Assembly (NCBI RefSeq): GCF_009936375.1
Contig: NZ_AP022332.1
Coordinates: 806,001-870,000, forward strand
Direction: 5' to 3'
Length of the DNA stretch: 64,000 nucleotides
Origin: Methylosinus sp. C49
GTDB taxonomy: Bacteria; Pseudomonadota; Alphaproteobacteria; Rhizobiales; Beijerinckiaceae
Shown here: positions 1 to 64,000 of the stretch, one piece after another
Layout: every line of letters starts with the position of its first letter
Numbering within the stretch: position 1 is the stretch's first letter
Notes under the pieces: generated by a model
Seen by the model: only the letters and a program-made list of their open reading frames with translations
Databases searched by the model: none
Told to the model about the DNA's origin: nothing
Program-made: the position numbers and the translations under genes

Positions 1-2545
1 CGACATTGGCCTTGCCGCGCAGGCTCTGGCCATTGACGGAGAGCGCCGTGTCGGCGAGCTTGGCGTCCGCCTCGCCCTTCACTTTCAAATCGAGCGCGCC
101 GGCGGCGTCGATCGGCGCCGAGCCGGTGATGGCGAAGCGCCCGCCGGCGCCGAGCGCGATATTCGCGTCGAGGCTCGTGCGCGCGCCGGCGAGCGCGCCA
201 TGCGCGTCCATGTCCAGCGGCGGCAGGCCATTGCTGCGCAATTGCGGCGCGGAGAGCTTGGCGATCTTGATCTTCCAGTCGCCGCTCGGCGCTTTCTTGT
301 CGCCGGTAATTCGCGCCTCGGCGTCCAATGCGCCGTCGAGCGCCAAGCTGGCGTCGGCGATTGAAGCGATGGAGAGCGGAATGGCGCGCGCTCTCGCGGT
401 GAGATCGAGCCGCTCGCCAATGGTTCCGTCAATGTCGAGCCGGCCGGCGCCGAGCGCGAGCGCGATTCCTTTCAGCTCCACCGCGCCGCCGCCGAGCGTG
501 ATGTTCGCCGGCGCCGCGAGGGCGATGCGCTTGCCGGCGCGCTGCGCGGACAGCGTTTTGATCTCGAGCCGCGTCTTCTCGCCCGGCGTCAGCGTGGAGC
601 GGCTCGCAATGGCGAAGCCCTCCGCATCCACTGCGAGATCGAGCGCCGTGGCGGCGCCGGCGGGCGTGGCGGTGAGACGTGCTTTGGAAATCGTCTTGCC
701 GCCGACATGGAGCGCGTCCACGGCGATGTTTCCGTCGAGCGCCGGTCGGCGCAGCAGATCATGGCCTTCGAGCTTGGCGCTCAATCTCTCGATCGTCGTG
801 TCGGCGGCGCGAATGCGCGTTCCCTGCGCATCTATCGAGATGTTCTGCGCCCCCTGCGAAGCGTCGAGGATGATGTCGGCCTTCAGCGCGCCGGAGAGCT
901 TGCGCAGAGCGAGCGCGGAGAGATCGTCGAGATCGGGCGCGGCGAGAGAGAATCGCCCGCTGGCGAGCTTTTGCGCATCCAGCGTGAGCGCGCCGCGGAG
1001 AGTCGCGCGGCCGACAGAGAGATCGAGGTCGTTCGCCGTCCAGCCGGCGTCCTTATGCGCGACATTCAATTTGCCGCGCGCCGGGGCGCCGTCTATGGCG
1101 CCGTCCAGCGTCGCGGTCGCGACGAGCGCGCCGGTGAGATCACGCGCGGCGCCATGCAGCGCGAGCTTTTGGATCGCGTGGCCGTCGAGATGCGCGCCGC
1201 TGAGCAGCGCCTCGAAATCGGCGTTGGGCTTGTCGGCGGAGCCGGTCGCCTTCACCGAGATTTCTGCGCGGCCGGAGAGGCGCGGATCGGCGGGCTTCAG
1301 ATCGGCGATCGTGACCTTCGCGCCGACGTCGAGCGCCTCGCGCATCGCCGCGCCGTCGATCTTCGTCGCGACATGCGCGCCGCGCAATTCGAGCCCGTCG
1401 AAGCGCAGGCCGCCGCCGGGCAGCGAGGCGACCGCGCCGCTGAGCGTCACGCGCTCGCCCAACAGCTTCTCCAGCGCAGGCGCCTCGAGCGACGGAACGG
1501 CCAGCGTTCCGCTCAGAGTCGCGCTCACGCGCTCGTCTTTCGGAACGCCCTTCAGCGCTATCGAAAGATCGAGCGGGCGCGGCGCAGCGTCGGAGCGGCC
1601 GCGGATGGCGATATCGCCCTCGAGCGCGCCATCGTCGCGCAGAGTGGCGGAGCCGGCGAGCTGCGTCACGCCGTCGAGCAGCGGAACGGCGGCGGGCGGC
1701 AGCAGCGGGGCGAGGCGCACGCCCAAATCGAAATCGAGCCGCCGCGCCGCATCCTTGCGAATGACATGCGCCGCGCCTTCCGCGCCGATCTTCTCTCCCG
1801 CCTTGGCGGAAAGATGCGCGGCGAAATCGTCGAGCGTTCCTTCGCCGGTCAGCGAAATATCGACGGGCGGCAGGCCGGGCAGCGCCGCGAGGCGGGCGAT
1901 GGCGCCGCCCTCTGGCTCCTGCGCCGTGAGGGCGAGCGCGATCTTTTGGCCGCCCGCCGCGACATCGGCTTTCGCCGTAATGGCGCCCGGCGCGTCGAGC
2001 CGCCGAATGTCGAGCGAGACATGCGCGCCTTTGTCGAGCGCCGCCTCGCCGGTCGCGGCGAATTTCGCCGCGGTTCCGAGAACGGGCGCGCCGAGCGACA
2101 ATGTGTCCAGCGCGAGCCGGCCGAGGCGGATGCGCACCGGAAGATCGGGGAGCGCGAAGCCGCCGCTGCTTTTCGGCGTCGCCGTCGCAGCCTGAGCGGG
2201 CGCCGGGAGGCGGGCGAGATCGATCGCGCCAATGGCGAGCTTCTCTATATCGAGGCGCAGCGAGAACAGCGCGGAAGGCGACCAGTCCAGCGCGATCTGG
2301 TCGATCTTCAGATAGGGGCCATCCCTATCGGCGATGGAAATGTCGCGCAGCAGCGGATGCGCCGACAGTGGGTCCTCGAAGGCGCCGATCTCCACTTTCA
2401 TATCGGCGGAGGAGGCGGCGCGCGAGACGAGATCGGCGAGGAAGCTCTTGCCCTCATGCGTCTGCATGCGTAGCGCGAGCGTCGCGGCGACGGCGAGCAG
2501 CGCCAGCGCGCCGAAGGCATAGGCGAGAATGCGGCCAAAGCGCAT
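1..2545 (-). CDS. tamB: TamB, inner-membrane translocation/assembly protein (N-terminal part, cut by window edge)
   Basis: The minus-strand frame from ATG 2543-2545 stays open to base 1, about 848 codons, so the C-terminal part lies outside the window. The product starts MRFGRILAYAFG with one hydrophobic signal anchor (about residues 5-24), followed by a long low-complexity region rich in A, L, D, G and R with repeated short beta-like stretches, typical of AsmA/TamB proteins. TamB spans the periplasm and works with the barrel TamA in outer-membrane protein insertion or lipid transport. The start overlaps the tamA stop by one base (TGATG), so the two are translationally coupled. Identification rests on the N-terminus, architecture and the neighbouring tamA; the diagnostic C-terminal DUF490 domain is not visible. 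Confidence 0.88.
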   Translation of the reverse strand, partial: MRFGRILAYAFGALALLAVAATLALRMQTHEGKSFLADLVSRAASSADMKVEIGAFEDPLSAHPLLRDISIADRDGPYLKIDQIALDWSPSALFSLRLDIEKLAIGAIDLARLPAPAQAATATPKSSGGFALPDLPVRIRLGRLALDTLSLGAPVLGTAAKFAATGEAALDKGAHVSLDIRRLDAPGAITAKADVAAGGQKIALALTAQEPEGGAIARLAALPGLPPVDISLTGEGTLDDFAAHLSAKAGEKIGAEGAAHVIRKDAARRLDFDLGVRLAPLLPPAAVPLLDGVTQLAGSATLRDDGALEGDIAIRGRSDAAPRPLDLSIALKGVPKDERVSATLSGTLAVPSLEAPALEKLLGERVTLSGAVASLPGGGLRFDGLELRGAHVATKIDGAAMREALDVGAKVTIADLKPADPRLSGRAEISVKATGSADKPNADFEALLSGAHLDGHAIQKLALHGAARDLTGALVATATLDGAIDGAPARGKLNVAHKDAGWTANDLDLSVGRATLRGALTLDAQKLASGRFSLAAPDLDDLSALALRKLSGALKADIILDASQGAQNISIDAQGTRIRAADTTIERLSAKLEGHDLLRRPALDGNIAVDALHVGGKTISKARLTATPAGAATALDLAVDAEGFAIASRSTLTPGEKTRLEIKTLSAQRAGKRIALAAPANITLGGGAVELKGIALALGAGRLDIDGTIGERLDLTARARAIPLSIASIADASLALDGALDAEARITGDKKAPSGDWKIKIAKLSAPQLRSNGLPPLDMDAHGALAGARTSLDANIALGAGGRFAITGSAPIDAAGALDLKVKGEADAKLADTALSVNGQSLRGKANV

Positions 2546-4545
2546 CAGAACGACTCCCCGACGCCGATGAAGATCGCGAATTTATTCTCGCCGGGACGCC
2601 GGCCGAGCGGTGTCGCCACATCGAGACGCACGGGGCCTATCCCTGTGTAATAGCGCAGGCCTATGCCGACGGACGAGCGCATGGACGATTGGAAGTCGGG
2701 GAATGGCGACGAAAAGGCGGAGCCTATGTCGTAGAAGGGAACCACGCCGATATCGCGCGTCACCTTTATGCGCGCCTCGGCCGAGCCTTCGAGCAGGCTG
2801 CGTCCGCCGACCGGAAAGCCGAGGCCGGCGTCCGGGCTGAGCGAGCGATAGCGATAGCCGCGCACCGAGCCGCCGCCGCCGGCGAAGAAGCGATGGCTCG
2901 CCGGAATATTCTCAATGCTCGCGCCGACGATGGAGCCCGCGGCCACGCGGCCGGCGAGCACATACCAGCCGTCCTCGTCCAGCGACTTGTAGCCGGAAAT
3001 CTGCGTCTTGGATTGCACCATGCCGACGCTGTCGCCGAAGGCCTTCACATAGGGCGTGACATTGGCGATGGCGCGAAAGCCATTGGAGGGCGCGAGGAGA
3101 TCGTCGGTTCCGTCGTAATTGGCCGAGAGCGGAAAGCCGAGCAGCGAATAATCATGCGGGCCGAAAGCGTCGAACGTATGCCCGCGCTCGAATTCGAGCC
3201 CCGCCTGCATGGACGCCGTATCGCTGAAGCGATGGCGGATCGCCGCCGAGCCATTGCCGTAATAGGCCCAGTAATAATCGGTCTTCTCGCGCACGAAGCC
3301 GGCGTCGAGCAGCAGATCGTTGCGCGAGCCGAACAGAGCGGGCTTCACGAAGCTCGCCTTGGCGCGGCCGATGACGTCGTTCAGGCGAATGGAGGAGAGG
3401 CCGTTGTAGCGCGCCGAGCTGCCGAAGGGCGCGAGGCCGCCTTCGACGTCGAAACGCAGCCGCTCGGCGCCGCCGAAGAGATTGCGATCGGTCCAATAGG
3501 CGCGCAGGCCCGGCCCGTCGACATTGGAGAAGAAAGCGTCGGCGCCCACCGCATGGGGCTTGCGCTCGCTCGTCTGCACGAAGATCGGCAGATTGCCATT
3601 GGCGTCGAGCTTGTCGCCATCCTCCGCCTTCACCGAGCCCACGGCTTCCAAACGGCCGATGGATTTGCGCAGCTCGGTGAGCTTCTTCGGACTATAGGTC
3701 TCGCCCTGCTCGAGATAGATGTAGGAGCGAATGACGTCCTCGTCTATGCCGGGCGAGCCGCTGGTCCTCACCTCGCCTATGCCGGCGCGCGGGCCGGGAT
3801 CGATCGTCACCACCACATCCATCGCCTTCTCGGGATGGAGGATCGTCGGTTTCGCCGCGACCACTTTGGCGAGCGGGTAGGAATTGGCGCGCAGAGCGTC
3901 GATCCAGCCGGCCTGCATGGATTGCAAGGCGGCGGCGCGCGCGGGCTGCTCGGGATCGCGCTCGAGCGTTTTTTTCGTGAGCAGCGCCTCGTCGAGCGGC
4001 TTGCCGCTGCGGGCGTCGAGAAGGGCGACGTTGCGCAAATGGAACAGCGGGCCGGGGGTGATCTCTATGCGAATCGGCGCCAGCGTCTGGCCGCGCAGCC
4101 GCTCTGCCGCGGCTGCGGCGACATCGGCGCCATGGCCGTCCGGCCGCACCGGGACGCCGGCGACCGTGGCCTTGATCTCCGCGTCATAATAGCCGCTCGC
4201 CCAGAGCGCCTCGGCGAGGCGCGGGAAATCGGCGACGACGCGCCGCGCGACGCCGGCCCCCGTGGGCGGCGCCTGCAGCCGCAGCCGCCATGTGCTGGAG
4301 GCGTCCTGAAGGTTGCGCGCGAGGCCCTCCACCTCGTCGAGGCCGGAGAATTCGATTTTATAGGGCAGCGCGTCGCGGCTCGGCTCCGGCGTCTCCTCGG
4401 CGGCGCCGAAGAGGCCGAAAAAATCGAATGCACGGGCGGGGGAGACGGCCTCCGGGCCGCCGAACGCAAGGAGCGCCGCCACGCCCAGAAAACGCTTCAC
4501 GTATTTCACTTCGCCAACGACCCGAACCGAGGATTGCCGCACCAT
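2545..4545 (-). CDS. tamA: TamA, Omp85-family outer-membrane barrel
   Basis: The 666-residue protein has a signal sequence (hydrophobic core around residues 20-40, ending near SPARA), an N-terminal periplasmic region of POTRA type (about 60-290, e.g. GPLFHLRNVAL and GEVRTSGSPGIDEDVI, which resemble POTRA strands) and a C-terminal Omp85 barrel (about 310-666) with FFAGGGGSVRGYRY near 560, the conserved VRGY loop-6 motif. It ends in GVGESF, a terminal Phe fitting the BAM beta-signal. Length is usual for alphaproteobacterial TamA. It heads a two-gene unit with tamB. The operator region just upstream carries a CtrA-like site. BamA is unlikely because the gene pairs with tamB and lacks the bam/lpx neighbourhood. 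Confidence 0.92.
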   Translation of the reverse strand: MVRQSSVRVVGEVKYVKRFLGVAALLAFGGPEAVSPARAFDFFGLFGAAEETPEPSRDALPYKIEFSGLDEVEGLARNLQDASSTWRLRLQAPPTGAGVARRVVADFPRLAEALWASGYYDAEIKATVAGVPVRPDGHGADVAAAAAERLRGQTLAPIRIEITPGPLFHLRNVALLDARSGKPLDEALLTKKTLERDPEQPARAAALQSMQAGWIDALRANSYPLAKVVAAKPTILHPEKAMDVVVTIDPGPRAGIGEVRTSGSPGIDEDVIRSYIYLEQGETYSPKKLTELRKSIGRLEAVGSVKAEDGDKLDANGNLPIFVQTSERKPHAVGADAFFSNVDGPGLRAYWTDRNLFGGAERLRFDVEGGLAPFGSSARYNGLSSIRLNDVIGRAKASFVKPALFGSRNDLLLDAGFVREKTDYYWAYYGNGSAAIRHRFSDTASMQAGLEFERGHTFDAFGPHDYSLLGFPLSANYDGTDDLLAPSNGFRAIANVTPYVKAFGDSVGMVQSKTQISGYKSLDEDGWYVLAGRVAAGSIVGASIENIPASHRFFAGGGGSVRGYRYRSLSPDAGLGFPVGGRSLLEGSAEARIKVTRDIGVVPFYDIGSAFSSPFPDFQSSMRSSVGIGLRYYTGIGPVRLDVATPLGRRPGENKFAIFIGVGESF

Positions 4546-4574
4546 AAGCGCAGCCTTGCAAGCGGTCCATCGCG

Positions 4575-4614
4575 TTAAGCTTAACCATACAACCTATGGT
4601 TAAGCCAGTCTTAA
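4575..4614 (-). promoter_or_regulatory. Palindromes and CtrA-type site upstream of tamA
   Basis: In the 86-bp gap between the receptor stop and tamA start, TTAA-N7-TTAA occurs at 4600-4614; read on the minus strand it is TTAA GACTGGC TTAAC, an exact fit to the CtrA full-site consensus TTAA-N7-TTAAC. A perfect 12-bp palindrome (GTTAAGCTTAAC, 4575-4586) and a perfect 10-5-10 inverted repeat (CTTAACCATA...TATGGTTAAG, 4580-4604) overlap it. The inverted repeat could also act as a terminator for a transcript entering from either side, although it is not followed by a T run. Function is inferred. Confidence 0.5.
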
Positions 4615-4631
4615 TGCGCCCCTCGCGCATG

Positions 4632-6953
4632 TCAGAATTTGAAGCCGACCTTGGCGAGCACGGTGCGCGGCGCGCCCGGGTAATAAATGCCGTTGGCCGA
4701 CGTCTGCTGATAATAGCCGCTGCTGATCTGGCCGATATAGGCGGTGTCGAACATATTCATGCAGGTGACGCTGGCGGTGATCGTTCCCCAGTCGATCTTG
4801 TGCTCGTATTTCACGGTGAGATCGAAGGTGGAATAGCCGGCGAGAGGCTGATATCCCGATGTGTCGCCGGCGCGCGAGCCGACGATATGCAGGATCGGCG
4901 TGATGGTGAATTGCTCTATGCGCAGATCGCCGCCGATCGTCGAGATGAAATAGGGCACGTCCGGCAATTGCTTGCCCTTCACGCGCGTCGACCAATAATT
5001 GGCCGCGGAGGCGCCGGGCAGCAGCGGCAGGTCTTCGACGAATTCAGCGCGCTGATAGCCGAGCGAAGCGAAGAGCGACACGGTCTCCAGCGGGGAGTAA
5101 TGGACGACCGCTTGCGCGCCGTAATTCTGGCTCTCGCCGACATTGGCGCCATATTGCGTGCCGATGCCGGGATCGTAAGAGACGAGCTTGTTGTGATTGC
5201 GGGAGTAATAGATCGTCGGCTCCACATAGCCCGAGCCATAGGCGCCGTCGAAGGACCAGCGCAGGCCGAGATCGAGCTGCGTCGAGGTCTCCGGCTTCAT
5301 CGAATGCCAGAATTGATCCGCAGTGATTCCCTTGGCGAGGAAGGTCGCCGAATTCTGCTGGAACACCGGCCAGGCGTCATAGCCCGGTCCGCCATAGCCG
5401 CCGCCGCCGCTGAATTTCAGCAATAGATCGTCGGTCAGCCGATAGGTGAGCGCGCCGAAGGGCAGAAAAGTGCCGATGGTGAAGGGCTTGACGCTGCGAT
5501 TGGCGATGACGCCGGAGGAGAGCGCCAGCGCCGTGTCATAGGGGACATCGCCTATGCCGGTCGAATTATAGGCGTCTATGCCCGCCATGCGTTCCCAAAT
5601 ATAGCGCGCGCCCGCCTCCACATGTAGCGGACCGAAGTCGCGGCTCGCGATTCCATAGGCGGAATCGAACACATGCGGCGCGGTCTGCTTGCCGAGGATC
5701 GCCCAGCTCGGATTGATGAGGCCGCCGCCCGCATTGGGGGCGAAGACTTCCCATGCCGTCGGCGGTCCGGGGGGATTTTGCACGCCATGCCAGAAGCCGA
5801 GCTTGGCGTCCGTATCCAGCACGCGGGTCTGCAATTCGCTCACCACGCCCCACATGTCGTGGTCGATGATCCATTTGCGGATGCGGCCATTGTTCTGGCC
5901 ATCGAGATAATAGCCGTCCTCGCGGAAATAATAGGGCTTGAAGACGAAGCGCGTCGTCTTGTCGACCTCTATGGCGATATCGCCGAAGGCGGTCCAAGAG
6001 TCGAAATGCTGGAGATTATAGCCGTAGTAATTGATCTGGCTGGCCGTCGTCGGGCCTGGATAGGCGGCGAAATCATAGCGGCGGAAGGCGCCGAGATTGC
6101 TCGCCTGCTGATAATTCAGTCCCTGATAGCTGTGCTGGTCGAAGCTGCTCTCGGCGACGAAGAATTTCGCTTCCAGCCCGTCGACGGGCTTGGTGTCCAC
6201 GCCGACCGCGAAGCCCGATTTGCCCTGCGGATCCTTGCCGGAGCCGCGCCATTTGTCGGCGTCGGTGAAGGAGCCGGAGACGAAGAGCTTCGTCGTGCCG
6301 TTCAAAATCTCGCCCGAGTCGATGCGGGCGAAAGTGCGCAGGAAGGAGAAGGAGCCGACGCTCTGCGAAATCTCGCCGCCGAATTTCTCCGCCGGCCAGC
6401 GCAGGCGGCTGTCGAAATTGCCGCCGACAGTGAAATAGGAGTTCACATCGGAGGGCATGGGGCCTTGCCGCAGCACGATCTTGCTCAGATTCTCATTGTC
6501 GATGAGCCAGGTGACGCCGGGGCCGGGATTGATGCCGGAGAGCGGCAAGCCCTCCACCGTGCCGATGCTGTTGCCGTGCTGGCTGACCTCGCCGCGAATG
6601 CGAATGCCTTTGTTGCCGCCGGGAAGATTGGCGAGGCCGTAAGGATCGATGGCCGGCGCATCGACGGAGGGCAGCCAGGAGATGCCGCGGATGGGATTGG
6701 AGCCGCCGCCGCCGCTGGCGAGATCGAGCCCGCGCGCATCCGCGGCATAGGCGGTGGATGAAACGGATTCCGAGCCGATGACGCCGGGCTCGGGCTTTTT
6801 CTTCGGCGCGGCGGGCGCCGGGCCGATCGAGATTTCCGGCAGCGGGGTGAAGCTCTGCGCGCCGGCGCCCTGGGCGGCGCCGAGCAGCGCGGCCAAGGAT
6901 GCGCCGCCGAGAAGAAGGGAGGAGCCGCGTCTTTTGCGCGCGAACATCGTCAT
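4632..6953 (-). CDS. TonB-dependent outer-membrane receptor
   Basis: The 773-residue protein has a signal peptide (cleavage near residue 33, AQGAGAQ), a plug domain (about 70-210: GIRIRGEVSQHGNS, LRQGPMPSDVNSYFTVGGN) and a 22-strand-type barrel ending in VLAKVGFKF, with the expected terminal Phe. EISIGP just after the signal peptide could be a TonB box. Such receptors import scarce metal chelates, cobalamin or similar compounds across the outer membrane using TonB energy. It lies downstream of a BtuCD-type importer and two TiaS-like genes on the same strand, but behind its own 171-bp gap with a palindromic promoter region. The substrate cannot be read from sequence; Mo/W, an iron siderophore, cobalamin or a lanthanide chelate are all possible, with Mo/W favoured by context. 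Confidence 0.9.
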   Translation of the reverse strand: MTMFARKRRGSSLLLGGASLAALLGAAQGAGAQSFTPLPEISIGPAPAAPKKKPEPGVIGSESVSSTAYAADARGLDLASGGGGSNPIRGISWLPSVDAPAIDPYGLANLPGGNKGIRIRGEVSQHGNSIGTVEGLPLSGINPGPGVTWLIDNENLSKIVLRQGPMPSDVNSYFTVGGNFDSRLRWPAEKFGGEISQSVGSFSFLRTFARIDSGEILNGTTKLFVSGSFTDADKWRGSGKDPQGKSGFAVGVDTKPVDGLEAKFFVAESSFDQHSYQGLNYQQASNLGAFRRYDFAAYPGPTTASQINYYGYNLQHFDSWTAFGDIAIEVDKTTRFVFKPYYFREDGYYLDGQNNGRIRKWIIDHDMWGVVSELQTRVLDTDAKLGFWHGVQNPPGPPTAWEVFAPNAGGGLINPSWAILGKQTAPHVFDSAYGIASRDFGPLHVEAGARYIWERMAGIDAYNSTGIGDVPYDTALALSSGVIANRSVKPFTIGTFLPFGALTYRLTDDLLLKFSGGGGYGGPGYDAWPVFQQNSATFLAKGITADQFWHSMKPETSTQLDLGLRWSFDGAYGSGYVEPTIYYSRNHNKLVSYDPGIGTQYGANVGESQNYGAQAVVHYSPLETVSLFASLGYQRAEFVEDLPLLPGASAANYWSTRVKGKQLPDVPYFISTIGGDLRIEQFTITPILHIVGSRAGDTSGYQPLAGYSTFDLTVKYEHKIDWGTITASVTCMNMFDTAYIGQISSGYYQQTSANGIYYPGAPRTVLAKVGFKF

Positions 6954-7057
6954 TGCTGTCAGCCTTTCACCGCCCCCGGCCGACGCGCCGCTCGCCCGCC
7001 GCTCGATTCGTGATGTAACGCAATTACGTAAATAGGCGTAGGCGTGGCGGCAAGTCT

Positions 7058-7102
7058 ATTATGACGGCACAACGACGCATATCACGTCATCAGACGTCAT
7101 AT
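7058..7102 (-). promoter_or_regulatory. Receptor promoter region with 24-bp imperfect palindrome
   Basis: Upstream of the receptor, 7079-7102 reads ATAT-n-ACGT-N6-ACGT-n-ATAT, a palindrome with one mismatched pair; on either strand it also shows ACGTCAT repeated 10 bp apart (7084-7090, 7094-7100), one helical turn. A candidate minus-strand -10 (CATAAT, 7058-7063) lies downstream, with a weak -35 (GTGATA) 17 bp further up inside the palindrome. The 9-mer ATATGCGTC here also occurs in the binding-protein promoter at 11612-11621. A metal-responsive regulator site is inferred; the regulator is unknown. Confidence 0.45.
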
Positions 7103-7124
7103 AGAAGGCGTGTAGTTCCGCTCG

Positions 7125-7829
7125 CTATCGAGATTTCGCCTTTGGCTCGGCGCCGGCCGCCTCCCACATGCCCTCGCCGATGCGGCGCAAGGGCAGGACG
7201 GCGCGGCCGGCGGCGAGCTGCGGCCGCAGCCGACCATGGGTGTCGATCCAATCGTCGGGCGCGGGCGCCTCGGCGTCCGTCTCCAGCGAAACGAGGAAAA
7301 TGCCGAGCGCTCTCAGCTCTCGCGCCTGCACGGCGCGATCGAGCCGGCGCAGCCCGCCGAATTCGAGCCAGCGCCCGGACCATCCGCGCGCCGTCAGCCC
7401 CACCGCCGCCGCCGCGCCGATGAGGCCCCGGCCTCCGCGCAGGCCGGCGACGCGCACTTCGATCAAAGGCGGCAGCTCCTCGGGGCGAATCTCGCGCCGG
7501 CTGGCGGCGCGGCCGAAGTCGATGAGCGCTTCCGCCTCCGCGCCGGCCACGAGAATTCCCGGCGCGCTGGAGGGCGCCGCATTGGCCTCCACATAGGCGG
7601 CGGCCTGGGCGAGCAGAAAATCAGCGGCGTCGGCGCGTTCGCTCTCGACGACGAGGCAGGAGGCCTTGTTATTGGTGGTCGCCGCCACGCCGGAAAACAG
7701 AATATGGCCGACCGAGCCGATGAAGCGTGTCTCGCCCGCGAGCGTGTCGCCGAATTCGCGCGCCAGCCGCGCCGTGCTGGCCGCCCAGCCGGCGCCATCC
7801 GTGTCGTCTATTCCGATGAGGATGCGCAT
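7125..7829 (-). CDS. TiaS N-terminal-domain-like protein B (GIDDTD family)
   Basis: The 234-residue soluble protein opens MRILIGIDDTDGAG (D8, D9, D11), the signature of the N-terminal domain of archaeal tRNA(Ile2) agmatinylcytidine synthetase TiaS, and carries the second TiaS-like motif GLIGAAAAVG (about 135-144). It is far shorter than TiaS and lacks the kinase-like, OB-fold and zinc domains. It shares the block RGWSGRWLEFGGLRRL with the gene just upstream (YGWCGRFLEYGRLRRL), so the two are tandem duplicates. Its ATG overlaps the preceding stop by one base (TGATG), implying coupled translation with the transporter ATPase operon. A tRNA role is unlikely given truncation and context; the true reaction is unknown. 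Confidence 0.75.
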   Translation of the reverse strand: MRILIGIDDTDGAGWAASTARLAREFGDTLAGETRFIGSVGHILFSGVAATTNNKASCLVVESERADAADFLLAQAAAYVEANAAPSSAPGILVAGAEAEALIDFGRAASRREIRPEELPPLIEVRVAGLRGGRGLIGAAAAVGLTARGWSGRWLEFGGLRRLDRAVQARELRALGIFLVSLETDAEAPAPDDWIDTHGRLRPQLAAGRAVLPLRRIGEGMWEAAGAEPKAKSR

Positions 7830-8560
7830 CAGTCTGCGGCCTCGGCGTCGCGCGGGCGCTTGCCTATGGCGATGAGGCGGCCGTCCTTCTCCTCCACCGG
7901 CGCGACGGCGCGCCCGCCCCAGAGCCGCGGCGACAGCCAGCCGCCCGTATGAATCAGCGCCTCTGGATCGAGCGCGCGCGCATATTTGTCGATCGCCGTC
8001 GCTTCAATGCCGGCCTCGGCCAGCGCCGCGACGGAGATGGGATCGGGCAGGCGGCGCAGCCTTCCATATTCCAGAAAGCGGCCGCACCAGCCATAGGCGG
8101 AGAGTCCGACGGCGGCCAGCGCGCCGATGATTCCGTCATTGGTTCCGCCGAGGCCGAGCAGCTCGACGCCGGCGCGGGCGGCCACTTCTCTCGCATGATC
8201 CTGCGTCTCGATCTCATGCGTGCAGGAGAGGCCGAATGCGATGATCTCGGAAAGATCGTCGGTCTCTCGCGCGATGCAGAGGCCGGGGTCCGAGCCGTCG
8301 CTGGCCAGCTCGGCGATATGGGCGATGGCGCTGGCGGCGAGCAAAGGGATCAGCGCCTCGTCCTCTATCTCCACCACGGCGCAGGCCGGGCTGTTGTGAG
8401 AGGTGAAGGGAATGCGCGGATCGACGAGCAATTGATGGCGCAGCGCGCCCCACAGCCGCGCGCCTTCGGGAAGCTTGCGCTCGAACATGCGCACCAGCCG
8501 CCCGGTGCCGATCTTCGCTCCGGCGACGTCGGTGTCGTCGAAGCCCATATAGAGCTTCAT
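7829..8560 (-). CDS. TiaS N-terminal-domain-like protein A (GFDDTD family)
   Basis: The 243-residue protein starts MKLYMGFDDTDVAGAK (D8, D9, D11) and keeps the TiaS-type segments DPRIPFTSHNSPACAV (about 48-62, compare the IPFKTRGN region of TiaS) and GIIGALAAVG (143-152). There is no membrane segment or signal peptide. It overlaps the importer ATPase stop by ATGA and is followed by its paralogue with a TGATG overlap, so ATPase, A and B form one translationally coupled unit. Family knowledge suggests a nucleotide- or agmatine-handling catalytic domain in TiaS; here, without the tRNA-binding domains, it may act on a small molecule, a metal ligand or a cofactor. Function unassigned. Confidence 0.75.
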   Translation of the reverse strand: MKLYMGFDDTDVAGAKIGTGRLVRMFERKLPEGARLWGALRHQLLVDPRIPFTSHNSPACAVVEIEDEALIPLLAASAIAHIAELASDGSDPGLCIARETDDLSEIIAFGLSCTHEIETQDHAREVAARAGVELLGLGGTNDGIIGALAAVGLSAYGWCGRFLEYGRLRRLPDPISVAALAEAGIEATAIDKYARALDPEALIHTGGWLSPRLWGGRAVAPVEEKDGRLIAIGKRPRDAEAAD

Positions 8561-9369
8561 CTTTCGGCCCTTCCATTGCGTCCGGCGACGGGCGCGAGCC
8601 GCCGCGCGCCGAAAGGATCGTCGAACACCGCCACCTCGACGCCATAGAGGCGCGAGATGCGCTCCGCCGTCACCACCGCCTGCGGCGCGCCATCGGCCTC
8701 GATGCGGCCCTCGTTCAAAATGGCGATGCGCGTCGCCAGCTGCATCGCATGTTCGGGATGATGGGTGCTGACCAACACGCCATGCCCGTCGGCGGAAAGA
8801 GCGGACAAATGCCGCATCAGCCGCAGCTGATAGCCATAGTCGAGCCCCGTCGCCGGCTCGTCCATCACCAGAAGGCGCGCGCCTTGCGCCAGCGCGCGGG
8901 CGATGAGCGTGAGCTGCCGCTCGCCGCCGGAAATCTCCGTATAGGGCCGGTCGATCAGCCGCTCCATGCCGAGCCGGGCGATGACGCTTTCGACGATTTC
9001 GCGATCCTCGGCGCGGGGCGCGCGCAAAAGCCCCGTCTCCGGCAGGCGGCCGAGCGTGACCACCTCGCGCACCGTATAGGGAAAAGGCGTGACATGGCCT
9101 TGCGGCACATAGGCGACGCGCCTGGCGATCTCGCGTCGCGACAACGAGGCGAGCGGCGCGCCGTCGAGCCGAACCTCGCCGCTGCTCGCGGTCAGAAAGC
9201 CGAGCAGCAGGCGAAACAATGTGCTTTTGCCCGCGCCATTGGCGCCGAGCAAAGCGACGATCTCGCCAGTTCCGAAGCCGAGCGTCGCGCCCTCGAGCAC
9301 GCGCCGCTTCCCGCGCGAAAAATGCAGATCGACGCCTCGCAGCTGTGCGGTCGCAGAGGGCGCTCTCAT
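8557..9369 (-). CDS. BtuD/FecE-type ABC transporter ATPase
   Basis: The 270-residue cytoplasmic ATPase has Walker A GANGAGKST (42-50), a Q-loop near YVPQGH, signature ISGGERQ and Walker B LLVMDEPATGLD, followed by the switch STHHPEH. It belongs to the group energising iron-siderophore, cobalamin and MolC-type molybdate/tungstate type II importers. The permease gene lies 136 bp upstream and the TiaS-like pair is coupled downstream. The size is normal. Sequence alone does not separate the substrates. Confidence 0.93.
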   Translation of the reverse strand: MRAPSATAQLRGVDLHFSRGKRRVLEGATLGFGTGEIVALLGANGAGKSTLFRLLLGFLTASSGEVRLDGAPLASLSRREIARRVAYVPQGHVTPFPYTVREVVTLGRLPETGLLRAPRAEDREIVESVIARLGMERLIDRPYTEISGGERQLTLIARALAQGARLLVMDEPATGLDYGYQLRLMRHLSALSADGHGVLVSTHHPEHAMQLATRIAILNEGRIEADGAPQAVVTAERISRLYGVEVAVFDDPFGARRLAPVAGRNGRAER

Positions 9370-9449
9370 GATGCGGCCTCGCGGCGATGCGGGAGAGGAG
9401 GCAGGCGTCGCGCCTCGTCGAGATGGCGCGCGCGCCGATCGCTGGCGCC

Positions 9450-9486
9450 CCCTCTCCCGCGCTGCGGGCGAGGGCGAAGGAGAGGG
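9450..9486. repeat. Short inverted repeat in the permease-ATPase gap
   Basis: The 136-bp gap between permease and ATPase holds CCCTCTCC (9450-9457) and its reverse complement GGAGAGGG (9479-9486) around a G+C-rich loop. It resembles half of the CTTCTCCC-type intergenic repeat seen three times elsewhere in the window. It could attenuate transcription between permease and ATPase or stabilise the mRNA. Confidence 0.4.
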
Positions 9487-9505
9487 CGCTCCACTGCCCT
9501 CCTCC

Positions 9506-10504
9506 TCACGCCCAGGCCCTCCGCGCCCGGCCGAGCACGAGGATGAAGGCCGGTATGCCGAGCAATTCGGTGACGACGCCGATCGGGATCTCGGCGCGGG
9601 TGATGTTGCGGGCCACGCAATCGGCGGCGATGAGAAAGGTCGCGCCCAGCAGCGCGCTCGCCGGCAGCAGCCGGCTATTGGTCGGCCCTATGGCGAGCCG
9701 CGCCACATGCGGCACGACCAGCCCGACCCAGCCGATCATGCCGGCGAGCGAGACCGAGAGCGAGGAGACCAGCGTCGCCGCGGCGATGACGCCATAGCGC
9801 GTCAGATGCACCGGCACGCCGAGCGAGCGCGCCTCGTCGTCGCCCATGGAGAGCGCGTCCAGCGCGCGGCCGGCCAGCGCAAGAGCGCCGACCCCGGCGA
9901 GAATGGGCAGAGCGGCTCCGCGCAATTGCTTGAGATCGACGGCGCCGAGGCTGCCCATCATCCAATAGACGATCGCGGGCAGCTGATCGTAAGGATCGGC
10001 GGCATATTTGACGAGCGACAGCGCCGAGGTGAACAAAGCGCCGGAGATCATGCCGCCGAGCACTAGAGTCACCATGGAGGCGGCGCCGAAGAGATTGGCG
10101 ACGATGACGCCGACGCCGACCGCGATCAGCCCCATGGCGAAAGCGGAGAGCTGAATGGTGAGAAAATCGCCGGAGAGCAGAATGCCGAGCGCCGCGCCGA
10201 ATCCGGCGCCGCCCAGCACGCCGAGAATGCCCGGCGACACCAGCGGATTGCGGAACACTGCCTGAAAGGACGCGCCCGAGGCCGAGAGCGCCGCGCCGAT
10301 GAGCCCCGCCGCCAGCACGCGCGGCAGGCGAATCTCGACGATGAGATTATGCAGGAGATCGAAGTGCTCCGGGGGAAGCTCGATGAGCCCCATAACGGCG
10401 CCGAGATAGGCGAAAATATCCCCCGGCGCGAGCGGATAGCGTCCGGCCGAGAGAGCCAGAACAATGACCGCCAGCAGGAGGAAAGGCAGAAGGGCGAGGC
10501 GCAT
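9506..10504 (-). CDS. FecCD/BtuC-type ABC transporter permease
   Basis: The 332-residue polytopic protein has about nine hydrophobic helices and the FecCD hallmark LAGMIGWVGLVVPHVAR near residue 260 (family pattern: G-x-I-x-F-V-G-L-V-x-P-H-x-x-R), plus the early motif RLPRVLAAGLIGAALSASGA (about 60-80). It forms the channel homodimer with the downstream ATPase. The gene is 12 bp from the binding-protein gene, so the two are co-transcribed. Length matches the family. Type II importers with this fold carry siderophores, cobalamin, heme or oxyanions of Mo/W (MolB). Confidence 0.93.
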   Translation of the reverse strand: MRLALLPFLLLAVIVLALSAGRYPLAPGDIFAYLGAVMGLIELPPEHFDLLHNLIVEIRLPRVLAAGLIGAALSASGASFQAVFRNPLVSPGILGVLGGAGFGAALGILLSGDFLTIQLSAFAMGLIAVGVGVIVANLFGAASMVTLVLGGMISGALFTSALSLVKYAADPYDQLPAIVYWMMGSLGAVDLKQLRGAALPILAGVGALALAGRALDALSMGDDEARSLGVPVHLTRYGVIAAATLVSSLSVSLAGMIGWVGLVVPHVARLAIGPTNSRLLPASALLGATFLIAADCVARNITRAEIPIGVVTELLGIPAFILVLGRARRAWA

Positions 10505-10516
10505 CGGAACCGTCGC

Positions 10517-11563
10517 TCACTCCATTATGCGGGTGAAATCGGCGTCGGAAATTTCGACGCCGAGAAAGAGCTGGTAGAATTTTTTGGTCTCGGCCTTCAC
10601 GTCGAGCGGAAAGCGCGACGGATAGAAGAGATTGGCCAGCCATTGGATTCCGAGCGCGCGCATATAGCTCGGCGGACGATCGAGCCAATTGAAGGGCGCA
10701 TGCGGGACATTCACGATGCGGCCGTTCTTCACCGCCTCCACATTGCGCCACAGCGCGCTGCTCTTGGCGAGGGCGGGGAAGCCCTTGTTCTGCGTCAATA
10801 TCAGCGACGGCTTCAGCGCGACGATCTGCTCGACGCTGATCTTGTCCATGCCGACATGCGAGCTCTGCTCGCAATGATAGATATTGTCGCCCGCCGCTAT
10901 GACGATCGGCTCCGTATGGAAGCTCTTGTCGCAATCGGTCGCGAGCCCGTCGGCGGATTCGGCGTAATAGACGCGCAGCCGCTCGGCCGGCGGAATATCG
11001 GCGGTCGCCTCGCGCACGCGGAGAAGCGCGTCGCGAATATAGGCGGACATTTCGGCGGCTTTCGCCTCGCGTCCGACGACCTGTCCCAGAAAGGCGAAAG
11101 CGTCGGCATAATCGTCGAGCGTGTCGAGCTTCAGGAAGATCACCGGAACCCCGATCTTGGCGAAGCTCTCCACCACCTTCGCCTTCTCCTGATAGAAGCC
11201 GAGCCAGGCGACGACGAGATCGGGGCGCATCGCCGCGATCTCCTCGAGATTGAGCTGGCGGCCCATGCCCGCATTGCTGCCGAGAACGGGCAGATCGAGC
11301 GCCTCCTTGCGATAGAGTGACTTCTCGTCGCCGCGTATCGGCACATTGATGCCGATGAGCCGCTCCGGCGCTATGGCGTAGAGCGTCACCGCCACCGGCG
11401 GCGCCGCGCCGAAGATGCGTTTGGGATCGGCGGGGATCACGACCTTGCGGCCGGCCATGTCCGTGACCTCGCGCGTTTGCGCATGCGCCGGGGCGCAGGC
11501 GAGCAGCGCCAGCAAGGCGCAGAGCAGCAGAGGGGACTGGGCGAGGCGAGATTTCGAGGGCAT
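10517..11563 (-). CDS. Periplasmic binding protein of BtuCD/FecBCD/MolABC-type importer
   Basis: I place the start at ATG 11561-11563, giving 348 residues with a clear signal peptide (LLLCALLALLACAPAHAQ); the upstream extension is poor in protein character. The mature part is a PF01497-type two-lobe binding protein: TDMAGRKVVIPADPKRI at the N-terminus, then a long-helix-linked second lobe with VEQIVALKPSLILTQ. The C-terminal stretch DRPPSYMRALGIQWLANLFYP resembles binding proteins of anion/metal-chelate importers more than classical siderophore receptors. It heads the transporter operon and faces formate dehydrogenase across a 349-bp region with two Mo-box-like sites. A molybdate or tungstate ligand is my inference; a siderophore or cobalamin is not excluded. 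Confidence 0.88.
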   Translation of the reverse strand: MPSKSRLAQSPLLLCALLALLACAPAHAQTREVTDMAGRKVVIPADPKRIFGAAPPVAVTLYAIAPERLIGINVPIRGDEKSLYRKEALDLPVLGSNAGMGRQLNLEEIAAMRPDLVVAWLGFYQEKAKVVESFAKIGVPVIFLKLDTLDDYADAFAFLGQVVGREAKAAEMSAYIRDALLRVREATADIPPAERLRVYYAESADGLATDCDKSFHTEPIVIAAGDNIYHCEQSSHVGMDKISVEQIVALKPSLILTQNKGFPALAKSSALWRNVEAVKNGRIVNVPHAPFNWLDRPPSYMRALGIQWLANLFYPSRFPLDVKAETKKFYQLFLGVEISDADFTRIME

Positions 11564-11606
11564 GTGCGAGGCCTTTCGACCTTCCGCGGTGGCGGGAGTG
11601 CGCATA

Positions 11607-11631
11607 CGATATATATGCGTCTTATATAGAC
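11607..11631 (-). promoter_or_regulatory. ModE-like box upstream of the binding-protein operon
   Basis: TATATA (11610-11615), seven bases, then TATATA (11623-11628) form a spaced palindrome, flanked by CGA and GAC so that the minus strand reads CTATATA-N7-TATATATCG. This matches the architecture of ModE (molybdate-responsive) operators, which have TATAT-type half-sites separated by 6-8 bp. It is a strikingly A+T-rich island 44 bp upstream of the binding-protein start, where repression by a Mo/W-bound regulator would act. No modE gene is in the window. Confidence 0.55.
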
Positions 11632-11836
11632 AATAGAGACCGGAGGCCTCATCGCGCAAGGCCAAATTCTAGCCTCCGCTCGTCTGCTGGGAGAAGCCGC
11701 GCCTTTTTCGCCACGCGACATTCCGGCTTCCGTTCCCGCGTCGTCCGGCTCGATATATTCGCGCGCCCGACTCCGGTATCTGGCGTCGTCAGCGAAATAT
11801 TATAGGCTTCGTCTATCGAGCGACGATTTGCGGTTA

Positions 11837-11883
11837 TTGACAAAAATCCGCCTGTCTATCGTTATGTAATTAGAGTACATCAA
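11837..11883 (+). promoter_or_regulatory. Formate dehydrogenase promoter with ModE-like box
   Basis: A perfect -35 TTGACA (11837-11842) is followed, over the expected -10 and start region, by GTTATGTA (11861-11868), seven bases, TACATCAA (11876-11883). The left half equals the reverse complement of TACATAAC, a half-site I recall from the E. coli modA operator, and the inner hexamers are inverted (ATGTA...TACAT). It has the same 7-bp spacing as the box at 11607-11631. The rest of the 349-bp divergent region (11632-11836) shows only a further CGATATAT island near 11751. Confidence 0.6.
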
Positions 11884-11912
11884 ATTCTTCCGGCCTCGCG
11901 GGGACCAGAATC

Positions 11913-14783
11913 ATGAGCCTCATCAAGGAAATCGACTATGGAACGCCGGCTTCCCGCTCTGAGAAGGAAGTCACTCTGACCATCGACGGGACGGAGATCA
12001 CCGTGCCGGAAGGCACGTCGATCATGCGCGCGGCGATGCAGATCGGCGTCGAGATCCCCAAGCTCTGCGCTTCCGACAATCTCCACTCCTTCGGCTCCTG
12101 CCGCCTCTGCCTCATAGAGATAGAGGGCCGCGGGAATCTCTCCGCCTCCTGCACCACGCCGGTCATGCCGGGCATTGCAGTGAAGACCTTCTCGCCGCGG
12201 CTCGACTCGATCCGCCGCGGCATAATGGAGCTCTATATCTCCGATCATCCGCTCGACTGCCTCACCTGCCCGGCCAATGGCGATTGCGAGCTGCAGTCCA
12301 TGGCGGGCGCTGTGAGCCTGCGCGAGGTGCGCTATGGCTATAGCGGGCGCAATCATGTGACGGCGCGTCGCGAGGGCCGCCGCAACGAGGATTGGAAGCC
12401 CAAGGACAAATCCAATCCCTATTTCACCTATGATCCGTCCAAATGCATCGTCTGCAATCGCTGCGTGCGCGCCTGCCAGGAAGTGCAGGGCACATTCGCG
12501 CTGACGATCGAAGGCCGCGGCTTCGACAGCCGCGTCTCGCCGGGCGCGGGCGAGGCCTATATGGAATCGGAGTGCGTCTCCTGCGGCGCCTGCGTGCAGG
12601 CCTGCCCGACCGCGACGCTCACCGAAAACTCCGTCATCGCCATCGGCCAGCCGGAGCATTCGGCCGTCACCACTTGCGCCTATTGCGGCGTCGGCTGCGC
12701 CTTCAAGGCGGAGATGCGCGGCGAGGAGATCGTGCGCATGGTCCCGTGGAAGGACGGCAAGGCCAATCACGGCCACAGCTGCATCAAGGGCCGCTTCGCC
12801 TATGGCTATGCGCTGCATCGCGACCGCGTGACCAGCCCGATGATCCGCGAGAAGATCACCGACCCCTGGCGCGAAGTGTCCTGGGAGGAGGCGATCTCCC
12901 ACGCCGCCTCTGAGTTCAAGCGCATTCAGGCGAAATACGGCCGGCTCGCCGTCGGCGGCATCACCTCCTCGCGCTGCACCAGCGAGGAGACGTTTCTGGT
13001 GCAAAAGCTCATCCGCAGCGGCTTCGGCAATAATAATGTCGACACATGCGCGCGGGTTTGCCATTCGCCGACCGGCTATGGCCTCAGCCAGGCTTTCGGC
13101 ACCTCGGCCGGCACGCAGGATTTCGATTCCGTCGCCGAGGCCGACGTCATTCTCATCATCGGCTGCAATCCGACCGACGCGCATCCGGTCGTCGGCTCGC
13201 AGATCAAGCGGCGGATACGCGAGGGCGCCAAGCTCATCGTCGTCGATCCACGCCGCACCGAGCTGGTGCGCTCGCCGCATATCAGCGCGGCCTTCCATCT
13301 GCCGCTGCGTCCGGGAACCAATGTCGCCATCGTCACCGCGCTCGCCCATGTGGTGGTGAAAGAGGGGCTCGTGAATGAGGCCTTCGTGCGCGAGCGTTGC
13401 GATTGGGACGAATATTTGGAATGGGCCGCCTTCGTCGGCGAGGAGAGCAACAGCCCGGAGGCGGTGGAGAAGTTCACCGGCGTTCCGGCGCATCTCGTGC
13501 GCGGCGCGGCGCGTCTCTACGCCACCGGCGGCAACGCCACCATTTACTACGGCCTCGGCGTCACCGAGCATAGCCAGGGCTCGACCACAGTGATGGCCAT
13601 CGCCAATCTCGCAATGGCGACCGGCAATCTCGGCCGTCCCGGCGTCGGCGTCAATCCGCTGCGCGGGCAGAACAATGTGCAGGGCTCCTGCGATATGGGG
13701 TCTTTCCCGCATGAGTTCCCCGGCTATCGCCATGTCTCCGACGACAATGTGCGCAAGCTGTTCGAGGAGGCCTGGGGCGTTCCGCTGGACGGCGAGCCGG
13801 GCCTGCGCATTCCCAATATGTTCGACGCCGCTGTCGATGGCGTGTTCAAGGGCCTCTATGTGCAGGGTGAGGATATTCTGCAGTCGGACCCGGACATCAA
13901 GCATGTCTCGGCCGGGCTCGGCGCGCTGGAATGTCTCGTCGTGCAGGATCTCTTCCTCAATGAGACCGCCAATTACGCGCATGTCTTTTTGCCCGGCGCG
14001 AGCTTCCTCGAGAAGGACGGCGTCTTCATCAACGCCGAGCGCCGCATTCAGCGCGTGCGCCGCGTGATGAGCCCCAAGGCCCGCTATGCCGATTGGGAGG
14101 CGACGCAGCTCTTCGCCAATGCGCTCGGCTGCAATTGGAATTACACGCATCCGAGCGAGATCATGGACGAGATCGCCAAGCTCACGCCATCCTTCGCCCA
14201 TGTCTCCTACGCCAAGCTCGACGAGGCGGGCTCGGTGCAATGGCCCTGCAATGATCTGTCGCCGGAAGGCATGCCGATCATGCACATCGATAAATTCGCG
14301 CGCGGCAAAGGCAAATTCGTCATCACCGAATATGTGCCGACGGAGGAGCGCACCGGGCCGCGCTTCCCGCTGCTGCTGACCACCGGCCGCATTCTCTCGC
14401 AATACAATGTCGGCGCGCAGACGCGCCGAACCGAGAACAGCCAATGGCATCCCGAGGATGTGCTGGAGCTCCATCCGCATGACGCCGAGGTGCGCGGCGT
14501 GCGCGAGGGCGATTGGGTGCGCGTGCAGAGCCGCGCCGGCGAGACGACGCTGCACGCCAAGATCACCGATCGCGTCGCGCCCGGCGTCGTCTACACAACG
14601 TTCCACCATCCTCTGTGCCAGACCAATGTCGTCACCACCGACAATTCCGATTGGGCGACCAATTGCCCGGAATATAAGGTGACGGCGGTGCAGGTCTCGC
14701 CGTCCAACGGTCCCACCGAATGGCAGGAGCGCTATCGCGAGATGGCGGAGCGCAGCCGGCAGATCGTCGCCGCCGGCGAATAG
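11913..14783 (+). CDS. fdhA: Formate dehydrogenase alpha subunit (Mo/W-bis-MGD, FdsA/Fdh1A type)
   Basis: The 956-residue cytoplasmic enzyme subunit oxidises formate to CO2. Cofactor ligands are visible in order: [2Fe-2S] C52, C63, C66, C80; His-Cys cluster H112, C116, C119, C125; two ferredoxin clusters C178/181/184/188 and C221/224/227/231; the MGD-proximal [4Fe-4S] C255, C258, C262, C290; and the metal ligand C383 with H384 in ARVCHSPT. The ligand is Cys, not selenocysteine. The architecture is that of NAD-linked FdsA/Fdh1A, which normally pairs with an FMN/NADH-binding beta subunit and, in Fds, gamma and delta subunits; none is in the window. In methylotrophs this is the last step of C1 oxidation. 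Two Mo-box-like sites precede it. Confidence 0.95.
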   Translation: MSLIKEIDYGTPASRSEKEVTLTIDGTEITVPEGTSIMRAAMQIGVEIPKLCASDNLHSFGSCRLCLIEIEGRGNLSASCTTPVMPGIAVKTFSPRLDSIRRGIMELYISDHPLDCLTCPANGDCELQSMAGAVSLREVRYGYSGRNHVTARREGRRNEDWKPKDKSNPYFTYDPSKCIVCNRCVRACQEVQGTFALTIEGRGFDSRVSPGAGEAYMESECVSCGACVQACPTATLTENSVIAIGQPEHSAVTTCAYCGVGCAFKAEMRGEEIVRMVPWKDGKANHGHSCIKGRFAYGYALHRDRVTSPMIREKITDPWREVSWEEAISHAASEFKRIQAKYGRLAVGGITSSRCTSEETFLVQKLIRSGFGNNNVDTCARVCHSPTGYGLSQAFGTSAGTQDFDSVAEADVILIIGCNPTDAHPVVGSQIKRRIREGAKLIVVDPRRTELVRSPHISAAFHLPLRPGTNVAIVTALAHVVVKEGLVNEAFVRERCDWDEYLEWAAFVGEESNSPEAVEKFTGVPAHLVRGAARLYATGGNATIYYGLGVTEHSQGSTTVMAIANLAMATGNLGRPGVGVNPLRGQNNVQGSCDMGSFPHEFPGYRHVSDDNVRKLFEEAWGVPLDGEPGLRIPNMFDAAVDGVFKGLYVQGEDILQSDPDIKHVSAGLGALECLVVQDLFLNETANYAHVFLPGASFLEKDGVFINAERRIQRVRRVMSPKARYADWEATQLFANALGCNWNYTHPSEIMDEIAKLTPSFAHVSYAKLDEAGSVQWPCNDLSPEGMPIMHIDKFARGKGKFVITEYVPTEERTGPRFPLLLTTGRILSQYNVGAQTRRTENSQWHPEDVLELHPHDAEVRGVREGDWVRVQSRAGETTLHAKITDRVAPGVVYTTFHHPLCQTNVVTTDNSDWATNCPEYKVTAVQVSPSNGPTEWQERYREMAERSRQIVAAGE

Positions 14784-14818
14784 CGCCGATTCTGCCGCGC
14801 GATCTTCGCCGATCAGCC

Positions 14819-14844
14819 AGCCTCGCCGCTCGAGCGGCGAGGCT
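14819..14844 (+). terminator. Perfect 26-bp palindrome downstream of formate dehydrogenase
   Basis: AGCCTCGCCGCTC and its exact reverse complement abut at 14819-14844, 36 bp after the fdhA stop, giving a very stable 13-bp stem. No T run follows, so it may be a processing or Rho-type end. The rest of the 355-bp gap to the next gene (14845-15138) shows only a direct repeat GCGCATGTCC (15021-15030 and 15033-15042) and no gene that I can support. Confidence 0.6.
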
Positions 14845-15138
14845 GTCGCGTTCGCAGGCTGCGCTTGCGAGCTTATCCACAAACGACTCGCTCGTCCGGC
14901 GCCTCCGCGCGCCGAATTTTCCCACGGTTTCGGCCGTGCCGCTGACATCGTCCCGCGCGTCCTTCGCGGCGACTGCGCCACACCTTCCGACAATGATTTT
15001 CCGGCTTTTCGCGATTGCGCGCGCATGTCCGGGCGCATGTCCAGATACCTGCGTCCGTCATTGGACTTAGACGCCAGCCCGGAGTGACTTTTCGGAAAAT
15101 GCACGCCAGTTTCCGATCGCGATCGGAGAATTTGCGCC

Positions 15139-16728
15139 ATGCGATTGGCTTCGCCAGCATCGAGAGACCGCATTCGTTTTCGAATCGAGCCCGCCGATCT
15201 CGTGTCGGCGATCATCGCGCCCTTTGTCGCGCTCGCTCTTCGTGATCCATCGCTGCTCGACCCCGGCGATTTTCCGACGGCCTTTCCAGCGCCTTATGAA
15301 TATGCGGTCATCTCCGCAGGCTGCGCCGTCGTCATGATCCTCGCCTTTCGGCTGAGCGACCGCATGGGGCAGTTCTTCTCCGCGCGCGACGCCTTCGCCC
15401 TCTGCGCCGCCGCCGCTTGCGCGGTCGTTTCCAGCTCGGCCCTATTTTTCGCGGCCGCGCGCTTCGAAGGCGTGCCGCGCTCGACGCCCTTGATCTTCGG
15501 ATTGGTGCTCGTCGCCGGCATGATCGCCGCGCGCATGGCGATGCGCGCGCTCTTCTATAAGGACCTCGCGCATGAGCGCGACAGCGCGGAGGCCGAGGCC
15601 GATCTGCGCCGCGTGATCGTTGTCGGCGTCGATCGCTTCGCCTCGGCGGCGATCAAATTGACCGATTATCTGCGGCCGCGCACGACTCAGATCGTCGCCG
15701 CGCTCGACGCTCGGCCAGAGCTTCTCGGCCGCAAGATCGCCGGCGTCTCTATCGTCGGCGATCCTAGCGACATCGGCGCCGTTATCGACGAATACGCCGT
15801 CCATGGCGTCGATGTCGATGAGGTGTGGCTCGCCGAGGACATGACCTTCCTGCCCGCCGATCTTCTCGCTGCGGTCGAGGCGCAATGCGCGGCGCGCGGC
15901 GTGCCGATCCACTGCATAACGGAAGCGTGGAACTTCATCGCTGCGCCGCCCGCCGCGGCGCAGGAGCTCGGCGCGATCGAGACATTCGAGGCGCCCGTAT
16001 ATTTCAAGGCGAAGCGCGTCATCGACATTTGCGCCGCGAGCCTACTGCTCGTCGCGGCTTTTCCACTCGCGATCTGCGTCGCCTATGTCGTCTTTACCGA
16101 TGTCGGCGCGCCCATACTGTTCTGGCAGCAGCGAATCGGCAAGAACGGCCAGAAATTCCTGCTCTATAAGTTCCGCACCTATCGCGCGCCGTTCGACGAC
16201 AAGGGCCGTCCGGCGCCGGAGGAGCAGCGTCTATCCCGCATCGGCCGCATGATCCGCGCGAGCCGACTCGATGAAATTCCTCAGCTCTATAATGTGATCG
16301 CGGGTCATATGTCGCTCATCGGTCCGCGGCCGCTCTTGCCGCAGGATCAGCCCGAAGACCCCGGGCCGCGACTCAGCGTGCGTCCGGGCGTCACCGGCTG
16401 GGCGCAGATCAATGGCGGCACCATCGTCACGCCGGAAGAAAAAAACGCGCTCGACCTCTGGTACATCAAGCACGCCGGCCCGCGGCTCGATCTCGACATC
16501 GTCATTGGGACGCTGCTCGTCGCGCTCGGCGGCGAGAAGCTGAACGGACGCGCGGTCGAGCATGCGATCCGCTGGTATCGCCAGGAGTTCGCGGCGCATG
16601 CCGCATCGTGTGAGCGCGAGACGCCGAACGACCGCCGCCGCCGCACCGTCGCCGAACGCGCGGAGAGGCTTCCCGCGCTCGACGCCGTGGCGATGGATTA
16701 CCCCTATCGCGCCGTCGAGCCCGGCTGA
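15139..16728 (+). CDS. Polyprenyl-phosphate sugar-1-phosphate transferase (PHPT type)
   Basis: The 529-residue protein has four to five N-terminal membrane helices (about 20-140), a Rossmann-like middle (CoA-binding type, RRVIVVGVDRFA near 160), another helix near 300 and the C-terminal bacterial sugar transferase domain (KRVIDICAAS, KFRTYRAP, RLSRIGRMIRASRLDEIPQLYNVIAGHMSLIGPRP, RPGVTGWAQ). This family starts exopolysaccharide repeat units by moving a sugar-1-phosphate, usually glucose or galactose, onto undecaprenyl phosphate. GGAG lies before the ATG. It opens a run with export and co-polymerase genes on the same strand. The tail after residue 490 is charged and variable. Confidence 0.92.
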   Translation: MRLASPASRDRIRFRIEPADLVSAIIAPFVALALRDPSLLDPGDFPTAFPAPYEYAVISAGCAVVMILAFRLSDRMGQFFSARDAFALCAAAACAVVSSSALFFAAARFEGVPRSTPLIFGLVLVAGMIAARMAMRALFYKDLAHERDSAEAEADLRRVIVVGVDRFASAAIKLTDYLRPRTTQIVAALDARPELLGRKIAGVSIVGDPSDIGAVIDEYAVHGVDVDEVWLAEDMTFLPADLLAAVEAQCAARGVPIHCITEAWNFIAAPPAAAQELGAIETFEAPVYFKAKRVIDICAASLLLVAAFPLAICVAYVVFTDVGAPILFWQQRIGKNGQKFLLYKFRTYRAPFDDKGRPAPEEQRLSRIGRMIRASRLDEIPQLYNVIAGHMSLIGPRPLLPQDQPEDPGPRLSVRPGVTGWAQINGGTIVTPEEKNALDLWYIKHAGPRLDLDIVIGTLLVALGGEKLNGRAVEHAIRWYRQEFAAHAASCERETPNDRRRRTVAERAERLPALDAVAMDYPYRAVEPG

Positions 16729-16830
16729 CCGAGGCGCTGGAGATTTCGCGCCGCGCGCCGTTCGCGAGCCATTGTTTCAAGAGCTTCGGTCGAGCAGAGG
16801 ATGCGCGCCCACGGGAGCAAAGGCCAGATT

Positions 16831-17538
16831 ATGATGTTGTGTCTATTACGATTCTCGGCGCTCGCCGCCCTTTGCGTCACGCTTTCCGCATGCGCTCCGC
16901 AGGTCGGCGTGGGCGTCGATCCGTCCTACACCGCCAGCCTGCCGGAGCCCGATACGGCGAGAGCCGACACGGATTTCACACAGAGCGATTACCGCATCTC
17001 CGCGCAGGACGTGCTGGAAATAAACATATTCGGTTTCACCAATCTCAGCCGCGTGGCGCAGGTCGACGGCAATGGCCGCATCTCCTTTCCCTTGATCGGC
17101 GGAGTCGTCGCCGCAGGGCGAACGGTGAGCGAGTTGGAAGCCGAGCTCACGCGCAAGCTCGCGGCGAAATATCTGCAATCGCCACAAGTGTCGGTGTTCG
17201 TGAAAGAGTCGGTCGGGCTTCGTGTGACGGTCGAAGGCGCGGTGAAAAAGCCGGGCGTCTATGCGCTCAAGGGCAAGAACACACTGCTGCAAGCGCTGGC
17301 GCTGGCGGAAGGGATCAATGACGTCGGCGACTCTGCGGTGACGCTGATCCGCGTCTCCGATCAAAGGCGCGTCAGCGCGAAATTCGACGTCGCAGCCATT
17401 CGTTCCGGCCAGGCGCCCGATCCGTTGGTCTATGGCGGAGACACGATCGTGGTCGACGAATCCCTGGCGCGCACAGGCGTGCAAGTCATCAAATCGGCCG
17501 TCCCCGCAATGATCAACATCGGAGCGAGACCTTGGTGA
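16831..17538 (+). CDS. Wza/GumB-type polysaccharide export lipoprotein
   Basis: I choose the ATG at 16831 (MMLCLLRFSALAALCVTLSAC), which gives a clean lipoprotein signal with lipobox LSAC; an in-frame start at 16801 adds ten residues. The 235-residue product has the Poly_export domain (DYRISAQDVLEINIFGF, GRISFPLIGGVVAAG) and one SLBB domain (VTVEGAVKKPGVYAL). It is shorter than Wza (about 380), closer to GumB-like proteins with one SLBB. It should form the outer-membrane export channel for the polymer made by the neighbouring genes. The next gene, a Wzc-like kinase, starts 36 bp downstream. Confidence 0.9.
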   Translation: MMLCLLRFSALAALCVTLSACAPQVGVGVDPSYTASLPEPDTARADTDFTQSDYRISAQDVLEINIFGFTNLSRVAQVDGNGRISFPLIGGVVAAGRTVSELEAELTRKLAAKYLQSPQVSVFVKESVGLRVTVEGAVKKPGVYALKGKNTLLQALALAEGINDVGDSAVTLIRVSDQRRVSAKFDVAAIRSGQAPDPLVYGGDTIVVDESLARTGVQVIKSAVPAMINIGARPW

Positions 17539-17573
17539 TGCTCCAAAGTCAACGTTAGAAGGGTGTTTTTGGA

Positions 17574-19904
17574 ATGAGCGCGGATCAAAGGCCAGAGACG
17601 GGTGCGTCTGCCGTCGCTCTCGACGCTACGCCGTCGGAGCGCGCGATCGTCGCCGGCAGACGCTACTCTGCCACTTGTGACGAACGGCAGCAGAGCTTCG
17701 ATGACAATAGCGGCGCCTCGAACTTCCTCAAATATGTAGGCCTGCTCGTCAAGCATCGCATTCTCGTGGCCGCTATCTGCGCCGGCGCGATACTCTGCGC
17801 CTTCGTCATCACCTTCCTTATGCCGCGAATCTATACTGCGACGACGACGATACAGATCGATCGCGAGGCCGCGAAGATCGTGCGCAATCAAGACGCGCTG
17901 GTGGAGAAATCCGACGATCCGCAATTCTACACGACTCAATACGAGCTTTTGAAGAGTCACGCGCTCGCCGAGCGCGTCGTGTCCTCGCTCTCGCTCGCGG
18001 ACAGGAAGGGCTTCGTCGATGTGGAGGTCTCTCTGCTCGGGCGCGTGCTCCAAGGGCTGTTCCAGCGACGCGAGGAGGAGCCCGAAAATGTCGGCAGGCG
18101 ACGCTCGGCGGTCGACGCCGTGCTGAAAGGCCTCACGGTGCAGCCGATCCCGATGTCGCGCATCGTGAAGGTCAGCTTCAGCAGCAAAAGCGCCGTTCTC
18201 GCGCAGCAGATCAGCGCAGCGGTCGCCGAGAATTTCGTGGCGATGACGCTGGACCGCCGCTACAGCGCCTCCGCTTATGCGCGCACATTCCTCGAGGAAA
18301 AGCTGCAGCAGGTGAAGCTCAAATTGGAAGACTCCGAGAAGCAGGTCGTCGCCTATGCGCAACGCGAAGGCATTGTGAATGTGGACGACAAGCTCTCCAT
18401 CGCCGGCGCCAATCTCAAATCGCTCAACGACTCCCTCGGCGCAGCCATGGCGCAGCGCATCAAGGAAGAGCAGCTGTGGATGCAGGCGCAGAGCGGTAGC
18501 GGATTGGGATTGCCGCAGGTGCTGGACGACAAGAGCATTCAAAAAGCCCGCGAACGCCGCACCGAGCTGATGGCGGATTATCAGGACAAGCTCGGCGTCA
18601 TGAAGCCGGACTTTCCAGAAATGAGGCAGCTGCGGGCGCAGATCGCGGAATATGATCGCCAGATCAGGCAGCACGTCGAGTTCATTCGTCAGGCGATCAA
18701 GGCGCGCTATGAAGCCGCGCGCGATCAGGAATCGTCGTTCCTCAAGCGCATCGAAAGCCTGAAGGCGGATGCGCTCGATCTGCGGGATCGCAGCATTCAA
18801 TATAATATTCTGCAAAGAGAGGCCGACACGAATCGATCCTTGTACGACGGCTTGCTGCAGCAATATAAGGAGGTCGGCGTGACCGGCGCGATCGGGACCA
18901 ACAATGTCTCGGTCATCGACAAGGCGGAGCGGCCGAGGAGCCCGTCGAGTCCGCGGCTAATGGTGAATCTCGGCCTCGCCCTTGTTCTCGGTCTGATCGC
19001 CTCGGTCGCGACGATCGCGGTGCGCGAATTTCTCGACGACACGTTCAAGATTCCGGAAGAGATCGAGGAGGCGCTCGGCCTCACCGTGCTCGGCGTCATT
19101 CCCCTCGCGCGGCGGGATGACGAGAAAGCCCGCGACCCTTCCTATTCCGTCGCGAGCGAGGTCGTCAGCGACCCTCTGTCCTCGATGGCGGAAGCCTATC
19201 GCTCGTTGCGGACCTCGTTGCAATTCTCGACGGCGACGGGCGCGCCCAAAACGATCCTCGTCACGAGCTCGCAGCCGGGAGAAGGCAAGTCGACGACATC
19301 GGTCTGCATCGCGGCCAATTTCGCGCAGCTCGGATTGCAGGTGCTCTTGATCGACGCCGATATGCGCAAGCCGTCATTGCACGACATACTCTCCGTCGAC
19401 AACAGCATCGGCCTCGCCAATGTGCTGACCGGCGCATTGGACGCCTCGGCCGCCGTCACCGAGAATCTCATCTATGGCGTCACCTTCATGTCCTCCGGCC
19501 CTGTGCCTCCGAATCCCGCGGAGCTTTTGGCGGGGCCGCGCTTCGCCTCGCTGCTCGCGCTGGCGCGCGAAAAATTCGACATTGTCGTCATCGACGGTCC
19601 TCCGGTCGTGGGCCTCGCCGACGCGCCCTTGCTCGGCAGCATTGTGGATGGCGCGGTGTTCGTGGTCGATTCGATGCACACGCGCCGGCGCGTCGTCCGC
19701 GCGGCGGTCAAGCGGCTGGATTTCGCACGCACGCGTATTCTCGGGTGCCTGCTGAATAAGTTCGACGCGACCAACGTCGGTCACTCCTATGGCTACGCCT
19801 ATGGCGACGCTTACGGCCACGGTCCTGCCTATGGCGGCGAATATCTCGGCTATGGAGCGAAGAACCAAAAGGATCGCGCAATTTCCGCGACGATGGAACA
19901 GTGA
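17574..19904 (+). CDS. Wzc-like polysaccharide co-polymerase fused to BY-kinase
   Basis: The 776-residue inner-membrane protein has a Wzz domain between two helices (about 60-80 and 460-480), a long periplasmic coiled region (about 230-430), and a cytoplasmic tyrosine kinase with Walker A SSQPGEGKST (about 562), Walker A' VLLIDADMRKPS and Walker B DIVVIDGPPVVGLAD. The C-terminus is a tyrosine cluster (HSYGYAYGDAYGHGPAYGG), the expected autophosphorylation tail. It should control chain length and assembly together with the upstream export lipoprotein. RBS GAAGGG precedes the ATG. The next frame starts two bases after the stop. Confidence 0.94.
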   Translation: MSADQRPETGASAVALDATPSERAIVAGRRYSATCDERQQSFDDNSGASNFLKYVGLLVKHRILVAAICAGAILCAFVITFLMPRIYTATTTIQIDREAAKIVRNQDALVEKSDDPQFYTTQYELLKSHALAERVVSSLSLADRKGFVDVEVSLLGRVLQGLFQRREEEPENVGRRRSAVDAVLKGLTVQPIPMSRIVKVSFSSKSAVLAQQISAAVAENFVAMTLDRRYSASAYARTFLEEKLQQVKLKLEDSEKQVVAYAQREGIVNVDDKLSIAGANLKSLNDSLGAAMAQRIKEEQLWMQAQSGSGLGLPQVLDDKSIQKARERRTELMADYQDKLGVMKPDFPEMRQLRAQIAEYDRQIRQHVEFIRQAIKARYEAARDQESSFLKRIESLKADALDLRDRSIQYNILQREADTNRSLYDGLLQQYKEVGVTGAIGTNNVSVIDKAERPRSPSSPRLMVNLGLALVLGLIASVATIAVREFLDDTFKIPEEIEEALGLTVLGVIPLARRDDEKARDPSYSVASEVVSDPLSSMAEAYRSLRTSLQFSTATGAPKTILVTSSQPGEGKSTTSVCIAANFAQLGLQVLLIDADMRKPSLHDILSVDNSIGLANVLTGALDASAAVTENLIYGVTFMSSGPVPPNPAELLAGPRFASLLALAREKFDIVVIDGPPVVGLADAPLLGSIVDGAVFVVDSMHTRRRVVRAAVKRLDFARTRILGCLLNKFDATNVGHSYGYAYGDAYGHGPAYGGEYLGYGAKNQKDRAISATMEQ

Positions 19905-19905
19905 C

Positions 19906-20550
19906 GTGCCGCGAAGCAGGGCATTGCAATGCGCGCTCGATCTCGCGTCGATCCCGCCGATGGCGGCGCGCGCGCGCGAGCTGCCATTGCCCGACGACGT
20001 GCTCGAGGTCATTCGCATCGCGGCCGGCTGCGAGGAAACGCTCGATGAGGCCGCGCGTCGCTCCGGCAAGGACAAGAGCTATGTGAAAGCGGCGGCGGAA
20101 TTCTATGTGCAGCAGATCTTGTTCTTTCCTGCGGCCGATAGCCATCGAATTCTCGGCGTGCGCCCCGGCGCGAGCCGCGCCGATATGCGAAAGCATATGC
20201 GCTGGCTGATGATCTGGCTGCATCCCGATCACGCTCATGCCGAATGGAAGACCGTGTTCGCGCGCCGTGTGCTCGCCGCTTGGCGGGATGCGCAAGAATC
20301 GCCGGATCAACGCAAGACGCAGGACAGCGCGCGCCGTGCGGTTACGCCAATGCGCCATATCCCATGGGTTCCGCGACCGATCGAGCGGCGTCCCCCGAGA
20401 TTGCTGATGCCGTCGCTTTTCCTCATCGCGGTCGCGATCATCGTGATCGCAATATTGGTTCCGAGCAGCTTCGTCGAGGCGGAGACGTCCTGGCTCGCGA
20501 CCCTTTTGCTTCGCGCGGTCGAGGCTCCGAAATCGGGCGCCGGATCATAG
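19906..20550 (+). CDS. Membrane-anchored J-domain-like protein
   Basis: The frame is open from 19789 but overlaps the wzc-like gene; I place the start at GTG 19906, two bases after that stop, giving 214 residues. Another start would be the internal ATG of PPMAARARE. Residues about 65-115 resemble a DnaJ J-domain: FFPAADSHRILGVRPGASRADMRKHMRWLMIWLHPDHA, with HPD intact. A single C-terminal membrane helix follows (LFLIAVAIIVIAILVP). The position directly after the tyrosine-kinase gene suggests a chaperone-recruiting helper for polysaccharide assembly. J-domain identification comes from motif reading; the function is inferred. Confidence 0.7.
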   Translation: MPRSRALQCALDLASIPPMAARARELPLPDDVLEVIRIAAGCEETLDEAARRSGKDKSYVKAAAEFYVQQILFFPAADSHRILGVRPGASRADMRKHMRWLMIWLHPDHAHAEWKTVFARRVLAAWRDAQESPDQRKTQDSARRAVTPMRHIPWVPRPIERRPPRLLMPSLFLIAVAIIVIAILVPSSFVEAETSWLATLLLRAVEAPKSGAGS

Positions 20551-20642
20551 GGGCGCGAGGCGAAATCGGCGCAGCCGCATGGCCCCTTTAATCACGCGTC
20601 CTTTTCGATGCGCCCAATTTCACGTCGATCGGAGTTTTCAAA

Positions 20643-21662
20643 ATGCAGCACGACGTCAATTTCCAGCAAGAGGCGAAGCGCGCCATGCTCGGGCTCGCGG
20701 ATGTCGCGGGCCTGCGCTACAAGGCCGGCGACGGCGTGCTTCACATCATTGTTTCGGACCCGCCGAACCACAATGCGCTGACGAAAGCCGCGACGGATAG
20801 TCTCTATGAGACGCTTCGCCGATTTCACGAGCTGCCCTTCGATCGTCTCGAGATCGCTTTCGACACGGCTTCCGGCTCTGTCGCTTGCGCCGGTCTCAAT
20901 CTCCATGACTTCGAAGCCGCGGCGCGGCGCGTCAGTCCCGGCGAAGATCTGCTGGGCGAAGACAATTATTTCGTTCGCGTCACGCAGTTGCTGCGCGAGC
21001 TCGGCCGCAGCGTCCCGACGATGGCGCGCGTCGAAGGCCATCTCGTCGGCGCCGGCGTCGAATTGGCGCTCAGCTGCCGCGAGGTCGTTTGCGCGCGATC
21101 GGATATCAAAATATTGATGCCGCATCTGCGGATCGGCGTTCCCTATCATACCTTGGGGCTCTGCCATATGGCCGGGCTCATCGGATGGGATGTCATGTCG
21201 CGCGCCATGGTGACGGATGCGATCCCAGTGCTGCTGTCCGAGGTTCTCGCCGATCGTCGAAGGGTCGAGCGTTTCACCCCGGCCGAGCGGATCGCTGACG
21301 CGAAAATCGCGATCGACCGCATGGCGGCGGTCTTTCAGGGGCGTCCGGCGCAAATCGGCGACGCCTACTTCACCGTCGAGGATCGAACGGGCGAGACGCG
21401 CAATATCGCCGAAGCGCATTTGCTGCAAATCCTCGCGCATATCGCTTTCGCCGATGAAATGGACGATCTGTCGCCGGCGCTGCACGAGATCATCGACGCG
21501 CCGCGCGTTCGCGCCTCGTCTTGTGTCGGAGCGCGCCTCGCGGAATCGATCGCGGCACATCGACAACGGCCGAAGCGTCTCAATCGTCACTTCTCGAAAG
21601 CGATCGGAGCCGGGGAGGAATCGAGGGATGGAGAGGGCGTTCGCGTCTCTATGCCGAATTGA
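20643..21662 (+). CDS. Crotonase-fold (enoyl-CoA hydratase/isomerase family) protein
   Basis: The 339-residue soluble protein has the crotonase core: IIVSDPPNHNALTKAATDSL (about 35-55), the oxyanion-hole-like ACAGLNLHDF (about 81-90) and VEGHLVGAGVELALSCREVVCA (about 128-150). The acidic catalytic pair of true enoyl-CoA hydratases is not obvious, so isomerase, hydrolase, lyase or thioesterase chemistry is equally likely. The C-terminal third (about 230-339) has no recognisable domain and ends in a basic stretch. GGAG sits ahead of the ATG. It lies between polysaccharide genes and a nitroreductase on the same strand. Confidence 0.75.
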   Translation: MQHDVNFQQEAKRAMLGLADVAGLRYKAGDGVLHIIVSDPPNHNALTKAATDSLYETLRRFHELPFDRLEIAFDTASGSVACAGLNLHDFEAAARRVSPGEDLLGEDNYFVRVTQLLRELGRSVPTMARVEGHLVGAGVELALSCREVVCARSDIKILMPHLRIGVPYHTLGLCHMAGLIGWDVMSRAMVTDAIPVLLSEVLADRRRVERFTPAERIADAKIAIDRMAAVFQGRPAQIGDAYFTVEDRTGETRNIAEAHLLQILAHIAFADEMDDLSPALHEIIDAPRVRASSCVGARLAESIAAHRQRPKRLNRHFSKAIGAGEESRDGEGVRVSMPN

Positions 21663-21712
21663 GGCTCGTCGCGATGAAAGCGCAGCGTTGGTGGAAATGA
21701 AGGAGTGAGCGC

Positions 21713-22549
21713 ATGGACGATATAAGTCTCGAAAAAGGATTGCGCGAAAGAAGAGCCATTCGGCATTACAGCGATGCGCCGGTCGACGACGCATTGCTCG
21801 CGGAAATATTCGAGCTCGCATCATGGGCTCCGTCGCCGGGCAACACGCAAGCCTGGAAGGTGATCGCGCTCGGCCATGACGCATCGAAAGATGTGATCGC
21901 GCGCTTCGAGCTGGCCGGATGGGAGTCCGTCTTTCCGGTGCTGGAGCAGGTGCTGCGCAATGGCGGCGTGGAGCCTTCCAAGGTGGACGAGCGCAAGCCG
22001 GCGACGGCGAATGAATGGAGGCGCTATGTGACCGGCATGTATCGGCGCTTCTTCGAGGTCAAAGGCGCGCCGCGGCTGGTGCTCGTCTATCGCACCGCGG
22101 ATCGGCGCAGATATGTCGATCTCGTGCGCTTGTCGCTCTTCGCGCTGCTGCGGCGGGCGGCGCGCGAGCCGAGCCTTCTGCAAGGACTGCGCTGCTTTTT
22201 CACCTCGCTGCGCAATGTGCCCGTGCTGGTGCGCGTCAATGCTTTGACGCGCACTTTCGGATTGGCCAATTTCACTTATGCGGTCACGCTCGCCGCGCAG
22301 TCGCGTGGCCTATCGACCTGCATTCAATCCAATTATCTCAATGTGCAGCGCGATCTTCGACATTATCTCGGTCTCGGCGCGGAGATCGATATCGTTGCTT
22401 CCATATTGATCGGCTACAAGGCCGACGATGCGCTGCCGGCCCCGGAAATGTTCCGAACGCGCAAGCCGGTCGCGGTCGATTGGATCGAGACGACGCCCGG
22501 GACAGTCGCAGCGCGTCGCGACGAGCGGGTCTTCGAAGCGGCCCAGTGA
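21713..22549 (+). CDS. Nitroreductase-family flavoprotein
   Basis: The 278-residue protein begins with the family signature LRERRAIRHYSDAPVDDALLAEIFELASWAPSPGNTQAWKV (FMN-contacting RR and SPGNTQ segments, about residues 10-48) and continues with the C-terminal FTYAVTLAAQSRGLSTC and IVASILIGYK typical of NAD(P)H:FMN oxidoreductases. About 60 extra residues in the middle (about 75-135, rich in R and L) make it longer than the usual 200-220. A strong AAGGAG precedes the ATG. It shares the strand and a 50-bp spacing with the crotonase-fold gene, so the two may be co-transcribed; the substrate is unknown. Confidence 0.85.
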   Translation: MDDISLEKGLRERRAIRHYSDAPVDDALLAEIFELASWAPSPGNTQAWKVIALGHDASKDVIARFELAGWESVFPVLEQVLRNGGVEPSKVDERKPATANEWRRYVTGMYRRFFEVKGAPRLVLVYRTADRRRYVDLVRLSLFALLRRAAREPSLLQGLRCFFTSLRNVPVLVRVNALTRTFGLANFTYAVTLAAQSRGLSTCIQSNYLNVQRDLRHYLGLGAEIDIVASILIGYKADDALPAPEMFRTRKPVAVDWIETTPGTVAARRDERVFEAAQ

Positions 22550-22560
22550 GCGGGGGCGGC

Positions 22561-23385
22561 TCAGCCGCCCTTGCGCATCAGCATTCCCTTGGCGGGATCA
22601 TAGGCGATGAGCGCGCCTGCCGAGAAGAACGTCGTGTAGCCGGCGACGGCGGCGAGCGAGTCCCAGGAGATTTTCTCATAAAAGGCGAAGCGGATCAGTT
22701 CCACCGCATGGGTGAAGGGATTGACGAGGCAGAGCCAATAGAGAACGGGACTCGACTCCTGCACGCGCCACAGCGGATAGAGCGCGGATGAGGCGAAGAA
22801 CATGGGGAAGATGACGAAATTCATCACGCCCGCGAAATTCTCGAGCTGCTTGATCGCGGATGAGAGCAGCATGCCGAGCGCGCCGAACATCAGTCCTCCG
22901 AGCACGAGCGCCGGCAGCACGGTGAGATAGCCGAGCGGCGTCGGCGGCTCGATCTCCCAGAAATAGGCGATGAAGAGATAGGCGTAGACTTGCAATATCG
23001 ACACGGCGACGCCGGCGAGAAGCTTGGCGCCGAGCAGATACCAGCGCGGAAAGGGCGAGACCAGCAGCGTGCGCATATTGCCCATCTCGCGGTCATAGAC
23101 CATGGACAGCGAGGATTGCATTCCATTGAAGAGCTGGATCATCGCCATCAATCCCGGCGTGATATAGACCTCGTAGAGAACATAGGTCTCATAGGGCGGG
23201 ATGATCGACACGCCGAGGACCTGGCGAAAGCCGGCGGCGAAGATCAGCAGCCAAACCAATGGCCGCACCAGCGCGGAGACGAAGCGTTCGCGCTGATGCA
23301 GGAAGCGCAGAGCCTCGCGCCAGATTACGCCGGAAAGGCAGATGGCGTATTGGCGCGCGGTGAAGCCGCTGGTTTCCTTCGTCAT
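22561..23385 (-). CDS. lutF: ABC-2 type permease of lanthanide/PQQ-alcohol-dehydrogenase-linked transporter (LutF-like)
   Basis: The 274-residue integral membrane protein has six hydrophobic segments and the ABC-2 pattern (REMGNMRTLLVSPFPRWYLLGAKLLAG near 105-130; LYWLCLVNPFTHAVELIRF near 220). It matches the permease of the ABC set linked to PQQ-dependent alcohol dehydrogenase clusters (PedC group), called LutF in the Methylorubrum lanthanide-uptake cluster. It is the last gene of a five-gene minus-strand run headed by lanmodulin. The lut symbol rests on family and context, not on alignment. Confidence 0.8.
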   Translation of the reverse strand: MTKETSGFTARQYAICLSGVIWREALRFLHQRERFVSALVRPLVWLLIFAAGFRQVLGVSIIPPYETYVLYEVYITPGLMAMIQLFNGMQSSLSMVYDREMGNMRTLLVSPFPRWYLLGAKLLAGVAVSILQVYAYLFIAYFWEIEPPTPLGYLTVLPALVLGGLMFGALGMLLSSAIKQLENFAGVMNFVIFPMFFASSALYPLWRVQESSPVLYWLCLVNPFTHAVELIRFAFYEKISWDSLAAVAGYTTFFSAGALIAYDPAKGMLMRKGG

Positions 23386-23428
23386 CGCTGTTCCGCTTTG
23401 TCCTCGGGCGTGCGGCGGGAGGGCCGTA

Positions 23429-24181
23429 TCATGCCGCGTCCCGCGCCTTGGCGCCGGTCAATTGCTCGAATGCGGCGCCGATCGACTCCGTCGATGTCGC
23501 CGCCATTATATTCGCCGATGTGTCGGCGGCGAGAACCTTGCCCTGGTGCAGCACGACGACATCGTCGCTCGGCGTCACCTCGTCGATGAGATGCGTGGTC
23601 CACAGCACGGCGAGCTTGCGCTCGGCGACGAGGGCGCGCACTTGCGCGAGAATATCGGCGCGCGCCTTTATGTCGAGGCCGACGGTCGGCTCGTCGAGCA
23701 GCAGGAGGCGGGGCTCATGCAGCAGCGCGCGCAATATCTCCACGCGGCGCATCTGCCCGCCGGAGAGATCGCGCGCCTTGTCCTTGGCGCGATCGGCGAG
23801 GCCGGCGCGCTCCAGCAGCGCGGCGCCGCGTCGCTTCGCCTCGCCGGCGCCTATGCCGTGCAGCGCGGCGTGATAGATGAAATTCTGCATCACGCTCAAT
23901 TCGAGATCGAGCGTGCGCGCCTGGAAGACGACGCCGAGCCGGCGCAGCGCCGCGCCGCTCTCGCGCGCGACATCATGGCCGAAGATCGCGATCTTTCCCT
24001 CGCGCGCAGCGTAGAGACGCGTGATGAGCGAGAAGAGCGTGCTCTTGCCGGCGCCATTGAGGCCGAGCAGCACGGTGAAGCTTCCCGCCGCGACGGAAAA
24101 GCTCACATCGTCCAGCGCGCGCCGCGCGCCATAGCTGTGGCCGATATGCGCGACGTCGAGCGCGAGCGGTTCGTCGGTCAT
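23429..24181 (-). CDS. lutE: ABC transporter ATPase, PQQ/lanthanide system (LutE-like)
   Basis: The 250-residue ATPase has Walker A GLNGAGKST, Q-loop VFQARTLDLELSVMQN, signature LSGGQMRRVEI and Walker B LLLLDEPTVGLD with the switch TTHL. The Q-loop region and neighbourhood fit the subfamily associated with PQQ-dependent alcohol dehydrogenases. Its ATG overlaps the stop of the beta-propeller gene by four bases (ATGA), so translation is coupled. It should energise the LutF-like permease 43 bp downstream. Confidence 0.85.
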   Translation of the reverse strand: MTDEPLALDVAHIGHSYGARRALDDVSFSVAAGSFTVLLGLNGAGKSTLFSLITRLYAAREGKIAIFGHDVARESGAALRRLGVVFQARTLDLELSVMQNFIYHAALHGIGAGEAKRRGAALLERAGLADRAKDKARDLSGGQMRRVEILRALLHEPRLLLLDEPTVGLDIKARADILAQVRALVAERKLAVLWTTHLIDEVTPSDDVVVLHQGKVLAADTSANIMAATSTESIGAAFEQLTGAKARDAA

Positions 24182-25308
24182 TTGGTGGCGACCGCAATGC
24201 CCCAGGGGAAGGCGCCGACGGGAATGGACTTCAGCACTTTCAGGCTGGCGGCGTCGACGATTGAGATGTCATTGGAGACGCCATTGGCGGTCAGGAGATA
24301 TTTCTCGTCCGGCGTGAAGGCGAGATGCCAGACGCGCTGGCCGACGAGCAGATATTTTTCGATCTTTTTCGTCGCAGTGTCGATGACGGCGACGCGATTG
24401 GCCGGGCCGAGCGCGACAAAGGCGCGCTTGCCGTCATTAGTGAAGGCGATGCCGATCGGCTGGATCGCCTCCTTGGAGAGGCCCGGAATCTCGAAGCGGA
24501 TTTTCTGCGTCACCTTATGGCTCAGCGGATCAATGACGGAGACCGTGCCGCCGATCTCCGACGACACCCACAGCTCGGAAGCGTCCGGCTTGAAGGCGGC
24601 GAAGCGCGGGCGCGCATCGACCAGCACATTGGCGATGATCTGCTTCGTCTGCGTGTCGATGAGATGCGCCATATTGGTGGTCTCGGACGTATTGACGAGA
24701 ATGCGTCCGTCCGGGCTCACCGCCATGCCTTCCGGCTCGACGCCGACAGGCACGTCGCCGACCTGGCGCTTGGTCTTGGTGTCGATCATGGTGACGAGAT
24801 TGTCGTTCTCGTTCGACACATAGACGGTCTTGCCGTCGGGACTCAATATCATCAGCTCGGGATCGGGGCCGGATGGCAGATTGCCGGTGATCTTGAGCGT
24901 TTTGGTGTCGAGCACCTGAATCGTGTCGTCGTCGCCGGCGCAGATATAGACCTCGGAATTGTCCTTGGAGATCTCTATGCCGCGCGGCCGGCGGCCGACT
25001 TTCACGGTTTTGATCGCCTCCATCTTGTCAGTGTCGATGATGGTGACGCTATTGCCCTTCTCATTGCTGACATAGGCGGTGAAGGCCTGGGCGGGGGAGG
25101 CGCTCACGATTGCGAGAAGGGCGAGCGATCGAACCAGCGCGCGCTCCTTCTCCCACTTGTGGGAGAAGGTGTCGCGCGAATGCGCGACGGATGAGGGCGA
25201 GCCGCCGAGCTGTCTCGAATGGACCCTCATCCGACCCGGCTGCGCCGGGCCATCTTCTCCCGCAAACGGGAGAAGGAATCGCGCGCCGAGATTTCTGATC
25301 GTTTTCAT
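24178..25308 (-). CDS. Periplasmic YVTN-type beta-propeller, PQQ-dependent catabolism-associated
   Basis: I place the start at ATG 25306-25308 (MKTIRNLGARF), which overlaps the preceding stop as ATGA, giving 376 residues. The mature part is a seven-bladed propeller of 40-45-residue repeats (YVSNEKGNSVTIIDTDK, VYICAGDDDTIQVLDTKT, VYVSNENDNLVTMIDTKT and so on). A signal-peptide core (LVRSLALLAIVSASPAQA) sits about 55 residues into the frame, not at the start, because roughly 44 codons come from an intergenic-type palindromic repeat lying in frame (25146-25276). Removing it would rejoin MKTIRNLGAR directly with the core. Such propellers accompany lut/ped ABC transporters; their exact role is unknown. 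Confidence 0.85.
   Translation of the reverse strand: MKTIRNLGARFLLPFAGEDGPAQPGRMRVHSRQLGGSPSSVAHSRDTFSHKWEKERALVRSLALLAIVSASPAQAFTAYVSNEKGNSVTIIDTDKMEAIKTVKVGRRPRGIEISKDNSEVYICAGDDDTIQVLDTKTLKITGNLPSGPDPELMILSPDGKTVYVSNENDNLVTMIDTKTKRQVGDVPVGVEPEGMAVSPDGRILVNTSETTNMAHLIDTQTKQIIANVLVDARPRFAAFKPDASELWVSSEIGGTVSVIDPLSHKVTQKIRFEIPGLSKEAIQPIGIAFTNDGKRAFVALGPANRVAVIDTATKKIEKYLLVGQRVWHLAFTPDEKYLLTANGVSNDISIVDAASLKVLKSIPVGAFPWGIAVATK
25146..25276. repeat. Palindromic intergenic-type repeat inserted inside the beta-propeller gene
   Basis: This 131-bp element starts with CCTTCTCCCACTTGTGGGAG (hairpin, 25146-25165 and on to 25169) and ends with a second hairpin CTTCTCCC...GGGAGAAGG (to 25276), with GATGAGGG and CCTCATCC facing each other in the middle. 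Relatives lie at 29190-29398 and 56511-56662 between genes. Here it is wholly inside the frame, which it keeps open. Confidence 0.75.
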
Positions 25309-26489
25309 TTCAGCCTGCATTTGGTTTCGGGCTTGTCGACGCCCAATGTGTCGAGCTCGGAGGTCTGATGCAGGAAGCCGTCCTGCGGCGACACAGAGAC
25401 GATCATGCGTCCGTCGCCGAGCAGGATAGGCTGGCGCAGCTGACGATTCCAGGGTCGCAGCGACAGGCGTACGCCTTTGAAGGCGGCAATGGTGAATTCA
25501 GGACCCAAAAGATAGTCGCGCAGCGCTTTCGGATCGGCGGAGCCGGCTCTGGTCGTCGCTTCGCCGATCATGCGCGCCGCGACCCAGGCCTGATGATCGC
25601 GCGCATTCATGCCGTGGTGAAACTGAGCGCGAAAGCGATTTTGTAGCTGCACCGCGCCCCATTGCTCATGAGAGGCGTCCCAGCTCGTCGGAACGAGCCC
25701 GGCCGAGCCCGCTACGGGACGCGGATCGAAATTGCGATAGGGCAGATAATTGCCGAAAACCTCGCTCTCGTCCGCGGCGATCAGCACGTCATAATTTGCG
25801 CCCTGCGTCAGCGGCGGAATCAGCCGCTGCGTCTGCACGCTGCCGGAATCGGAGCGGCGTCCGCCCTCGGTGTCGACATAGACGCGCTCGTCGACGATCT
25901 TCGCGCCGAATTTCTTCGCGCTGGCGCGATAGGCCGCGGCGAGCAGCTCATCCTGCGGATGCGAGCCCTTGATGACGAGCCAGCGGCGCCATTGCTTCCA
26001 GACGAGATATTGCGCCAGCCCATCGGTCAGCATGGAGCGCGTCGGCGCGACATGAATGACATTGGCGCGGCAATCTTCCTCGCGCAGCCTGTCGTCTGCC
26101 GCGCTCACATTGAGGAGGAGCGCGTCGCGCGATTTCAGCGCATCGGCGACATGTAGAAGATCGTCGGCGGAAAGATCGGCGAGTATCGCCACGGCGCCCT
26201 GGTCGAGCAGCTTTTGCGCGGCGGCGACCGCATCGTCGCCGGGCGCGAGCTTCTCGTCGACGGCCTCATAGCTCTGGCCGGTGAAGCGGCCTGTGGTGTT
26301 GTCGTCGGCGACGCCGATCAGCGCGCCGGCGAGCGTGTCGTCCTCGGCCGGCAGGTCGAGGATCGACAATGTTTCGCTGGAGTGCTGCTGGCGCAGCACG
26401 CCCAGCTTCACCCGCAGCGGCTCGGCGGCGGCGGGAATTATGGCGAGAATGGCGGCGACCGACGCCCCGATGACGCAACGCTTTATCAT
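25305..26489 (-). CDS. lutA: Periplasmic substrate-binding protein of the PQQ/lanthanide ABC system (LutA-like)
   Basis: The 394-residue exported protein has a signal peptide (CVIGASVAAILAIIPAAA) and a periplasmic-binding type I fold (VKLGVLRQQHSSETLSILD, ADLSADDLLHVADALKSRDALLLNVSA, VIAADESEVFGNYLPYR). It matches the binding-protein family associated with PQQ-dependent alcohol dehydrogenase clusters and LutA of methylotroph lanthanide uptake. It follows lanM by 28 bp and couples to the propeller gene by ATGA. A lanthanide-chelate ligand is inferred; the ATP-coupled direction of transport in this family is not fully settled. Confidence 0.82.
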   Translation of the reverse strand: MIKRCVIGASVAAILAIIPAAAEPLRVKLGVLRQQHSSETLSILDLPAEDDTLAGALIGVADDNTTGRFTGQSYEAVDEKLAPGDDAVAAAQKLLDQGAVAILADLSADDLLHVADALKSRDALLLNVSAADDRLREEDCRANVIHVAPTRSMLTDGLAQYLVWKQWRRWLVIKGSHPQDELLAAAYRASAKKFGAKIVDERVYVDTEGGRRSDSGSVQTQRLIPPLTQGANYDVLIAADESEVFGNYLPYRNFDPRPVAGSAGLVPTSWDASHEQWGAVQLQNRFRAQFHHGMNARDHQAWVAARMIGEATTRAGSADPKALRDYLLGPEFTIAAFKGVRLSLRPWNRQLRQPILLGDGRMIVSVSPQDGFLHQTSELDTLGVDKPETKCRLK

Positions 26490-26517
26490 GATGCGTGTCG
26501 GCCGCTCCTTTTTTCGC

Positions 26518-26922
26518 TCAGCGAATCAGCTTCAGCAGCGCCTGACCCGCCTTGGACTTCATCTCCTTGGCGTCGAGCGTGCCCTCGTCGTCCTTGTCGG
26601 CCGCTTTGAACAGCTTGCCGACGAGGGCGAGATATTCCTCTTTCGTGAGCGTTTTGTCATCGTCTGGATCGGCGGCGGCGAAATCTTTCTTGCCGATGCG
26701 CGCGCCGACCTCCTTGCGGTCGACCGTGCCGTCATTGTCCTTCTCGAGCTTGTCGAAGACGGTGGTGGCGGCCTTGCTCACCTCGGCGAGATCGAGCGTG
26801 CCGTCATTATCCGTGTCGAAGCTCTTGATCGGCGAGGGCGCCGCCAAAACAGGCTGCGCGACCATGGCCGATGCGAGGCACAGTCCAGCGCCGAGGGCGA
26901 TAATGTGAAATTTAGCCGTCAT
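26518..26922 (-). CDS. lanM: Lanmodulin-like periplasmic EF-hand lanthanide-binding protein
   Basis: The 134-residue protein has a signal peptide (cleaved near A27-A28) and four 12-residue EF loops at 36-47, 60-71, 85-96 and 109-120, separated by only 12, 13 and 12 residues, the compact spacing typical of lanmodulin and unlike calmodulin. The tail AGQALLKLIR matches the AGSALVNLIR-type lanmodulin end. Oddities: only loop 3 has the hallmark Pro at position 2 (DPDDDK); loops 1, 2 and 4 have T, K and K there; loop 2 begins with E60 rather than D; and loop 3 lacks Gly at position 6 and Asp at position 9. It heads the lut-like operon, with a strong GGAGG eight bases from the ATG. Confidence 0.9.
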   Translation of the reverse strand: MTAKFHIIALGAGLCLASAMVAQPVLAAPSPIKSFDTDNDGTLDLAEVSKAATTVFDKLEKDNDGTVDRKEVGARIGKKDFAAADPDDDKTLTKEEYLALVGKLFKAADKDDEGTLDAKEMKSKAGQALLKLIR

Positions 26923-26963
26923 ATCTTGCCTCCGTTTCCCGACGAAAATCGCGAGATTCTCCC

Positions 26964-26992
26964 AATATAGTCAGAGCCGGCCGATCGCACAA
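26964..26992 (-). promoter_or_regulatory. Candidate lanM promoter
   Basis: On the minus strand TTGTGC (26987-26992) and TATATT (26964-26969) are separated by exactly 17 bp, 42 bp upstream of the lanM ATG. This is a plausible sigma-70 promoter for the lanM-lut run, in a short A+T-richer stretch. The neighbouring kinase gene ends at 27017, so the whole control region is under 100 bp. Confidence 0.5.
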
Positions 26993-27016
26993 AGCGTACG
27001 TATGGATGCAGCCCCG

Positions 27017-28423
27017 CTACAGATCGTCGCCCTCGCGCTCTTCCGTCTCGGGCGGCTCCTCCACCTCGGGCAGCGGCAGCAGCACCTCTATCCGCGTGCC
27101 GCCTTTCGGCCGCGGCTCCATGCGCATCAGCCCGCCGAGCGCATGGACGCGCTCGCTCATGCCGATGAGGCCGAGGCCGAATCGGCGCTCGTCCGGCAGG
27201 CCGACGCCATCGTCCTCGACCAGAACGCGCAACGCCTCGGCGCCGCCCGCCTCCGCGAGCTCCGGCGGCGCCTCGACGAATTCCAGCTGCGCCTCGGCAT
27301 TGGCGGCGGATGCGTGACGGAAAATATTGGTGAGCGATTCCTGCACCACGCGATAGGCGGTCAGCGCGATCTTCTCGTCGAGGCAGGAGAGATCATGCGC
27401 GATGCGCAGCGACAGCCGCACATCGGCGCGACTGCCGGTCCAGGAGGCGAAGAGCCCGCGCAACGCCGCCTCGAGGCCGAGCTCGCTCATCGCCGGCGGG
27501 CGCAGCCGCTCGAGCATTCGCCGCAGCAGCGTCTGCAGCGCCTGTCCGGCGGCGTCTATATTCGCGCAGGTGCGCCGCAGCAGCTCGGGATCGGGAAAAT
27601 TTCCCGAGGCCGCGGCGACGAGCGTGGCGGCGCCGGCGCGGATGGAGAAGAGACATGGGCCGGCTTCGTCATGCAGATCGCGGGCAATGTCGCGGCGCTC
27701 GGAATCCTGCACGGCGAACAGCCGATCGATGAGCGAATGATTCTCCTCGGTCACGCGATCGAGCGTCGCGGCGAGCGAATTGAGCTTTTGGGAAATATTC
27801 CTGAATTCGGAGGCGCCGCGCAGATCGAGACGCACATCCTTCTCGCCCGCCTCGAGCCGCGCCAGGCCGCGCCCCAGCGAGTCGAAAGGCGAGAGCGTGC
27901 GGCTCAGCAGCGTCAGCACCAGCGCGAGCATCAGCAATGTGACGGCGAGGCTGATCGCGCCGAGCCATAGGAGGTCGGACCAAATTTCGGCGAGCTCGTC
28001 CACCGGATCGAAGATGATGGCGATATTGCCGTATTGGACGTCGCCGATGCGCGCGGGAATGATGTCGATCTTGGGCGTCGGCGCGAACAGGCTCACGAAC
28101 CAATCCGGCACGCCCGTCTGCATCTCCTTGCGCCATTTCGAGTCGAAGCTCGGGGCGATATCGTCATTGGGCAATATCTCTATCTCTATGTGGCGCAGAT
28201 TGCGTAGATTCTCGAACAGCCTGCGCAGCGCGGGGATCGGGTCCTTGGTCTCCTGCACGCTGGCGAGCGCGGTCTCGACCAGCTCATGCGCCAAATGCTC
28301 TATGCTCTCCGCCTCGGCGCGCACGCGCGGTCCGGCGTGGCCGATCATGATCGCCACATTGACCGCGAGCATCGCCGTGAGGACGACGGCGATGAGCCAG
28401 CCGAGCCTCGCCTTCAAGGACAT
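27017..28423 (-). CDS. Sensor histidine kinase (HisKA_3/NarX-like), paralogue 1
   Basis: With the start at ATG 28423 (GGGAG upstream) the kinase has 468 residues: membrane helix 9-27, periplasmic sensor about 28-150, helix 152-173, HAMP about 175-235, HisKA_3 with phospho-acceptor H251 (ARDLHDEAGP) and an HATPase domain (NIFRHAS, DDGVGLP, GLGLIGMSERVHALGG). It lies beside lanM on the same strand and is divergent from its likely partner regulator at 28544. Kinases of this type control methanol/alcohol dehydrogenase choice (MxaY/MoxY and PedS2 systems), so a lanthanide- or C1-sensing role is a reasonable inference. Confidence 0.88.
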   Translation of the reverse strand: MSLKARLGWLIAVVLTAMLAVNVAIMIGHAGPRVRAEAESIEHLAHELVETALASVQETKDPIPALRRLFENLRNLRHIEIEILPNDDIAPSFDSKWRKEMQTGVPDWFVSLFAPTPKIDIIPARIGDVQYGNIAIIFDPVDELAEIWSDLLWLGAISLAVTLLMLALVLTLLSRTLSPFDSLGRGLARLEAGEKDVRLDLRGASEFRNISQKLNSLAATLDRVTEENHSLIDRLFAVQDSERRDIARDLHDEAGPCLFSIRAGAATLVAAASGNFPDPELLRRTCANIDAAGQALQTLLRRMLERLRPPAMSELGLEAALRGLFASWTGSRADVRLSLRIAHDLSCLDEKIALTAYRVVQESLTNIFRHASAANAEAQLEFVEAPPELAEAGGAEALRVLVEDDGVGLPDERRFGLGLIGMSERVHALGGLMRMEPRPKGGTRIEVLLPLPEVEEPPETEEREGDDL

Positions 28424-28484
28424 GGAACGCTCCCGATCTCGCCCTCGCGCCGACGCGCCGTGAGGGTGGGCGCAAGGCCGCCGA

Positions 28485-28520
28485 TTGACAAACAAGATTT
28501 TGCATTCGCATAGTAATCTT
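28485..28520 (+). promoter_or_regulatory. Promoter and inverted repeat between kinase 1 and regulator 1
   Basis: A perfect TTGACA (28485-28490) is followed 18 bp later by CATAGT (28509-28514), upstream of regulator 1. AAGATT (28494-28499) and AATCTT (28515-28520) make a perfect 6-bp inverted repeat around 15 bases, covering the spacer and -10. The region is A+T-rich against a G+C-rich background. Autoregulation by the divergent NarL-type regulator is possible. Confidence 0.5.
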
Positions 28521-28543
28521 CTCTAGAACAATGGCTATGCCCG

Positions 28544-29176
28544 ATGCGCGTGCTGATCGTCGACGACCATCCCATGGTGATTGCCGGATGCCGCGGCATG
28601 TTGTCCGGGCAATCCGACATAGAAGTGCTGGAGGCGCGCGACGCCGACGCCGCGCTCGAGGCGCATGCCTCCGCGCAGCCGGACGTCATCGTGCTCGACA
28701 TAAATCTTCCAGGGCTCTCGGGCTTCGAGCTGCTGCGGCGCATGCTGAAGCGCAAGCCGGATACCAAGGCGATCGTCTTCACCATGAATGACGATCCCGT
28801 CTTCGCCGCGCGCTCGATCGAGCATGGCGCCAAGGGCTATCTCGCCAAGAGCGAGGATCCGGCGCAATTCGTGAAGGCCGTGCGCATGGTCGCCGCGGGC
28901 GAGCGCTATCTCTCCAATCAGGTGGCGCAAAAGCTCGCTTTCTTCGATCAGAAGCACGGCGCCAATCCGCTCGATGGGCTGAGCGGCCGCGAGCTGGAGA
29001 TTTTGCGCCTGCTCGCGGAAGGCAAGGGAATGGCGGAGATCGCGCATATCATGCGCGTGTCCTACAAAACGGTGGCGAACAGCTGCTCGCTGCTGAAGCG
29101 CAAGCTCGCCGCGCGCTCGCGCGCCGATCTCATCCGCATCGCCGTCGAGAATAAATTGGCGAAAGAGCTGGTCTGA
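28544..29176 (+). CDS. NarL/LuxR-type response regulator, paralogue 1
   Basis: The 210-residue regulator has a receiver domain (D7, D8, phospho-acceptor D52 in LDINLPG, T/S near FTMNDD, K near YLAKSED) and a C-terminal LuxR helix-turn-helix (LSGRELEILRLLAEGKGMAEIAHIMRVSYKTVANSCSLLKRKL, about 146-188). It is divergent from kinase 1, its likely partner, and sits next to the lanM-lut operon, the most likely target. It is clearly paralogous to the regulator at 59680. Confidence 0.92.
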   Translation: MRVLIVDDHPMVIAGCRGMLSGQSDIEVLEARDADAALEAHASAQPDVIVLDINLPGLSGFELLRRMLKRKPDTKAIVFTMNDDPVFAARSIEHGAKGYLAKSEDPAQFVKAVRMVAAGERYLSNQVAQKLAFFDQKHGANPLDGLSGRELEILRLLAEGKGMAEIAHIMRVSYKTVANSCSLLKRKLAARSRADLIRIAVENKLAKELV

Positions 29177-29189
29177 ATCGTTGCGCGAT

Positions 29190-29398
29190 CATTCTCCCGT
29201 GCTCGGGAGAATGTGGTCCTCGCTCCGGCGAGGGTCGGATGAGCGCGCGTCGAGCTCGGGATTGCCGATTTCTATCGGGAATATTCGGACATTTTTTCGG
29301 GAAAAATTAGAAAGAGACGTCCCGCGGATATTCATCCGACCTTTGCTTTGCGAGAGCCGCCTTCTCCCGCGCGCGATCGCTTCGCGGGAGAAGGTCGG
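29190..29398. repeat. Palindromic intergenic repeat after regulator 1
   Basis: The 231-bp gap between regulator 1 and ettA begins with hairpin ATTCTCCC...GGGAGAAT (29190-29211) and ends with CCTTCTCCC...GGGAGAAGG (about 29370-29398). GGATGAG and TTCATCCGAC flank a unique A+T-richer middle (29250-29330). It is a diverged, longer member of the family at 25146 and 56511. The two hairpins lie at the ends of the two convergent genes and may double as terminators. Confidence 0.65.
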
Positions 29399-29407
29399 GG
29401 CAGGGGC

Positions 29408-31060
29408 TCAGCGCGAGAATTTCTTATATTTCAGCCGATGCGGGATGACGCTGTCGATGCCGAGGCGACGTTTCTTGTCCTCCTCGTAATCGGCAAAATT
29501 GCCCTCGAACCATTCCACATGCGAATCGCCCTCGAAGGCGAGCATATGCGTGGCGATGCGATCGAGGAAGAAACGGTCATGCGAGATGATGACCGCGCAG
29601 CCGGCGTAATCGACCAGCGCTTCTTCCAGCGCGCGCAGCGTGTCGACGTCGAGATCATTGGTCGGCTCGTCGAGCAGCAGAACATTGGCGCCCTGCTTCA
29701 GAATCTTGGCGAGATGCACGCGGTTGCGCTCGCCGCCCGAGAGCATGCCGACCTTCTTCTGCTGGTCGGTTCCCTTGAAGTTGAAGGCGCCGCAATAGGC
29801 GCGCGAGTTGATCTCGCGCTTGCCGAGATAGATGATGTCATTGCCGCCGGAAATCTCTTCCCACACGGTCTTCTTGTCGTCGAGCGCGTCGCGCGACTGG
29901 TCCACATAGCCGAGCTGCACGCTCTCGCCGACGGTGACGGAGCCATTGTCGGGCTTCTCCTGGCCCGTGATCATGCGGAACAGCGTCGTCTTGCCGGCGC
30001 CGTTGGGGCCGATCACGCCGACAATGCCGCCGGGCGGCAGCTTGAAGGTCAGATCGTCGATGAGCAGGCGATCGCCGAAGGCCTTCGACACATGCTCGAC
30101 ATCGATGACATTGGCGCCGAGACGCTCGGCCACCGGAATGACGATCTGCGCCGTCGTCGGCGCCTTCTCGTTCTGCTTGGCGACCAATTCCTCATAGCGC
30201 TGGATGCGCGCCTTGGATTTGGCCTGGCGCGCTTTGGGCGAGGCGGCGATCCACTCGCTCTCCGCCTCGAGGGCGCGCTGGCGGGCCTTGTCCTCGCTGC
30301 TCTCCTGGGCGAGGCGCTTCTGCTTCTGCTTCAGCCAGCTGGTGTAATTCCCCTCATAGGGGATGCCGCGGCCGCGATCGAGCTCGAGAATCCACCCCGT
30401 CACATTGTCGAGGAAGTAGCGGTCGTGGGTGACGATGAGGATCGCGCCCGGATAATTGCGCAAATGGCCCTCGAGCCAATTCACCGTCTCGGCGTCGAGA
30501 TGGTTGGTCGGCTCGTCGAGCAGCAGCATTTCCGGCTGCTCGAGCAGCAGGCGGCACAGCGCCACGCGGCGCCGCTCGCCGCCGGAGAGCTTGGTGACGT
30601 CGGCGTCGTCGGAGGGGCAGCCGAGCGCCTCCATGGCCTGATCTACCTGGCTGTCGAGATCCCACAGGCCCTTGGCCTCGATCTCGTCCTGCAGGCGGGT
30701 CATCTCGTCGGCGGTCTCGTCCGAGTAATTCACCGCGAGATCATTGTAGCGATCGAGAATGGCCTTTTTGTCGGCGACGCCGAGCATGATATTGCCGCGC
30801 ACGTCGAGCTCTGGATCGAGCTGCGGCTCCTGCGGCAGATAGCCGACGCGCGCGCCTTCGGCGACGAAGCCCTCGCCGGTATACTCCTTGTCCATGCCGC
30901 CCATGATGCGCAGCAATGTGGATTTACCGGCGCCGTTGACGCCGAGCACGCCGATCTTCGCGTCCGGGTAGAAGGACAAATGGACATTGTCGAGGACCTT
31001 CTTGCCGCCCGGATAGGTCTTGGTGAGACCTTGCATATGATAGATGAACTGCCGCGCCAT
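29408..31060 (-). CDS. ettA: EttA, ABC-F energy-dependent translational throttle
   Basis: The 550-residue soluble ABC-F protein has two ATPase cassettes with Walker [10 protein letters not shown] (about 39) and GPNGAGKTT (about 355), signatures [11 protein letters not shown] and [19 protein letters not shown] and DEPTNDLD, and the charged linker (about 240-320). There are no membrane domains. The P-site linker and the arm inside the first cassette (about 95-130) match EttA, which binds the ribosomal E site and gates the first elongation steps according to ADP/ATP. Length is normal. Confidence 0.95.
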
Positions 31061-31241
31061 GGGTGATCGGTCCCGCTAGAGAAAAATGCTCGGCGCGATG
31101 TTTAGCGCCTTTTGGGCGGAAGTGAAAACCGGCTTTTTGCGTCGGGGCCGGCGTGGTCGCGGAAGGCCCGTACGGCGCCGGAAGTTGACAGCGGCGGGCC
31201 TTTTCCGCCAGAGGTTGGCCGTCTCCAACGAGAGCGGGCTC

Positions 31242-32234
31242 ATGCGCGTCTTCGTGACCGGCACGGCCGGATTCATCGGCTTCCATCTCGCGCAGCGCCT
31301 GCTCGAGCTCGGCCACAGGGTCGACGGCTTCGACGGGCTCACGCCTTATTACGATGTGACGCTGAAAGAGGCGCGCCACGCCCGGCTCGCCGGCTTCGAA
31401 GCATTTCGCCCCCATATCGCCATGCTCGAGGATATGGAGGCGCTGACCCGCGCCGTCACGGCGGCGGAGCCGGATGTCATCGTCCATCTCGCGGCGCAGG
31501 CGGGCGTTCGCTACAGCCTCGAGAATCCGCGCGCCTATGTGGACGCCAATCTCGTCGGCGGCTTCAATATTCTCGAGCTGGCGCGGGCGCGCGGCGTTCG
31601 CCATCTGCTGATGGCCTCCACCAGCTCCGTCTATGGCGGCAATCAGGACGTTCCTTTTTTAGAGAGCGAGCGCGCCGATTTTCCGCTCACCCTCTACGCC
31701 GCCACGAAAAAGGCCAATGAGGCCATGGCGCATTCCTATGCGCATCTGTGGTCCATTCCGACGACCATGTTCCGCTTCTTCACCGTCTACGGCCCCTGGG
31801 GCCGGCCGGATATGGCGCTGTTCAAATTCGTCGACGCCATAGAGAAGGGCCGGCCGATCGACATCTACAATCACGGCGAGATGCAGCGCGATTTCACCTA
31901 TGTCGGCGATCTCGTCGAGGCGATCACGCGGCTCGTGGACCGCGCGCCGCAGATCGGCGCGGACGGGTCGGTCTCGCCGGTCGCCCCGTTCCGCATCGTC
32001 AATATCGGGCGCGGCGAACCGGTGGGCCTGCTCGATTTCATCGAGGCGATCGAGCGCAAATTGGGCAAGACGGCGGTCCGCAACTATCTCGAGATGCAGA
32101 AGGGCGACGCCCCCCGCACCTTCGCCGATTGCTCGCTGCTCGAGCGGCTGACCGGCTATCGTCCGCAGACCTCGGTGGAGGAGGGCGTCTCGGCCTTCGT
32201 CGACTGGTATCGCGCCTATTATGACGCCGCCTGA
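31242..32234 (+). CDS. NAD-dependent epimerase, UDP-glucuronate 4-epimerase type
   Basis: I start at ATG 31242 ([18 protein letters not shown]), which puts the GxxGxxG NAD site at the N-terminus; an upstream in-frame ATG at 31086 adds 52 basic, non-conserved residues. The 330-residue extended SDR has the substrate-specific [16 protein letters not shown], catalytic S-T-S...Y-A-A-T-K ([17 protein letters not shown]) and [17 protein letters not shown], as in UDP-glucuronate 4-epimerases (LpsL/Cap1J). It probably supplies UDP-galacturonate for surface polysaccharide. Confidence 0.9.
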
Positions 32235-32349
32235 CGCCGGAGCCGTGAGCAATCCTTAACCATCTGTCTGAGACAAGACCGTAACCGCCGCGCGGGGGCG
32301 ATTCGCGTCCTTTCGGCGCGGCCTTGGCCCTCGTTTCGGAGAGCGTTTC

Positions 32350-33222
32350 ATGGGCTTGGCTTGCACTTCAGGTCTCGATACCGGCTTCGTCGAGCTCGGC
32401 TATGCGAAAGTGGCGGCGCTCGGCGTCGTGCAGGGCGTCACCGAGCTTCTCCCCATTTCCTCCACGGCGCATATGCGCATCGTGCCGGCGCTGCTCGGCT
32501 GGAAGGACCCGGGCTCGGCCTTCTCGGCCGCCATGCAGCTCGCCGCCCTCGCCGCCGTCGTCAGCTATTTCTGGAAAGACATCCGCGGGATCGCCTTCGG
32601 CTCCGTCCAGGCGGCGCTGCGGCGCGATTTCAGCGATTGGAACTTCCGCTTCCTCATCTGGATCATCCTCGCCACCATCCCCATCGGCCTCGCCGGCCTC
32701 GCGCTCTCCGGCGTGCTGAACGCCTGCGGCTCGCCGCTGCGCTCGCTGACGGTCATCGGCATTTCCTGCATCGTCATGGCGGCGCTGCTCGCCATCGCCG
32801 AGCTCTATTGCAACCACTCCCGCACTCTGGACCATGTGAGCCTGAAGGACGCGCTGGTCGTCGGCTTCGCCCAGGTGGGGGCGCTGGTGCCGGGCGTCTC
32901 GCGCTCCGGCTCTACCTTGACCGCGGCCCTGTTCCTGGACCTCAAGCGTGAGCAGGCGGCGCAATTCTCCTTTCTGCTCGGCCTGCCGGCCATCACCCTC
33001 GCAGGCCTCAAGGAGCTCTATGAGCTGCACAAGGCCCATCTCGACGGCCATGGCTGGTCGGTGCTGGCGGTCGGCCTCGTCGTCGCCTCCATTTCGGCCT
33101 TTGCGGCGATCTGGGGGCTGATGCGCTTTCTGGAGCGTTTCTCCACCTGGCCCTTCGTCGCCTACCGGGCTTTTATCGGCGTGGTCCTGCTCGTGGGCGC
33201 CGCCACCGGCCTATTGTCTTGA
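32350..33222 (+). CDS. uppP: Undecaprenyl-diphosphatase UppP (BacA)
   Basis: The 290-residue membrane protein (about eight helices) recycles undecaprenyl diphosphate to the monophosphate carrier used for peptidoglycan and exopolysaccharide. Both catalytic segments are present: GVVQGVTELLPISSTAH (E and S of the (E/Q)xxxE-type motif, about 27-42) and PGVSRSGSTLTAALFLDLKRE (about 182-202, with the essential Arg). Length is at the upper end of normal. The upstream 115 bp hold one CTTAACCATC half-site resembling CtrA or DnaA-region motifs but no full palindrome. Confidence 0.94.
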   Translation: MGLACTSGLDTGFVELGYAKVAALGVVQGVTELLPISSTAHMRIVPALLGWKDPGSAFSAAMQLAALAAVVSYFWKDIRGIAFGSVQAALRRDFSDWNFRFLIWIILATIPIGLAGLALSGVLNACGSPLRSLTVIGISCIVMAALLAIAELYCNHSRTLDHVSLKDALVVGFAQVGALVPGVSRSGSTLTAALFLDLKREQAAQFSFLLGLPAITLAGLKELYELHKAHLDGHGWSVLAVGLVVASISAFAAIWGLMRFLERFSTWPFVAYRAFIGVVLLVGAATGLLS

Positions 33223-33339
33223 GCCGCAAGGGAGGCGGCGCCGATTCGGCCAATTCGGCGCCGCGATCTTTTATTTTTGTTCGCTTTGTCGGCGCCCGGC
33301 TCTTGCCGAAACAGGCCCTCGGGACCTAACATCGGAGCC

Positions 33340-33861
33340 ATGGTCGAGACCGCCACCCTCATTCGCCATGCTGGACCCGGCGACGCCGAGGCGATCACGC
33401 ATGTGCACGACGCCTCCTGGCGAGACGCCTATCGCGGCGTCATCCCGGGGGGAGAGCTCGAGCGCATGATCGCCCGCCGCGGGCCGCAATGGTGGGCGCG
33501 GGCGATCGTGCGGGGCAGCGGCATTCTGGTGCTGGAATTCGACCAGGACGTCGTCGGCTATGTCACCTATGGGCGCAATCGCGTGCCCTCCATGCCTTAC
33601 TCGGGCGAGATCTTCGAGATTTATCTGCTGCCCGAATATCAGGGCCTCGGCTTCGGCCGACGCCTGTTCAACGCCGCGCGGCAGGAGCTCGCCGCGCATG
33701 GCTACCTCTCCACCATAGTCTGGGCCTTGGCCGATAACGACAAGGCTCTCGCCTTTTATCGGCGGCTCGGCGGCCTCACCGTCCGCCGCGCGGAAGAGCG
33801 CTTCGGCGACGACATGCTGGCGCGCGTCGCCTTCGGATTCGTCTCCGCGCCCGTCCGCTGA
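33340..33861 (+). CDS. GNAT-family N-acetyltransferase
   Basis: Starting at ATG 33340 (GGAG just upstream) the product has 173 residues. It shows the GNAT fold: IRHAGPGDAEAITHVHDASWRDAYRGVI at the N-terminus, the acetyl-CoA pyrophosphate loop YLLPEYQGLGFGRRLF (Q/R-x-x-G-x-G/A pattern, about 102-117) and WALADNDKALAFYRRLGG near the end. The acceptor is unknown. It lies 26 bp upstream of ppa on the same strand, so they may be co-transcribed. Confidence 0.88.
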   Translation: MVETATLIRHAGPGDAEAITHVHDASWRDAYRGVIPGGELERMIARRGPQWWARAIVRGSGILVLEFDQDVVGYVTYGRNRVPSMPYSGEIFEIYLLPEYQGLGFGRRLFNAARQELAAHGYLSTIVWALADNDKALAFYRRLGGLTVRRAEERFGDDMLARVAFGFVSAPVR

Positions 33862-33887
33862 CTTTTCCCACTGTCAGGAGCTACTAG

Positions 33888-34421
33888 ATGCGTCTCGACG
33901 CCATTGAAATCGGCGCGAATCCTCCATTCGAAGTCAATGTCGTGATCGAAGTGCCGCTCGGCGGCGAGCCGATCAAATATGAGCTCGACAAAGCTTCGGG
34001 AACGCTCGTCGTCGACCGTTTCCTCTATACGTCGATGCGCTATCCCGGCAATTACGGCTTCATCCCGCACACTCTGTCGGAAGACGGCGACCCCTGCGAC
34101 GTGCTGGTCGCCAATACGCGGCCGATCGCGCCCGGCGCGCTGATCGCCGTGCGCCCGATCGGCGTGCTCTACATGCGCGACGAGGCCGGCGGCGACGAGA
34201 AGATCATCGCCGTGCCCGCGCCCAAGCTCACCAAGCGCTACGACAAGGTGCAGAACTACACCGACCTGCCGGAGATCACGACGCGGCAGATCGAGCATTT
34301 CTTCGCCCATTACAAGGACCTCGAGCCCGGCAAATGGGTCGAGGCGGCCGGCTGGGGCGACGCCGCGGCGGCGCACAAGATCATCAATGAATCGATCGAG
34401 CGGGCGAAAAAGGCCGAGTAG
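33888..34421 (+). CDS. ppa: Inorganic pyrophosphatase (family I)
   Basis: The 177-residue enzyme hydrolyses pyrophosphate and drives biosynthetic reactions. Family I active-site elements are in order: [38 protein letters not shown], the signature [10 protein letters not shown] (three metal-binding Asp, about 66-75) and [21 protein letters not shown] lies ahead of the ATG. Length is typical of bacterial hexameric enzymes. A bidirectional hairpin follows the stop. Confidence 0.96.
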
Positions 34422-34425
34422 AAAA

Positions 34426-34469
34426 GCGAATAGCGAGCGGCGAAAACTATTCGCTACTCGCTATTTCGC
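34426..34469. terminator. Hairpin between convergent ppa and DUF1636 genes
   Basis: GCGAATAGCGAG (34426-34437) pairs with CTCGCTATTTCGC (34457-34469, one bulged T). The stem fills the 55-bp gap between the two converging stop codons. There is a short A run on the left and T-rich bases on the right, so it can terminate both transcripts. Confidence 0.65.
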
Positions 34470-34476
34470 TATTTGC

Positions 34477-34884
34477 TCACCCCTTCGGCGCCGGCGGCGT
34501 GCGCGAGATTATCCCCTTGCGCATGGCGTCCGGCCGATCCTTCTTCGGCACCAGGCCGGTTTCCGACGCCGTGTAGCGGCGCGCCGACTCGATGAGATCA
34601 TCCACATCGGCGACCTTGTCGAAATCGCCCAGCACATAGGTCCATTTGCCGCGCGCGGCCATGGCCACGGTGCAGGGGCGCGAGCACACGCCGAGACACT
34701 CCACCGGCTCCGCCGCGACGATCGCGCGATCCTCCGCCGTCAGGCGCGCGCTGAAGGCCTCGAGCAGCGCATTGCCCGGGCGGACCTCTGGATCGTCCTT
34801 CGCGCGGCAGACGGTGCACACATAGACTGTCGTTTCCGGGACTGTCGTTTCCGGCTCGCTCACCTGACCTCCTTCGCCGCTCAC
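34477..34884 (-). CDS. DUF1636 family ferredoxin-like (thioredoxin-fold 2Fe-2S) protein
   Basis: The 135-residue protein carries the DUF1636 pattern: CTVCRAKDD near the N-terminus, then VECLGVCSRPCTVAMAARGKWTYVLGDFD (about 61-90), in which four or five Cys could hold a [2Fe-2S] cluster in a thioredoxin-like fold. In Rhizobiales such proteins often accompany cobalamin or metal genes, but no such genes are adjacent here. A 15-bp tandem duplication yields ETTVPETTV near residue 12. Its start overlaps the upstream stop (ATGA). Role unknown. Confidence 0.8.
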   Translation of the reverse strand: MSGEGGQVSEPETTVPETTVYVCTVCRAKDDPEVRPGNALLEAFSARLTAEDRAIVAAEPVECLGVCSRPCTVAMAARGKWTYVLGDFDKVADVDDLIESARRYTASETGLVPKKDRPDAMRKGIISRTPPAPKG

Positions 34885-35360
34885 TTCGGCGGCTCATATT
34901 TGCACTGCGCCCCGCCGCCGGCCTTTTGCGCTGCTTCATCCGGCTCGACCGCGCAGTCGAGAGCGGACGCCGCAGCATAAATCGTTCCGGCTGCGCCGTC
35001 GGTCGGCACGCCCACTTCCAGCAGCGTCGCGAATATCTCATGCGCGAGACGGCCGGAGAGCTGGACCTTCTTCTGGCCGAACGTCAGCTCGCATGCATGC
35101 TGTGTGATGTCCACATTGCTCGCGCGGCAGCTGATCGAATCGACAGCCACTTCTATCGTCTTGCCCTTGGGAAAAGCGACCTTCGCATGTCCGTCGGCGA
35201 GCTTGGCGAGCGCCGCCTTCTCGGCCGGCTTCACCGCCGGCGAATGCTTGCCGACGAGAGCGGCGAGCGACAAGGCTCCGGCGCCGTCCGTCGTCGAGGC
35301 GGCGAAAGCGGCGCCATCGGCCGCGAGAATGAAAAGAGCGGTCGCGAAAATCCGTTTCAT
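34881..35360 (-). CDS. Exported protein of unknown function
   Basis: The 159-residue product starts at ATG 35360 (GGA nearby; a TTG two codons upstream is possible). It has a signal peptide (MKRIFATALFILAADGAAFA) and a small periplasmic domain with four Cys in the mature part (SCRASN, HACELTFG, ALDCAVEP, AQCKYEPPK), likely two disulfides. It is translationally coupled to the DUF1636 gene. I do not recognise a family. Confidence 0.7.
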   Translation of the reverse strand: MKRIFATALFILAADGAAFAASTTDGAGALSLAALVGKHSPAVKPAEKAALAKLADGHAKVAFPKGKTIEVAVDSISCRASNVDITQHACELTFGQKKVQLSGRLAHEIFATLLEVGVPTDGAAGTIYAAASALDCAVEPDEAAQKAGGGAQCKYEPPK

Positions 35361-35451
35361 GCGCAATTCCTTCCGAGCTTCGCGCCTTGCGCGCGAGGGG
35401 CGGAGAATTGCGGCATGCGGGGCCGAAATAATGGCGCGAAGGCGGCGAAGC

Positions 35452-36243
35452 TCAGGCGAGCGCGCCGCGGCTCTCGATCAGATCGCGTCGCTCGGAAGGC
35501 AGAGTGGGCTCGCGCTCGCCGCCGCAACATTCGCTCGACAGGCGCGCGACATTCTCGATGGTGACGTCGCGCGTCTCGGTGCGCACGCCGATCTCGCGCA
35601 GCTTGGCGAAAGCGCGCGACAATGTCTCCTGCTTGACGCCGAGCCGCGCGGCGATGAGCCGCTTGTCGTAAGGCAGGCGCAGGCTGCAGCTTTCCGCATT
35701 CGGCGGACACAGCGTCAGCAGAAAGCGCGCGAGCCGCTGCTCGGCGGTTTGGCCTTTGAGCGATTCGATCTCGCCGATCAGCCCGCTCAGCTTGCGCGCG
35801 GTCTCCTCGATCACTGCCGATGCGAGAGAAGGGGATTCGCGCAGCATGAAACGAAATCGCGGCGCGGAGAGCTTCATGAGCTGCGCCGGTCCAATTGCTT
35901 CCGCGCCGACGCGATAGTTCTCGCCGTCCGGGCTCAGCGCCTCATAGAGAGTCTCGCCGATATTGCAGATATTGATGAGAGTCTCGTCGCCGCAGGAGGC
36001 GGTGCGCGTCAGCTTCACGAATCCGTCGATCACGATCGCCACATGAAGCGCGCGATCGCCTTGACGAAAAATCGTCTGCCCGTCTTCGAACTGTTCTAAT
36101 TTCGCATCGCGGGTGAGCCGCTGCATCGACTGCGCATCGACAGTCGCAAACATCGGCACGCCTCTAAGAGACGGCGGCTCCGGCATCAGCGCGCTCCCGC
36201 GGTCGCCGACTTTTCCGCGCAAATCGGCGCGTTCGTCGGTCAT
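35452..36243 (-). CDS. Crp/Fnr-family transcription regulator
   Basis: I start at ATG 36243 (263 residues); ATG 36186 is an alternative, and the longer frame to 36567 has no protein character. It has a cyclic-nucleotide-binding-type sensor domain (FEDGQTIFRQGDRALHVAIVIDGFVKL, about 56-85), a long dimer helix and a winged helix (KRLIAARLGVKQETLSRAFAKLREIGV, about 195-221). There is no N-terminal Cys set for an FNR [4Fe-4S] cluster. A C-terminal tail contains SSECCGGE, unusual in the family and perhaps redox-sensitive. Ligand and targets are unknown. Confidence 0.85.
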   Translation of the reverse strand: MTDERADLRGKVGDRGSALMPEPPSLRGVPMFATVDAQSMQRLTRDAKLEQFEDGQTIFRQGDRALHVAIVIDGFVKLTRTASCGDETLINICNIGETLYEALSPDGENYRVGAEAIGPAQLMKLSAPRFRFMLRESPSLASAVIEETARKLSGLIGEIESLKGQTAEQRLARFLLTLCPPNAESCSLRLPYDKRLIAARLGVKQETLSRAFAKLREIGVRTETRDVTIENVARLSSECCGGEREPTLPSERRDLIESRGALA

Positions 36244-36463
36244 TACTGGCAATCTATCGCGAAGCTTCCCCCTGGGAAAGCGCTCACTCTTGGACAGGAG
36301 GTCGCACGAAGCGCGCGCTCCATCTCCGCGAGCGCTCGTAAAAAGCCGCGATCTGCCTTTGATTTCTGGACTTTTGGTGATTTGCGCGGCGATGCATGAA
36401 AAAGAGAGAGCGCGGAGTCTCGGCGATATCGCGCAGACGCCGAGCCCCGCGAGATTCAATCGC

Positions 36464-37144
36464 CTAAGTATTTTTTGCAGCGACGGGCGATATTTTTTTC
36501 GGCGCATCGCGCTCGAGCAGGAAGATCGCCTGCGCGCCGAAGAGGTTCCACACCCACCAGGGCGCATTCACGCGGATGGGCGCGCCGGCGTGATCCAGCG
36601 CCACGCCGCGCTCTATATGCGCGCCCAGCGCTTCGACGAGATCGACGAAATCCCTGATGGTGCAGAGATGTATGTTGGGCGTGTCGTACCAGGCGTGCGC
36701 CAGGGTCGTGGTCTGCGGCATGCGGCCTTTGGCCAGCAGCGACAGCCGCACTTTCCAATGTCCGAAATTGGGGAAGGACACGATCGCGCGCCGGCCGATT
36801 CGCAGCATGTCGACCAGCACCTGACGCGGATGATGCGTCGCCTGCAGCGTCTGCGAGAGAATCACATAATCGAATCCGTCGGTCGGATAGTCGCGCAGAT
36901 CAGTGTCGGCGTCGCCTTGAATCACCGACAAGCCTTTGGCGACGCAATCATTGACGCCGCGCTGCGACAATTCCACGCCGCGTCCATCCACCCGCTTGGT
37001 GTCGGCAAGCAATTGCAGCAGCGCGCCGTCGCCGCAGCCGACATCGAGCACGCGGCTGCCCGGCGCGACCATCGCCGCGACGGCGGCGAGATCGAGACGA
37101 ACCGGGCGCTGCTGCGCGCTCTGCGGAAAGATGGGAGCGTTCAT
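36464..37144 (-). CDS. metW: MetW, methionine biosynthesis methyltransferase-like protein
   Basis: The 226-residue SAM-dependent methyltransferase-fold protein has motif I VLDVGCGDGALLQLL (about 35-49) and the MetW-specific stretches GVELSQRGVNDCVAKGLSV, VILSQTLQATHHP and FPNFGHWKVRLSLLAKGRMP. It lies three bases downstream of metX on the same strand, the standard metXW pair. MetW activates or partners with the homoserine acyltransferase MetX; no independent methyl acceptor is established. Confidence 0.94.
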   Translation of the reverse strand: MNAPIFPQSAQQRPVRLDLAAVAAMVAPGSRVLDVGCGDGALLQLLADTKRVDGRGVELSQRGVNDCVAKGLSVIQGDADTDLRDYPTDGFDYVILSQTLQATHHPRQVLVDMLRIGRRAIVSFPNFGHWKVRLSLLAKGRMPQTTTLAHAWYDTPNIHLCTIRDFVDLVEALGAHIERGVALDHAGAPIRVNAPWWVWNLFGAQAIFLLERDAPKKISPVAAKNT

Positions 37145-37147
37145 CGG

Positions 37148-38332
37148 CTAAGCCTCCTCGGCCCGCGGCAGGCCGCGCGCCGCAGCGGCCGCCTCCAGAA
37201 ATCCGCGCGTCGTCGCAATGAAATCCGGCTCATAGACGAGAAATGCGTCATGGCCCTTGTCGCTGTCGATCTCGACGAAGGAGACCGAGGCGCCGCCGGC
37301 GTTGAGCGCATGCACGATGGCGCGCGAGGCGGAGGTCGGATAGAGCCAATCGGTGTTGAAGGAGACGACGCAAAAGCGCGTCTTCGTGCCCTTGAACGCC
37401 TGCGCCAGCGAGCCGCCGTAATCGGCCGCGAGATCGAAATAATCGCAGGCGCGCGTGACATAGAGATAGGAATTGGCGTCGAAGCGATCGACGAAGGCCA
37501 TGCCCTGGTGACGCAGATAATTCTCGATCTGAAAATCCGCGTCGAAGGAGAAGGTCGGCGCCGCGCGATCCTGCAGCTTGCGGCCGAACTTGCGTTGCAG
37601 AGCCGGCTCCGAGAGATAGGTGATATGCGCGGCCATGCGCGCGACGGCGAGGCCCTTCTCCGGCCGCACGCCCTGCTCCAGATAGCGCCCGCCGCGCCAA
37701 TCGGGATCGGCCATCACCGCCTGCCGGCCGACCTCGTGAAACGCGATATTCTGCGACGAGTGCTTGGGCGCGGTGGCGATCGGCATGGCGGAGAAGACGC
37801 GCTCGGGATAGCTCGCCGCCCATTGCAGAACCTGCATGCCGCCCATGGAGCCGCCGGCGACGCAGAAGAGCTGGTCTATCCCGAGATGATCGATCAGCAT
37901 CGCCTGCGCGCGCACCATGTCGCGAATGGTGACGACCGGAAAATCGAGGCCATAGGCGTGGCCCGTCGTGGGATTGATCGAGGACGGACCCGATGTGCCG
38001 AGGCAGCCGCCGACGACATTGGAGCTGACGATGAAATAACGCTCCGTGTCGAAGGGCTTGCCGGGGCCGACCATCACATCCCACCAGCCGGGCTTGCCGG
38101 TCAGCGGATGCACATTGGCGGCGTGCTGGTCGCCGGTCAGCGCATGGCACAGCAGAATGGCGTTGGAACGCTGGGCGTTCAGCTCGCCATAGGTCTGATA
38201 GGCGATCGTCAAAGGCGCGACGCAGCCGCCCCCATCGGTGAGGAGCGGCCGGTCCAGCGGGAACTCGACGATGCGCCCATTGAGCGGGTCCGAAGAGGAC
38301 AACGTCTCTATGGCAGGAAGCGCATTGGCCAA
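37148..38332 (-). CDS. metX: Homoserine O-acetyltransferase (or succinyltransferase) MetX
   Basis: The 394-residue alpha/beta hydrolase-fold enzyme acylates L-homoserine, committing it to methionine. The nucleophile elbow [14 protein letters not shown] (Ser near 160) and the late catalytic D and H ([19 protein letters not shown]) are visible. Residues such as [11 protein letters not shown] are typical of MetX. Proteobacterial MetX may use acetyl- or succinyl-CoA, and sequence reading alone does not settle this. It is followed after three bases by metW. Confidence 0.94.
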
Positions 38333-38438
38333 ATTCTTCTCTCCTGTTCGATATGCCGAACAATTTGTTCGGCAACATCGGCGGCCGAGAGGAGAGTGTC
38401 AAGGCCTTGGGCGTCTCCGGCCTGCGCCCTGCGGCCTC

Positions 38439-39416
38439 TCACCGCGCCGAGGGCTTGGGCGGGCCGGCGAAGGCCTGGGGCGGCAGGCCGGGATCGAAAT
38501 GGACAGCGGCGGCCCGCGTCTCCGCCGGCTTCTCTATCGGCTTGGCCGGCGCGCTGCGGCGAACCTCGGTCGTCGTCTCCTCATGCCGATGAACAGGCCT
38601 GACCTTCGCCTTATGGACCAGCGGCCGCTTGGCCGGGGCGGCGATGCTCGCCACCGTCGCCGGCGCCGCGGGCCGCTCGTTGGCGGCGGGCGGAGGCGCA
38701 GGCGTATCGACGCCGCTGCGGGCGGCGTCGACGACGCGCTCCACATTGGCGGCCTCGGTGGCGCGCAGCCGCGAGAACCAGTCGGCGAATTGCTGCTCGG
38801 TGACGCCCTTGCGGCAGAGGCGCATGCGGATCGAGGCGGGAATCTCGTCGCCGCGAACGATGGTCGTGGCGGCGGCGTCCGGGCGGGCGACGGCGCGCAG
38901 ATCATCGACCCATTGCCAGGCGAAGGCGCAGCGCGTCCCTTCCGGCCCCGGCCCCACGGCGAGGCCGAAGGGTCCGAGCTCATTATGCAGCGGCTTGGCG
39001 ATTATGCGCATGCGCGTCGTCGGAAAGCGCAGCGACAGCTCCTGGCGCACGCCGACCTCGGTGGGCTTGCCCATGGGGATCTCGCCCTCATGGCCGCCCC
39101 CGGCCGCCGCCGCGCGAATGTCGATGGTCAGCTCGTTCCAGCCCTTGCCCGTTATGGCGCGGTCGAGCGCGACGCTCTGCCGCCAGCCATTGGCGTAGCG
39201 GCGCTCCTCGAGGCCGCCGCGCACGCGCGCCTCGGCCGGCAGCGCCAGAATGGAGGCCGCGCCGCTGCGCGCCTCGACGCCTTGCGCCGGCGGCGGCGCG
39301 GCGGTGGCGCCGGTCGGCGTCGGATCGACGGCGAGAATGCCGCGCGTCGGGGAGCAGGCGGAAAGGCCGAGCGCGAGGAGCAGCAACGGTGGCGAATGTC
39401 TCGAGAAATGGCTCAT
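38439..39416 (-). CDS. bcsN: Cellulose biosynthesis lipoprotein BcsN
   Basis: I start at ATG 39416 (MSHFSRHSPPLLLLALGLSAC), giving 325 residues and a lipobox LSAC; the longer frame runs into the upstream gene. The mature part (about 25-230, GGLEERRYANGWRQSVALDRAITGKGWNELTIDI) matches BcsN, an accessory protein of rhizobial-type cellulose clusters. The Pro/Ala/Lys-rich C-terminal third (about 240-325) looks disordered. It is the last gene of the bcs run, 23 bp after the TPR gene. Its mechanism is not known. Confidence 0.85.
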   Translation of the reverse strand: MSHFSRHSPPLLLLALGLSACSPTRGILAVDPTPTGATAAPPPAQGVEARSGAASILALPAEARVRGGLEERRYANGWRQSVALDRAITGKGWNELTIDIRAAAAGGGHEGEIPMGKPTEVGVRQELSLRFPTTRMRIIAKPLHNELGPFGLAVGPGPEGTRCAFAWQWVDDLRAVARPDAAATTIVRGDEIPASIRMRLCRKGVTEQQFADWFSRLRATEAANVERVVDAARSGVDTPAPPPAANERPAAPATVASIAAPAKRPLVHKAKVRPVHRHEETTTEVRRSAPAKPIEKPAETRAAAVHFDPGLPPQAFAGPPKPSAR

Positions 39417-39439
39417 GACGAAATCTCCGAAAAACGAAT

Positions 39440-41533
39440 TCAGCGGGTCTGGCTCTGCTTGGACGAGGGCAATGAAAGCACCGCGGCGAGATCGGGCGGC
39501 GGCGGCGCGGCGCCATAGCGATTGCGCGGCGCCATGGCGGTGGCGACATGCTCGGCGGCGCTGGCCGTGAGCTGGGTGGCGGCGTCGGCCTTCTGCTGGC
39601 CGATCCAGGCCGGATCGGCCTCCTGATTGGCCCATTGCGTGCCGGCGGGCGCGACCTGCTCGGAGGCCGGCGGCCAGCTCGCCAGATCGACGGCGTTCCA
39701 GCCGGGCGAGAGGATGAAGCCGTAGCGCTCCGAGGGCATTGGTCCGACGCCGGGCACGCGCCGCGCCACCAGCGGCGCCTTGCCGGCCAGCGGCTCCGTC
39801 CGCAGCCCGACCGGAACGGCGGCGGCTGCGACCGGCGCCGGCTGGGCGGAGGCCGAGCGCGCGGCGACCAGCGGCAGCGGCGCGAAGCGCAGCGGATTCT
39901 CCGCCGTCACCGCGAGCGGGAATTTGCCGCGCACGGCTTTCAGCACGCGCTCGCGCTGCTGCTCCTGCGCCGCCACCTTAGCGGCGTCCGGCGTCGTCGC
40001 CTCCTTCTTCTCGGCCTCGACGCGCAGGCGGTCGCGCTCGGCGGCGAGCGCCGGCCCGGCCGGCCCCGGCACCACATAGCCGGCCATCTTCACCGCCGGC
40101 CCATGCGCCTTGGCGGCGATGCGCGAGTCGCAGGGGAAGGGCGGATGATAATAATCATCCGGGAACAGCAGCTCGACGAGCTTGGGGAACAGACCGTCAT
40201 AGCGGTTGATGAGCTCCAGCGCCTCCTTTTCCTTGCGCAGGCGCTTCAGCGTCAGCACATAGCCGTAGAGCGTCGCCTCCTTCGGGAACCAGGCGACCGC
40301 GCGCTCGAACCAGAAACGCGCCACATCGAACTGGCACGAATTATAGGCGTACCAGCCGAGGCCCTGCGCGCCTTCGCCGGAGGCCGATTCGATCGTCACC
40401 GCCGCATAGCGGGCGAGGCGCGCCGGCTCGAGATAGGGCGGCGTCTCCTGGGTGAGATCGCGCTCCAACAGATCGAGAAACAGAATTCCATTGTTCACCA
40501 GCGGCGCGCGCCAGGCGTAGGAGACCTCCTCCGCCTCGCGGCGCAGATCGAGCGCGCGCAGCGTATGGGCGAGCCCATGCGCGATCATCGCGTCGCCGCC
40601 ATTCTCGATCGCCGCCTTGAAGGATTCGAGCGCGGTGCGAAAATCGCGGCGCTTGTATCGCAGCCAGGCGACGAGGCCGAGCTGCTGCGGCTCGCGCGTG
40701 AATTTGGCGAAATTCTCGAAGCGCTGCAGCTCGTCGGCGGAGATATCGTCCTTGCGCTCGTCGCGCAGCACGGCGACGATGCGCGCGCGGGTGATGTCGA
40801 TCGCCACTTCGGCGAATTCGTCCTCCGCCCCTTTCGAGCTCTTGCGCGCCTCGATCAGCAGCGTCTCGACATCGCCCATGCGCAGCGTGGCCATCGCCTT
40901 CTGCATGGTGGCGAGACGAATATGCTTGTCCTCATTGGAGACGAAGATCGCCTTATAGACCTCGACCGCCTCATTGATCTGACCGGTGCGCGCGAAAGCT
41001 TCCGCGATCGTCCATTGCGCCTCCACATCGGCGTTGGCGATGAAGAAGCGGCTGTCGCGCGCGAAGGAGGCGATGTCGAGCCAGCGTCCCTCGCGCCAGA
41101 AGGCGAAGATCTGATTGCGCTGCTCCTTCTGCTTGAGCTTTTGAAGGAGATCGTCGGAAGGCCGCCAGCCGGGCATGTCCTTGCGGCGCGCGGCTATGTT
41201 CTCGCGCAATTCGTCGAGCTTGTCGCTAGAGAACAGCTCCCACAATCCCGCCTCGTCGACATCGCCGCGACGCGGTCCGTAGAGATCGGCCGGCGGCTCG
41301 AAATTGGGATAGAGCCGCCGCAGCCGCGAGAATTCGGCGCGCACGCGCGCGCGCTGATCCAGCGAGGCGTAATAGCGCAACGCGAGATCGTCCGGCTTCT
41401 CTGACGCCGCGGCGGCGGGCGCCGGCGCGACGAGAATGGATTGGGGCGCGGCGCCTTGGGCGTGCGCGCGCGGAGCCGCCGCAAAGGAAACGGCGCAGGC
41501 CGCGAGGAGAAGGGCTCTCAATTGGCGAGACAC
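39440..41533 (-). CDS. Exported TPR-type protein of the cellulose cluster
   Basis: The 697-residue protein starts at GTG 41533 (GAGG upstream), inside the 3' end of bcsZ (16-bp overlap). It has a signal peptide (LLLAACAVSFAAAPRAHAQ) and helical TPR-like repeats over about 100-440 (e.g. WTIAEAFARTGQINEAVEVYKAIF, FDVARFWFERAVAWFPKEATLYGYVL), then an A/P-rich tail. By position it could replace the periplasmic TPR half of BcsC, but I see no C-terminal beta-barrel, so the outer-membrane channel must be elsewhere or absent. Related proteins occur in rhizobial cel/bcs clusters. Confidence 0.78.
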   Translation of the reverse strand: MSRQLRALLLAACAVSFAAAPRAHAQGAAPQSILVAPAPAAAASEKPDDLALRYYASLDQRARVRAEFSRLRRLYPNFEPPADLYGPRRGDVDEAGLWELFSSDKLDELRENIAARRKDMPGWRPSDDLLQKLKQKEQRNQIFAFWREGRWLDIASFARDSRFFIANADVEAQWTIAEAFARTGQINEAVEVYKAIFVSNEDKHIRLATMQKAMATLRMGDVETLLIEARKSSKGAEDEFAEVAIDITRARIVAVLRDERKDDISADELQRFENFAKFTREPQQLGLVAWLRYKRRDFRTALESFKAAIENGGDAMIAHGLAHTLRALDLRREAEEVSYAWRAPLVNNGILFLDLLERDLTQETPPYLEPARLARYAAVTIESASGEGAQGLGWYAYNSCQFDVARFWFERAVAWFPKEATLYGYVLTLKRLRKEKEALELINRYDGLFPKLVELLFPDDYYHPPFPCDSRIAAKAHGPAVKMAGYVVPGPAGPALAAERDRLRVEAEKKEATTPDAAKVAAQEQQRERVLKAVRGKFPLAVTAENPLRFAPLPLVAARSASAQPAPVAAAAVPVGLRTEPLAGKAPLVARRVPGVGPMPSERYGFILSPGWNAVDLASWPPASEQVAPAGTQWANQEADPAWIGQQKADAATQLTASAAEHVATAMAPRNRYGAAPPPPDLAAVLSLPSSKQSQTR

Positions 41534-42660
41534 GACGAATACCTCATTTGCGCGGCGAGCAGCGCCAGCAGATGCAGAGTGGCGGGGTAATAATCTTCGT
41601 CGGCTTTGGGCGCGGCGAAATCGGCGGGCAGCTTGGCGCCGTCCACGACGCAGGCGACGAGCGCGGCGATCGACGCTATGCCGCTGCCGCCGAACTGGCC
41701 GACCTCCTTGCCGGACGCGACGTCGACGATCGGCGGCGCCGCCTTGGCGCGCTGCGCCCAGGCGAGGAAGGGCGCGTAATGCGCGCGCTCGCCGACGCCG
41801 GCCCAGGCGAGATAGAGCGGAATGCGCACGGCGTTATAGGCGAACTCCGGCGCGAAGCCTTCGGCCGGCCGCGCGCGCCAGCCCTCGAGCGCGATCCAAT
41901 CGGCGGGCAGAGTCTGCGGCGTCGGCCGCGACGCTTCCAGCAAATCGAGACCCGTCTGGGTGAGCCCGGCCCAATCGACTTCCGGCGCGACGCTGTCGAG
42001 CCGCGCCAGGGCCGGGAAGACGTAATAGGAGAGATTGACCACCGGCCCGTCGGAACGATCCGAGGCGTTGAAGCCCGCGACCGCCGGCAGCAGCAGCGCG
42101 CCCATTTTGGTCTTGAACAGCACCACCTTGCGCGACAACTCGACGGCGATGCGTCGCGACGCCATGCGAAACGGTAGATCGTCCCAATATTCCGCCGCCT
42201 CGGCCAGCGCCCAGGCGATGAGGAGATCGCCGTCCGAGGCGTTGTTCATGTCGCCGACGGCGGGACGACGCTGCGGATCGAAGCGCCAGGCGACGAGCTC
42301 GTCATTGCGCACCATGAGATTGGCGCGCGTCCAGCCCCATAGGCGATCGAATGTGGCGCGGTCATTGGCGGCCACCGCGAGCAGCATGGCGTAGCCCTGC
42401 CCCTCGCTATGGCTCACCTGGTCGTTGGCCGTGTCGATGACGCGGCCCTGCTCGGCGATGAAGCGCTTCTTGTAAGCGCTCCACGCCTCCGGCGCGCGTA
42501 GCGCGCCGCCGAGCTTGATCTTATGCGCGTCGAGCGACAGCGGAACGCCGACAATCGCGGCGATTTCCGCTATGGGCTCGGCGCGCGGCGCGGCCGGCGC
42601 GAGCGCGACGGCGAGGCCGAGGGCGGCGAGAACGGGCGCGGCGAGAGACGCAATTCTCAT
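41518..42660 (-). CDS. bcsZ: Periplasmic endoglucanase, glycoside hydrolase family 8 (BcsZ)
   Basis: Starting at ATG 42660, which overlaps the bcsB stop as ATGA, the enzyme has 380 residues and a signal peptide (LAALGLAVALAPAAPRAEP). GH8 catalytic elements are present: the acid in SEGQGYAML (about residue 85) and the Asp of NNASDGDLLIAWAL (about 140), with FAYNAVRIPLYLAWAG later. BcsZ trims beta-1,4-glucan and is needed for normal cellulose assembly. A longer in-frame extension upstream is antisense-like shadow sequence inside bcsB. Confidence 0.93.
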   Translation of the reverse strand: MRIASLAAPVLAALGLAVALAPAAPRAEPIAEIAAIVGVPLSLDAHKIKLGGALRAPEAWSAYKKRFIAEQGRVIDTANDQVSHSEGQGYAMLLAVAANDRATFDRLWGWTRANLMVRNDELVAWRFDPQRRPAVGDMNNASDGDLLIAWALAEAAEYWDDLPFRMASRRIAVELSRKVVLFKTKMGALLLPAVAGFNASDRSDGPVVNLSYYVFPALARLDSVAPEVDWAGLTQTGLDLLEASRPTPQTLPADWIALEGWRARPAEGFAPEFAYNAVRIPLYLAWAGVGERAHYAPFLAWAQRAKAAPPIVDVASGKEVGQFGGSGIASIAALVACVVDGAKLPADFAAPKADEDYYPATLHLLALLAAQMRYSSCLAN

Positions 42661-45350
42661 CTCGAGCTCCTTCCGATATTGCGCGTCAGCCACAGAGTGG
42701 AAGCGGCGAAGAGCGCGGCGATGAGAATGGAGAGGCCGACATAGACGCCGGGATGCAGCGACATCCAGCCGGCGGCGATGAGCCTCAGATTGCCGAAGGA
42801 GAGCGGCCGCGTGACGATGAAGCGCGCGCTGTCGGCCGGAGTCGCCACCATTTTCGCGTCCTTCATGTCCAGCATGGCGAGCTGGCCCTGCACGCGGCGC
42901 GACACGCGCGGATCGACGAGACAGGCGGAGGCCTCCGCCAGAGTCGCCGCATTGGGCGCGGTGACGATTGTCCAGACATCCTTGGCCGTGTCGCCGAGGA
43001 TGGATTGGCTCATCGCCAGCGAGGCCTGCTGCGTGGCGACATGATCGGCCGCCTCCGCCTCGAAGCCCGCGCGCAGCCATTGCGCCGCGTCGGCGACGCG
43101 CGCCGCGCTCCACACGCCGGCGACGCGCAGACGCTCCACGACGCCATAGCCCCAGCGGCCCTCGCGGCGCAGATCATCGCGCCAGGCCTCGAGCAGATCC
43201 TGCTCGCCCTCGCCGCGCTCCATGCCTCTGCGCACAGAGCCGACGGGCGCGAAATCGACGCGCTCCGGCTCGCCGCCCGGCGCCGGCGCCACGGTCGCGC
43301 CGCCCGCTTGCGCTGTGATGGTCTTGTCGAGCATGTTGCGCGGCGCATAGCAGGCCATGGGAAAATTGCGCTGCAGGACAAAACGATTGCGCGCGGCGAT
43401 CTCGAGCGGCGAGAGCCGCTTCTCCGACGCCTTGCGATGATCGGCGGTCAGATGCGGCCCCCAGGCCTCGCGCAGAGTGTCGGCCGGCATGTCGAGACGT
43501 TGCAGCAAAGCAGCGTCGAAGGAGTCGAGCGGCGCCACGGCGAGCGTCGGCCCCTGCCCTTCGCCGGGCGGCGCATCGACGATCTCGAAATCGATCGGCC
43601 GACCAGCGGCGACGGCGAAATGCGCGACAATCGTCGCCGCCGCGCCCACCGCATCCGTGTCGAGCGATGGCATGTAGAGCTTGGGCCGCCCCTTGGCGCC
43701 GGCATAGGGAAAGCCGCCGGTCGCCGTCACCGCGAGATCGGGCATTCGCGCGATGCGCGCGATCGGCGGCAGCTCGATCTCCGTCTCGTCGAGGAAAAGA
43801 AAGCGCTTGGCCGCGCGCATCGACGCCAGCGGATCGCAATCGGCGTCCTGGCGCGTCGGCACATGCGCCTCTATCTCGATGCGATTGAGGCCGGGCTTGA
43901 GAAAGCCGAGCGGCAGCGGCAGCGGATTGTCGCGGAAGACATCGCCCGCGGCCTTCAAAAGATTGAGGCTCACCGCCGTGCGCTCGTCCACCTTGACGAC
44001 GATCTGCGCATTGGAGTCGAGCCCCGCCGCATAGCCGCCGGCCAGACGCAGCAGCGCATTGCCGTAATCGGCCGCATAGAAATCCGGCGGCATGACGATG
44101 TTGAATGCGGCGCGATAGAGATGGCCGGTGAACTCCTCGCTGGCGACGCCGAGATCGCGCAGCTTCACCTTGCGCCCGCCGTCGAGCCGATAGCCCGGGA
44201 AGGCGGCCGAGGCGCGCAAGCCTTGCGGCGAACCCTTGGGCGCGGGCGAGACAGAGAGACGGCGAATCGCCTCATCCACTTGCGCCGATGTCGCGCCGGT
44301 CACGACGATGCTGACGCGGCGGCCGGGCGCGGCCGGCAGCACGAAAGCGCGCGGCTCGTCTATGGGGCCGACGCGCGAGAGATCGACGCGGCCGACCAGC
44401 TCCGACGCGGGGCCGACGAAGAGATTGACGCCGTAACGTCCGCTCGCCGCAGGGCCGGCGTCGACGACCGGCTGCTCGAAACGCCCGGCGAGCGAGATCG
44501 CTTGCGCCGCGCGCAGCATGCGCTCGATCTCGAAAGATTTGGCGTTGACGCCGAGCACGGCGCGGATCGGCAGCGCGCCCTGCTCGTCCGGCGGCAGCGC
44601 GCCGAGATCGGAAATGCTGGTGACGCCGGCGTCGTCCTCCGGCAGCACCAGGCCGGTCTCTGTCGGATCGATCTGCGTCCACAATTCGTATGTGGCCTCG
44701 AGCGAGCAATCGACGCGATGACGCTGGCTCGTCGCGATGCGAACAGAGTTGAAGCCCGGCCGCATCACGCCCGGCGGAATGTCGAAGACGATGGTCTCCA
44801 CCTCCTGCACCGCGCGAATCTGCGTGTCGCCGATCGTCTGATCATTGATGGTCAGAGTGAGCGCGGAGGCCTCCGGCATCACCGAAACGGCTGCGAGATA
44901 GCCGATGCGAAATTGCAGCCGGCGCGACGCCTGCGCCTCGGTGACATAGATCGGCCATTCCGAGGAGCCGATCTCGCCGGCGAGGCGATAGCCCTGAATA
45001 TTATTGGTGAGATGCCGCAGCATGGCGCCGGCGACGGCGGGCCGCGATGCGACGGGCGCGACGGCCGCAGGCTGCGGCGCCGGCGCCGGCGCCGTCTGCG
45101 TCGAGGCACGCGTCGATGCGACGGGCGGCTCCACCGCGGCGATGCGGGAAGTCTCGCGCGCGGCGAAGCGCGCGGGCATGATCGGCTGGAGGCCGGAAAT
45201 CGCCGGCCTCGGCCTGTCGACTTTCAGATGAAACAGCTGCTCTTGCGGCGCTGTCGTGAAGATCGCCTGGGCGCCCACCGCGATCGGCGTCAGCGCCGTC
45301 GTGGTCGCGAGCAGAAGGGCGAGGACTCGGAACTGCATCTTGGCACTCAT
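42657..45350 (-). CDS. bcsB: Cellulose synthase periplasmic subunit BcsB
   Basis: The 897-residue protein has a signal peptide, a Pro/Ala-rich linker (about 70-105), then alternating carbohydrate-binding and flavodoxin-like domains (LTINDQTIGDTQIRAVQEVETIVFDIPPGVMRPGFNSVRI and later SDFYAADYGN-like repeats) and a single C-terminal membrane helix (VYVGLSILIAALFAASTLWL) that docks on BcsA. BcsB guides the glucan through the periplasm. Length is within the usual 750-900. It lies 29 bp after bcsA and couples to bcsZ. Confidence 0.94.
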   Translation of the reverse strand: MSAKMQFRVLALLLATTTALTPIAVGAQAIFTTAPQEQLFHLKVDRPRPAISGLQPIMPARFAARETSRIAAVEPPVASTRASTQTAPAPAPQPAAVAPVASRPAVAGAMLRHLTNNIQGYRLAGEIGSSEWPIYVTEAQASRRLQFRIGYLAAVSVMPEASALTLTINDQTIGDTQIRAVQEVETIVFDIPPGVMRPGFNSVRIATSQRHRVDCSLEATYELWTQIDPTETGLVLPEDDAGVTSISDLGALPPDEQGALPIRAVLGVNAKSFEIERMLRAAQAISLAGRFEQPVVDAGPAASGRYGVNLFVGPASELVGRVDLSRVGPIDEPRAFVLPAAPGRRVSIVVTGATSAQVDEAIRRLSVSPAPKGSPQGLRASAAFPGYRLDGGRKVKLRDLGVASEEFTGHLYRAAFNIVMPPDFYAADYGNALLRLAGGYAAGLDSNAQIVVKVDERTAVSLNLLKAAGDVFRDNPLPLPLGFLKPGLNRIEIEAHVPTRQDADCDPLASMRAAKRFLFLDETEIELPPIARIARMPDLAVTATGGFPYAGAKGRPKLYMPSLDTDAVGAAATIVAHFAVAAGRPIDFEIVDAPPGEGQGPTLAVAPLDSFDAALLQRLDMPADTLREAWGPHLTADHRKASEKRLSPLEIAARNRFVLQRNFPMACYAPRNMLDKTITAQAGGATVAPAPGGEPERVDFAPVGSVRRGMERGEGEQDLLEAWRDDLRREGRWGYGVVERLRVAGVWSAARVADAAQWLRAGFEAEAADHVATQQASLAMSQSILGDTAKDVWTIVTAPNAATLAEASACLVDPRVSRRVQGQLAMLDMKDAKMVATPADSARFIVTRPLSFGNLRLIAAGWMSLHPGVYVGLSILIAALFAASTLWLTRNIGRSSR

Positions 45351-45379
45351 TTTTGCGAGAATGTTTTTGATGGAATGGA

Positions 45380-47680
45380 TCAGGCGTTTTCATTCTTCGA
45401 AGACGGCGCGCGCTCCGCGGCTCGCGGCGCTTTGGCTTCCGCCGGCGGACGCAGGCGCGGCTGGCGCCGGCCGAGGAGATTGGAGAGATCGGCGAAGGGC
45501 GGCGGCTCGCGCAGCGCGGCCTCGCTGGCGCGGGGGCGCAGATAGGCGAAGGCGCGCAGCGGCTCGATAACGCCCCACCAGAGAAACTGCACCGTGCCGG
45601 CGATAATGCCCTTATGCTTGCGACGCGCGGCCTGGAAGCGCTCGAGCGCTGTCGCGTCGCCATACATCAGATCGGCGAGCGCGAGATGATCCTGCGGCTG
45701 CGACAGCGCGAAGGCGATGTGGCGGCGTCCGTCTGGCGCGACGCCGACGATGCGCGCGGCAAGGCTCGGACGACGCGCGGCGTCGGCGATGGAGTCGATA
45801 TAGAGACGCCCATCCGTCTCCTTCGCCGCGGCGAGCGCCTTGGCGTCGGACTCGGTTGCCGCGCGCAGGCGGCAGCCGCCGGCGGAGACCTCCTCTATGG
45901 CGACGCGGACATGCTCCTCGCCGAGCACGAGCGCGCCACGCCGCTCCACCGGAAGACGTGGATGCGTCTCACGGCGACGACGTTCCGCCACCGCGCCGAG
46001 CGCGACGCCGGCGGTGACGAGATTGAACATGTTCCACAGGCCGACGAAGAACATCAGCTGACGCACGCCGGGCTCGGCCACGCAGCGATAGACGGCGACG
46101 CCGGCGCCGAGCGCGAGCAATCCATAGATGGCGAAGAAGGGCCAGGCGAGCTCGCTGAGACGATCCTGCGTCGGCGCGGCGCCTTTGGCGGTCACGTTGA
46201 AAGAAGGGCTGCGCGGCCGCAGAAAGACCGAGACGATCGCCTTGGACAAGAACACGCCCTGGCAATATTCATACAGCTCCGACACCCAGGGCCAGCGCAC
46301 CTTGCCGAAGAGATAATTCTGCAGCATCGCGTTCACCACGACATAGGTCGCGGTATAGGCGATCGCCTCTTCTATGTTGGAGACGAAAATCTTCACATCG
46401 AAGAGAATGAAGGCGAGCGGCGCCAGCATGAAGACGAGGCGCGGGAAGGGAAAGAACCAGAAGCTCATGCTCGACAGATAGCCGAGCCGCTGCAGCGGCT
46501 CGAGGCCGCGCTTCAGCAGCGGATTGCGCAGCAGGAAGATTTGCAGCATGCCCTGGCACCAGCGCACGCGCTGGCCGATGAAGGAGGCGAAAGTGTCGGG
46601 CTGCAATCCGGCGACGAGCGGCTTGTCGACATAGACGCTGGTCCAGCCTTGCGCATGCAGCTCCAGCGCGGTCTCGCAATCTTCCGTGACGGAGACGCCG
46701 GAGAAGCCGCCGGCCTCGTCCAGCGCGGCGCGCCGCAGCAGCGCCGCAGAGCCGCAGAAGAAGGCCGCATTCCATTTGTCCAATCCGCGCTGCGTGACGC
46801 CATAGAACATCTCGTTCTCGGACGGCATGCGGCGGAAGGTGCGCAGATTCTGCTCGATCGGATCGGGATTGAGGAAAACATGCGGCGTCTGCACCAGGAA
46901 GAGCCGATCATCCTCGAAGAAATAGCCGATCGTCTCGCGCAGAAAGGAGCGGAACGGCGCATGATCGGCGTCGAGCACGACGACGATGTCGCCATCGACA
47001 TGCTCCAGCGCCGCATTGAGATTGCCGGCCTTGGCGTGCTCATTGCGCTCGCGCGTCAGATAATAGCAGCCGAGCGCAGCGCAGAGCTCCTGCAGAGCGG
47101 CGCGGCGGGCGCGGGCGCGCTCCGCGATCGCAGGATCGGGATGCGCGCATTTTTGATCCGTGCCGCCGTCGTCGAGCAGATACACATTCAGCCGATCCGC
47201 GGGATAATCCATGGATTTCGCCGCGGCGAGAGTCGTCGCGAGTATCGAGGCGTCCTCGTCATAGCTCGGCGCCAGCACATCGATGGTCGGCAGAGCCTCG
47301 TCCTCTATCTGCGGCGCCGGCTCGCGCTTCAGCGGCTCGGCGTTGACGACGAGTGTGAGAAGCAGCATCGCCACGCAATAGAGCTCGGCGGCGAGCAATA
47401 TGGAGCCGCAGGTGAGTCCGACCGGATCGGACAGCGGCGGCAGAGTGGAGGTGATGCGCCAATAGACATAGCGCAGCACCACGAAGAGCGCGAGCGCGAT
47501 GAACAGCTGGCGCGCTTCCGCGCCGCGCGAGAACTTCCACAAAAGGGCGAGGAGGAAGATGACCGAAACGCTGGTCGCCAGCTGCGCCTGCACGCTCACC
47601 GGCTGTGTGGCGAGCGCGACGGCGACGCCGCCGAGAAGGAGAAAGGAGAGAAAACGCAAGAGAGACATGGCGACGCCCAT
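45380..47680 (-). CDS. bcsA: Cellulose synthase catalytic subunit BcsA (UDP-forming, PilZ)
   Basis: The start is probably ATG 47680 (766 residues; ATG 47668 also possible). The protein has N-terminal helices, a GT2 domain with DDGGTDQK, DADHAPF, VTEDCE and the QxxRW motif GQRVRWCQGML, later helices, and a PilZ domain (RRRRETHPRLPV, IEEVSAGGCRL). It polymerises UDP-glucose into cellulose and secretes it, activated by cyclic di-GMP. In PilZ the usual D/N-x-S-x-x-G is E-x-S-x-x-G here, while the upstream Arg cluster is intact, so c-di-GMP control is likely but worth checking. Confidence 0.95.
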   Translation of the reverse strand: MGVAMSLLRFLSFLLLGGVAVALATQPVSVQAQLATSVSVIFLLALLWKFSRGAEARQLFIALALFVVLRYVYWRITSTLPPLSDPVGLTCGSILLAAELYCVAMLLLTLVVNAEPLKREPAPQIEDEALPTIDVLAPSYDEDASILATTLAAAKSMDYPADRLNVYLLDDGGTDQKCAHPDPAIAERARARRAALQELCAALGCYYLTRERNEHAKAGNLNAALEHVDGDIVVVLDADHAPFRSFLRETIGYFFEDDRLFLVQTPHVFLNPDPIEQNLRTFRRMPSENEMFYGVTQRGLDKWNAAFFCGSAALLRRAALDEAGGFSGVSVTEDCETALELHAQGWTSVYVDKPLVAGLQPDTFASFIGQRVRWCQGMLQIFLLRNPLLKRGLEPLQRLGYLSSMSFWFFPFPRLVFMLAPLAFILFDVKIFVSNIEEAIAYTATYVVVNAMLQNYLFGKVRWPWVSELYEYCQGVFLSKAIVSVFLRPRSPSFNVTAKGAAPTQDRLSELAWPFFAIYGLLALGAGVAVYRCVAEPGVRQLMFFVGLWNMFNLVTAGVALGAVAERRRRETHPRLPVERRGALVLGEEHVRVAIEEVSAGGCRLRAATESDAKALAAAKETDGRLYIDSIADAARRPSLAARIVGVAPDGRRHIAFALSQPQDHLALADLMYGDATALERFQAARRKHKGIIAGTVQFLWWGVIEPLRAFAYLRPRASEAALREPPPFADLSNLLGRRQPRLRPPAEAKAPRAAERAPSSKNENA

Positions 47681-47734
47681 GAGCAAAGACGAACAATGAA
47701 ACGGAGGCGGAGAGAAAAGTCTGCGGCGGTAGAT

Positions 47735-48550
47735 TTAGAAAGCGATATGCGTGTCGAGAATTCCATAGGCGCCGCTGCCGCGCACGCGATCGCGCAAATA
47801 GCCGCTGGAGAGGCCGATCTGCAGCGCGCCGAATTTCAGCCCGGTGAGATGCGCGCCGGCGCGCCATTGCGAGAAATAATCATCGCCGAGCGCCAGCGCC
47901 TCCGGGCCGACATAGACATAATCGGCGAGCTCCACGCCGAACTTCAGCCGCGTGTAATAGGAATTATGCACGGTGGAATAATAGGCGATGAGCGCGATCA
48001 TGGTGGAGTCGGTCGGCCGCGCGAAAGCCTCGACGCCGACCTTGGCGCCGGCGGAGACGCCGCGCACCTGATTGCCCGGATCGAAGGGCGACAGGCTGTG
48101 ATTCATCACATCCGGGCCGACATAAAGAGCGACGCCGCCTTGATTGGTGACGACCTCATAGCCGACCATGAAGGAGCCGTCCTCCAGCGTTCCATGCACG
48201 CGGCCATAGCCGGTATTGCTCGGAATGAAAGCGGCGCCGACAGGGACGTAGACGGGAAGATCGCTGGCGTCATAAGCGTATTTGCCGATGACGGTGGAAA
48301 CGCGAATGCGCGGTCCGCTCTCCGCCAGCGAGCCGAAGGGCGCGATCTTGCCGATCGCGGCGCCGGCGATGGAGCTGCGCGACGTGCCGTCGACAGAAAG
48401 ATCGATGGAGACCGTCGGCTGAGGCGTTGCGGGAGGCGGCGGCGCCGACGCCTCCGGCGTGGGGGCGCCCGTATACCAATCGGCGGCGCGCGCCGTCGAC
48501 CAAATCGCCGCGAAGAACACCAGCGGCAAAGCTGTTCTCGAGAGCATCAT
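47735..48550 (-). CDS. bcsS: Cellulose biosynthesis protein BcsS
   Basis: The 271-residue exported protein has a signal peptide (LPLVFFAAIWSTARA), a Pro-rich linker (about 30-45) and an outer-membrane-like beta-rich domain of the BcsS family (DGSFMVGYEVVTNQGGVALYVGPDVMNH, AYYSTVHNSYYTRLKFGVEL, GILDTHIAF, ending in Phe). It precedes bcsA by 55 bp on the same strand. BcsS is an accessory of alphaproteobacterial cellulose clusters without an assigned mechanism; a small barrel is plausible. Confidence 0.85.
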   Translation of the reverse strand: MMLSRTALPLVFFAAIWSTARAADWYTGAPTPEASAPPPPATPQPTVSIDLSVDGTSRSSIAGAAIGKIAPFGSLAESGPRIRVSTVIGKYAYDASDLPVYVPVGAAFIPSNTGYGRVHGTLEDGSFMVGYEVVTNQGGVALYVGPDVMNHSLSPFDPGNQVRGVSAGAKVGVEAFARPTDSTMIALIAYYSTVHNSYYTRLKFGVELADYVYVGPEALALGDDYFSQWRAGAHLTGLKFGALQIGLSSGYLRDRVRGSGAYGILDTHIAF

Positions 48551-48748
48551 GACTCTTCATTCCCAGGCCCGATCGGGCGACGCGCGCGGGAATGTCCGCG
48601 AACATTCGCGTCTCTCGATCAAGAGCGCCTGACATGGCGCCTTCCTTAAGAATGGAGGTTAATGGGACAATGTTTATTGAATGCTTTCGCGCTTCGCAAA
48701 GAAGCCGTTATGCCTAATGCGCGGTACTGCTCAGCTCACGCGCCTTTG

Positions 48749-49543
48749 TCAGAGCGCCTCTATCGTGGCTGTGAGATGCGCGAGATCCTCGCTGCGCGAG
48801 AGACGATGATCGCCTTCCATCACCAGGGTCAGCACGACAGGATCAAAGGCGAGACATTCCATCAGCCGCAACGCATGACGATAGGGCACATCCTCGTCGC
48901 GCATTCCCTGCATTATGTGCACGGGCGCATTCACGCGAATGACGTCCTCGAGCATGAGATGCGCGCGACCTTCCTCGATGAGCCGGCGCGTGATCGGCGT
49001 CGGCTCCGGCGAATAGGGCGAGGGACGCATCCATGCGCCGTCTTCCATAATCGCGCGGCGAATAGTGTCGTCGGCGTTCTTCCAGATGAGCTCCTCGGTG
49101 AAATCGGCGGCGGGCGCGATCAGCACGAGAGCGTGCGGACGACGGCCTTGCTCGGCGAGACGACGCGCCATCAGCAGAGCGAGCCAGCCGCCCATCGAGC
49201 TGCCGACGAGAATTTGCGGGCCGCGCGCCGAAGCCTCGAAAACGGCGAGGCTCTGCGCCAGCCAATCGCCGATCGTTCCATCCTCGAAGCGGCCGCTCGA
49301 TTCGCCATGACCGGAATAATCGAAGCGCAGAAAGGCGCGTCCCTCGCGCTCCGCCCAGGCGTCGAGATGCGTCGCCTTGGAGCCCTGCATGTCGGATTTG
49401 AAGCCGCCCAGCAGCATCACGCCGGGACGCTCCGCCCCCGCCCCACGCGCGGCGCGAAAGCGCCGGGCGATGCGCCAGGGCTCCCGCCCCGCGAGGGAAA
49501 GATCGACGAAGCTCAGCCCCTCCTCGACGCCGTCCACAGCCAC
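48749..49543 (-). CDS. Alpha/beta hydrolase (serine hydrolase)
   Basis: The 264-residue cytoplasmic hydrolase has the oxyanion segment VMLLGGFKSDMQGSKA, LRFDYSGHGES (as in esterases and carboxylesterases of the ABHD10/YqiA-like group), the nucleophile elbow VGSSMGGWLAL (Ser near 125), the late Asp (MRDEDVPY) and His (EGDHRLSR). The substrate is unknown; candidates are thioesters or small esters. It lies alone between bcsS and a plus-strand glycosyltransferase. The 198-bp gap to bcsS shows no other gene. Confidence 0.88.
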   Translation of the reverse strand: MAVDGVEEGLSFVDLSLAGREPWRIARRFRAARGAGAERPGVMLLGGFKSDMQGSKATHLDAWAEREGRAFLRFDYSGHGESSGRFEDGTIGDWLAQSLAVFEASARGPQILVGSSMGGWLALLMARRLAEQGRRPHALVLIAPAADFTEELIWKNADDTIRRAIMEDGAWMRPSPYSPEPTPITRRLIEEGRAHLMLEDVIRVNAPVHIMQGMRDEDVPYRHALRLMECLAFDPVVLTLVMEGDHRLSRSEDLAHLTATIEAL

Positions 49544-49720
49544 CGTCTCCCCGCCGCGCGGGCGCGCCGGCCCGCAAATTAAAGGAATTTCATCGCTTGC
49601 TCAGTAACATGGTCCGATCCTGGGACCAAAGGGGCCATATTGCCGGCCCATTTCTAGGGCGAAGAGAGCCCCCGCCTCTCGACCAAGACGACGATCTCGT
49701 TTACTGGGCAGCTAGGCTCC

Positions 49721-50938
49721 ATGCTAGAGAATTTCCACGCCTTCCCCTCGACCAGCCGACCCCTCGCCGGTCGCGCCATTTTGCAGATCGTGCCCGCTCT
49801 CCAATCGGGCGGCGCCGAACGCACGACGATCGACATCGCCGAGGCGCTGCATATGGCCGGCGCGCGATCGCTCGTCGCCTCGGAGGGCGGCCGCATGGTC
49901 AGCGAGCTGCAGGCCAAGGGCGGCGTATGGCTGCCCTTTCCCGCCGCGACGAAAAATCCGCTCGCCATGGCGCTGAACGCCTACCGCCTCGCCCGCATTC
50001 TGCGCGAGGAGAACGTCGATATCGTGCATGCGCGCTCGCGGGCCTGCGCCTGGGTCGCGCATCACGCCGCGCGGCGGGCGGGCGCGCGCTTCGTCACCAC
50101 CTATCACAGCATCTATGGCGGCGCCTCCGCCATCAAGCAGCGCTATAATTCCATCATGGCGGCGGGCGATCTCGTCATCGCCAACTCGCGCTTCACCGCC
50201 TGTCATATCGCCGAGCTCTATCCGCAGGCGACGCAGCGCATCGTCGTCATCGCGCGCGGTCTCGATCTGCGCGCCTTCTCGCCTTTCGCCGTCGAGCCCG
50301 CGCGCGTCGAGCGCGTGCGCTCCTCCTGGGGCGTGGCGCGTCACGAGCGCGTCGTGCTGCTGCCGGCGCGGCTCTCGGCGCGCAAGGGCCATGGGACGCT
50401 GATCGAGGCGGCGAAGCTGCTCGTCGCCGAGGGTTTTTCGGATGTGCGTTTCATTCTGGCGGGAGACGCGCCGAGCGCCGCTTTCCGCGCCGAGCTGGAG
50501 GCGCATATCGCGCGCGCCGGTCTCGTCGGAATCATGCGCGCGACCGGCTATTGCGCCGATATGCCGGCCGCCTATCTCGCCGCCGCGGTCGCCGTCGCGC
50601 CCTCGACGACGCCGGAGGCCTTCGGCCGCGTCGCCGTGGAGGCGCAAGCGATGGGCGCGCCGATCGTCGTCTCGGATATAGGCGCGGCGGTCGAAACCGT
50701 GCTCGCCCCGCCGCAGGTGGACGCGGCCGATTCCACCGGCTGGCGCGCGCCTCCGGGCGACGCCCCCGCGCTGGCGCGTGCGATTCGCGAGGCGCTGGAG
50801 CTGCGCCCCTCGGCCCGCGAGGCGCTGACGGCGCGCGCGCGGCTCCATGCGCAGACGCATTTTTCCGTGGAGCGCATGTGCGCCGCGACGCTGGACGCCT
50901 ATGAGCGGCTGCTGGCGCCGCAATCGGCGGGCGCATGA
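49721..50938 (+). CDS. Family 4 glycosyltransferase
   Basis: The 405-residue GT-B enzyme has ILQIVPALQSGGAERTTIDIAEALHMAGARS at the N-terminus (acceptor side, GGAER motif), DIVHARSR, and the C-terminal nucleotide-sugar site (LLPARLSARKGHGTLIEAAKLL, then STTPEAFGRVAVEAQAMGAPIVVSDIG with the E-x7-E retaining motif). It probably adds a hexose to a lipid-linked surface glycan such as LPS core. No other glycan gene is adjacent; uppP and the epimerase are 17 kb away. Confidence 0.9.
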   Translation: MLENFHAFPSTSRPLAGRAILQIVPALQSGGAERTTIDIAEALHMAGARSLVASEGGRMVSELQAKGGVWLPFPAATKNPLAMALNAYRLARILREENVDIVHARSRACAWVAHHAARRAGARFVTTYHSIYGGASAIKQRYNSIMAAGDLVIANSRFTACHIAELYPQATQRIVVIARGLDLRAFSPFAVEPARVERVRSSWGVARHERVVLLPARLSARKGHGTLIEAAKLLVAEGFSDVRFILAGDAPSAAFRAELEAHIARAGLVGIMRATGYCADMPAAYLAAAVAVAPSTTPEAFGRVAVEAQAMGAPIVVSDIGAAVETVLAPPQVDAADSTGWRAPPGDAPALARAIREALELRPSAREALTARARLHAQTHFSVERMCAATLDAYERLLAPQSAGA

Positions 50939-51043
50939 CGCGCTCGCGGAAGAAATGGTTCGACCTCACCCCTGCGAAGCGGATATTCTCTTTGCATAAA
51001 AGCTATCTAGCGATCGATCGCAGCGCGACAAAGGAGTTGGCGG

Positions 51044-52456
51044 ATGGCATATGATCTCATCGTCATCGGCACGGGGCCGGGCGGCTATGTCTGCGCGATT
51101 CGCGCGGCGCAGCTCGGCCTCAAGACCGCCGTCGTCGAGAAGCGCGCGACCCATGGCGGCACTTGCGGCAATGTCGGCTGCATCCCCTCCAAGGCGCTGC
51201 TGCACGCCTCTCACATGTTCGAGGAGGCGGGCCACGGCCTTTCCGATCTCGGCGTGATCGTCGAGCCGCCGCGGCTCGATCTCGAGAAAATGATGAAGCA
51301 CAAGGCCGACACGGTGGCGGCCAATGTCGGCGGCGTCGCCTTTCTGTTCAAGAAGAACAAGATCGATTCCTACCATGGCGCCGGCCGCATTCTCGGCGCG
51401 GGCCGCGTCGAGGTGACGGGCGAGAATGGCGCGACGCAAATTCTCGAATCGCAATATATCGTCATAGCGACCGGCTCCGCCGTGGCGCCGCTGCGCGATG
51501 TCGACGGCAAGGAGATCGCCTTCGACGAGAAGACGATCCTCTCCTCCACCGGGGCGCTCGAGCTCGAATCGGTTCCGCGGCATCTCGTCGTCGTCGGCGC
51601 GGGCGTCATCGGCCTCGAGCTCGGCTCGGTCTGGCGGCGGCTCGGCGCGCAGGTGACGGTGATCGAATATCTCGACCGCATCTTGCCGGGCGCCGACGCC
51701 GAGGTCGCGACCCGCTTCCAGAAAATTCTGGAGAAGCAGGGCTTTTCCTTCCATCTCGCCGCCAAGGTCACCAAGATCGACAAGACGCCGGAGGGCGTCT
51801 CGGTCTCCTACGCCTCCACCAAGGGCGGCGGCGGCACGCCGATAACGGCCAACGCCGTGCTGATCGCCACCGGGCGCATTCCCTATACGGTGGGCCTCGG
51901 CCTCGAGGAGACCGGCGTCGCCACCGAGCGCGGACGCGTCGTCATCGACGAGCATTTCCGCACCAATGTGCCGGGCATTTTCGCGATTGGCGATGTGGTG
52001 CGCGGCGCCATGCTCGCCCATAAGGCGGAGGAGGAGGGCGTCGCCGTGGCGGAAATCCTCGCCGGCCAGGCGGGGCATGTGAATTACGGGGTGATTCCGT
52101 CTGTGGTCTATACGATGCCGGAGGTCGCCTGGGTGGGGCTGACCGAGGAAGAGGCGAAATCGGCGGGGATCGCCTATAATGTCGGCAAATTCCCTTTCTC
52201 CGCCAATGGCCGCGCGCGCGCCAATCGGCAGACGGAGGGATTCGTCAAAGTGCTGGCGGAGGCCGCCACCGATCGCGTGATCGGCGTGCATATTCTCGGC
52301 TCGGACGCCGGCGAGCTGATCGCCGAAGGCGGCGTGCTGATGGAATTCTCCGGCGCGGCGGAAGATCTCGCCCGCACCTGCCACGCGCATCCGACGCTGT
52401 CGGAGGCGATCAAGGAAGCGGCGCTCGGCGTCGCCAAGCGCTCGATCCATATGTGA
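51044..52456 (+). CDS. lpdA: Dihydrolipoyl dehydrogenase (E3)
   Basis: The 470-residue FAD/NAD disulfide oxidoreductase reoxidises lipoamide in 2-oxoacid dehydrogenases and glycine cleavage. Visible features: FAD-binding GTGPGGYVCAIRAAQLG, redox-active GGTCGNVGCIPSKALLHAS (C-x4-C), NAD-binding VVGAGVIGLELGSVW, second FAD motif NVPGIFAIGDVVRG, and the C-terminal HAHPTLSEAIKEAALG with the catalytic His-Glu pair. AAAGGAG precedes the ATG. No E1/E2 genes are adjacent, so it may be a shared or second copy. Confidence 0.95.
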   Translation: MAYDLIVIGTGPGGYVCAIRAAQLGLKTAVVEKRATHGGTCGNVGCIPSKALLHASHMFEEAGHGLSDLGVIVEPPRLDLEKMMKHKADTVAANVGGVAFLFKKNKIDSYHGAGRILGAGRVEVTGENGATQILESQYIVIATGSAVAPLRDVDGKEIAFDEKTILSSTGALELESVPRHLVVVGAGVIGLELGSVWRRLGAQVTVIEYLDRILPGADAEVATRFQKILEKQGFSFHLAAKVTKIDKTPEGVSVSYASTKGGGGTPITANAVLIATGRIPYTVGLGLEETGVATERGRVVIDEHFRTNVPGIFAIGDVVRGAMLAHKAEEEGVAVAEILAGQAGHVNYGVIPSVVYTMPEVAWVGLTEEEAKSAGIAYNVGKFPFSANGRARANRQTEGFVKVLAEAATDRVIGVHILGSDAGELIAEGGVLMEFSGAAEDLARTCHAHPTLSEAIKEAALGVAKRSIHM

Positions 52457-52475
52457 CAGGCTCGCAATTCCAGCC

Positions 52476-52590
52476 CCCTCGTCCTGAGGCGCTTTTTGCC
52501 GAACGCAAAAAGCCTCGAAGGACGCTCCAGGAGACGGGGCGAGGCCGCCGTTCGAGGCGCCCGCTGAGCGGGCTCCTCAGGGCGAGAGGG
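52476..52590. repeat. Palindromic intergenic repeat (CCTCGTCCTGAGG type)
   Basis: The gap between lpdA and usg is almost filled by this element, bounded by CCCTCGTCCTGAGG (52476-52489) and CCTCAGGGCGAGAGGG (52575-52590), imperfect inverted ends. Inside are a perfect hairpin GCTTTTTGC...GCAAAAAGC (52491-52513) and CCTCGAAGGACG. It resembles REP/BIME-like sequences common between genes in alphaproteobacteria and differs from the CTTCTCCC family in this window. It may end both converging transcripts. Confidence 0.65.
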
Positions 52591-52605
52591 CCGGCCTCGA
52601 AGCCC

Positions 52606-52875
52606 TCAGTGCAGACGGAACTCCTTGTCCACCAAGGAGATTTCCGCCGGGCGAATGAGCCCGCTATGCGCCACTTGCACCGAGTGGAGCCGCCCGTCGA
52701 GGCTCCTCTGCCAAAAATCCAGAAACTTCCGCAATTGCGGAAATTCGGGCTGCAGATCGTAGTCCTGCCAGATGTAGGACTGCATGATCGCGGGGTGATC
52801 GGGCAGACGGTAGAAAATATTGGCCGTGGTCAGCCCATAGCCTTCGAGCATTCGGCGAAATTCGCGCGACGCCAT
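52606..52875 (-). CDS. usg: Usg-like protein
   Basis: Starting at ATG 52875, preceded by a strong AGGAGG, the protein has 89 residues: MASREFRRMLEGYGLTTANI, then YRLPDHPAIMQSYIWQDYDLQPEFPQLRKFLDFW, the conserved core of the small alphaproteobacterial Usg family. The longer frame to 52953 is not needed. It has no signal peptide or membrane helix. The biochemical role is unknown; the name comes from its position upstream of a trp gene in other species, and no trp gene is nearby here. Confidence 0.88.
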   Translation of the reverse strand: MASREFRRMLEGYGLTTANIFYRLPDHPAIMQSYIWQDYDLQPEFPQLRKFLDFWQRSLDGRLHSVQVAHSGLIRPAEISLVDKEFRLH

Positions 52876-53081
52876 GAGACGCCTCCTCTTCGATCGCGTG
52901 AGAACGATAGGTTCGACTGCGATCATCATGCAAGGCGAATGCCGAATAATCATTTAAAAACAAATCGCTAGCAGCAGGCGTGAGCGAGTGCTGATGGCGC
53001 CCCGTGACAATCGGGCGACGAATGGCCATGTTGAGACGACGCGCCGGACGGCCTCGGCGTCCGAAAGGGAGAAGACCGACG

Positions 53082-53651
53082 ATGGAATCCGTCAAGCATC
53101 GCCTCACGCGCGCATTCTGGTTCGCCCTCGCTGTCCTCTTCCTCATCGAGAGCTGGCTGTGGGACCATGTGAAGCTGTGGCTGCTGCGCCTCGCCGCCGC
53201 GCTGGGCGTGAAGGAGCTGGAGGCGCGGCTGCGCGGCTTCATCGCCGGCCTCACGCCCATTGCGACGCTGGCCGTCTTCGCCCTGCCGGCGATCACGATC
53301 CTGCCGTTGAAGCTGCTGGCGGTGGCGGCCATCGCCCATGGGCATGTGCTCACGGGGCTGGCGGTGATCCTCGCCGCCAAGACGCTGGCGCTCGGCGTCA
53401 CTTCTTTCCTCTTCGACGCCAGCCGCGAGAAGCTGCTGCAGCTCGCCTGGTTCGCGCGCGTCTATGATCTGACGCTGCGCGTCAGCCGCTGGGCGCATGA
53501 GCGGGTCGAGCCGTTCAAGCAGAAGATTCGGGAGGCGAAGGATTATCTGAAGGCGCAGATCGCCCGCATTCTGGGCGAGGAGGGCCGCTCGCTGTTCTTG
53601 CGCAAGCTGGCCCTGCTGCGCGCCCGCGTCCGCCGCCGCGACGCGGCGTGA
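53082..53651 (+). CDS. Conserved inner-membrane protein of unknown function
   Basis: The start at ATG 53082 has a good RBS (AAGGGAGAAG) and gives 189 residues. Two or three hydrophobic segments (WFALAVLFLIESWLW; ATLAVFALPAITILPLKLLAVAAIAHG; LAVILAAKTLALGVTSFLF) are followed by a basic cytoplasmic tail with a long helix (EPFKQKIREAKDYLKAQIARIL). Similar short membrane proteins are common in Rhizobiales, but I cannot name a function. Confidence 0.78.
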   Translation: MESVKHRLTRAFWFALAVLFLIESWLWDHVKLWLLRLAAALGVKELEARLRGFIAGLTPIATLAVFALPAITILPLKLLAVAAIAHGHVLTGLAVILAAKTLALGVTSFLFDASREKLLQLAWFARVYDLTLRVSRWAHERVEPFKQKIREAKDYLKAQIARILGEEGRSLFLRKLALLRARVRRRDAA

Positions 53652-53672
53652 CGGAAAGCTCGGCTCCGCCGC

Positions 53673-53807
53673 TCAGCGGCAGAGCGCATAGCCGAGACAG
53701 GCGTCGGCCGAAGCCGCCTGTCCAGAGGTGACGATAATCCACACGCCATAGGCGAAAGCCATGACGAGAACCACTCCGAGCAGCGACAGTCTCGGCGTCT
53801 GACCCAT
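53673..53807 (-). CDS. Small membrane/exported protein (44 residues)
   Basis: ATG 53805-53807 is preceded by GGGAGGGG seven bases away and opens a 44-codon frame. The peptide has a single hydrophobic helix (LLGVVLVMAFAYGVWIIV), then SGQAASADACLGYALCR with two Cys near the end. The layout suggests an inner-membrane microprotein with a periplasmic two-Cys tail, or a secreted peptide if cleaved after ASA. No family is recognised; the support is the RBS and the hydrophobic profile. Confidence 0.5.
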   Translation of the reverse strand: MGQTPRLSLLGVVLVMAFAYGVWIIVTSGQAASADACLGYALCR

Positions 53808-53854
53808 TTTCCCCTCCCACCGATCGCCGGCGCCCGTCCCCACGGGACGCCGTC

Positions 53855-53983
53855 AACCTGCCGGAGCCAGAAAATCGCGTGCGTGCGCGAGAGCACGAAA
53901 CGAAAAACCGGCAGGTTCGCTAGGAAGGAAGGGCGGAGCCGGAAAAAGGCGAGACCTCGCCGAGATTCAAAATTTCGGCGAGG
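53855..53983 (-). terminator. Hairpins downstream of xerC
   Basis: CCTCGCCGA (53955-53963) and TCGGCGAGG (53975-53983) form a perfect 9-bp stem; on the minus strand a TTTTT run follows within about ten bases, so it fits a terminator for xerC, whose stop is at 54020. Further on, AACCTGCCGG (53855-53864) and CCGGCAGGTT (53908-53917) are a perfect 10-bp inverted repeat 43 bp apart, upstream of the 44-residue gene. Confidence 0.6.
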
Positions 53984-54019
53984 AAGCGCTTGACGAGATC
54001 GTTCGAAATGTAAGCGAAA

Positions 54020-55012
54020 TCAATTCGATTTCGAATGATCGCGGCCACGGGGATGGGCCGAGCGCCAGGCGTCCAAAAGCCGGTTCTTGTCGACGGCGGC
54101 GTAGATCTGCGTCGTCGAGAGCGAGGCGTGGCCGAGCAACTCCTGAATGCTGCGCAGATCGCCGCCGCGGCCGAGCAGATGCGTCGCGAAGGAATGGCGC
54201 AGCGCATGGGGCGTGGCGCTCGCGGGCAGGCCCAGCGCGCCGCGCATGCGCTCCACGGCGAGCTGCAATATGCGCGGCGAGAGCGGCCCGCCGCGCGCGC
54301 CGACGAAGAGCGGCCCGCCGGCGAGCTGATAGGGGCAGAGCGAGATATATTCCTCTATCGCGCGCCGGACGGGCTCGATGACCGGGACGACGCGCGTCTT
54401 GCCGCCCTTGCCGGTTATCGCGATGCGATCCACCGCGCCGATGGGCGCGCCGTCGCGCTCGATCGACAGCGCCTCGGAAATGCGCAAGCCCGCGCCATAG
54501 AGCAGCGCCAGAGCGGCGGCGTCGCGAGCGAGAACCCAAGGCTCGCGCGCCTCCCCGGCGCGGGTCTCGGCGCGAGTGAGATCGCGCGCGTCGGCGACGC
54601 TCAGCGCCTTGGGCAGGCTGTGCGGCTTTTTGGGCGCGTGGACGGCGCCGAAGACATCGGTCTTGGCGAGGCCCTTTTTCTCGAGAAAGCGCATGAGCGA
54701 GCGCACCGCCGCCAGCGCGCGCAGCAGCGAGCGATTCTCCAGCCCCTCGGTCCGCCGCCGCGCCATGAAGGCGCGTATGTCGGCCGGAGCGAGCGCGCTC
54801 AAAATGGCGGCGTCGGCCGGCGCGCCCTTGTGCTCGGCGAGAAAGGCGAGGAAAAACCGCGCGTCCCGCGCATAGGCGTCGAGCGTGTGGCGGGAGGCGC
54901 GCCTTTCCCCGGCGAGATGCTCCAGCCAGGCGAGCGCCTCCGCGACGATATCGGGCGCCGCCAGAAAGGCGGCGCCCGATCTTTTGGTTGCGGCTCTTGG
55001 GGAATCGCGCAT
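54020..55012 (-). CDS. xerC: Site-specific tyrosine recombinase XerC
   Basis: The 330-residue recombinase has a SAM-like core-binding domain (about 20-115) and the catalytic domain with GAGLRISEALSIE (Arg I), TGKGGKTRVVP (Lys), HALRHSFATHLL (H-x-x-R), LGHASLSTTQIYAAVD (His and nucleophile Tyr). It resolves chromosome dimers at dif with XerD. I prefer XerC over XerD on overall resemblance to alphaproteobacterial XerC; no dif-like site was found nearby, as expected because dif lies at the terminus. Confidence 0.88.
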   Translation of the reverse strand: MRDSPRAATKRSGAAFLAAPDIVAEALAWLEHLAGERRASRHTLDAYARDARFFLAFLAEHKGAPADAAILSALAPADIRAFMARRRTEGLENRSLLRALAAVRSLMRFLEKKGLAKTDVFGAVHAPKKPHSLPKALSVADARDLTRAETRAGEAREPWVLARDAAALALLYGAGLRISEALSIERDGAPIGAVDRIAITGKGGKTRVVPVIEPVRRAIEEYISLCPYQLAGGPLFVGARGGPLSPRILQLAVERMRGALGLPASATPHALRHSFATHLLGRGGDLRSIQELLGHASLSTTQIYAAVDKNRLLDAWRSAHPRGRDHSKSN

Positions 55013-55070
55013 GGGATAAGTGGTGGCCCGCGCGGATAAAGGAAGGGTAAAGCGCGCCCGCTTCTCGCGC

Positions 55071-55391
55071 TCAGCCCTGCTTCAGCTCGAGCCGCGCCGT
55101 CTCCAGCAATTCGTCGAGGGTGCGGCGAAGCTGATGGTCGGACTGCTCCACGCCCGCCGCCGCGAAATCCGCCTTCACTGTGGAAAACACCTGCTCATCG
55201 GCATTGGCGGAAGCCTCGGCGACCACCAGGGCCTCGGCGTAGGCCTCCGCCTCCGGCCCTGATTTGCCGAGCTTTTCCGCCGCCCAAAGGCCGAAAAGCC
55301 TATTGCGCCGAGCCTCGGCGCGGAACTGAAGCTCCTGCTCATGGACATAGCGTTTTTCGAAAGTCTCTTCCCGGTTGTCGAATATGCTCAT
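55071..55391 (-). CDS. F1-ATPase zeta subunit (DUF1476 inhibitor)
   Basis: From ATG 55391 the protein has 106 residues beginning MSIFDNREETFEKRYVHEQE, the conserved start of the alphaproteobacterial zeta family, followed by a helical bundle (FRAEARRNRLFGLWAAEKLG...). It inhibits hydrolysis by the F1Fo-ATPase through its N-terminal segment, like the mitochondrial IF1. It is not linked to the atp operon, which starts 6.4 kb downstream. The upstream gap has a perfect palindrome (55441-55466). Confidence 0.9.
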   Translation of the reverse strand: MSIFDNREETFEKRYVHEQELQFRAEARRNRLFGLWAAEKLGKSGPEAEAYAEALVVAEASANADEQVFSTVKADFAAAGVEQSDHQLRRTLDELLETARLELKQG

Positions 55392-55440
55392 GACGACCCT
55401 CGGATGTTTCCTTCGTCCAGCGCTCGGATGGCGCAGGATC

Positions 55441-55466
55441 GAATCTAGGAGATTCGGCCTAGATTC
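55441..55466. promoter_or_regulatory. Perfect 9-8-9 palindrome between zeta inhibitor and purC
   Basis: GAATCTAGG (55441-55449) and CCTAGATTC (55458-55466) flank eight bases, about 50 bp upstream of the zeta gene; AGATTC recurs at 55451 and 55472. It lies in the 332-bp divergent region to purC, which otherwise shows no gene I can support. An operator for either gene is possible; the regulator is unknown. Confidence 0.45.
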
Positions 55467-55723
55467 CAATGAGATTCGCGCAATTAACGAAAAATTCGGT
55501 CAAGTTGTGTCCGCCCCTCGATTCGGCTAGTCTCTTCTGGCGGGTTGTAACCGCGGCTGGAACAGGATAGGACCCGGTTCGATCCGCGGCCATGCGAACG
55601 CCGCTTCGGACGGGACGTCGATCTTCCCGAGCTTGGCGCTCTGGTGGGGACGATCGTCACGCTGGAGCCGAACCGAGGAGCCACGGGCCGGTAATGGATT
55701 TTCTCAAGCCCCGGTTGATCCCG

Positions 55724-56488
55724 ATGAATCGCCGCCGCCGCATCTACGAAGGCAAGGCCAAGGTCCTCTACGAGGGGCCGGAGCCGGGCACCTTGATTCA
55801 GCACTTCAAGGACGACGCCACCGCTTTCAACGCCAAAAAGCACGAGGTCATCGACGGCAAGGGCGTCCTCAACAACCGCATCTCGGAATTCGTCTTCCAG
55901 CACCTCAACGACATCGGCGTGCCGACGCATTTCATCCGCCGGCTGAACATGCGCGAGCAGCTGATTCGCGAGGTGGAGATCGTTCCGCTCGAGATCGTGG
56001 TGCGCAATGTCGCCGCCGGCTCGCTGTCCAAGCGCCTCGGCATGGAGGAAGGCACGCAGCTGCCGCGCTCCATCATCGAGTTCTATTACAAGAACGACGC
56101 GCTCGACGACCCGATGGTGTCGGAAGAGCACATCACCGCCTTCGGCTGGGCGAGCCCGCAGGAGATCGACGACATCATGGCCTTGGCCATTCGCGTCAAT
56201 GATTTCCTCTCCGGCCTCTTCCTCGGCGTCGGCATCCGCCTCGTCGACTTCAAGATGGAGTGCGGGCGGCTGTGGGAAGGCGACATGATGCGCATCGTCG
56301 TCGCCGACGAGATTTCCCCCGATTCCTGCCGGCTGTGGGACATCAAGTCCAACGACAAGCTGGACAAGGACCGCTTCCGCCGCGACATGGGCGGCCTCGT
56401 CGAGGCCTATACGGAAGTGGCCCGCCGTCTCGGCATTCTGCAAGAGAACGAGACGCCCCGGCCGAGCCAGCCCAAGCTGGTGCAGTAA
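55724..56488 (+). CDS. purC: Phosphoribosylaminoimidazole-succinocarboxamide synthase (PurC)
   Basis: The 254-residue enzyme ligates aspartate to CAIR in purine synthesis. I start at ATG 55724 ([18 protein letters not shown]), as in Rhizobiales homologues; an ATG at 55694 would add ten residues and has a distant GAGGAG. Conserved segments: EGKAK (ATP site), [38 protein letters not shown]-like [11 protein letters not shown] and [12 protein letters not shown]. No purL/Q/S gene follows within the window; instead a palindromic repeat and hemA follow. Confidence 0.95.
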
Positions 56489-56510
56489 GGCGGTATTATT
56501 CGGCGCGGAT

Positions 56511-56662
56511 CCTTCTCCCACTCGTGGGAGAAGGCGGCCCACGCATCAGCGAGGGTCGCATGAGGGCTCGCGCCGCTCGAGGCCGGATCTTTCCAGGAAA
56601 TCGTCAGGCGCCCTCATCCGACTCCGCTTCGCGGGGCCGCCTTCTCGCGCGGGCGGGAGAAG
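56511..56662. repeat. Palindromic intergenic repeat after purC
   Basis: A 152-bp member of the CTTCTCCC family fills most of the gap between the convergent purC and hemA genes: left hairpin CCTTCTCCCACTCGTGGGAG (56511-56530 and on), GGGTCGCATGAGGG, then CCTCATCCGAC and a right hairpin (CTTCTCGCG...GGGAGAAG, to 56662). The ends match those of the copy inside the propeller gene. Confidence 0.7.
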
Positions 56663-56706
56663 CGCCGATCTTTTCGATTTTAGCGGCTCCCGAGAGAGCC
56701 CGCCGC

Positions 56707-57993
56707 TCACTGCGCGGCGAGCTTGATCTCGGGATAGGTACAGCGCTCGCGGCTTTCCGCATCGACATGCAGATGCTGCGGCGGCTCCACAAAGGGGATG
56801 CCGAGCGTCTGCCAGACGTCCGCCACCGATTCCACCAGAGCCACGATGTGCTCCGGCGTATGGCGCGGCGTCGGTGTGATGCGCAGACGCTCCGATCCGC
56901 GCGCGACGGTCGGATAGTTGATCGGCTGAATATAAATGTCGTGGCGCTCGAGCAGCATGTCGCTCGCCGCCTTGCACAGCTCGGCGTCGCGCACCATCAC
57001 CGGCACGATATGCGAGCCATTCTCCAGCACCGGCAGGCCAGCGGCGGCCAGCGCATGCTTGGTGATATGCGAGGCGCGCTGATGTGCGGCGCGCAGATCG
57101 GAACGCGCCTTCAGCAGCCGAACGGCGGCCGTCGCCGCGGCGGCCACGGCCGGCGGCAGGGCGGTGGTGAAGATGAAGGAGGCCGCATAGCTGCGAATGG
57201 CGTCGATGACCACGCGGTCGCCCGCCACATAGCCGCCCAGCGTGCCGAACCCCTTGGCCAGCGTGCCTTCGATAACGTCGATGCGATGCATGACGCCCTC
57301 ACGCTCGCAGATTCCGCCGCCGCGCGCGCCATACATGCCGACGGCATGAACCTCGTCGATATAGGTCATCGCGCCGTAACGCTCGGCGAGCGCGGCGATT
57401 TCGGCGACCGGGGCGATATTGCCGTTCATCGAGTAGAGGCTCTCGAAAACGATGAGCTTGGGCCTTGCGCCGGCCTCGATCAGCAGTTCCTCGAGATGGG
57501 CGAGATCATTGTGGCGGAAGATCTTGCGCTCGGCGCGCGAGCGCTTAACGCCCTCGATCATGGAATTATGATTGGAGGCGTCGGAGAGAATGACGCAATC
57601 GGGCAGAAGATCGGCGATCGTCGAGATGGCCGCGAGATTGGAAATCCAGCCCGAGGTGAAAACGAGCGCGGCCTCCTTGCCATGAAGGTCGGCGAGCTCG
57701 CTCTCCAGCTCCACGATCGCATGGCTGGTGCCGGAAATGTTGCGCGTGCCGCCGGAGCCGGCCCCGACGCGCGAAGCGGTCTCCACCATTGCGGCGATCA
57801 CATCGGGGTGCTGGCCCATGCCGAGATAGTCATTGGAGCACCAGATCGTCACATCGCGCGTCGAGCCGTCGTCGCGGTGCCAGACCGCTTGCGGAAAGGT
57901 TTCCACACAGCGTTCGAGATGGGCGAAGACCCGATATCGGCGTTCCTCCTGGAGACGAGTGACCGCCGTCTCGAAAAAGCGCCGATAGTCCAT
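56707..57993 (-). CDS. hemA: 5-Aminolevulinate synthase (C4 pathway)
   Basis: The 428-residue PLP enzyme condenses glycine with succinyl-CoA to 5-aminolevulinate, the start of heme synthesis in alphaproteobacteria. The start at ATG 57993 has AAGGG upstream. Signature parts: [48 protein letters not shown] and the PLP lysine in [17 protein letters not shown]. The C-terminus (about 400-428) extends slightly beyond the typical 400-410. The 266-bp gap upstream has no gene that I can support. Confidence 0.95.
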
Positions 57994-58259
57994 GTGACGA
58001 CCCTTCATACCGCGATAGGAGGCCGATACTCTTGGCCCCGTGCGGAACGCCTGCGCGATAGAACCGCGCTGCTCCCGCTTTGTGCGTTTTGCTACATAAA
58101 CTATCCGAAGAGGCTTGGCGAGAGGCAGATCGTCGCGCTGAGACGAAGTCACGAAAACGCCACGAATCCTTTTCTCTGCGCGAGCGTGAGCGTGAAAAAA
58201 TTTCCCTCTGCGGCGCGCAATTTCATTTTGCGTCGCACAATGGTCGGCGGACGATATCT

Positions 58260-59570
58260 CTAGAGAGGGAGACGCGCCACCAGCAGCGCGCCGCGCGGCG
58301 TGGCTGTCTCCAGCGTCAGCCGCCCGCCGAGGGCGGCGACGCGCTCGCCCATGCCGCGCAGCCCAATGCCTTCGCGCGCGCCATCGGGCACGCCGGCGCC
58401 GTCGTCGCGCACGGTGACGCGCAATTCCGTCTTGCCGCCGGCCTCTATGCGCTCCACCGACACATCGACGCGCGTGGCGCTCGCATGGCGGAACACATTG
58501 GTGAGCCCCTCCTGCACGATGCGATAGGCGGTGAGGGCGATCGACTCGTCGAGCGGCTCCCCGGTCTCGTCGATATGGAGGCCGAGCGCGACATCGGGAT
58601 CGAGATCGCGCCAGCCTTGGGCGAGCGCCTGCAGCGCGCCCTCGAGGCCCATCTCGTCGAGCGCCGCCGGCCGCAGCCGGCCGAGAATGCGGCGATTGAC
58701 CTGCTGCAGCGCGCCGAGCTGCACGTCGATATTCAGGCAATCTTCCCGACGCGCGCCCTCGAGCTTGCGGGCGAGCGCGCCGAGCCCGGCGCGAATGCTG
58801 AACAGAAAGGGCCCGATCTCGTCATGCAGATCGCGGGCGATGTCGCGCCGCTCCTCGTCCTGCACATGGATGATGCGCTCCACCAAGGCGCGGTTTTCCG
58901 CGTCGAAGCGCGCGAGCGTCTCCGCCAGCGCATCGACCCGTCCGGCGATGGCGACGAATTCCGGCGCGTCGCCGGCGGCCATGCGCACGTCGCGATCGCC
59001 TTGCTCTATGCGCCGCAGCGCCTCGGCGAGAGTGGAGACCGGCGCGAGGGCGCGGGAGAGGACCACCGACACCACGCCGAAGCCGGCGAGCGCCAGAGCC
59101 GCCGCGCCCAGCGCCAGCGCCCACACCTCCTCCCAAATCTCGTCGATCTCGTCCCCGGGATCGGCGGCGAGCGCGAGCTCCCCGCGCAGGCGCCCGCGGC
59201 CGTCGAGCGCGATGCGCGTCTCGCTGGGCGGCCCGGCGACCAGCGCCGCGAACCAGCCGGGCGCGCGCCGGCCGTCCCCCATCCGCGCCCCCGCCGCGCC
59301 GGAGCCGGCCATATAGATATGAATGTGCCGCAGCCGCTCCACCTCGGCGAGCCGGTCGCGCAGCGCCGCGAGCGGATCGTCGCTCTCCTCGACGCTGGCC
59401 AGCGCCGTCGCCACGAACTCCCGCGCGAGGCGCGCCGTGCTGTCCGATTCGGCGCGCACGCGCGAAGCGGCGTGCAGCATCAAGAGGCCGACGCCGAGGG
59501 CGAGCCCGGTCGCGAGCGTCGCGCCGAGCAGCGCCAGCAGCCTGGCGCGCAAGGACAATCCTTTCAACAT
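58260..59570 (-). CDS. Sensor histidine kinase (HisKA_3), paralogue 2
   Basis: From ATG 59570 the kinase has 436 residues with the same layout as kinase 1: helix about 12-33, periplasmic part, helix about 150-172, HAMP, H249 in [10 protein letters not shown], then NVFRHAS and DDGAGVP in the ATPase domain. Shared strings with kinase 1 ([48 protein letters not shown]-like) show duplication. The periplasmic sensor is much less similar, suggesting a different ligand. It is divergent from its own regulator at 59680. Confidence 0.87.
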
Positions 59571-59679
59571 GGGCCCCGCCTTTGCAAAGCGCGGCGACTT
59601 TACGTAAGGGTAGCCGCGGGTCAATCCATGCCGGCGCTTCGAAGCGAAGCGTCCCGAAACGAGGCGTCGCGAGCGAAGA

Positions 59680-60300
59680 ATGCGTGTCCTGATCGTCGAC
59701 GATCATCCGATCATCGTCTCCGGCTGCGCTTCCATGCTCTCCGGCGAGGGCGACATAGAAGCGCGCGACGCCGGCGATGCGGAGACGGCGCTGGCGCTCT
59801 TCGTCGAATGGCGGCCGGATATCGCCGTCGTCGACATCAACCTCCCCGGCGCCTCCGGCTTCGAGCTGACGCGCCGCATGCTGCGCCACGACGAAGAGGC
59901 GCGCATCGTCATCTTTTCCATGAACGACGATCCGATCTTCGCCGCGCGCGCGATAGAGGCCGGCGCCCGCGGCTATGTGACCAAGAACGACGATCCGTTT
60001 CTGCTGCTGCGCGCGGTGCGCGAGGTGGCGGCGGGCGGCGTGTTCCTGATGCCGCGGCTCGCCAATCGGCTGGCCTTCGACAAGACCGCGGCGCTCGCCA
60101 ATCCTCTGGCGGAGCTGAGCTCGCGCGAGCTGGAGATTTTGCGCCTGCTCGGCAAGGGCTCGAGCATGACCGAGATCGCCGACGCGGTGCATGTCTCGTA
60201 CAAGACGATCGCCAACACATGCTCGCTGCTGAAGCGCAAGCTCGGCGCGCGCACGCCGATGGATCTGGTGCGCATAGCGATAGAGCAACGGCTGGCGTGA
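59680..60300 (+). CDS. NarL/LuxR-type response regulator, paralogue 2
   Basis: The 206-residue regulator has D7/D8, phospho-acceptor D52 (VDINLPG), FSMNDD and YVTKNDD in the receiver, and a LuxR HTH (LSSRELEILRLLGKGSSMTEIADAVHVSYKTIANTCSLLKRKL). The recognition helix region is nearly the same as in regulator 1 (SYKT[VI]AN[ST]CSLLKRKL), so the two may bind similar sites. It is divergent from kinase 2 and lies between hemA and a LysR gene, with no lanthanide gene nearby. Confidence 0.92.
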   Translation: MRVLIVDDHPIIVSGCASMLSGEGDIEARDAGDAETALALFVEWRPDIAVVDINLPGASGFELTRRMLRHDEEARIVIFSMNDDPIFAARAIEAGARGYVTKNDDPFLLLRAVREVAAGGVFLMPRLANRLAFDKTAALANPLAELSSRELEILRLLGKGSSMTEIADAVHVSYKTIANTCSLLKRKLGARTPMDLVRIAIEQRLA

Positions 60301-60342
60301 TAGGGCGGAGCGCGCCTTCTCGCGCACGCTCGGGGGAGGGCC

Positions 60343-61317
60343 TCAAACGGCTTCCCGCCCTTTCGTGCGCGCCGGCTGCGGCGCTTCCACCGCCGGCGGC
60401 TCCACGACGCCGCGGCATATTTCGACGATCTCGCGCCGTAGCCAGGCGTGCGCCGGCTCGCGATCTTGCAGCGAGTGCCAGACCATCAAGAGATCATAGG
60501 TCGGAAACTCGATCGGTATCTCCAATATCCGCAGCGGCGCGAGCCGCACGAAGTGCTCGGCGATGCGCAGCGGCAATGAGAAAACGAGATCGCTGCTCGC
60601 CACGATCCAGGGCGCGGACAGAAAATTCGGCACCACCAGCGACACCTTGCGCGCGAGGCCGCGGCGCTCCAGCCAATCGTCGATGATTCCCGTGCCCGCC
60701 TCGCGCCGCGACATCAGCATATGCTTGGCGGCGACGAATTGCTCGAGCGTCGGCTCGTCGGTCGGAAAACCGGGGTGGTCGCGCCGCACCAGCGCGACGA
60801 TGCGATCCGTGTAGAGCCGCTCGCGACGGACATAGGGCGTCGAATCCAAGATCACGTCGAAGCCGATGACGAGATCGACGTCCCCGGCGTCCGCCGCCTC
60901 GCGCAGCGAGCCGGAGGTCTGCACCAGATGGATCTCGACATTGGGCGCCTGCCGGCTAACCGATTTCATCAGCGGCGGCAGCAGGCAGAATTCGACATAA
61001 TCATTCGTCGCGATGGTGAAGCGCCGCTGCGTCGCCGCCGGCGAGAATTCTTTCGAGCCGCGGATCACCAGCTCGACCTCGTTCAATATGGAGGCGACCG
61101 GCTCGACGAGGGCGAGCGCGCGCTGCGTCGGCTTCATGCCCTGCGGCGTCTTCACCAGCACCGGATCGTCGAGCTGCTGCCGCAAGCGCTGCAGCACATG
61201 GCTCATCGCCGATTGGGTGATGAACATCTTCTGCGCCGCGCGCGAGACATTGCGCTCCTCCATCAGAAAATTGAAGGCGACGAGAAGATTGAGATCGAAG
61301 TTCCGCAGCTCGGTCAT
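60343..61317 (-). CDS. LysR-family transcription regulator (NodD/NahR-like)
   Basis: From ATG 61317 the protein has 324 residues: MTELRNFDLNLLVAFNFLMEERNVSRAAQKMFITQSAMSHVLQRLRQQLDDPVLVKTPQGMKPTQRAL is the LysR HTH of the NodD/NahR branch, then a periplasmic-binding-like effector domain (RRFTIATNDYVEFCLLPPLM, VDLVIGF). The effector may be an aromatic or small acid, as in the branch. Upstream, GAAAATTTTC (61397-61406) is a palindrome in the region where a T-N11-A operator would lie. Confidence 0.88.
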   Translation of the reverse strand: MTELRNFDLNLLVAFNFLMEERNVSRAAQKMFITQSAMSHVLQRLRQQLDDPVLVKTPQGMKPTQRALALVEPVASILNEVELVIRGSKEFSPAATQRRFTIATNDYVEFCLLPPLMKSVSRQAPNVEIHLVQTSGSLREAADAGDVDLVIGFDVILDSTPYVRRERLYTDRIVALVRRDHPGFPTDEPTLEQFVAAKHMLMSRREAGTGIIDDWLERRGLARKVSLVVPNFLSAPWIVASSDLVFSLPLRIAEHFVRLAPLRILEIPIEFPTYDLLMVWHSLQDREPAHAWLRREIVEICRGVVEPPAVEAPQPARTKGREAV

Positions 61318-61658
61318 TTGTCCGCCATCCGCATCATCGCGCAAAAGCGAGGATCGTTCGTGAAGATGACGCCAGAACGGCGCCTGCGACGCCACTGAAA
61401 ATTTTCGATAGTCCGATGAAATCAATGCATTCATGCGAGAACGAGGCGAACCTTACCGCCGCGCGCCGCGTCGCGGAAGAGCGCGCGGCCAGTCCGCTTT
61501 TCTCGAAAGGCCGTCCGCCGGCCCATAGAGATCGTCCGGCGGCCGTCTCGCATTGCGGCCACGAACCATCTCGCAACCGCGAAAAGGAGTCTGCGCAAGA
61601 ATTGGACAATCGCGGAAAAACCCTGGTTTTCCGGGCGATTCGCGGCGCCGGCTGCGGC

Positions 61659-61687
61659 TTGACACGAAATGGCGCTGCCCATATGTT
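61659..61687 (+). promoter_or_regulatory. Candidate promoter of the atp F0 operon
   Basis: A perfect TTGACA (61659-61664) and TATGTT (61682-61687) are 17 bp apart, 144 bp upstream of atpI. A small inverted repeat (GGAAAAACC...GGTTTTCC, about 61614-61632) precedes it. The 513-bp gap between the LysR start and atpI otherwise shows no supportable gene; short frames there lack protein character. Confidence 0.55.
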
Positions 61688-61830
61688 GCGCGCGGCTCGA
61701 ACGACTTGGCCGCCCGGCCGATTTCGCGTCGCGTCGAAATCCCTTCCGTCGCCCCTGTCCGGGCGTTTCTTCGGCGATCATCTATGCTGCTCGCGCGTGC
61801 TCTGAAGCTTTTGCGCGAGGAGGAGAGCCG

Positions 61831-62166
61831 ATGACCACGGACAAGAATGCGAGCGACCGCGAGCTGCGCGCGAGACTGGAGAGGCTCCAGGCCGAGCTCG
61901 GCAGCAAGGAAGAGGAGCGACGCGCCGAGACTGGCGGTGGATTGCCGGTCGGCGGGTCGTTCGGAAAGGCGCTGAGCGCGGGTTTCACCGTGCTGTCCGA
62001 ATTCGTCGCGGCGATTCTCGTCGCGACGCTGATCGGATGGCAGGCGGATCGCTGGTTCGGCACTGGCCCGTGGCTGCTGATCCTGTTTCTGGGGCTCGGC
62101 GTCGCTGCGGGCTTCTACAATGTGTTTCGCTTCGTCGCGCCGAAAGACGCGCGAGGCGGCGGATGA
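61831..62166 (+). CDS. atpI: ATP synthase accessory protein AtpI
   Basis: From ATG 61831 (GAGGAGGAG upstream) the protein has 111 residues: a charged cytoplasmic N-terminus (coiled segment RELRARLERLQAELGSKEEERRAE) and two membrane helices (FTVLSEFVAAILVATLIGW; PWLLILFLGLGVAAGFYNVFRF). AtpI helps assemble the c-ring and Mg2+ handling, and is the usual first gene of split alphaproteobacterial F0 operons. Confidence 0.9.
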   Translation: MTTDKNASDRELRARLERLQAELGSKEEERRAETGGGLPVGGSFGKALSAGFTVLSEFVAAILVATLIGWQADRWFGTGPWLLILFLGLGVAAGFYNVFRFVAPKDARGGG

Positions 62167-62230
62167 AACTGGCGGCCCGACTCCCTCGGCGCCGCGGAGA
62201 TGAAGGGCCGGGCGCCGTCCGGATCGAGCG

Positions 62231-62971
62231 ATGAATCCTACCGAGCAGTTCGAGCTCCAGCGTATTGCGCCTTACTTCATCAATGGCGTCGACGTCTCCT
62301 TCACCAACGCCTCGCTCTATATGCTTCTCGCCGCTTCCGCGGCCATCATCCTCACCATATTCGCGACGTCCAAGCGCGCGCTGGTGCCGGGCCGCGGGCA
62401 GGCGCTCGCCGAGGCGCTCTACGAATTCGTCGCCAATACGGTGCGCTCCACGGCGGGCAAGGAAGGGATGCGCTTCTTCCCCTTCGTCTTCACGCTGTTC
62501 ACCTTCATTCTGATGTCGAATCTGATCGGCCTCGTCCCCTACACCTATTCGCTGTCGAGCCAGATCGTCCTCACCTTCGCCTTCGCGGCCTTCGTTCTCC
62601 TTCTGGTGATCTTCTACGGGCTCTATCGCCACGGCTTCGGCTTTCTGCGGCTGTTCGTGCCGCATGGCGTTCCCGCGCCGGTGCTCGTCATTCTGATCCC
62701 GATCGAGATCATCTCCTTCCTGTCGCGGCCGGTGTCGCTCTCCGTTCGTCTCTTCGCCAATATTCTCGCGGGCCATATCACGCTCGCCGTGTTCGGCGGT
62801 CTCGCGGTGATGCTGCTGGGGGCCGGCTCCTGGGCCGCGCTCGCGCCGGTTCCGGTCTTCGGCGTCGTCGTGCTCTACGCCTTGGAGCTGCTGGTCAACT
62901 GCCTCCAGGCTTTCGTCTTCACCGTCCTCACTTGCGTCTATCTCAACGACGCGATCCACCCGGGCCACTGA
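62231..62971 (+). CDS. atpB: ATP synthase subunit a
   Basis: The 246-residue subunit a has five to six membrane helices, with the essential Arg in the conserved [15 protein letters not shown] (about 173-187) facing the c-ring, plus [25 protein letters not shown] at the end. It forms the two proton half-channels of F0. Spacing from atpI is 64 bp. Confidence 0.96.
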
Positions 62972-63024
62972 TAAATATTCGAACAATAAATGGTCGCCCG
63001 CCTAAAAAAGAGCAGGAGTTAACA

Positions 63025-63255
63025 ATGGCTGATGTTTCCGTCTACGGCCCGATCGGCGCTGGTCTCGCCGCCATCGGAACGGGCGCCGCCGCTATCGGCG
63101 TCGCGATCATCTTCGGCAACTATCTCAACGGCGCTCTGCGCAATCCGTCGGCCGCTGCGGCTCAGTTCACCAACGCCATCATCGGCGCGGCGCTGGCCGA
63201 AGGTCTCGGCATCTTCGCGTTTCTGATCGCGATCCTGCTCTATCTCAAGGCCTAA
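63025..63255 (+). CDS. atpE: ATP synthase subunit c
   Basis: The 76-residue proteolipid starts at ATG 63025 (AGGAG upstream): two helices joined by the polar loop [10 protein letters not shown] (R-N-P at about 39-41) and the proton-binding Glu in [21 protein letters not shown] (about residue 59). The N-terminal helix has the GxGxG-type packing pattern. Length and loop are as in other alphaproteobacteria. Confidence 0.95.
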
Positions 63256-63270
63256 AGGCCTTAATGAACG

Positions 63271-63296
63271 AAGGCTCGGGACGCGTCCCGGGCCTT
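63271..63296 (+). terminator. Stable hairpin between atpE and the b' gene
   Basis: AAGGCTCGGGAC (63271-63282) and GTCCCGGGCCTT (63285-63296) form a 12-bp stem with one G-U pair and a two-base loop, followed by TTT. Sitting between the abundant c subunit and the b' gene, it may act as a partial terminator or RNA stabiliser that raises atpE output. Confidence 0.6.
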
Positions 63297-63333
63297 TGTC
63301 GTCTCCCACGCAGACAAGAGGCTGGAAGCCGTC

Positions 63334-63918
63334 ATGGCGAATATCGTTCTCGCCGCCGAAGAGGCGGCGCCGCATGGAGCCCGTGAGCCGAATGCGACGC
63401 AAACGAGCGTCGAGCATCACGGTGGAGGCGAGTTTCCGCCGTTCCAGACGGAGAATTTCGTTCCGCAGCTCGTCTGGCTGGCGCTGACCTTCGGACTTCT
63501 CTATCTTCTCATGTCGCGCATCGCATTGCCGCGCATCGGCTCCATACTGCACGACCGCGAGAGCCGCATCGAGAGCGATCTCTTCGCCTCGCGCGAGCTT
63601 CAGGCGAAGGCGCAGGAAGCCGCGGCCGCGCATGACGAGACCTTGCGCGTCACCAAGGCGCAGGCGCAGGACATCGGCCGCGCCGCCCAGCAGCAGGCCG
63701 CCACTGAGACCGCCACGCGTCGCGCGAGCGAGGAAGCCGCCTTCGCCGAGAAGGTCGCCGCCGCCGAAGCGCAGATTCTCGCCGCCAAATCCGAGGCGCT
63801 GTCCAATGTCGAGGCGATCGCCACCGACGCCGCCGGCGCGATCCTCGAGAAGCTGACGGGCGCCCGTTTCGCCGCCGAGACGCTGCAAGGCGAATATCGT
63901 AACATCAAGGCGAGCTGA
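63334..63918 (+). CDS. ATP synthase subunit b' (peripheral stalk)
   Basis: The 194-residue protein has an N-terminal extension of about 40 residues (EFPPFQTENFVPQLVW leads into the helix), one membrane helix (LVWLALTFGLLYLLMSRIALPRI) and a long Ala/Glu-rich coiled coil (about 75-180) as in b'. Alphaproteobacteria use a b/b' heterodimer as stator. The next frame, subunit b, starts 12 bp downstream. Confidence 0.93.
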   Translation: MANIVLAAEEAAPHGAREPNATQTSVEHHGGGEFPPFQTENFVPQLVWLALTFGLLYLLMSRIALPRIGSILHDRESRIESDLFASRELQAKAQEAAAAHDETLRVTKAQAQDIGRAAQQQAATETATRRASEEAAFAEKVAAAEAQILAAKSEALSNVEAIATDAAGAILEKLTGARFAAETLQGEYRNIKAS

Positions 63919-63929
63919 GAGGTCGAGCC

Positions 63930-64000
63930 ATGCATTTCGACGCGGAAGTTTTCGTCGCCATCGGCTTCGGCATTTTCGTCTGCGTGCTGCTCTATGTGGG
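63930..64000 (+). CDS. atpF: ATP synthase subunit b (5' end only)
   Basis: ATG 63930, preceded by GAGAGGTCGAG, opens a frame that stays open to the window end. The 23 visible residues, MHFDAEVFVAIGFGIFVCVL and on, are a hydrophobic N-terminal helix of subunit b type. The rest is outside the window. Confidence 0.85.
   Translation, partial: MHFDAEVFVAIGFGIFVCVLLYV

Follow-up and report, generated by a model that had tools for sequence, protein, structure and literature searches.

The stretch of Methylosinus sp. C49 DNA analyzed here (64 kb, hereafter the window) encodes a TonB-dependent outer-membrane receptor, a FecCD/BtuCD-type ABC importer, and two small TiaS-like proteins, T1 and T2, in a block that faces a divergent formate dehydrogenase (FDH) alpha gene (Table 1). 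Relatives of T1 are genomically tied to molybdenum (Mo) and tungsten (W) uptake and storage genes across several phyla, and these associations are the decisive new evidence that the block serves Mo/W acquisition. We regard a Mo/W role of the block as highly probable, and the whole route set out below, a ModE-controlled Mo/W acquisition system, as likely. The question addressed is how Mo/W crosses the outer membrane when it is scarce or chelated. Profile searches recovered every part of the receptor, importer, and FDH arrangement named in the original prediction.

Table 1. Genes and ModE-like boxes of the block (window coordinates)
Feature	Position	Strand	Details
TonB-dependent outer-membrane receptor	4632..6953	-	773 aa; PF00593, E 3e-20
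T2, TiaS/mmp11-like protein	7125..7829	-	234 aa; TIGR03280, E 6e-8, below cut-off; T1 paralogue
T1, TiaS-like protein, Mo/W-linked marker family	7829..8560	-	243 aa; NF040849, E 6e-8, below cut-off
ABC ATPase, FecE/BtuD kind	8557..9369	-	270 aa; PF00005, E 3e-30
FecCD/BtuC-type permease	9506..10504	-	332 aa; PF01032, E 4e-79
Class III periplasmic binding protein	10517..11563	-	348 aa from ATG below box; PF01497, E 1e-19
FDH alpha subunit	11913..14783	+	956 aa; TIGR01591
ModE-like box before TonB receptor	7012..7030		2 mismatches to TATRTA-N7-TAYATA
ModE-like box before binding-protein operon	11610..11628		0 mismatches
ModE-like box before FDH alpha	11863..11881		1 mismatch

T1 relatives were found at 73 loci in several phyla, including those of sulfate reducers and a haloarchaeon. 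A homolog of the molybdenum storage protein (MoSto) lies within 3 kb of T1 at 39 of these loci and beyond 6 kb at none, the assignment coming from the match of neighbor cluster c3 (Pfam AA_kinase) to 2ogx_B (E 4e-65). At least one counted Mo/W gene is present within 6 kb at 47/73 loci and a counted TonB or ECF cluster at 19/73; 62 loci have one or the other, and 11 have none of the counted neighbors. The counted TonB clusters exclude the receptor family of Methylosinus and Rhodoblastus, and for this reason the Rhodoblastus locus (L006) falls among those with neither, despite its receptor and importer. Locus L029 is also counted as having neither, though its T1 gene has a divergently oriented FDH-like neighbor. 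Antisense-ORF clusters were removed by eye from these neighbor maps.

Other neighbors of T1 include Tup-like importers (whose genes score below the Tup cut-offs), MFS_MOT1, AFOR_N, TonB receptors, and ECF transporters. One Desulfobacteraceae locus (L037) unites TonB, ECF, T1, TupA-, TupB-, and TupC-like, and MoSto genes, the haloarchaeal T1 (L133) is transcribed away from genes for a binding protein (PF01497) and a FecCD permease, and loci such as L007, L018, L025, L041, and L051 pair a receptor with ECF transporters. Together with the ModE-like boxes, the ties to MoSto, Tup-like, MOT1, and TonB/ECF genes support the Mo/W acquisition originally proposed for the block. A Pfam scan of ten neighbor-cluster representatives gave matches for eight, all to Mo/W-related or transport families, and two had no match. 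None of the ten pointed to siderophore, cobalamin, or lanthanide genes, the associations against which the original prediction was to be weighed, and cobalamin synthesis genes were absent from the annotated representatives, except for a CbiQ-type ECF-T component. Neither the HTH-PBP_like regulator (three loci within 3 kb versus two beyond 6 kb) nor MoeA (two versus one) is clearly enriched near T1. MoeA/MoaA-like genes, named by reading, were also seen in its vicinity.

A search of the 64-kb window for TATRTA-N7-TAYATA with up to two mismatches places ModE-like boxes before all three transcription units and nowhere else, thereby confirming the pair with equal 7-bp spacing already reported at the two divergent promoters. 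The box before the TonB receptor is absent from that earlier account. The four matches, at three places, compare with a mean of 0.16 in shuffled sequence, and 0/100 shuffles reached four. When exact sites with spacers of 3 to 11 were collected from the host genome, eight of nine had a spacer of 7. Relative to the E. coli ModE operator, ATCGNTATATA-N6-TATATANCGAT, the half-sites and flanks match, whereas the spacer is 7 here and 6 in the E. coli consensus; the half-site CGTTATGTA of the FDH-alpha box is identical, on the opposite strand, to the right-hand arm of the modA operator from E. coli. Flanks outside the search pattern tend to CG (6/16 own half-sites, p 0.02).

The box regions are kept in a promoter alignment of five Methylosinus genomes (the host and four others). 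An exact box precedes the binding protein in five other genomes of the genus (G397, G398, G401, G404, and G405), and in Rhodoblastus the ortholog of the receptor gene has a one-mismatch box 23 bp upstream. Elsewhere in the host, one exact box precedes a zinc GTPase gene (ZigA); the clear modA region (L082) has no such box at up to one mismatch, and the MoSto region (L182) none at up to two. A family-wide scan found a box site in 3/39 other genomes, and none of the sites lies before canonical modABC, as far as the ORFs could be read.

The boxes are best understood as part of a regulon of the ModE-like kind, whose putative regulator we infer from the boxes. A full-length ModE ortholog, with a helix-turn-helix region closely resembling that of E. 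coli ModE, is encoded in 9/10 Methylosinus genomes, and exact boxes occur in the same nine. The remaining genome (G402) retains ModE only as a partial match in the TOBE region (E 9e-7) and has no exact box, a co-loss seen in this one genome only. The MoSto pair is likewise present in nine of the ten; the genome without full-length ModE and exact boxes is also the one without MoSto, and it is the smallest of the ten.

Permease, ATPase, and PF01497 binding protein stand in one operon-like row, which is the arrangement of a type II importer and agrees with the full BtuCD-type importer of the original prediction. Among solved structures, the binding protein matches 4pag best (E 1e-71), with MolA (3psa, E 3e-11) and BtuF (about 8e-11) far behind; judged by sequence, it is no closer to MolA than to BtuF. 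Pfam Plug (PF07715) has no match in the window receptor or in its L104 ortholog, and a weak one (E 2e-6) in a related receptor at L125. Orthologs of the receptor occur in four other Methylosinus genomes (83-97%) and in Rhodoblastus (51%).

As for the cargo, a chelate is on balance favored over a bare oxyanion, and molybdophores such as the catecholates of Azotobacter would be the expected substrates of such a receptor. The receptor and importer might instead take up free molybdate or tungstate, as MolABC does at the inner membrane, a reading that we consider rather unlikely. It draws on MolABC as a known type II molybdate/tungstate importer (excerpt of PMC4031551). Many T1 loci, moreover, have oxyanion importers (Tup-like, MOT1) instead of a receptor system. 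On the other side, the typical cargo of TonB receptors is too large or too rare for porins, and the T1 loci that pair a receptor with ECF transporters involve a class mainly known for transporting vitamins and metal ions.

The transporter families of the block are dominated by iron-siderophore and haem systems, and taken alone they would suggest an ordinary importer of that kind with TiaS-like and FDH neighbors by chance. This we judge improbable in view of the ModE-type boxes before all three units, the Mo/W neighbors of T1 in other phyla, and the conservation of block and boxes across several Methylosinus. Less probable again is an importer of the kind typical of methylotrophs, for corrinoids, lanthanides, or copper chelates, even though the best-scoring model for the permease is BtuC and TonB and ABC components serve lanthanides in Methylobacterium (lut cluster; excerpt of PMC11317620). 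T1 also occurs in sulfate reducers and a haloarchaeon, and the boxes are of the ModE type. Because Rfam gave no match in the window, no cobalamin riboswitch is present there, and the 24/73 T1 loci covered yielded only two tRNAs and no riboswitch; a MOCO or cobalamin riboswitch was rejected as a candidate element. The Lut system and the methylolanthanin receptor do resemble the block as a TonB receptor and ABC importer of a methylotroph, but they handle another metal, and the excerpt of PMC11317620 makes no mention of ModE boxes or of any T1-like protein.

The description of T1 and T2 as TiaS-like enzymes holds as regards homology to TiaS, the tRNA(Ile2) 2-agmatinylcytidine synthetase, but the likeness is limited to about the first 165 residues, and the scores lie far below curated cut-offs. 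T1 reaches 31.7 bits against the TiaS model NF040849 (cut-off 600), matching only positions 1-164 of a 422-position profile; against the methanogenesis marker protein 11 model TIGR03280 (cut-off 255.8), T2 reaches 32.2 bits and T1 27.1. Similarity to this marker protein and to the Pyrococcus protein 3u02 is weak but significant. T1 and T2 are 38% identical and adjoin each other in five other Methylosinus, in Rhodoblastus (L006), and in Acidobacteriota (L007).

T1 shares with TiaS the DDTD motif, a T18-equivalent threonine, and the G(I/L)IGA region. DDTD and T19 are invariant in alignment A1 (61/74 T1 sequences, with conservation also computed over all 74), T19 aligning with TiaS T18, the catalytic threonine. 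T1 differs from TiaS in its near-invariant C60, H81, and C95 and in its Mo/W gene neighborhoods, and the C-terminal tRNA-binding domains of TiaS were not found in it, with no match past profile position 164. The predicted structure model of T1 has a pLDDT of 92.6; the T1 tree was built without L064 and L077. The least probable reading, that T1 and T2 are TiaS-type tRNA-modifying enzymes placed in the operon by accident, would explain the homology over residues 1-164, but it fits poorly with proteins of only about 240 aa and with recurrent neighbors that are Mo/W and transport genes.

FDH alpha scores 935.6 bits against TIGR01591, above the cut-off of 666.25, and lies divergent beside the block in five of the six Methylosinus genomes with a binding-protein ortholog. 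Elsewhere, FDH-like matches are not enriched near T1 (two loci within 3 kb, four beyond 6 kb, among 73). The proposed tie between block and FDH is backed by Methylosinus synteny and the box but not by T1 loci at large, and this lack of enrichment reduces our confidence in the whole explanation.

For the Mo/W acquisition system that we favor, the following route can be envisaged. Under Mo/W shortage, the ModE suggested by the boxes would release or activate the three promoters. The TonB receptor would then move Mo/W across the outer membrane, with a small chelate a likelier form than the bare oxyanion, and the class III binding protein and FecCD/BtuCD-type importer, going by their families, would bring it into the cytoplasm. 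There T1, with T2, could act on the cargo or oxyanion through a TiaS-type ATP site, a chemistry that we advance as speculative and doubtful, and could pass the metal to MoSto storage, encoded elsewhere in the genome, and to cofactor synthesis. The final destination of the metal would be Mo/W enzymes, in this genome probably the FDH encoded divergently, to which the box and synteny point. Tentatively, T1 may be the founding member of a TiaS-kinase-like Mo/W-handling family of bacteria and archaea that would activate Mo/W after import, or set it free, either from a chelate or so that MoSto can be loaded, with the block as a dedicated TonB-dependent Mo/W-chelate importer.

Among known systems, MolABC of Haemophilus influenzae is a type II Mo/W importer that, like the block, combines a FecCD-type permease with a binding protein of class III, the binding proteins being only distantly alike; a TonB receptor, a TiaS-like protein, and FDH are not known to belong to MolABC. 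TupABC, WtpABC, and ModABC with ModE share the Mo/W purpose and ModE-type boxes, and Tup-like genes stand beside T1 in Desulfobacterota, but their importer class differs and they have no outer-membrane receptor. Tup, Wtp, and Mod are the known prokaryotic ABC systems named in the available part of a 2018 survey, according to which some Mo users have no known transporter and further uptake systems may exist (PMC6147048). None of the literature matches listed describes TonB-dependent Mo/W uptake, in keeping with the earlier statement that it is not an established system. Two candidate precedents were set aside: MorABC of Rhodobacter is ModABC-like, with TonB not mentioned in the excerpt of PMC6925177, and PMC13119186, in the part available, concerns a cobalt ECF transporter.

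TonB-dependent Mo/W uptake is now directly testable in culturable methanotrophs. The T1 finding proposes a role for an unnamed TiaS relative and provides a sequence marker for candidate Mo/W systems across phyla. In the alphaproteobacteria, T1 is rare (3/397 genomes of the host order, one of them weak, and 1/385 of the class), and a plasmid scan found its relatives in three records.

The block comprises a minus-strand operon encoding, in order, a class III binding protein, a FecCD permease, an ABC ATPase and two small TiaS-like paralogues, T1 and T2 (families assigned by profile), followed downstream by a TonB receptor gene with a separate box of its own; the gene for a formate dehydrogenase (FDH) alpha subunit lies divergent to the operon. 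By reading, the ORF list of the window holds no further FDH subunit after FDH alpha, and synteny is the sole tie of the neighboring Omp85-type gene to the block. With at most two mismatches allowed, a ModE-like operator, TATRTA-N7-TAYATA, is matched at three positions of the window, one before each transcription unit of the block, bearing out the original prediction of such boxes with 7-bp spacing at the two divergent promoters. The FDH-side half-site, CGTTATGTA, is identical to the right arm of GTCGTTATATTGTCGCCTACATAACG, the modA operator of E. coli, when that arm is read on the opposite strand; the published ModE consensus is ATCGNTATATA-N6-TATATANCGAT (PMC545781), so that the host spacer differs by one.

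Across the whole host genome (G000, 4.70 Mb, of Methylosinus type; window at C1:806001-870000), 22 box sites were found, 8 exact and 14 with one mismatch, versus 11 for a backward control. When spacers of 3 to 11 were allowed, spacer 7 accounted for 8 of the 9 exact sites (backward control, 3), an excess with a probability of about 2e-6 once the nine spacers are allowed for. The flanks beyond the search pattern favor CG, and G stands beside the core in none of 24 sites, many of them orthologous; among the 16 halves of the 8 host sites alone, 6 have CG (p 0.02) and 0 have G beside the core.

The host encodes a full ModE, consisting in a profile search of an HTH and two TOBE stretches, whose helix-turn-helix region resembles that of E. 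coli ModE; 9 of the 10 Methylosinus genomes have such a full ModE, at 85-100% identity. Exact boxes in these ten genomes number 8, 11, 8, 2, 2, 6, 0, 5, 5, and 6 (total 53; backward control, 6). The only genome lacking an exact box, G402 (2.8 Mb, 99% complete), is also the only one lacking a full ModE, which is represented there by a partial TOBE-region match (E 9e-7); full ModE and exact boxes occur together in the other 9. Another Methylosinus genome, G399, has the genes for ModE, molybdenum storage protein (MoSto) and an SBP_bac_11 protein, ModA-like by reading, clustered in a 5-kb stretch, where two boxes with one mismatch are also found.

Two more boxed clusters of the host, L125 and L128, pair a TonB receptor with a binding protein. 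Pfam identified both receptors and the L128 binding protein, and tblastn the L125 binding protein; the permeases and ATPases of these clusters are named from reading. L125 combines a luciferase-like monooxygenase, ABC and permease genes, the binding protein and a receptor 29% identical to that of the window; a similar cluster is present in G397 (L185). L128 contains the receptor, a weak radical-SAM protein and the binding protein, with a divergent permease and ATPase and a TonB protein. Boxed luciferase-like monooxygenases are found at three host loci (L125, L126, and L127); the two solitary ones (L126 and L127) might serve to open a chelator after import. Also boxed are a YqeB-like Mo-cofactor gene (L130) and a ModA-like protein (L084), both scoring below cut-off. 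An exact box precedes an unannotated 456-aa protein (L109, C1:638785), with an identical box in G397, G398, G401, and G404; in G430 (L138), a ModE-like box precedes a small protein resembling, by reading, a molybdopterin-binding oxidoreductase domain.

The boxed ZigA gene is of a kind usually associated with zinc control. No N7 box was found at the clear modA (L082) at up to one mismatch, nor any box at the host MoSto genes at up to two; together with the ZigA box, this counts against a simple ModE picture. The regulator beside modA is of the kind seen next to T1 at locus L036.

Coordinates of features within and outside the window
Feature	Location	Remarks
Omp85-type gene	window, 2545-4545	adjoins block; syntenic in four other Methylosinus
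Second boxed cluster (L125)	G000 C2:130000-146000, 5678-12077	boxes at 5699 and 11952
Third boxed cluster (L128)	G000 C1:408000-425000, 4059-13305	
Solitary luciferase-like monooxygenase (L126)	5487-6467	exact ModE-like box
Solitary luciferase-like monooxygenase (L127)	7794-8792	exact ModE-like box
Luciferase-like monooxygenase homologue (L006)	5190-6197	within Rhodoblastus operon
ZigA zinc metallochaperone GTPase (L115)	G000 C1:2670601	exact box upstream; score above cut-off
modA (L082)	G000 C1:3533000-3549000, 5935-7878	pair of modA and a divergent HTH_17 + PBP_like regulator

Relatives of T1 were located at 73 loci, distributed over alphaproteobacteria, Acidobacteriota, Desulfobacterota and related phyla, Bacteroidota, Actinomycetota and Planctomycetota, and also on haloarchaeal megaplasmids. 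Their neighbor genes were clustered and cluster representatives annotated, comparing 382 kb of sequence within 3 kb of T1 with 253 kb beyond 6 kb. A MoSto beta subunit homologue (2ogx_B, E 4e-65) lies within 3 kb at 39 of the 73 loci, versus 0 beyond 6 kb. The corresponding near and far counts are 13 and 2 for TupA-like, 14 and 2 for TupB-like and 4 and 0 for MOT1 genes, 11 and 0 (c11) and 5 and 0 (c25) for two overlapping TonB receptor clusters, 10 and 0 for CbiQ-type ECF-T, 3 and 2 for an HTH-PBP_like regulator, 2 and 1 for MoeA, and 2 and 0 for MoaA. A candidate ECF S component (12 near, 0 far) lacks a Pfam family match and is so labeled because its gene sits beside ECF A and T genes. Within 6 kb of T1, 47 of 73 loci have a counted Mo/W gene, 19 a counted TonB or ECF gene, 62 either and 11 neither.

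Several loci combine these elements. L037 presents, in a row, TonB, ECF, T1, two TupA-, TupB- and TupC-like genes, MoSto and the HTH-PBP_like regulator; L063 (Labilibacter) joins the N-terminus of a tungsten aldehyde ferredoxin oxidoreductase family protein, a ModE-type HTH, a receptor and T1, with cofactor genes by reading; and L007 has ECF genes together with receptor, T1, and T2. At L133, from a haloarchaeon without an outer membrane, a binding protein and FecCD permease are divergent from T1, with no ATPase identified. The boxes, the regulator co-occurrence and the cross-phylum neighborhoods are independent lines that support a Mo/W role of the block well, and the original prediction of Mo/W acquisition is supported. 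Beyond this role, the identity of the cargo, its possible transfer to FDH and the reactions of T1 and T2 are inferences. Among the literature matches listed (titles and abstract beginnings), none described Mo/W uptake through a TonB-dependent route or assigned TiaS-like proteins a function with Mo/W; most subscription journals lie outside this coverage, so absence is unproven. One paper, whose available main text does not contain "TonB," names ModABC, WtpABC, and TupABC as known prokaryotic systems (PMC6147048), and the accessible portion of another, on tungsten biochemistry, contains neither "TonB" nor "siderophore" (PMC10221389).

The same block is present in Methylosinus sporium (L005), with proteins 80-96% identical (T1, 91%), and binding-protein orthologues (69-100% identity) occur in 6 of 10 Methylosinus genomes, the host included. 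The expected pairing with FDH was found in part: five of these six carry the entire block with FDH opposite, but around T1 elsewhere FDH-like genes (2 within 3 kb versus 4 beyond 6 kb) are unenriched. At L010, L015, L021, and L029, an FDH-like gene (23-29% identical to the window FDH) lies divergent, upstream of T1. In G405 (L108), no FDH match was detected at E 1e-10 within the 15 kb examined, and the receptor is present only as short fragments (5955-6341), with T1, T2, and the importer retained. The MoSto pair occurs in 9 of 10 Methylosinus genomes and in the host lies distant from the block (C1:518702-520305). The Rhodoblastus operon (L006) runs receptor, second receptor (identified by reading alone), luciferase-like monooxygenase, binding protein, permease, ATPase, T1, T2, and methyltransferase; the last, a SAM methyltransferase directly 3' of T2 (10484-11677), has a second half that looks unlike a methyltransferase.

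Residues 1-164 of T1 align with TiaS (E 2.5e-7, family profile), and its predicted structure is confident (pLDDT 92.6, pTM 0.91). DDTD, T19, TSxNS, GSDPG, and GGTxDGIIGA show little or no variation, and C60, H81, and C95 are additional near-invariant residues. T19 aligns with Thr18 of TiaS, a catalytic residue in that protein. T1 may perform an ATP-dependent step on Mo/W or a Mo/W carrier. The T1 tree places the window protein in a group (support 100/100) with L005, L006, and L007, all with receptors, and L008, with MoSto; receptor linkage requires 6 changes, at least 3 of them forced by well supported branches. T1 is scarce in alphaproteobacteria: among 397 genomes of the order, 3 have it (one weakly), and among 385 of the class, 1 does. 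In one of the three from the order (L085), it is paired with a receptor 40% identical to that of L037. A T1 relative is also found on the 3.8-kb Pimelobacter simplex plasmid pC-N39 (L134, 1441-2178), which has only three annotated genes.
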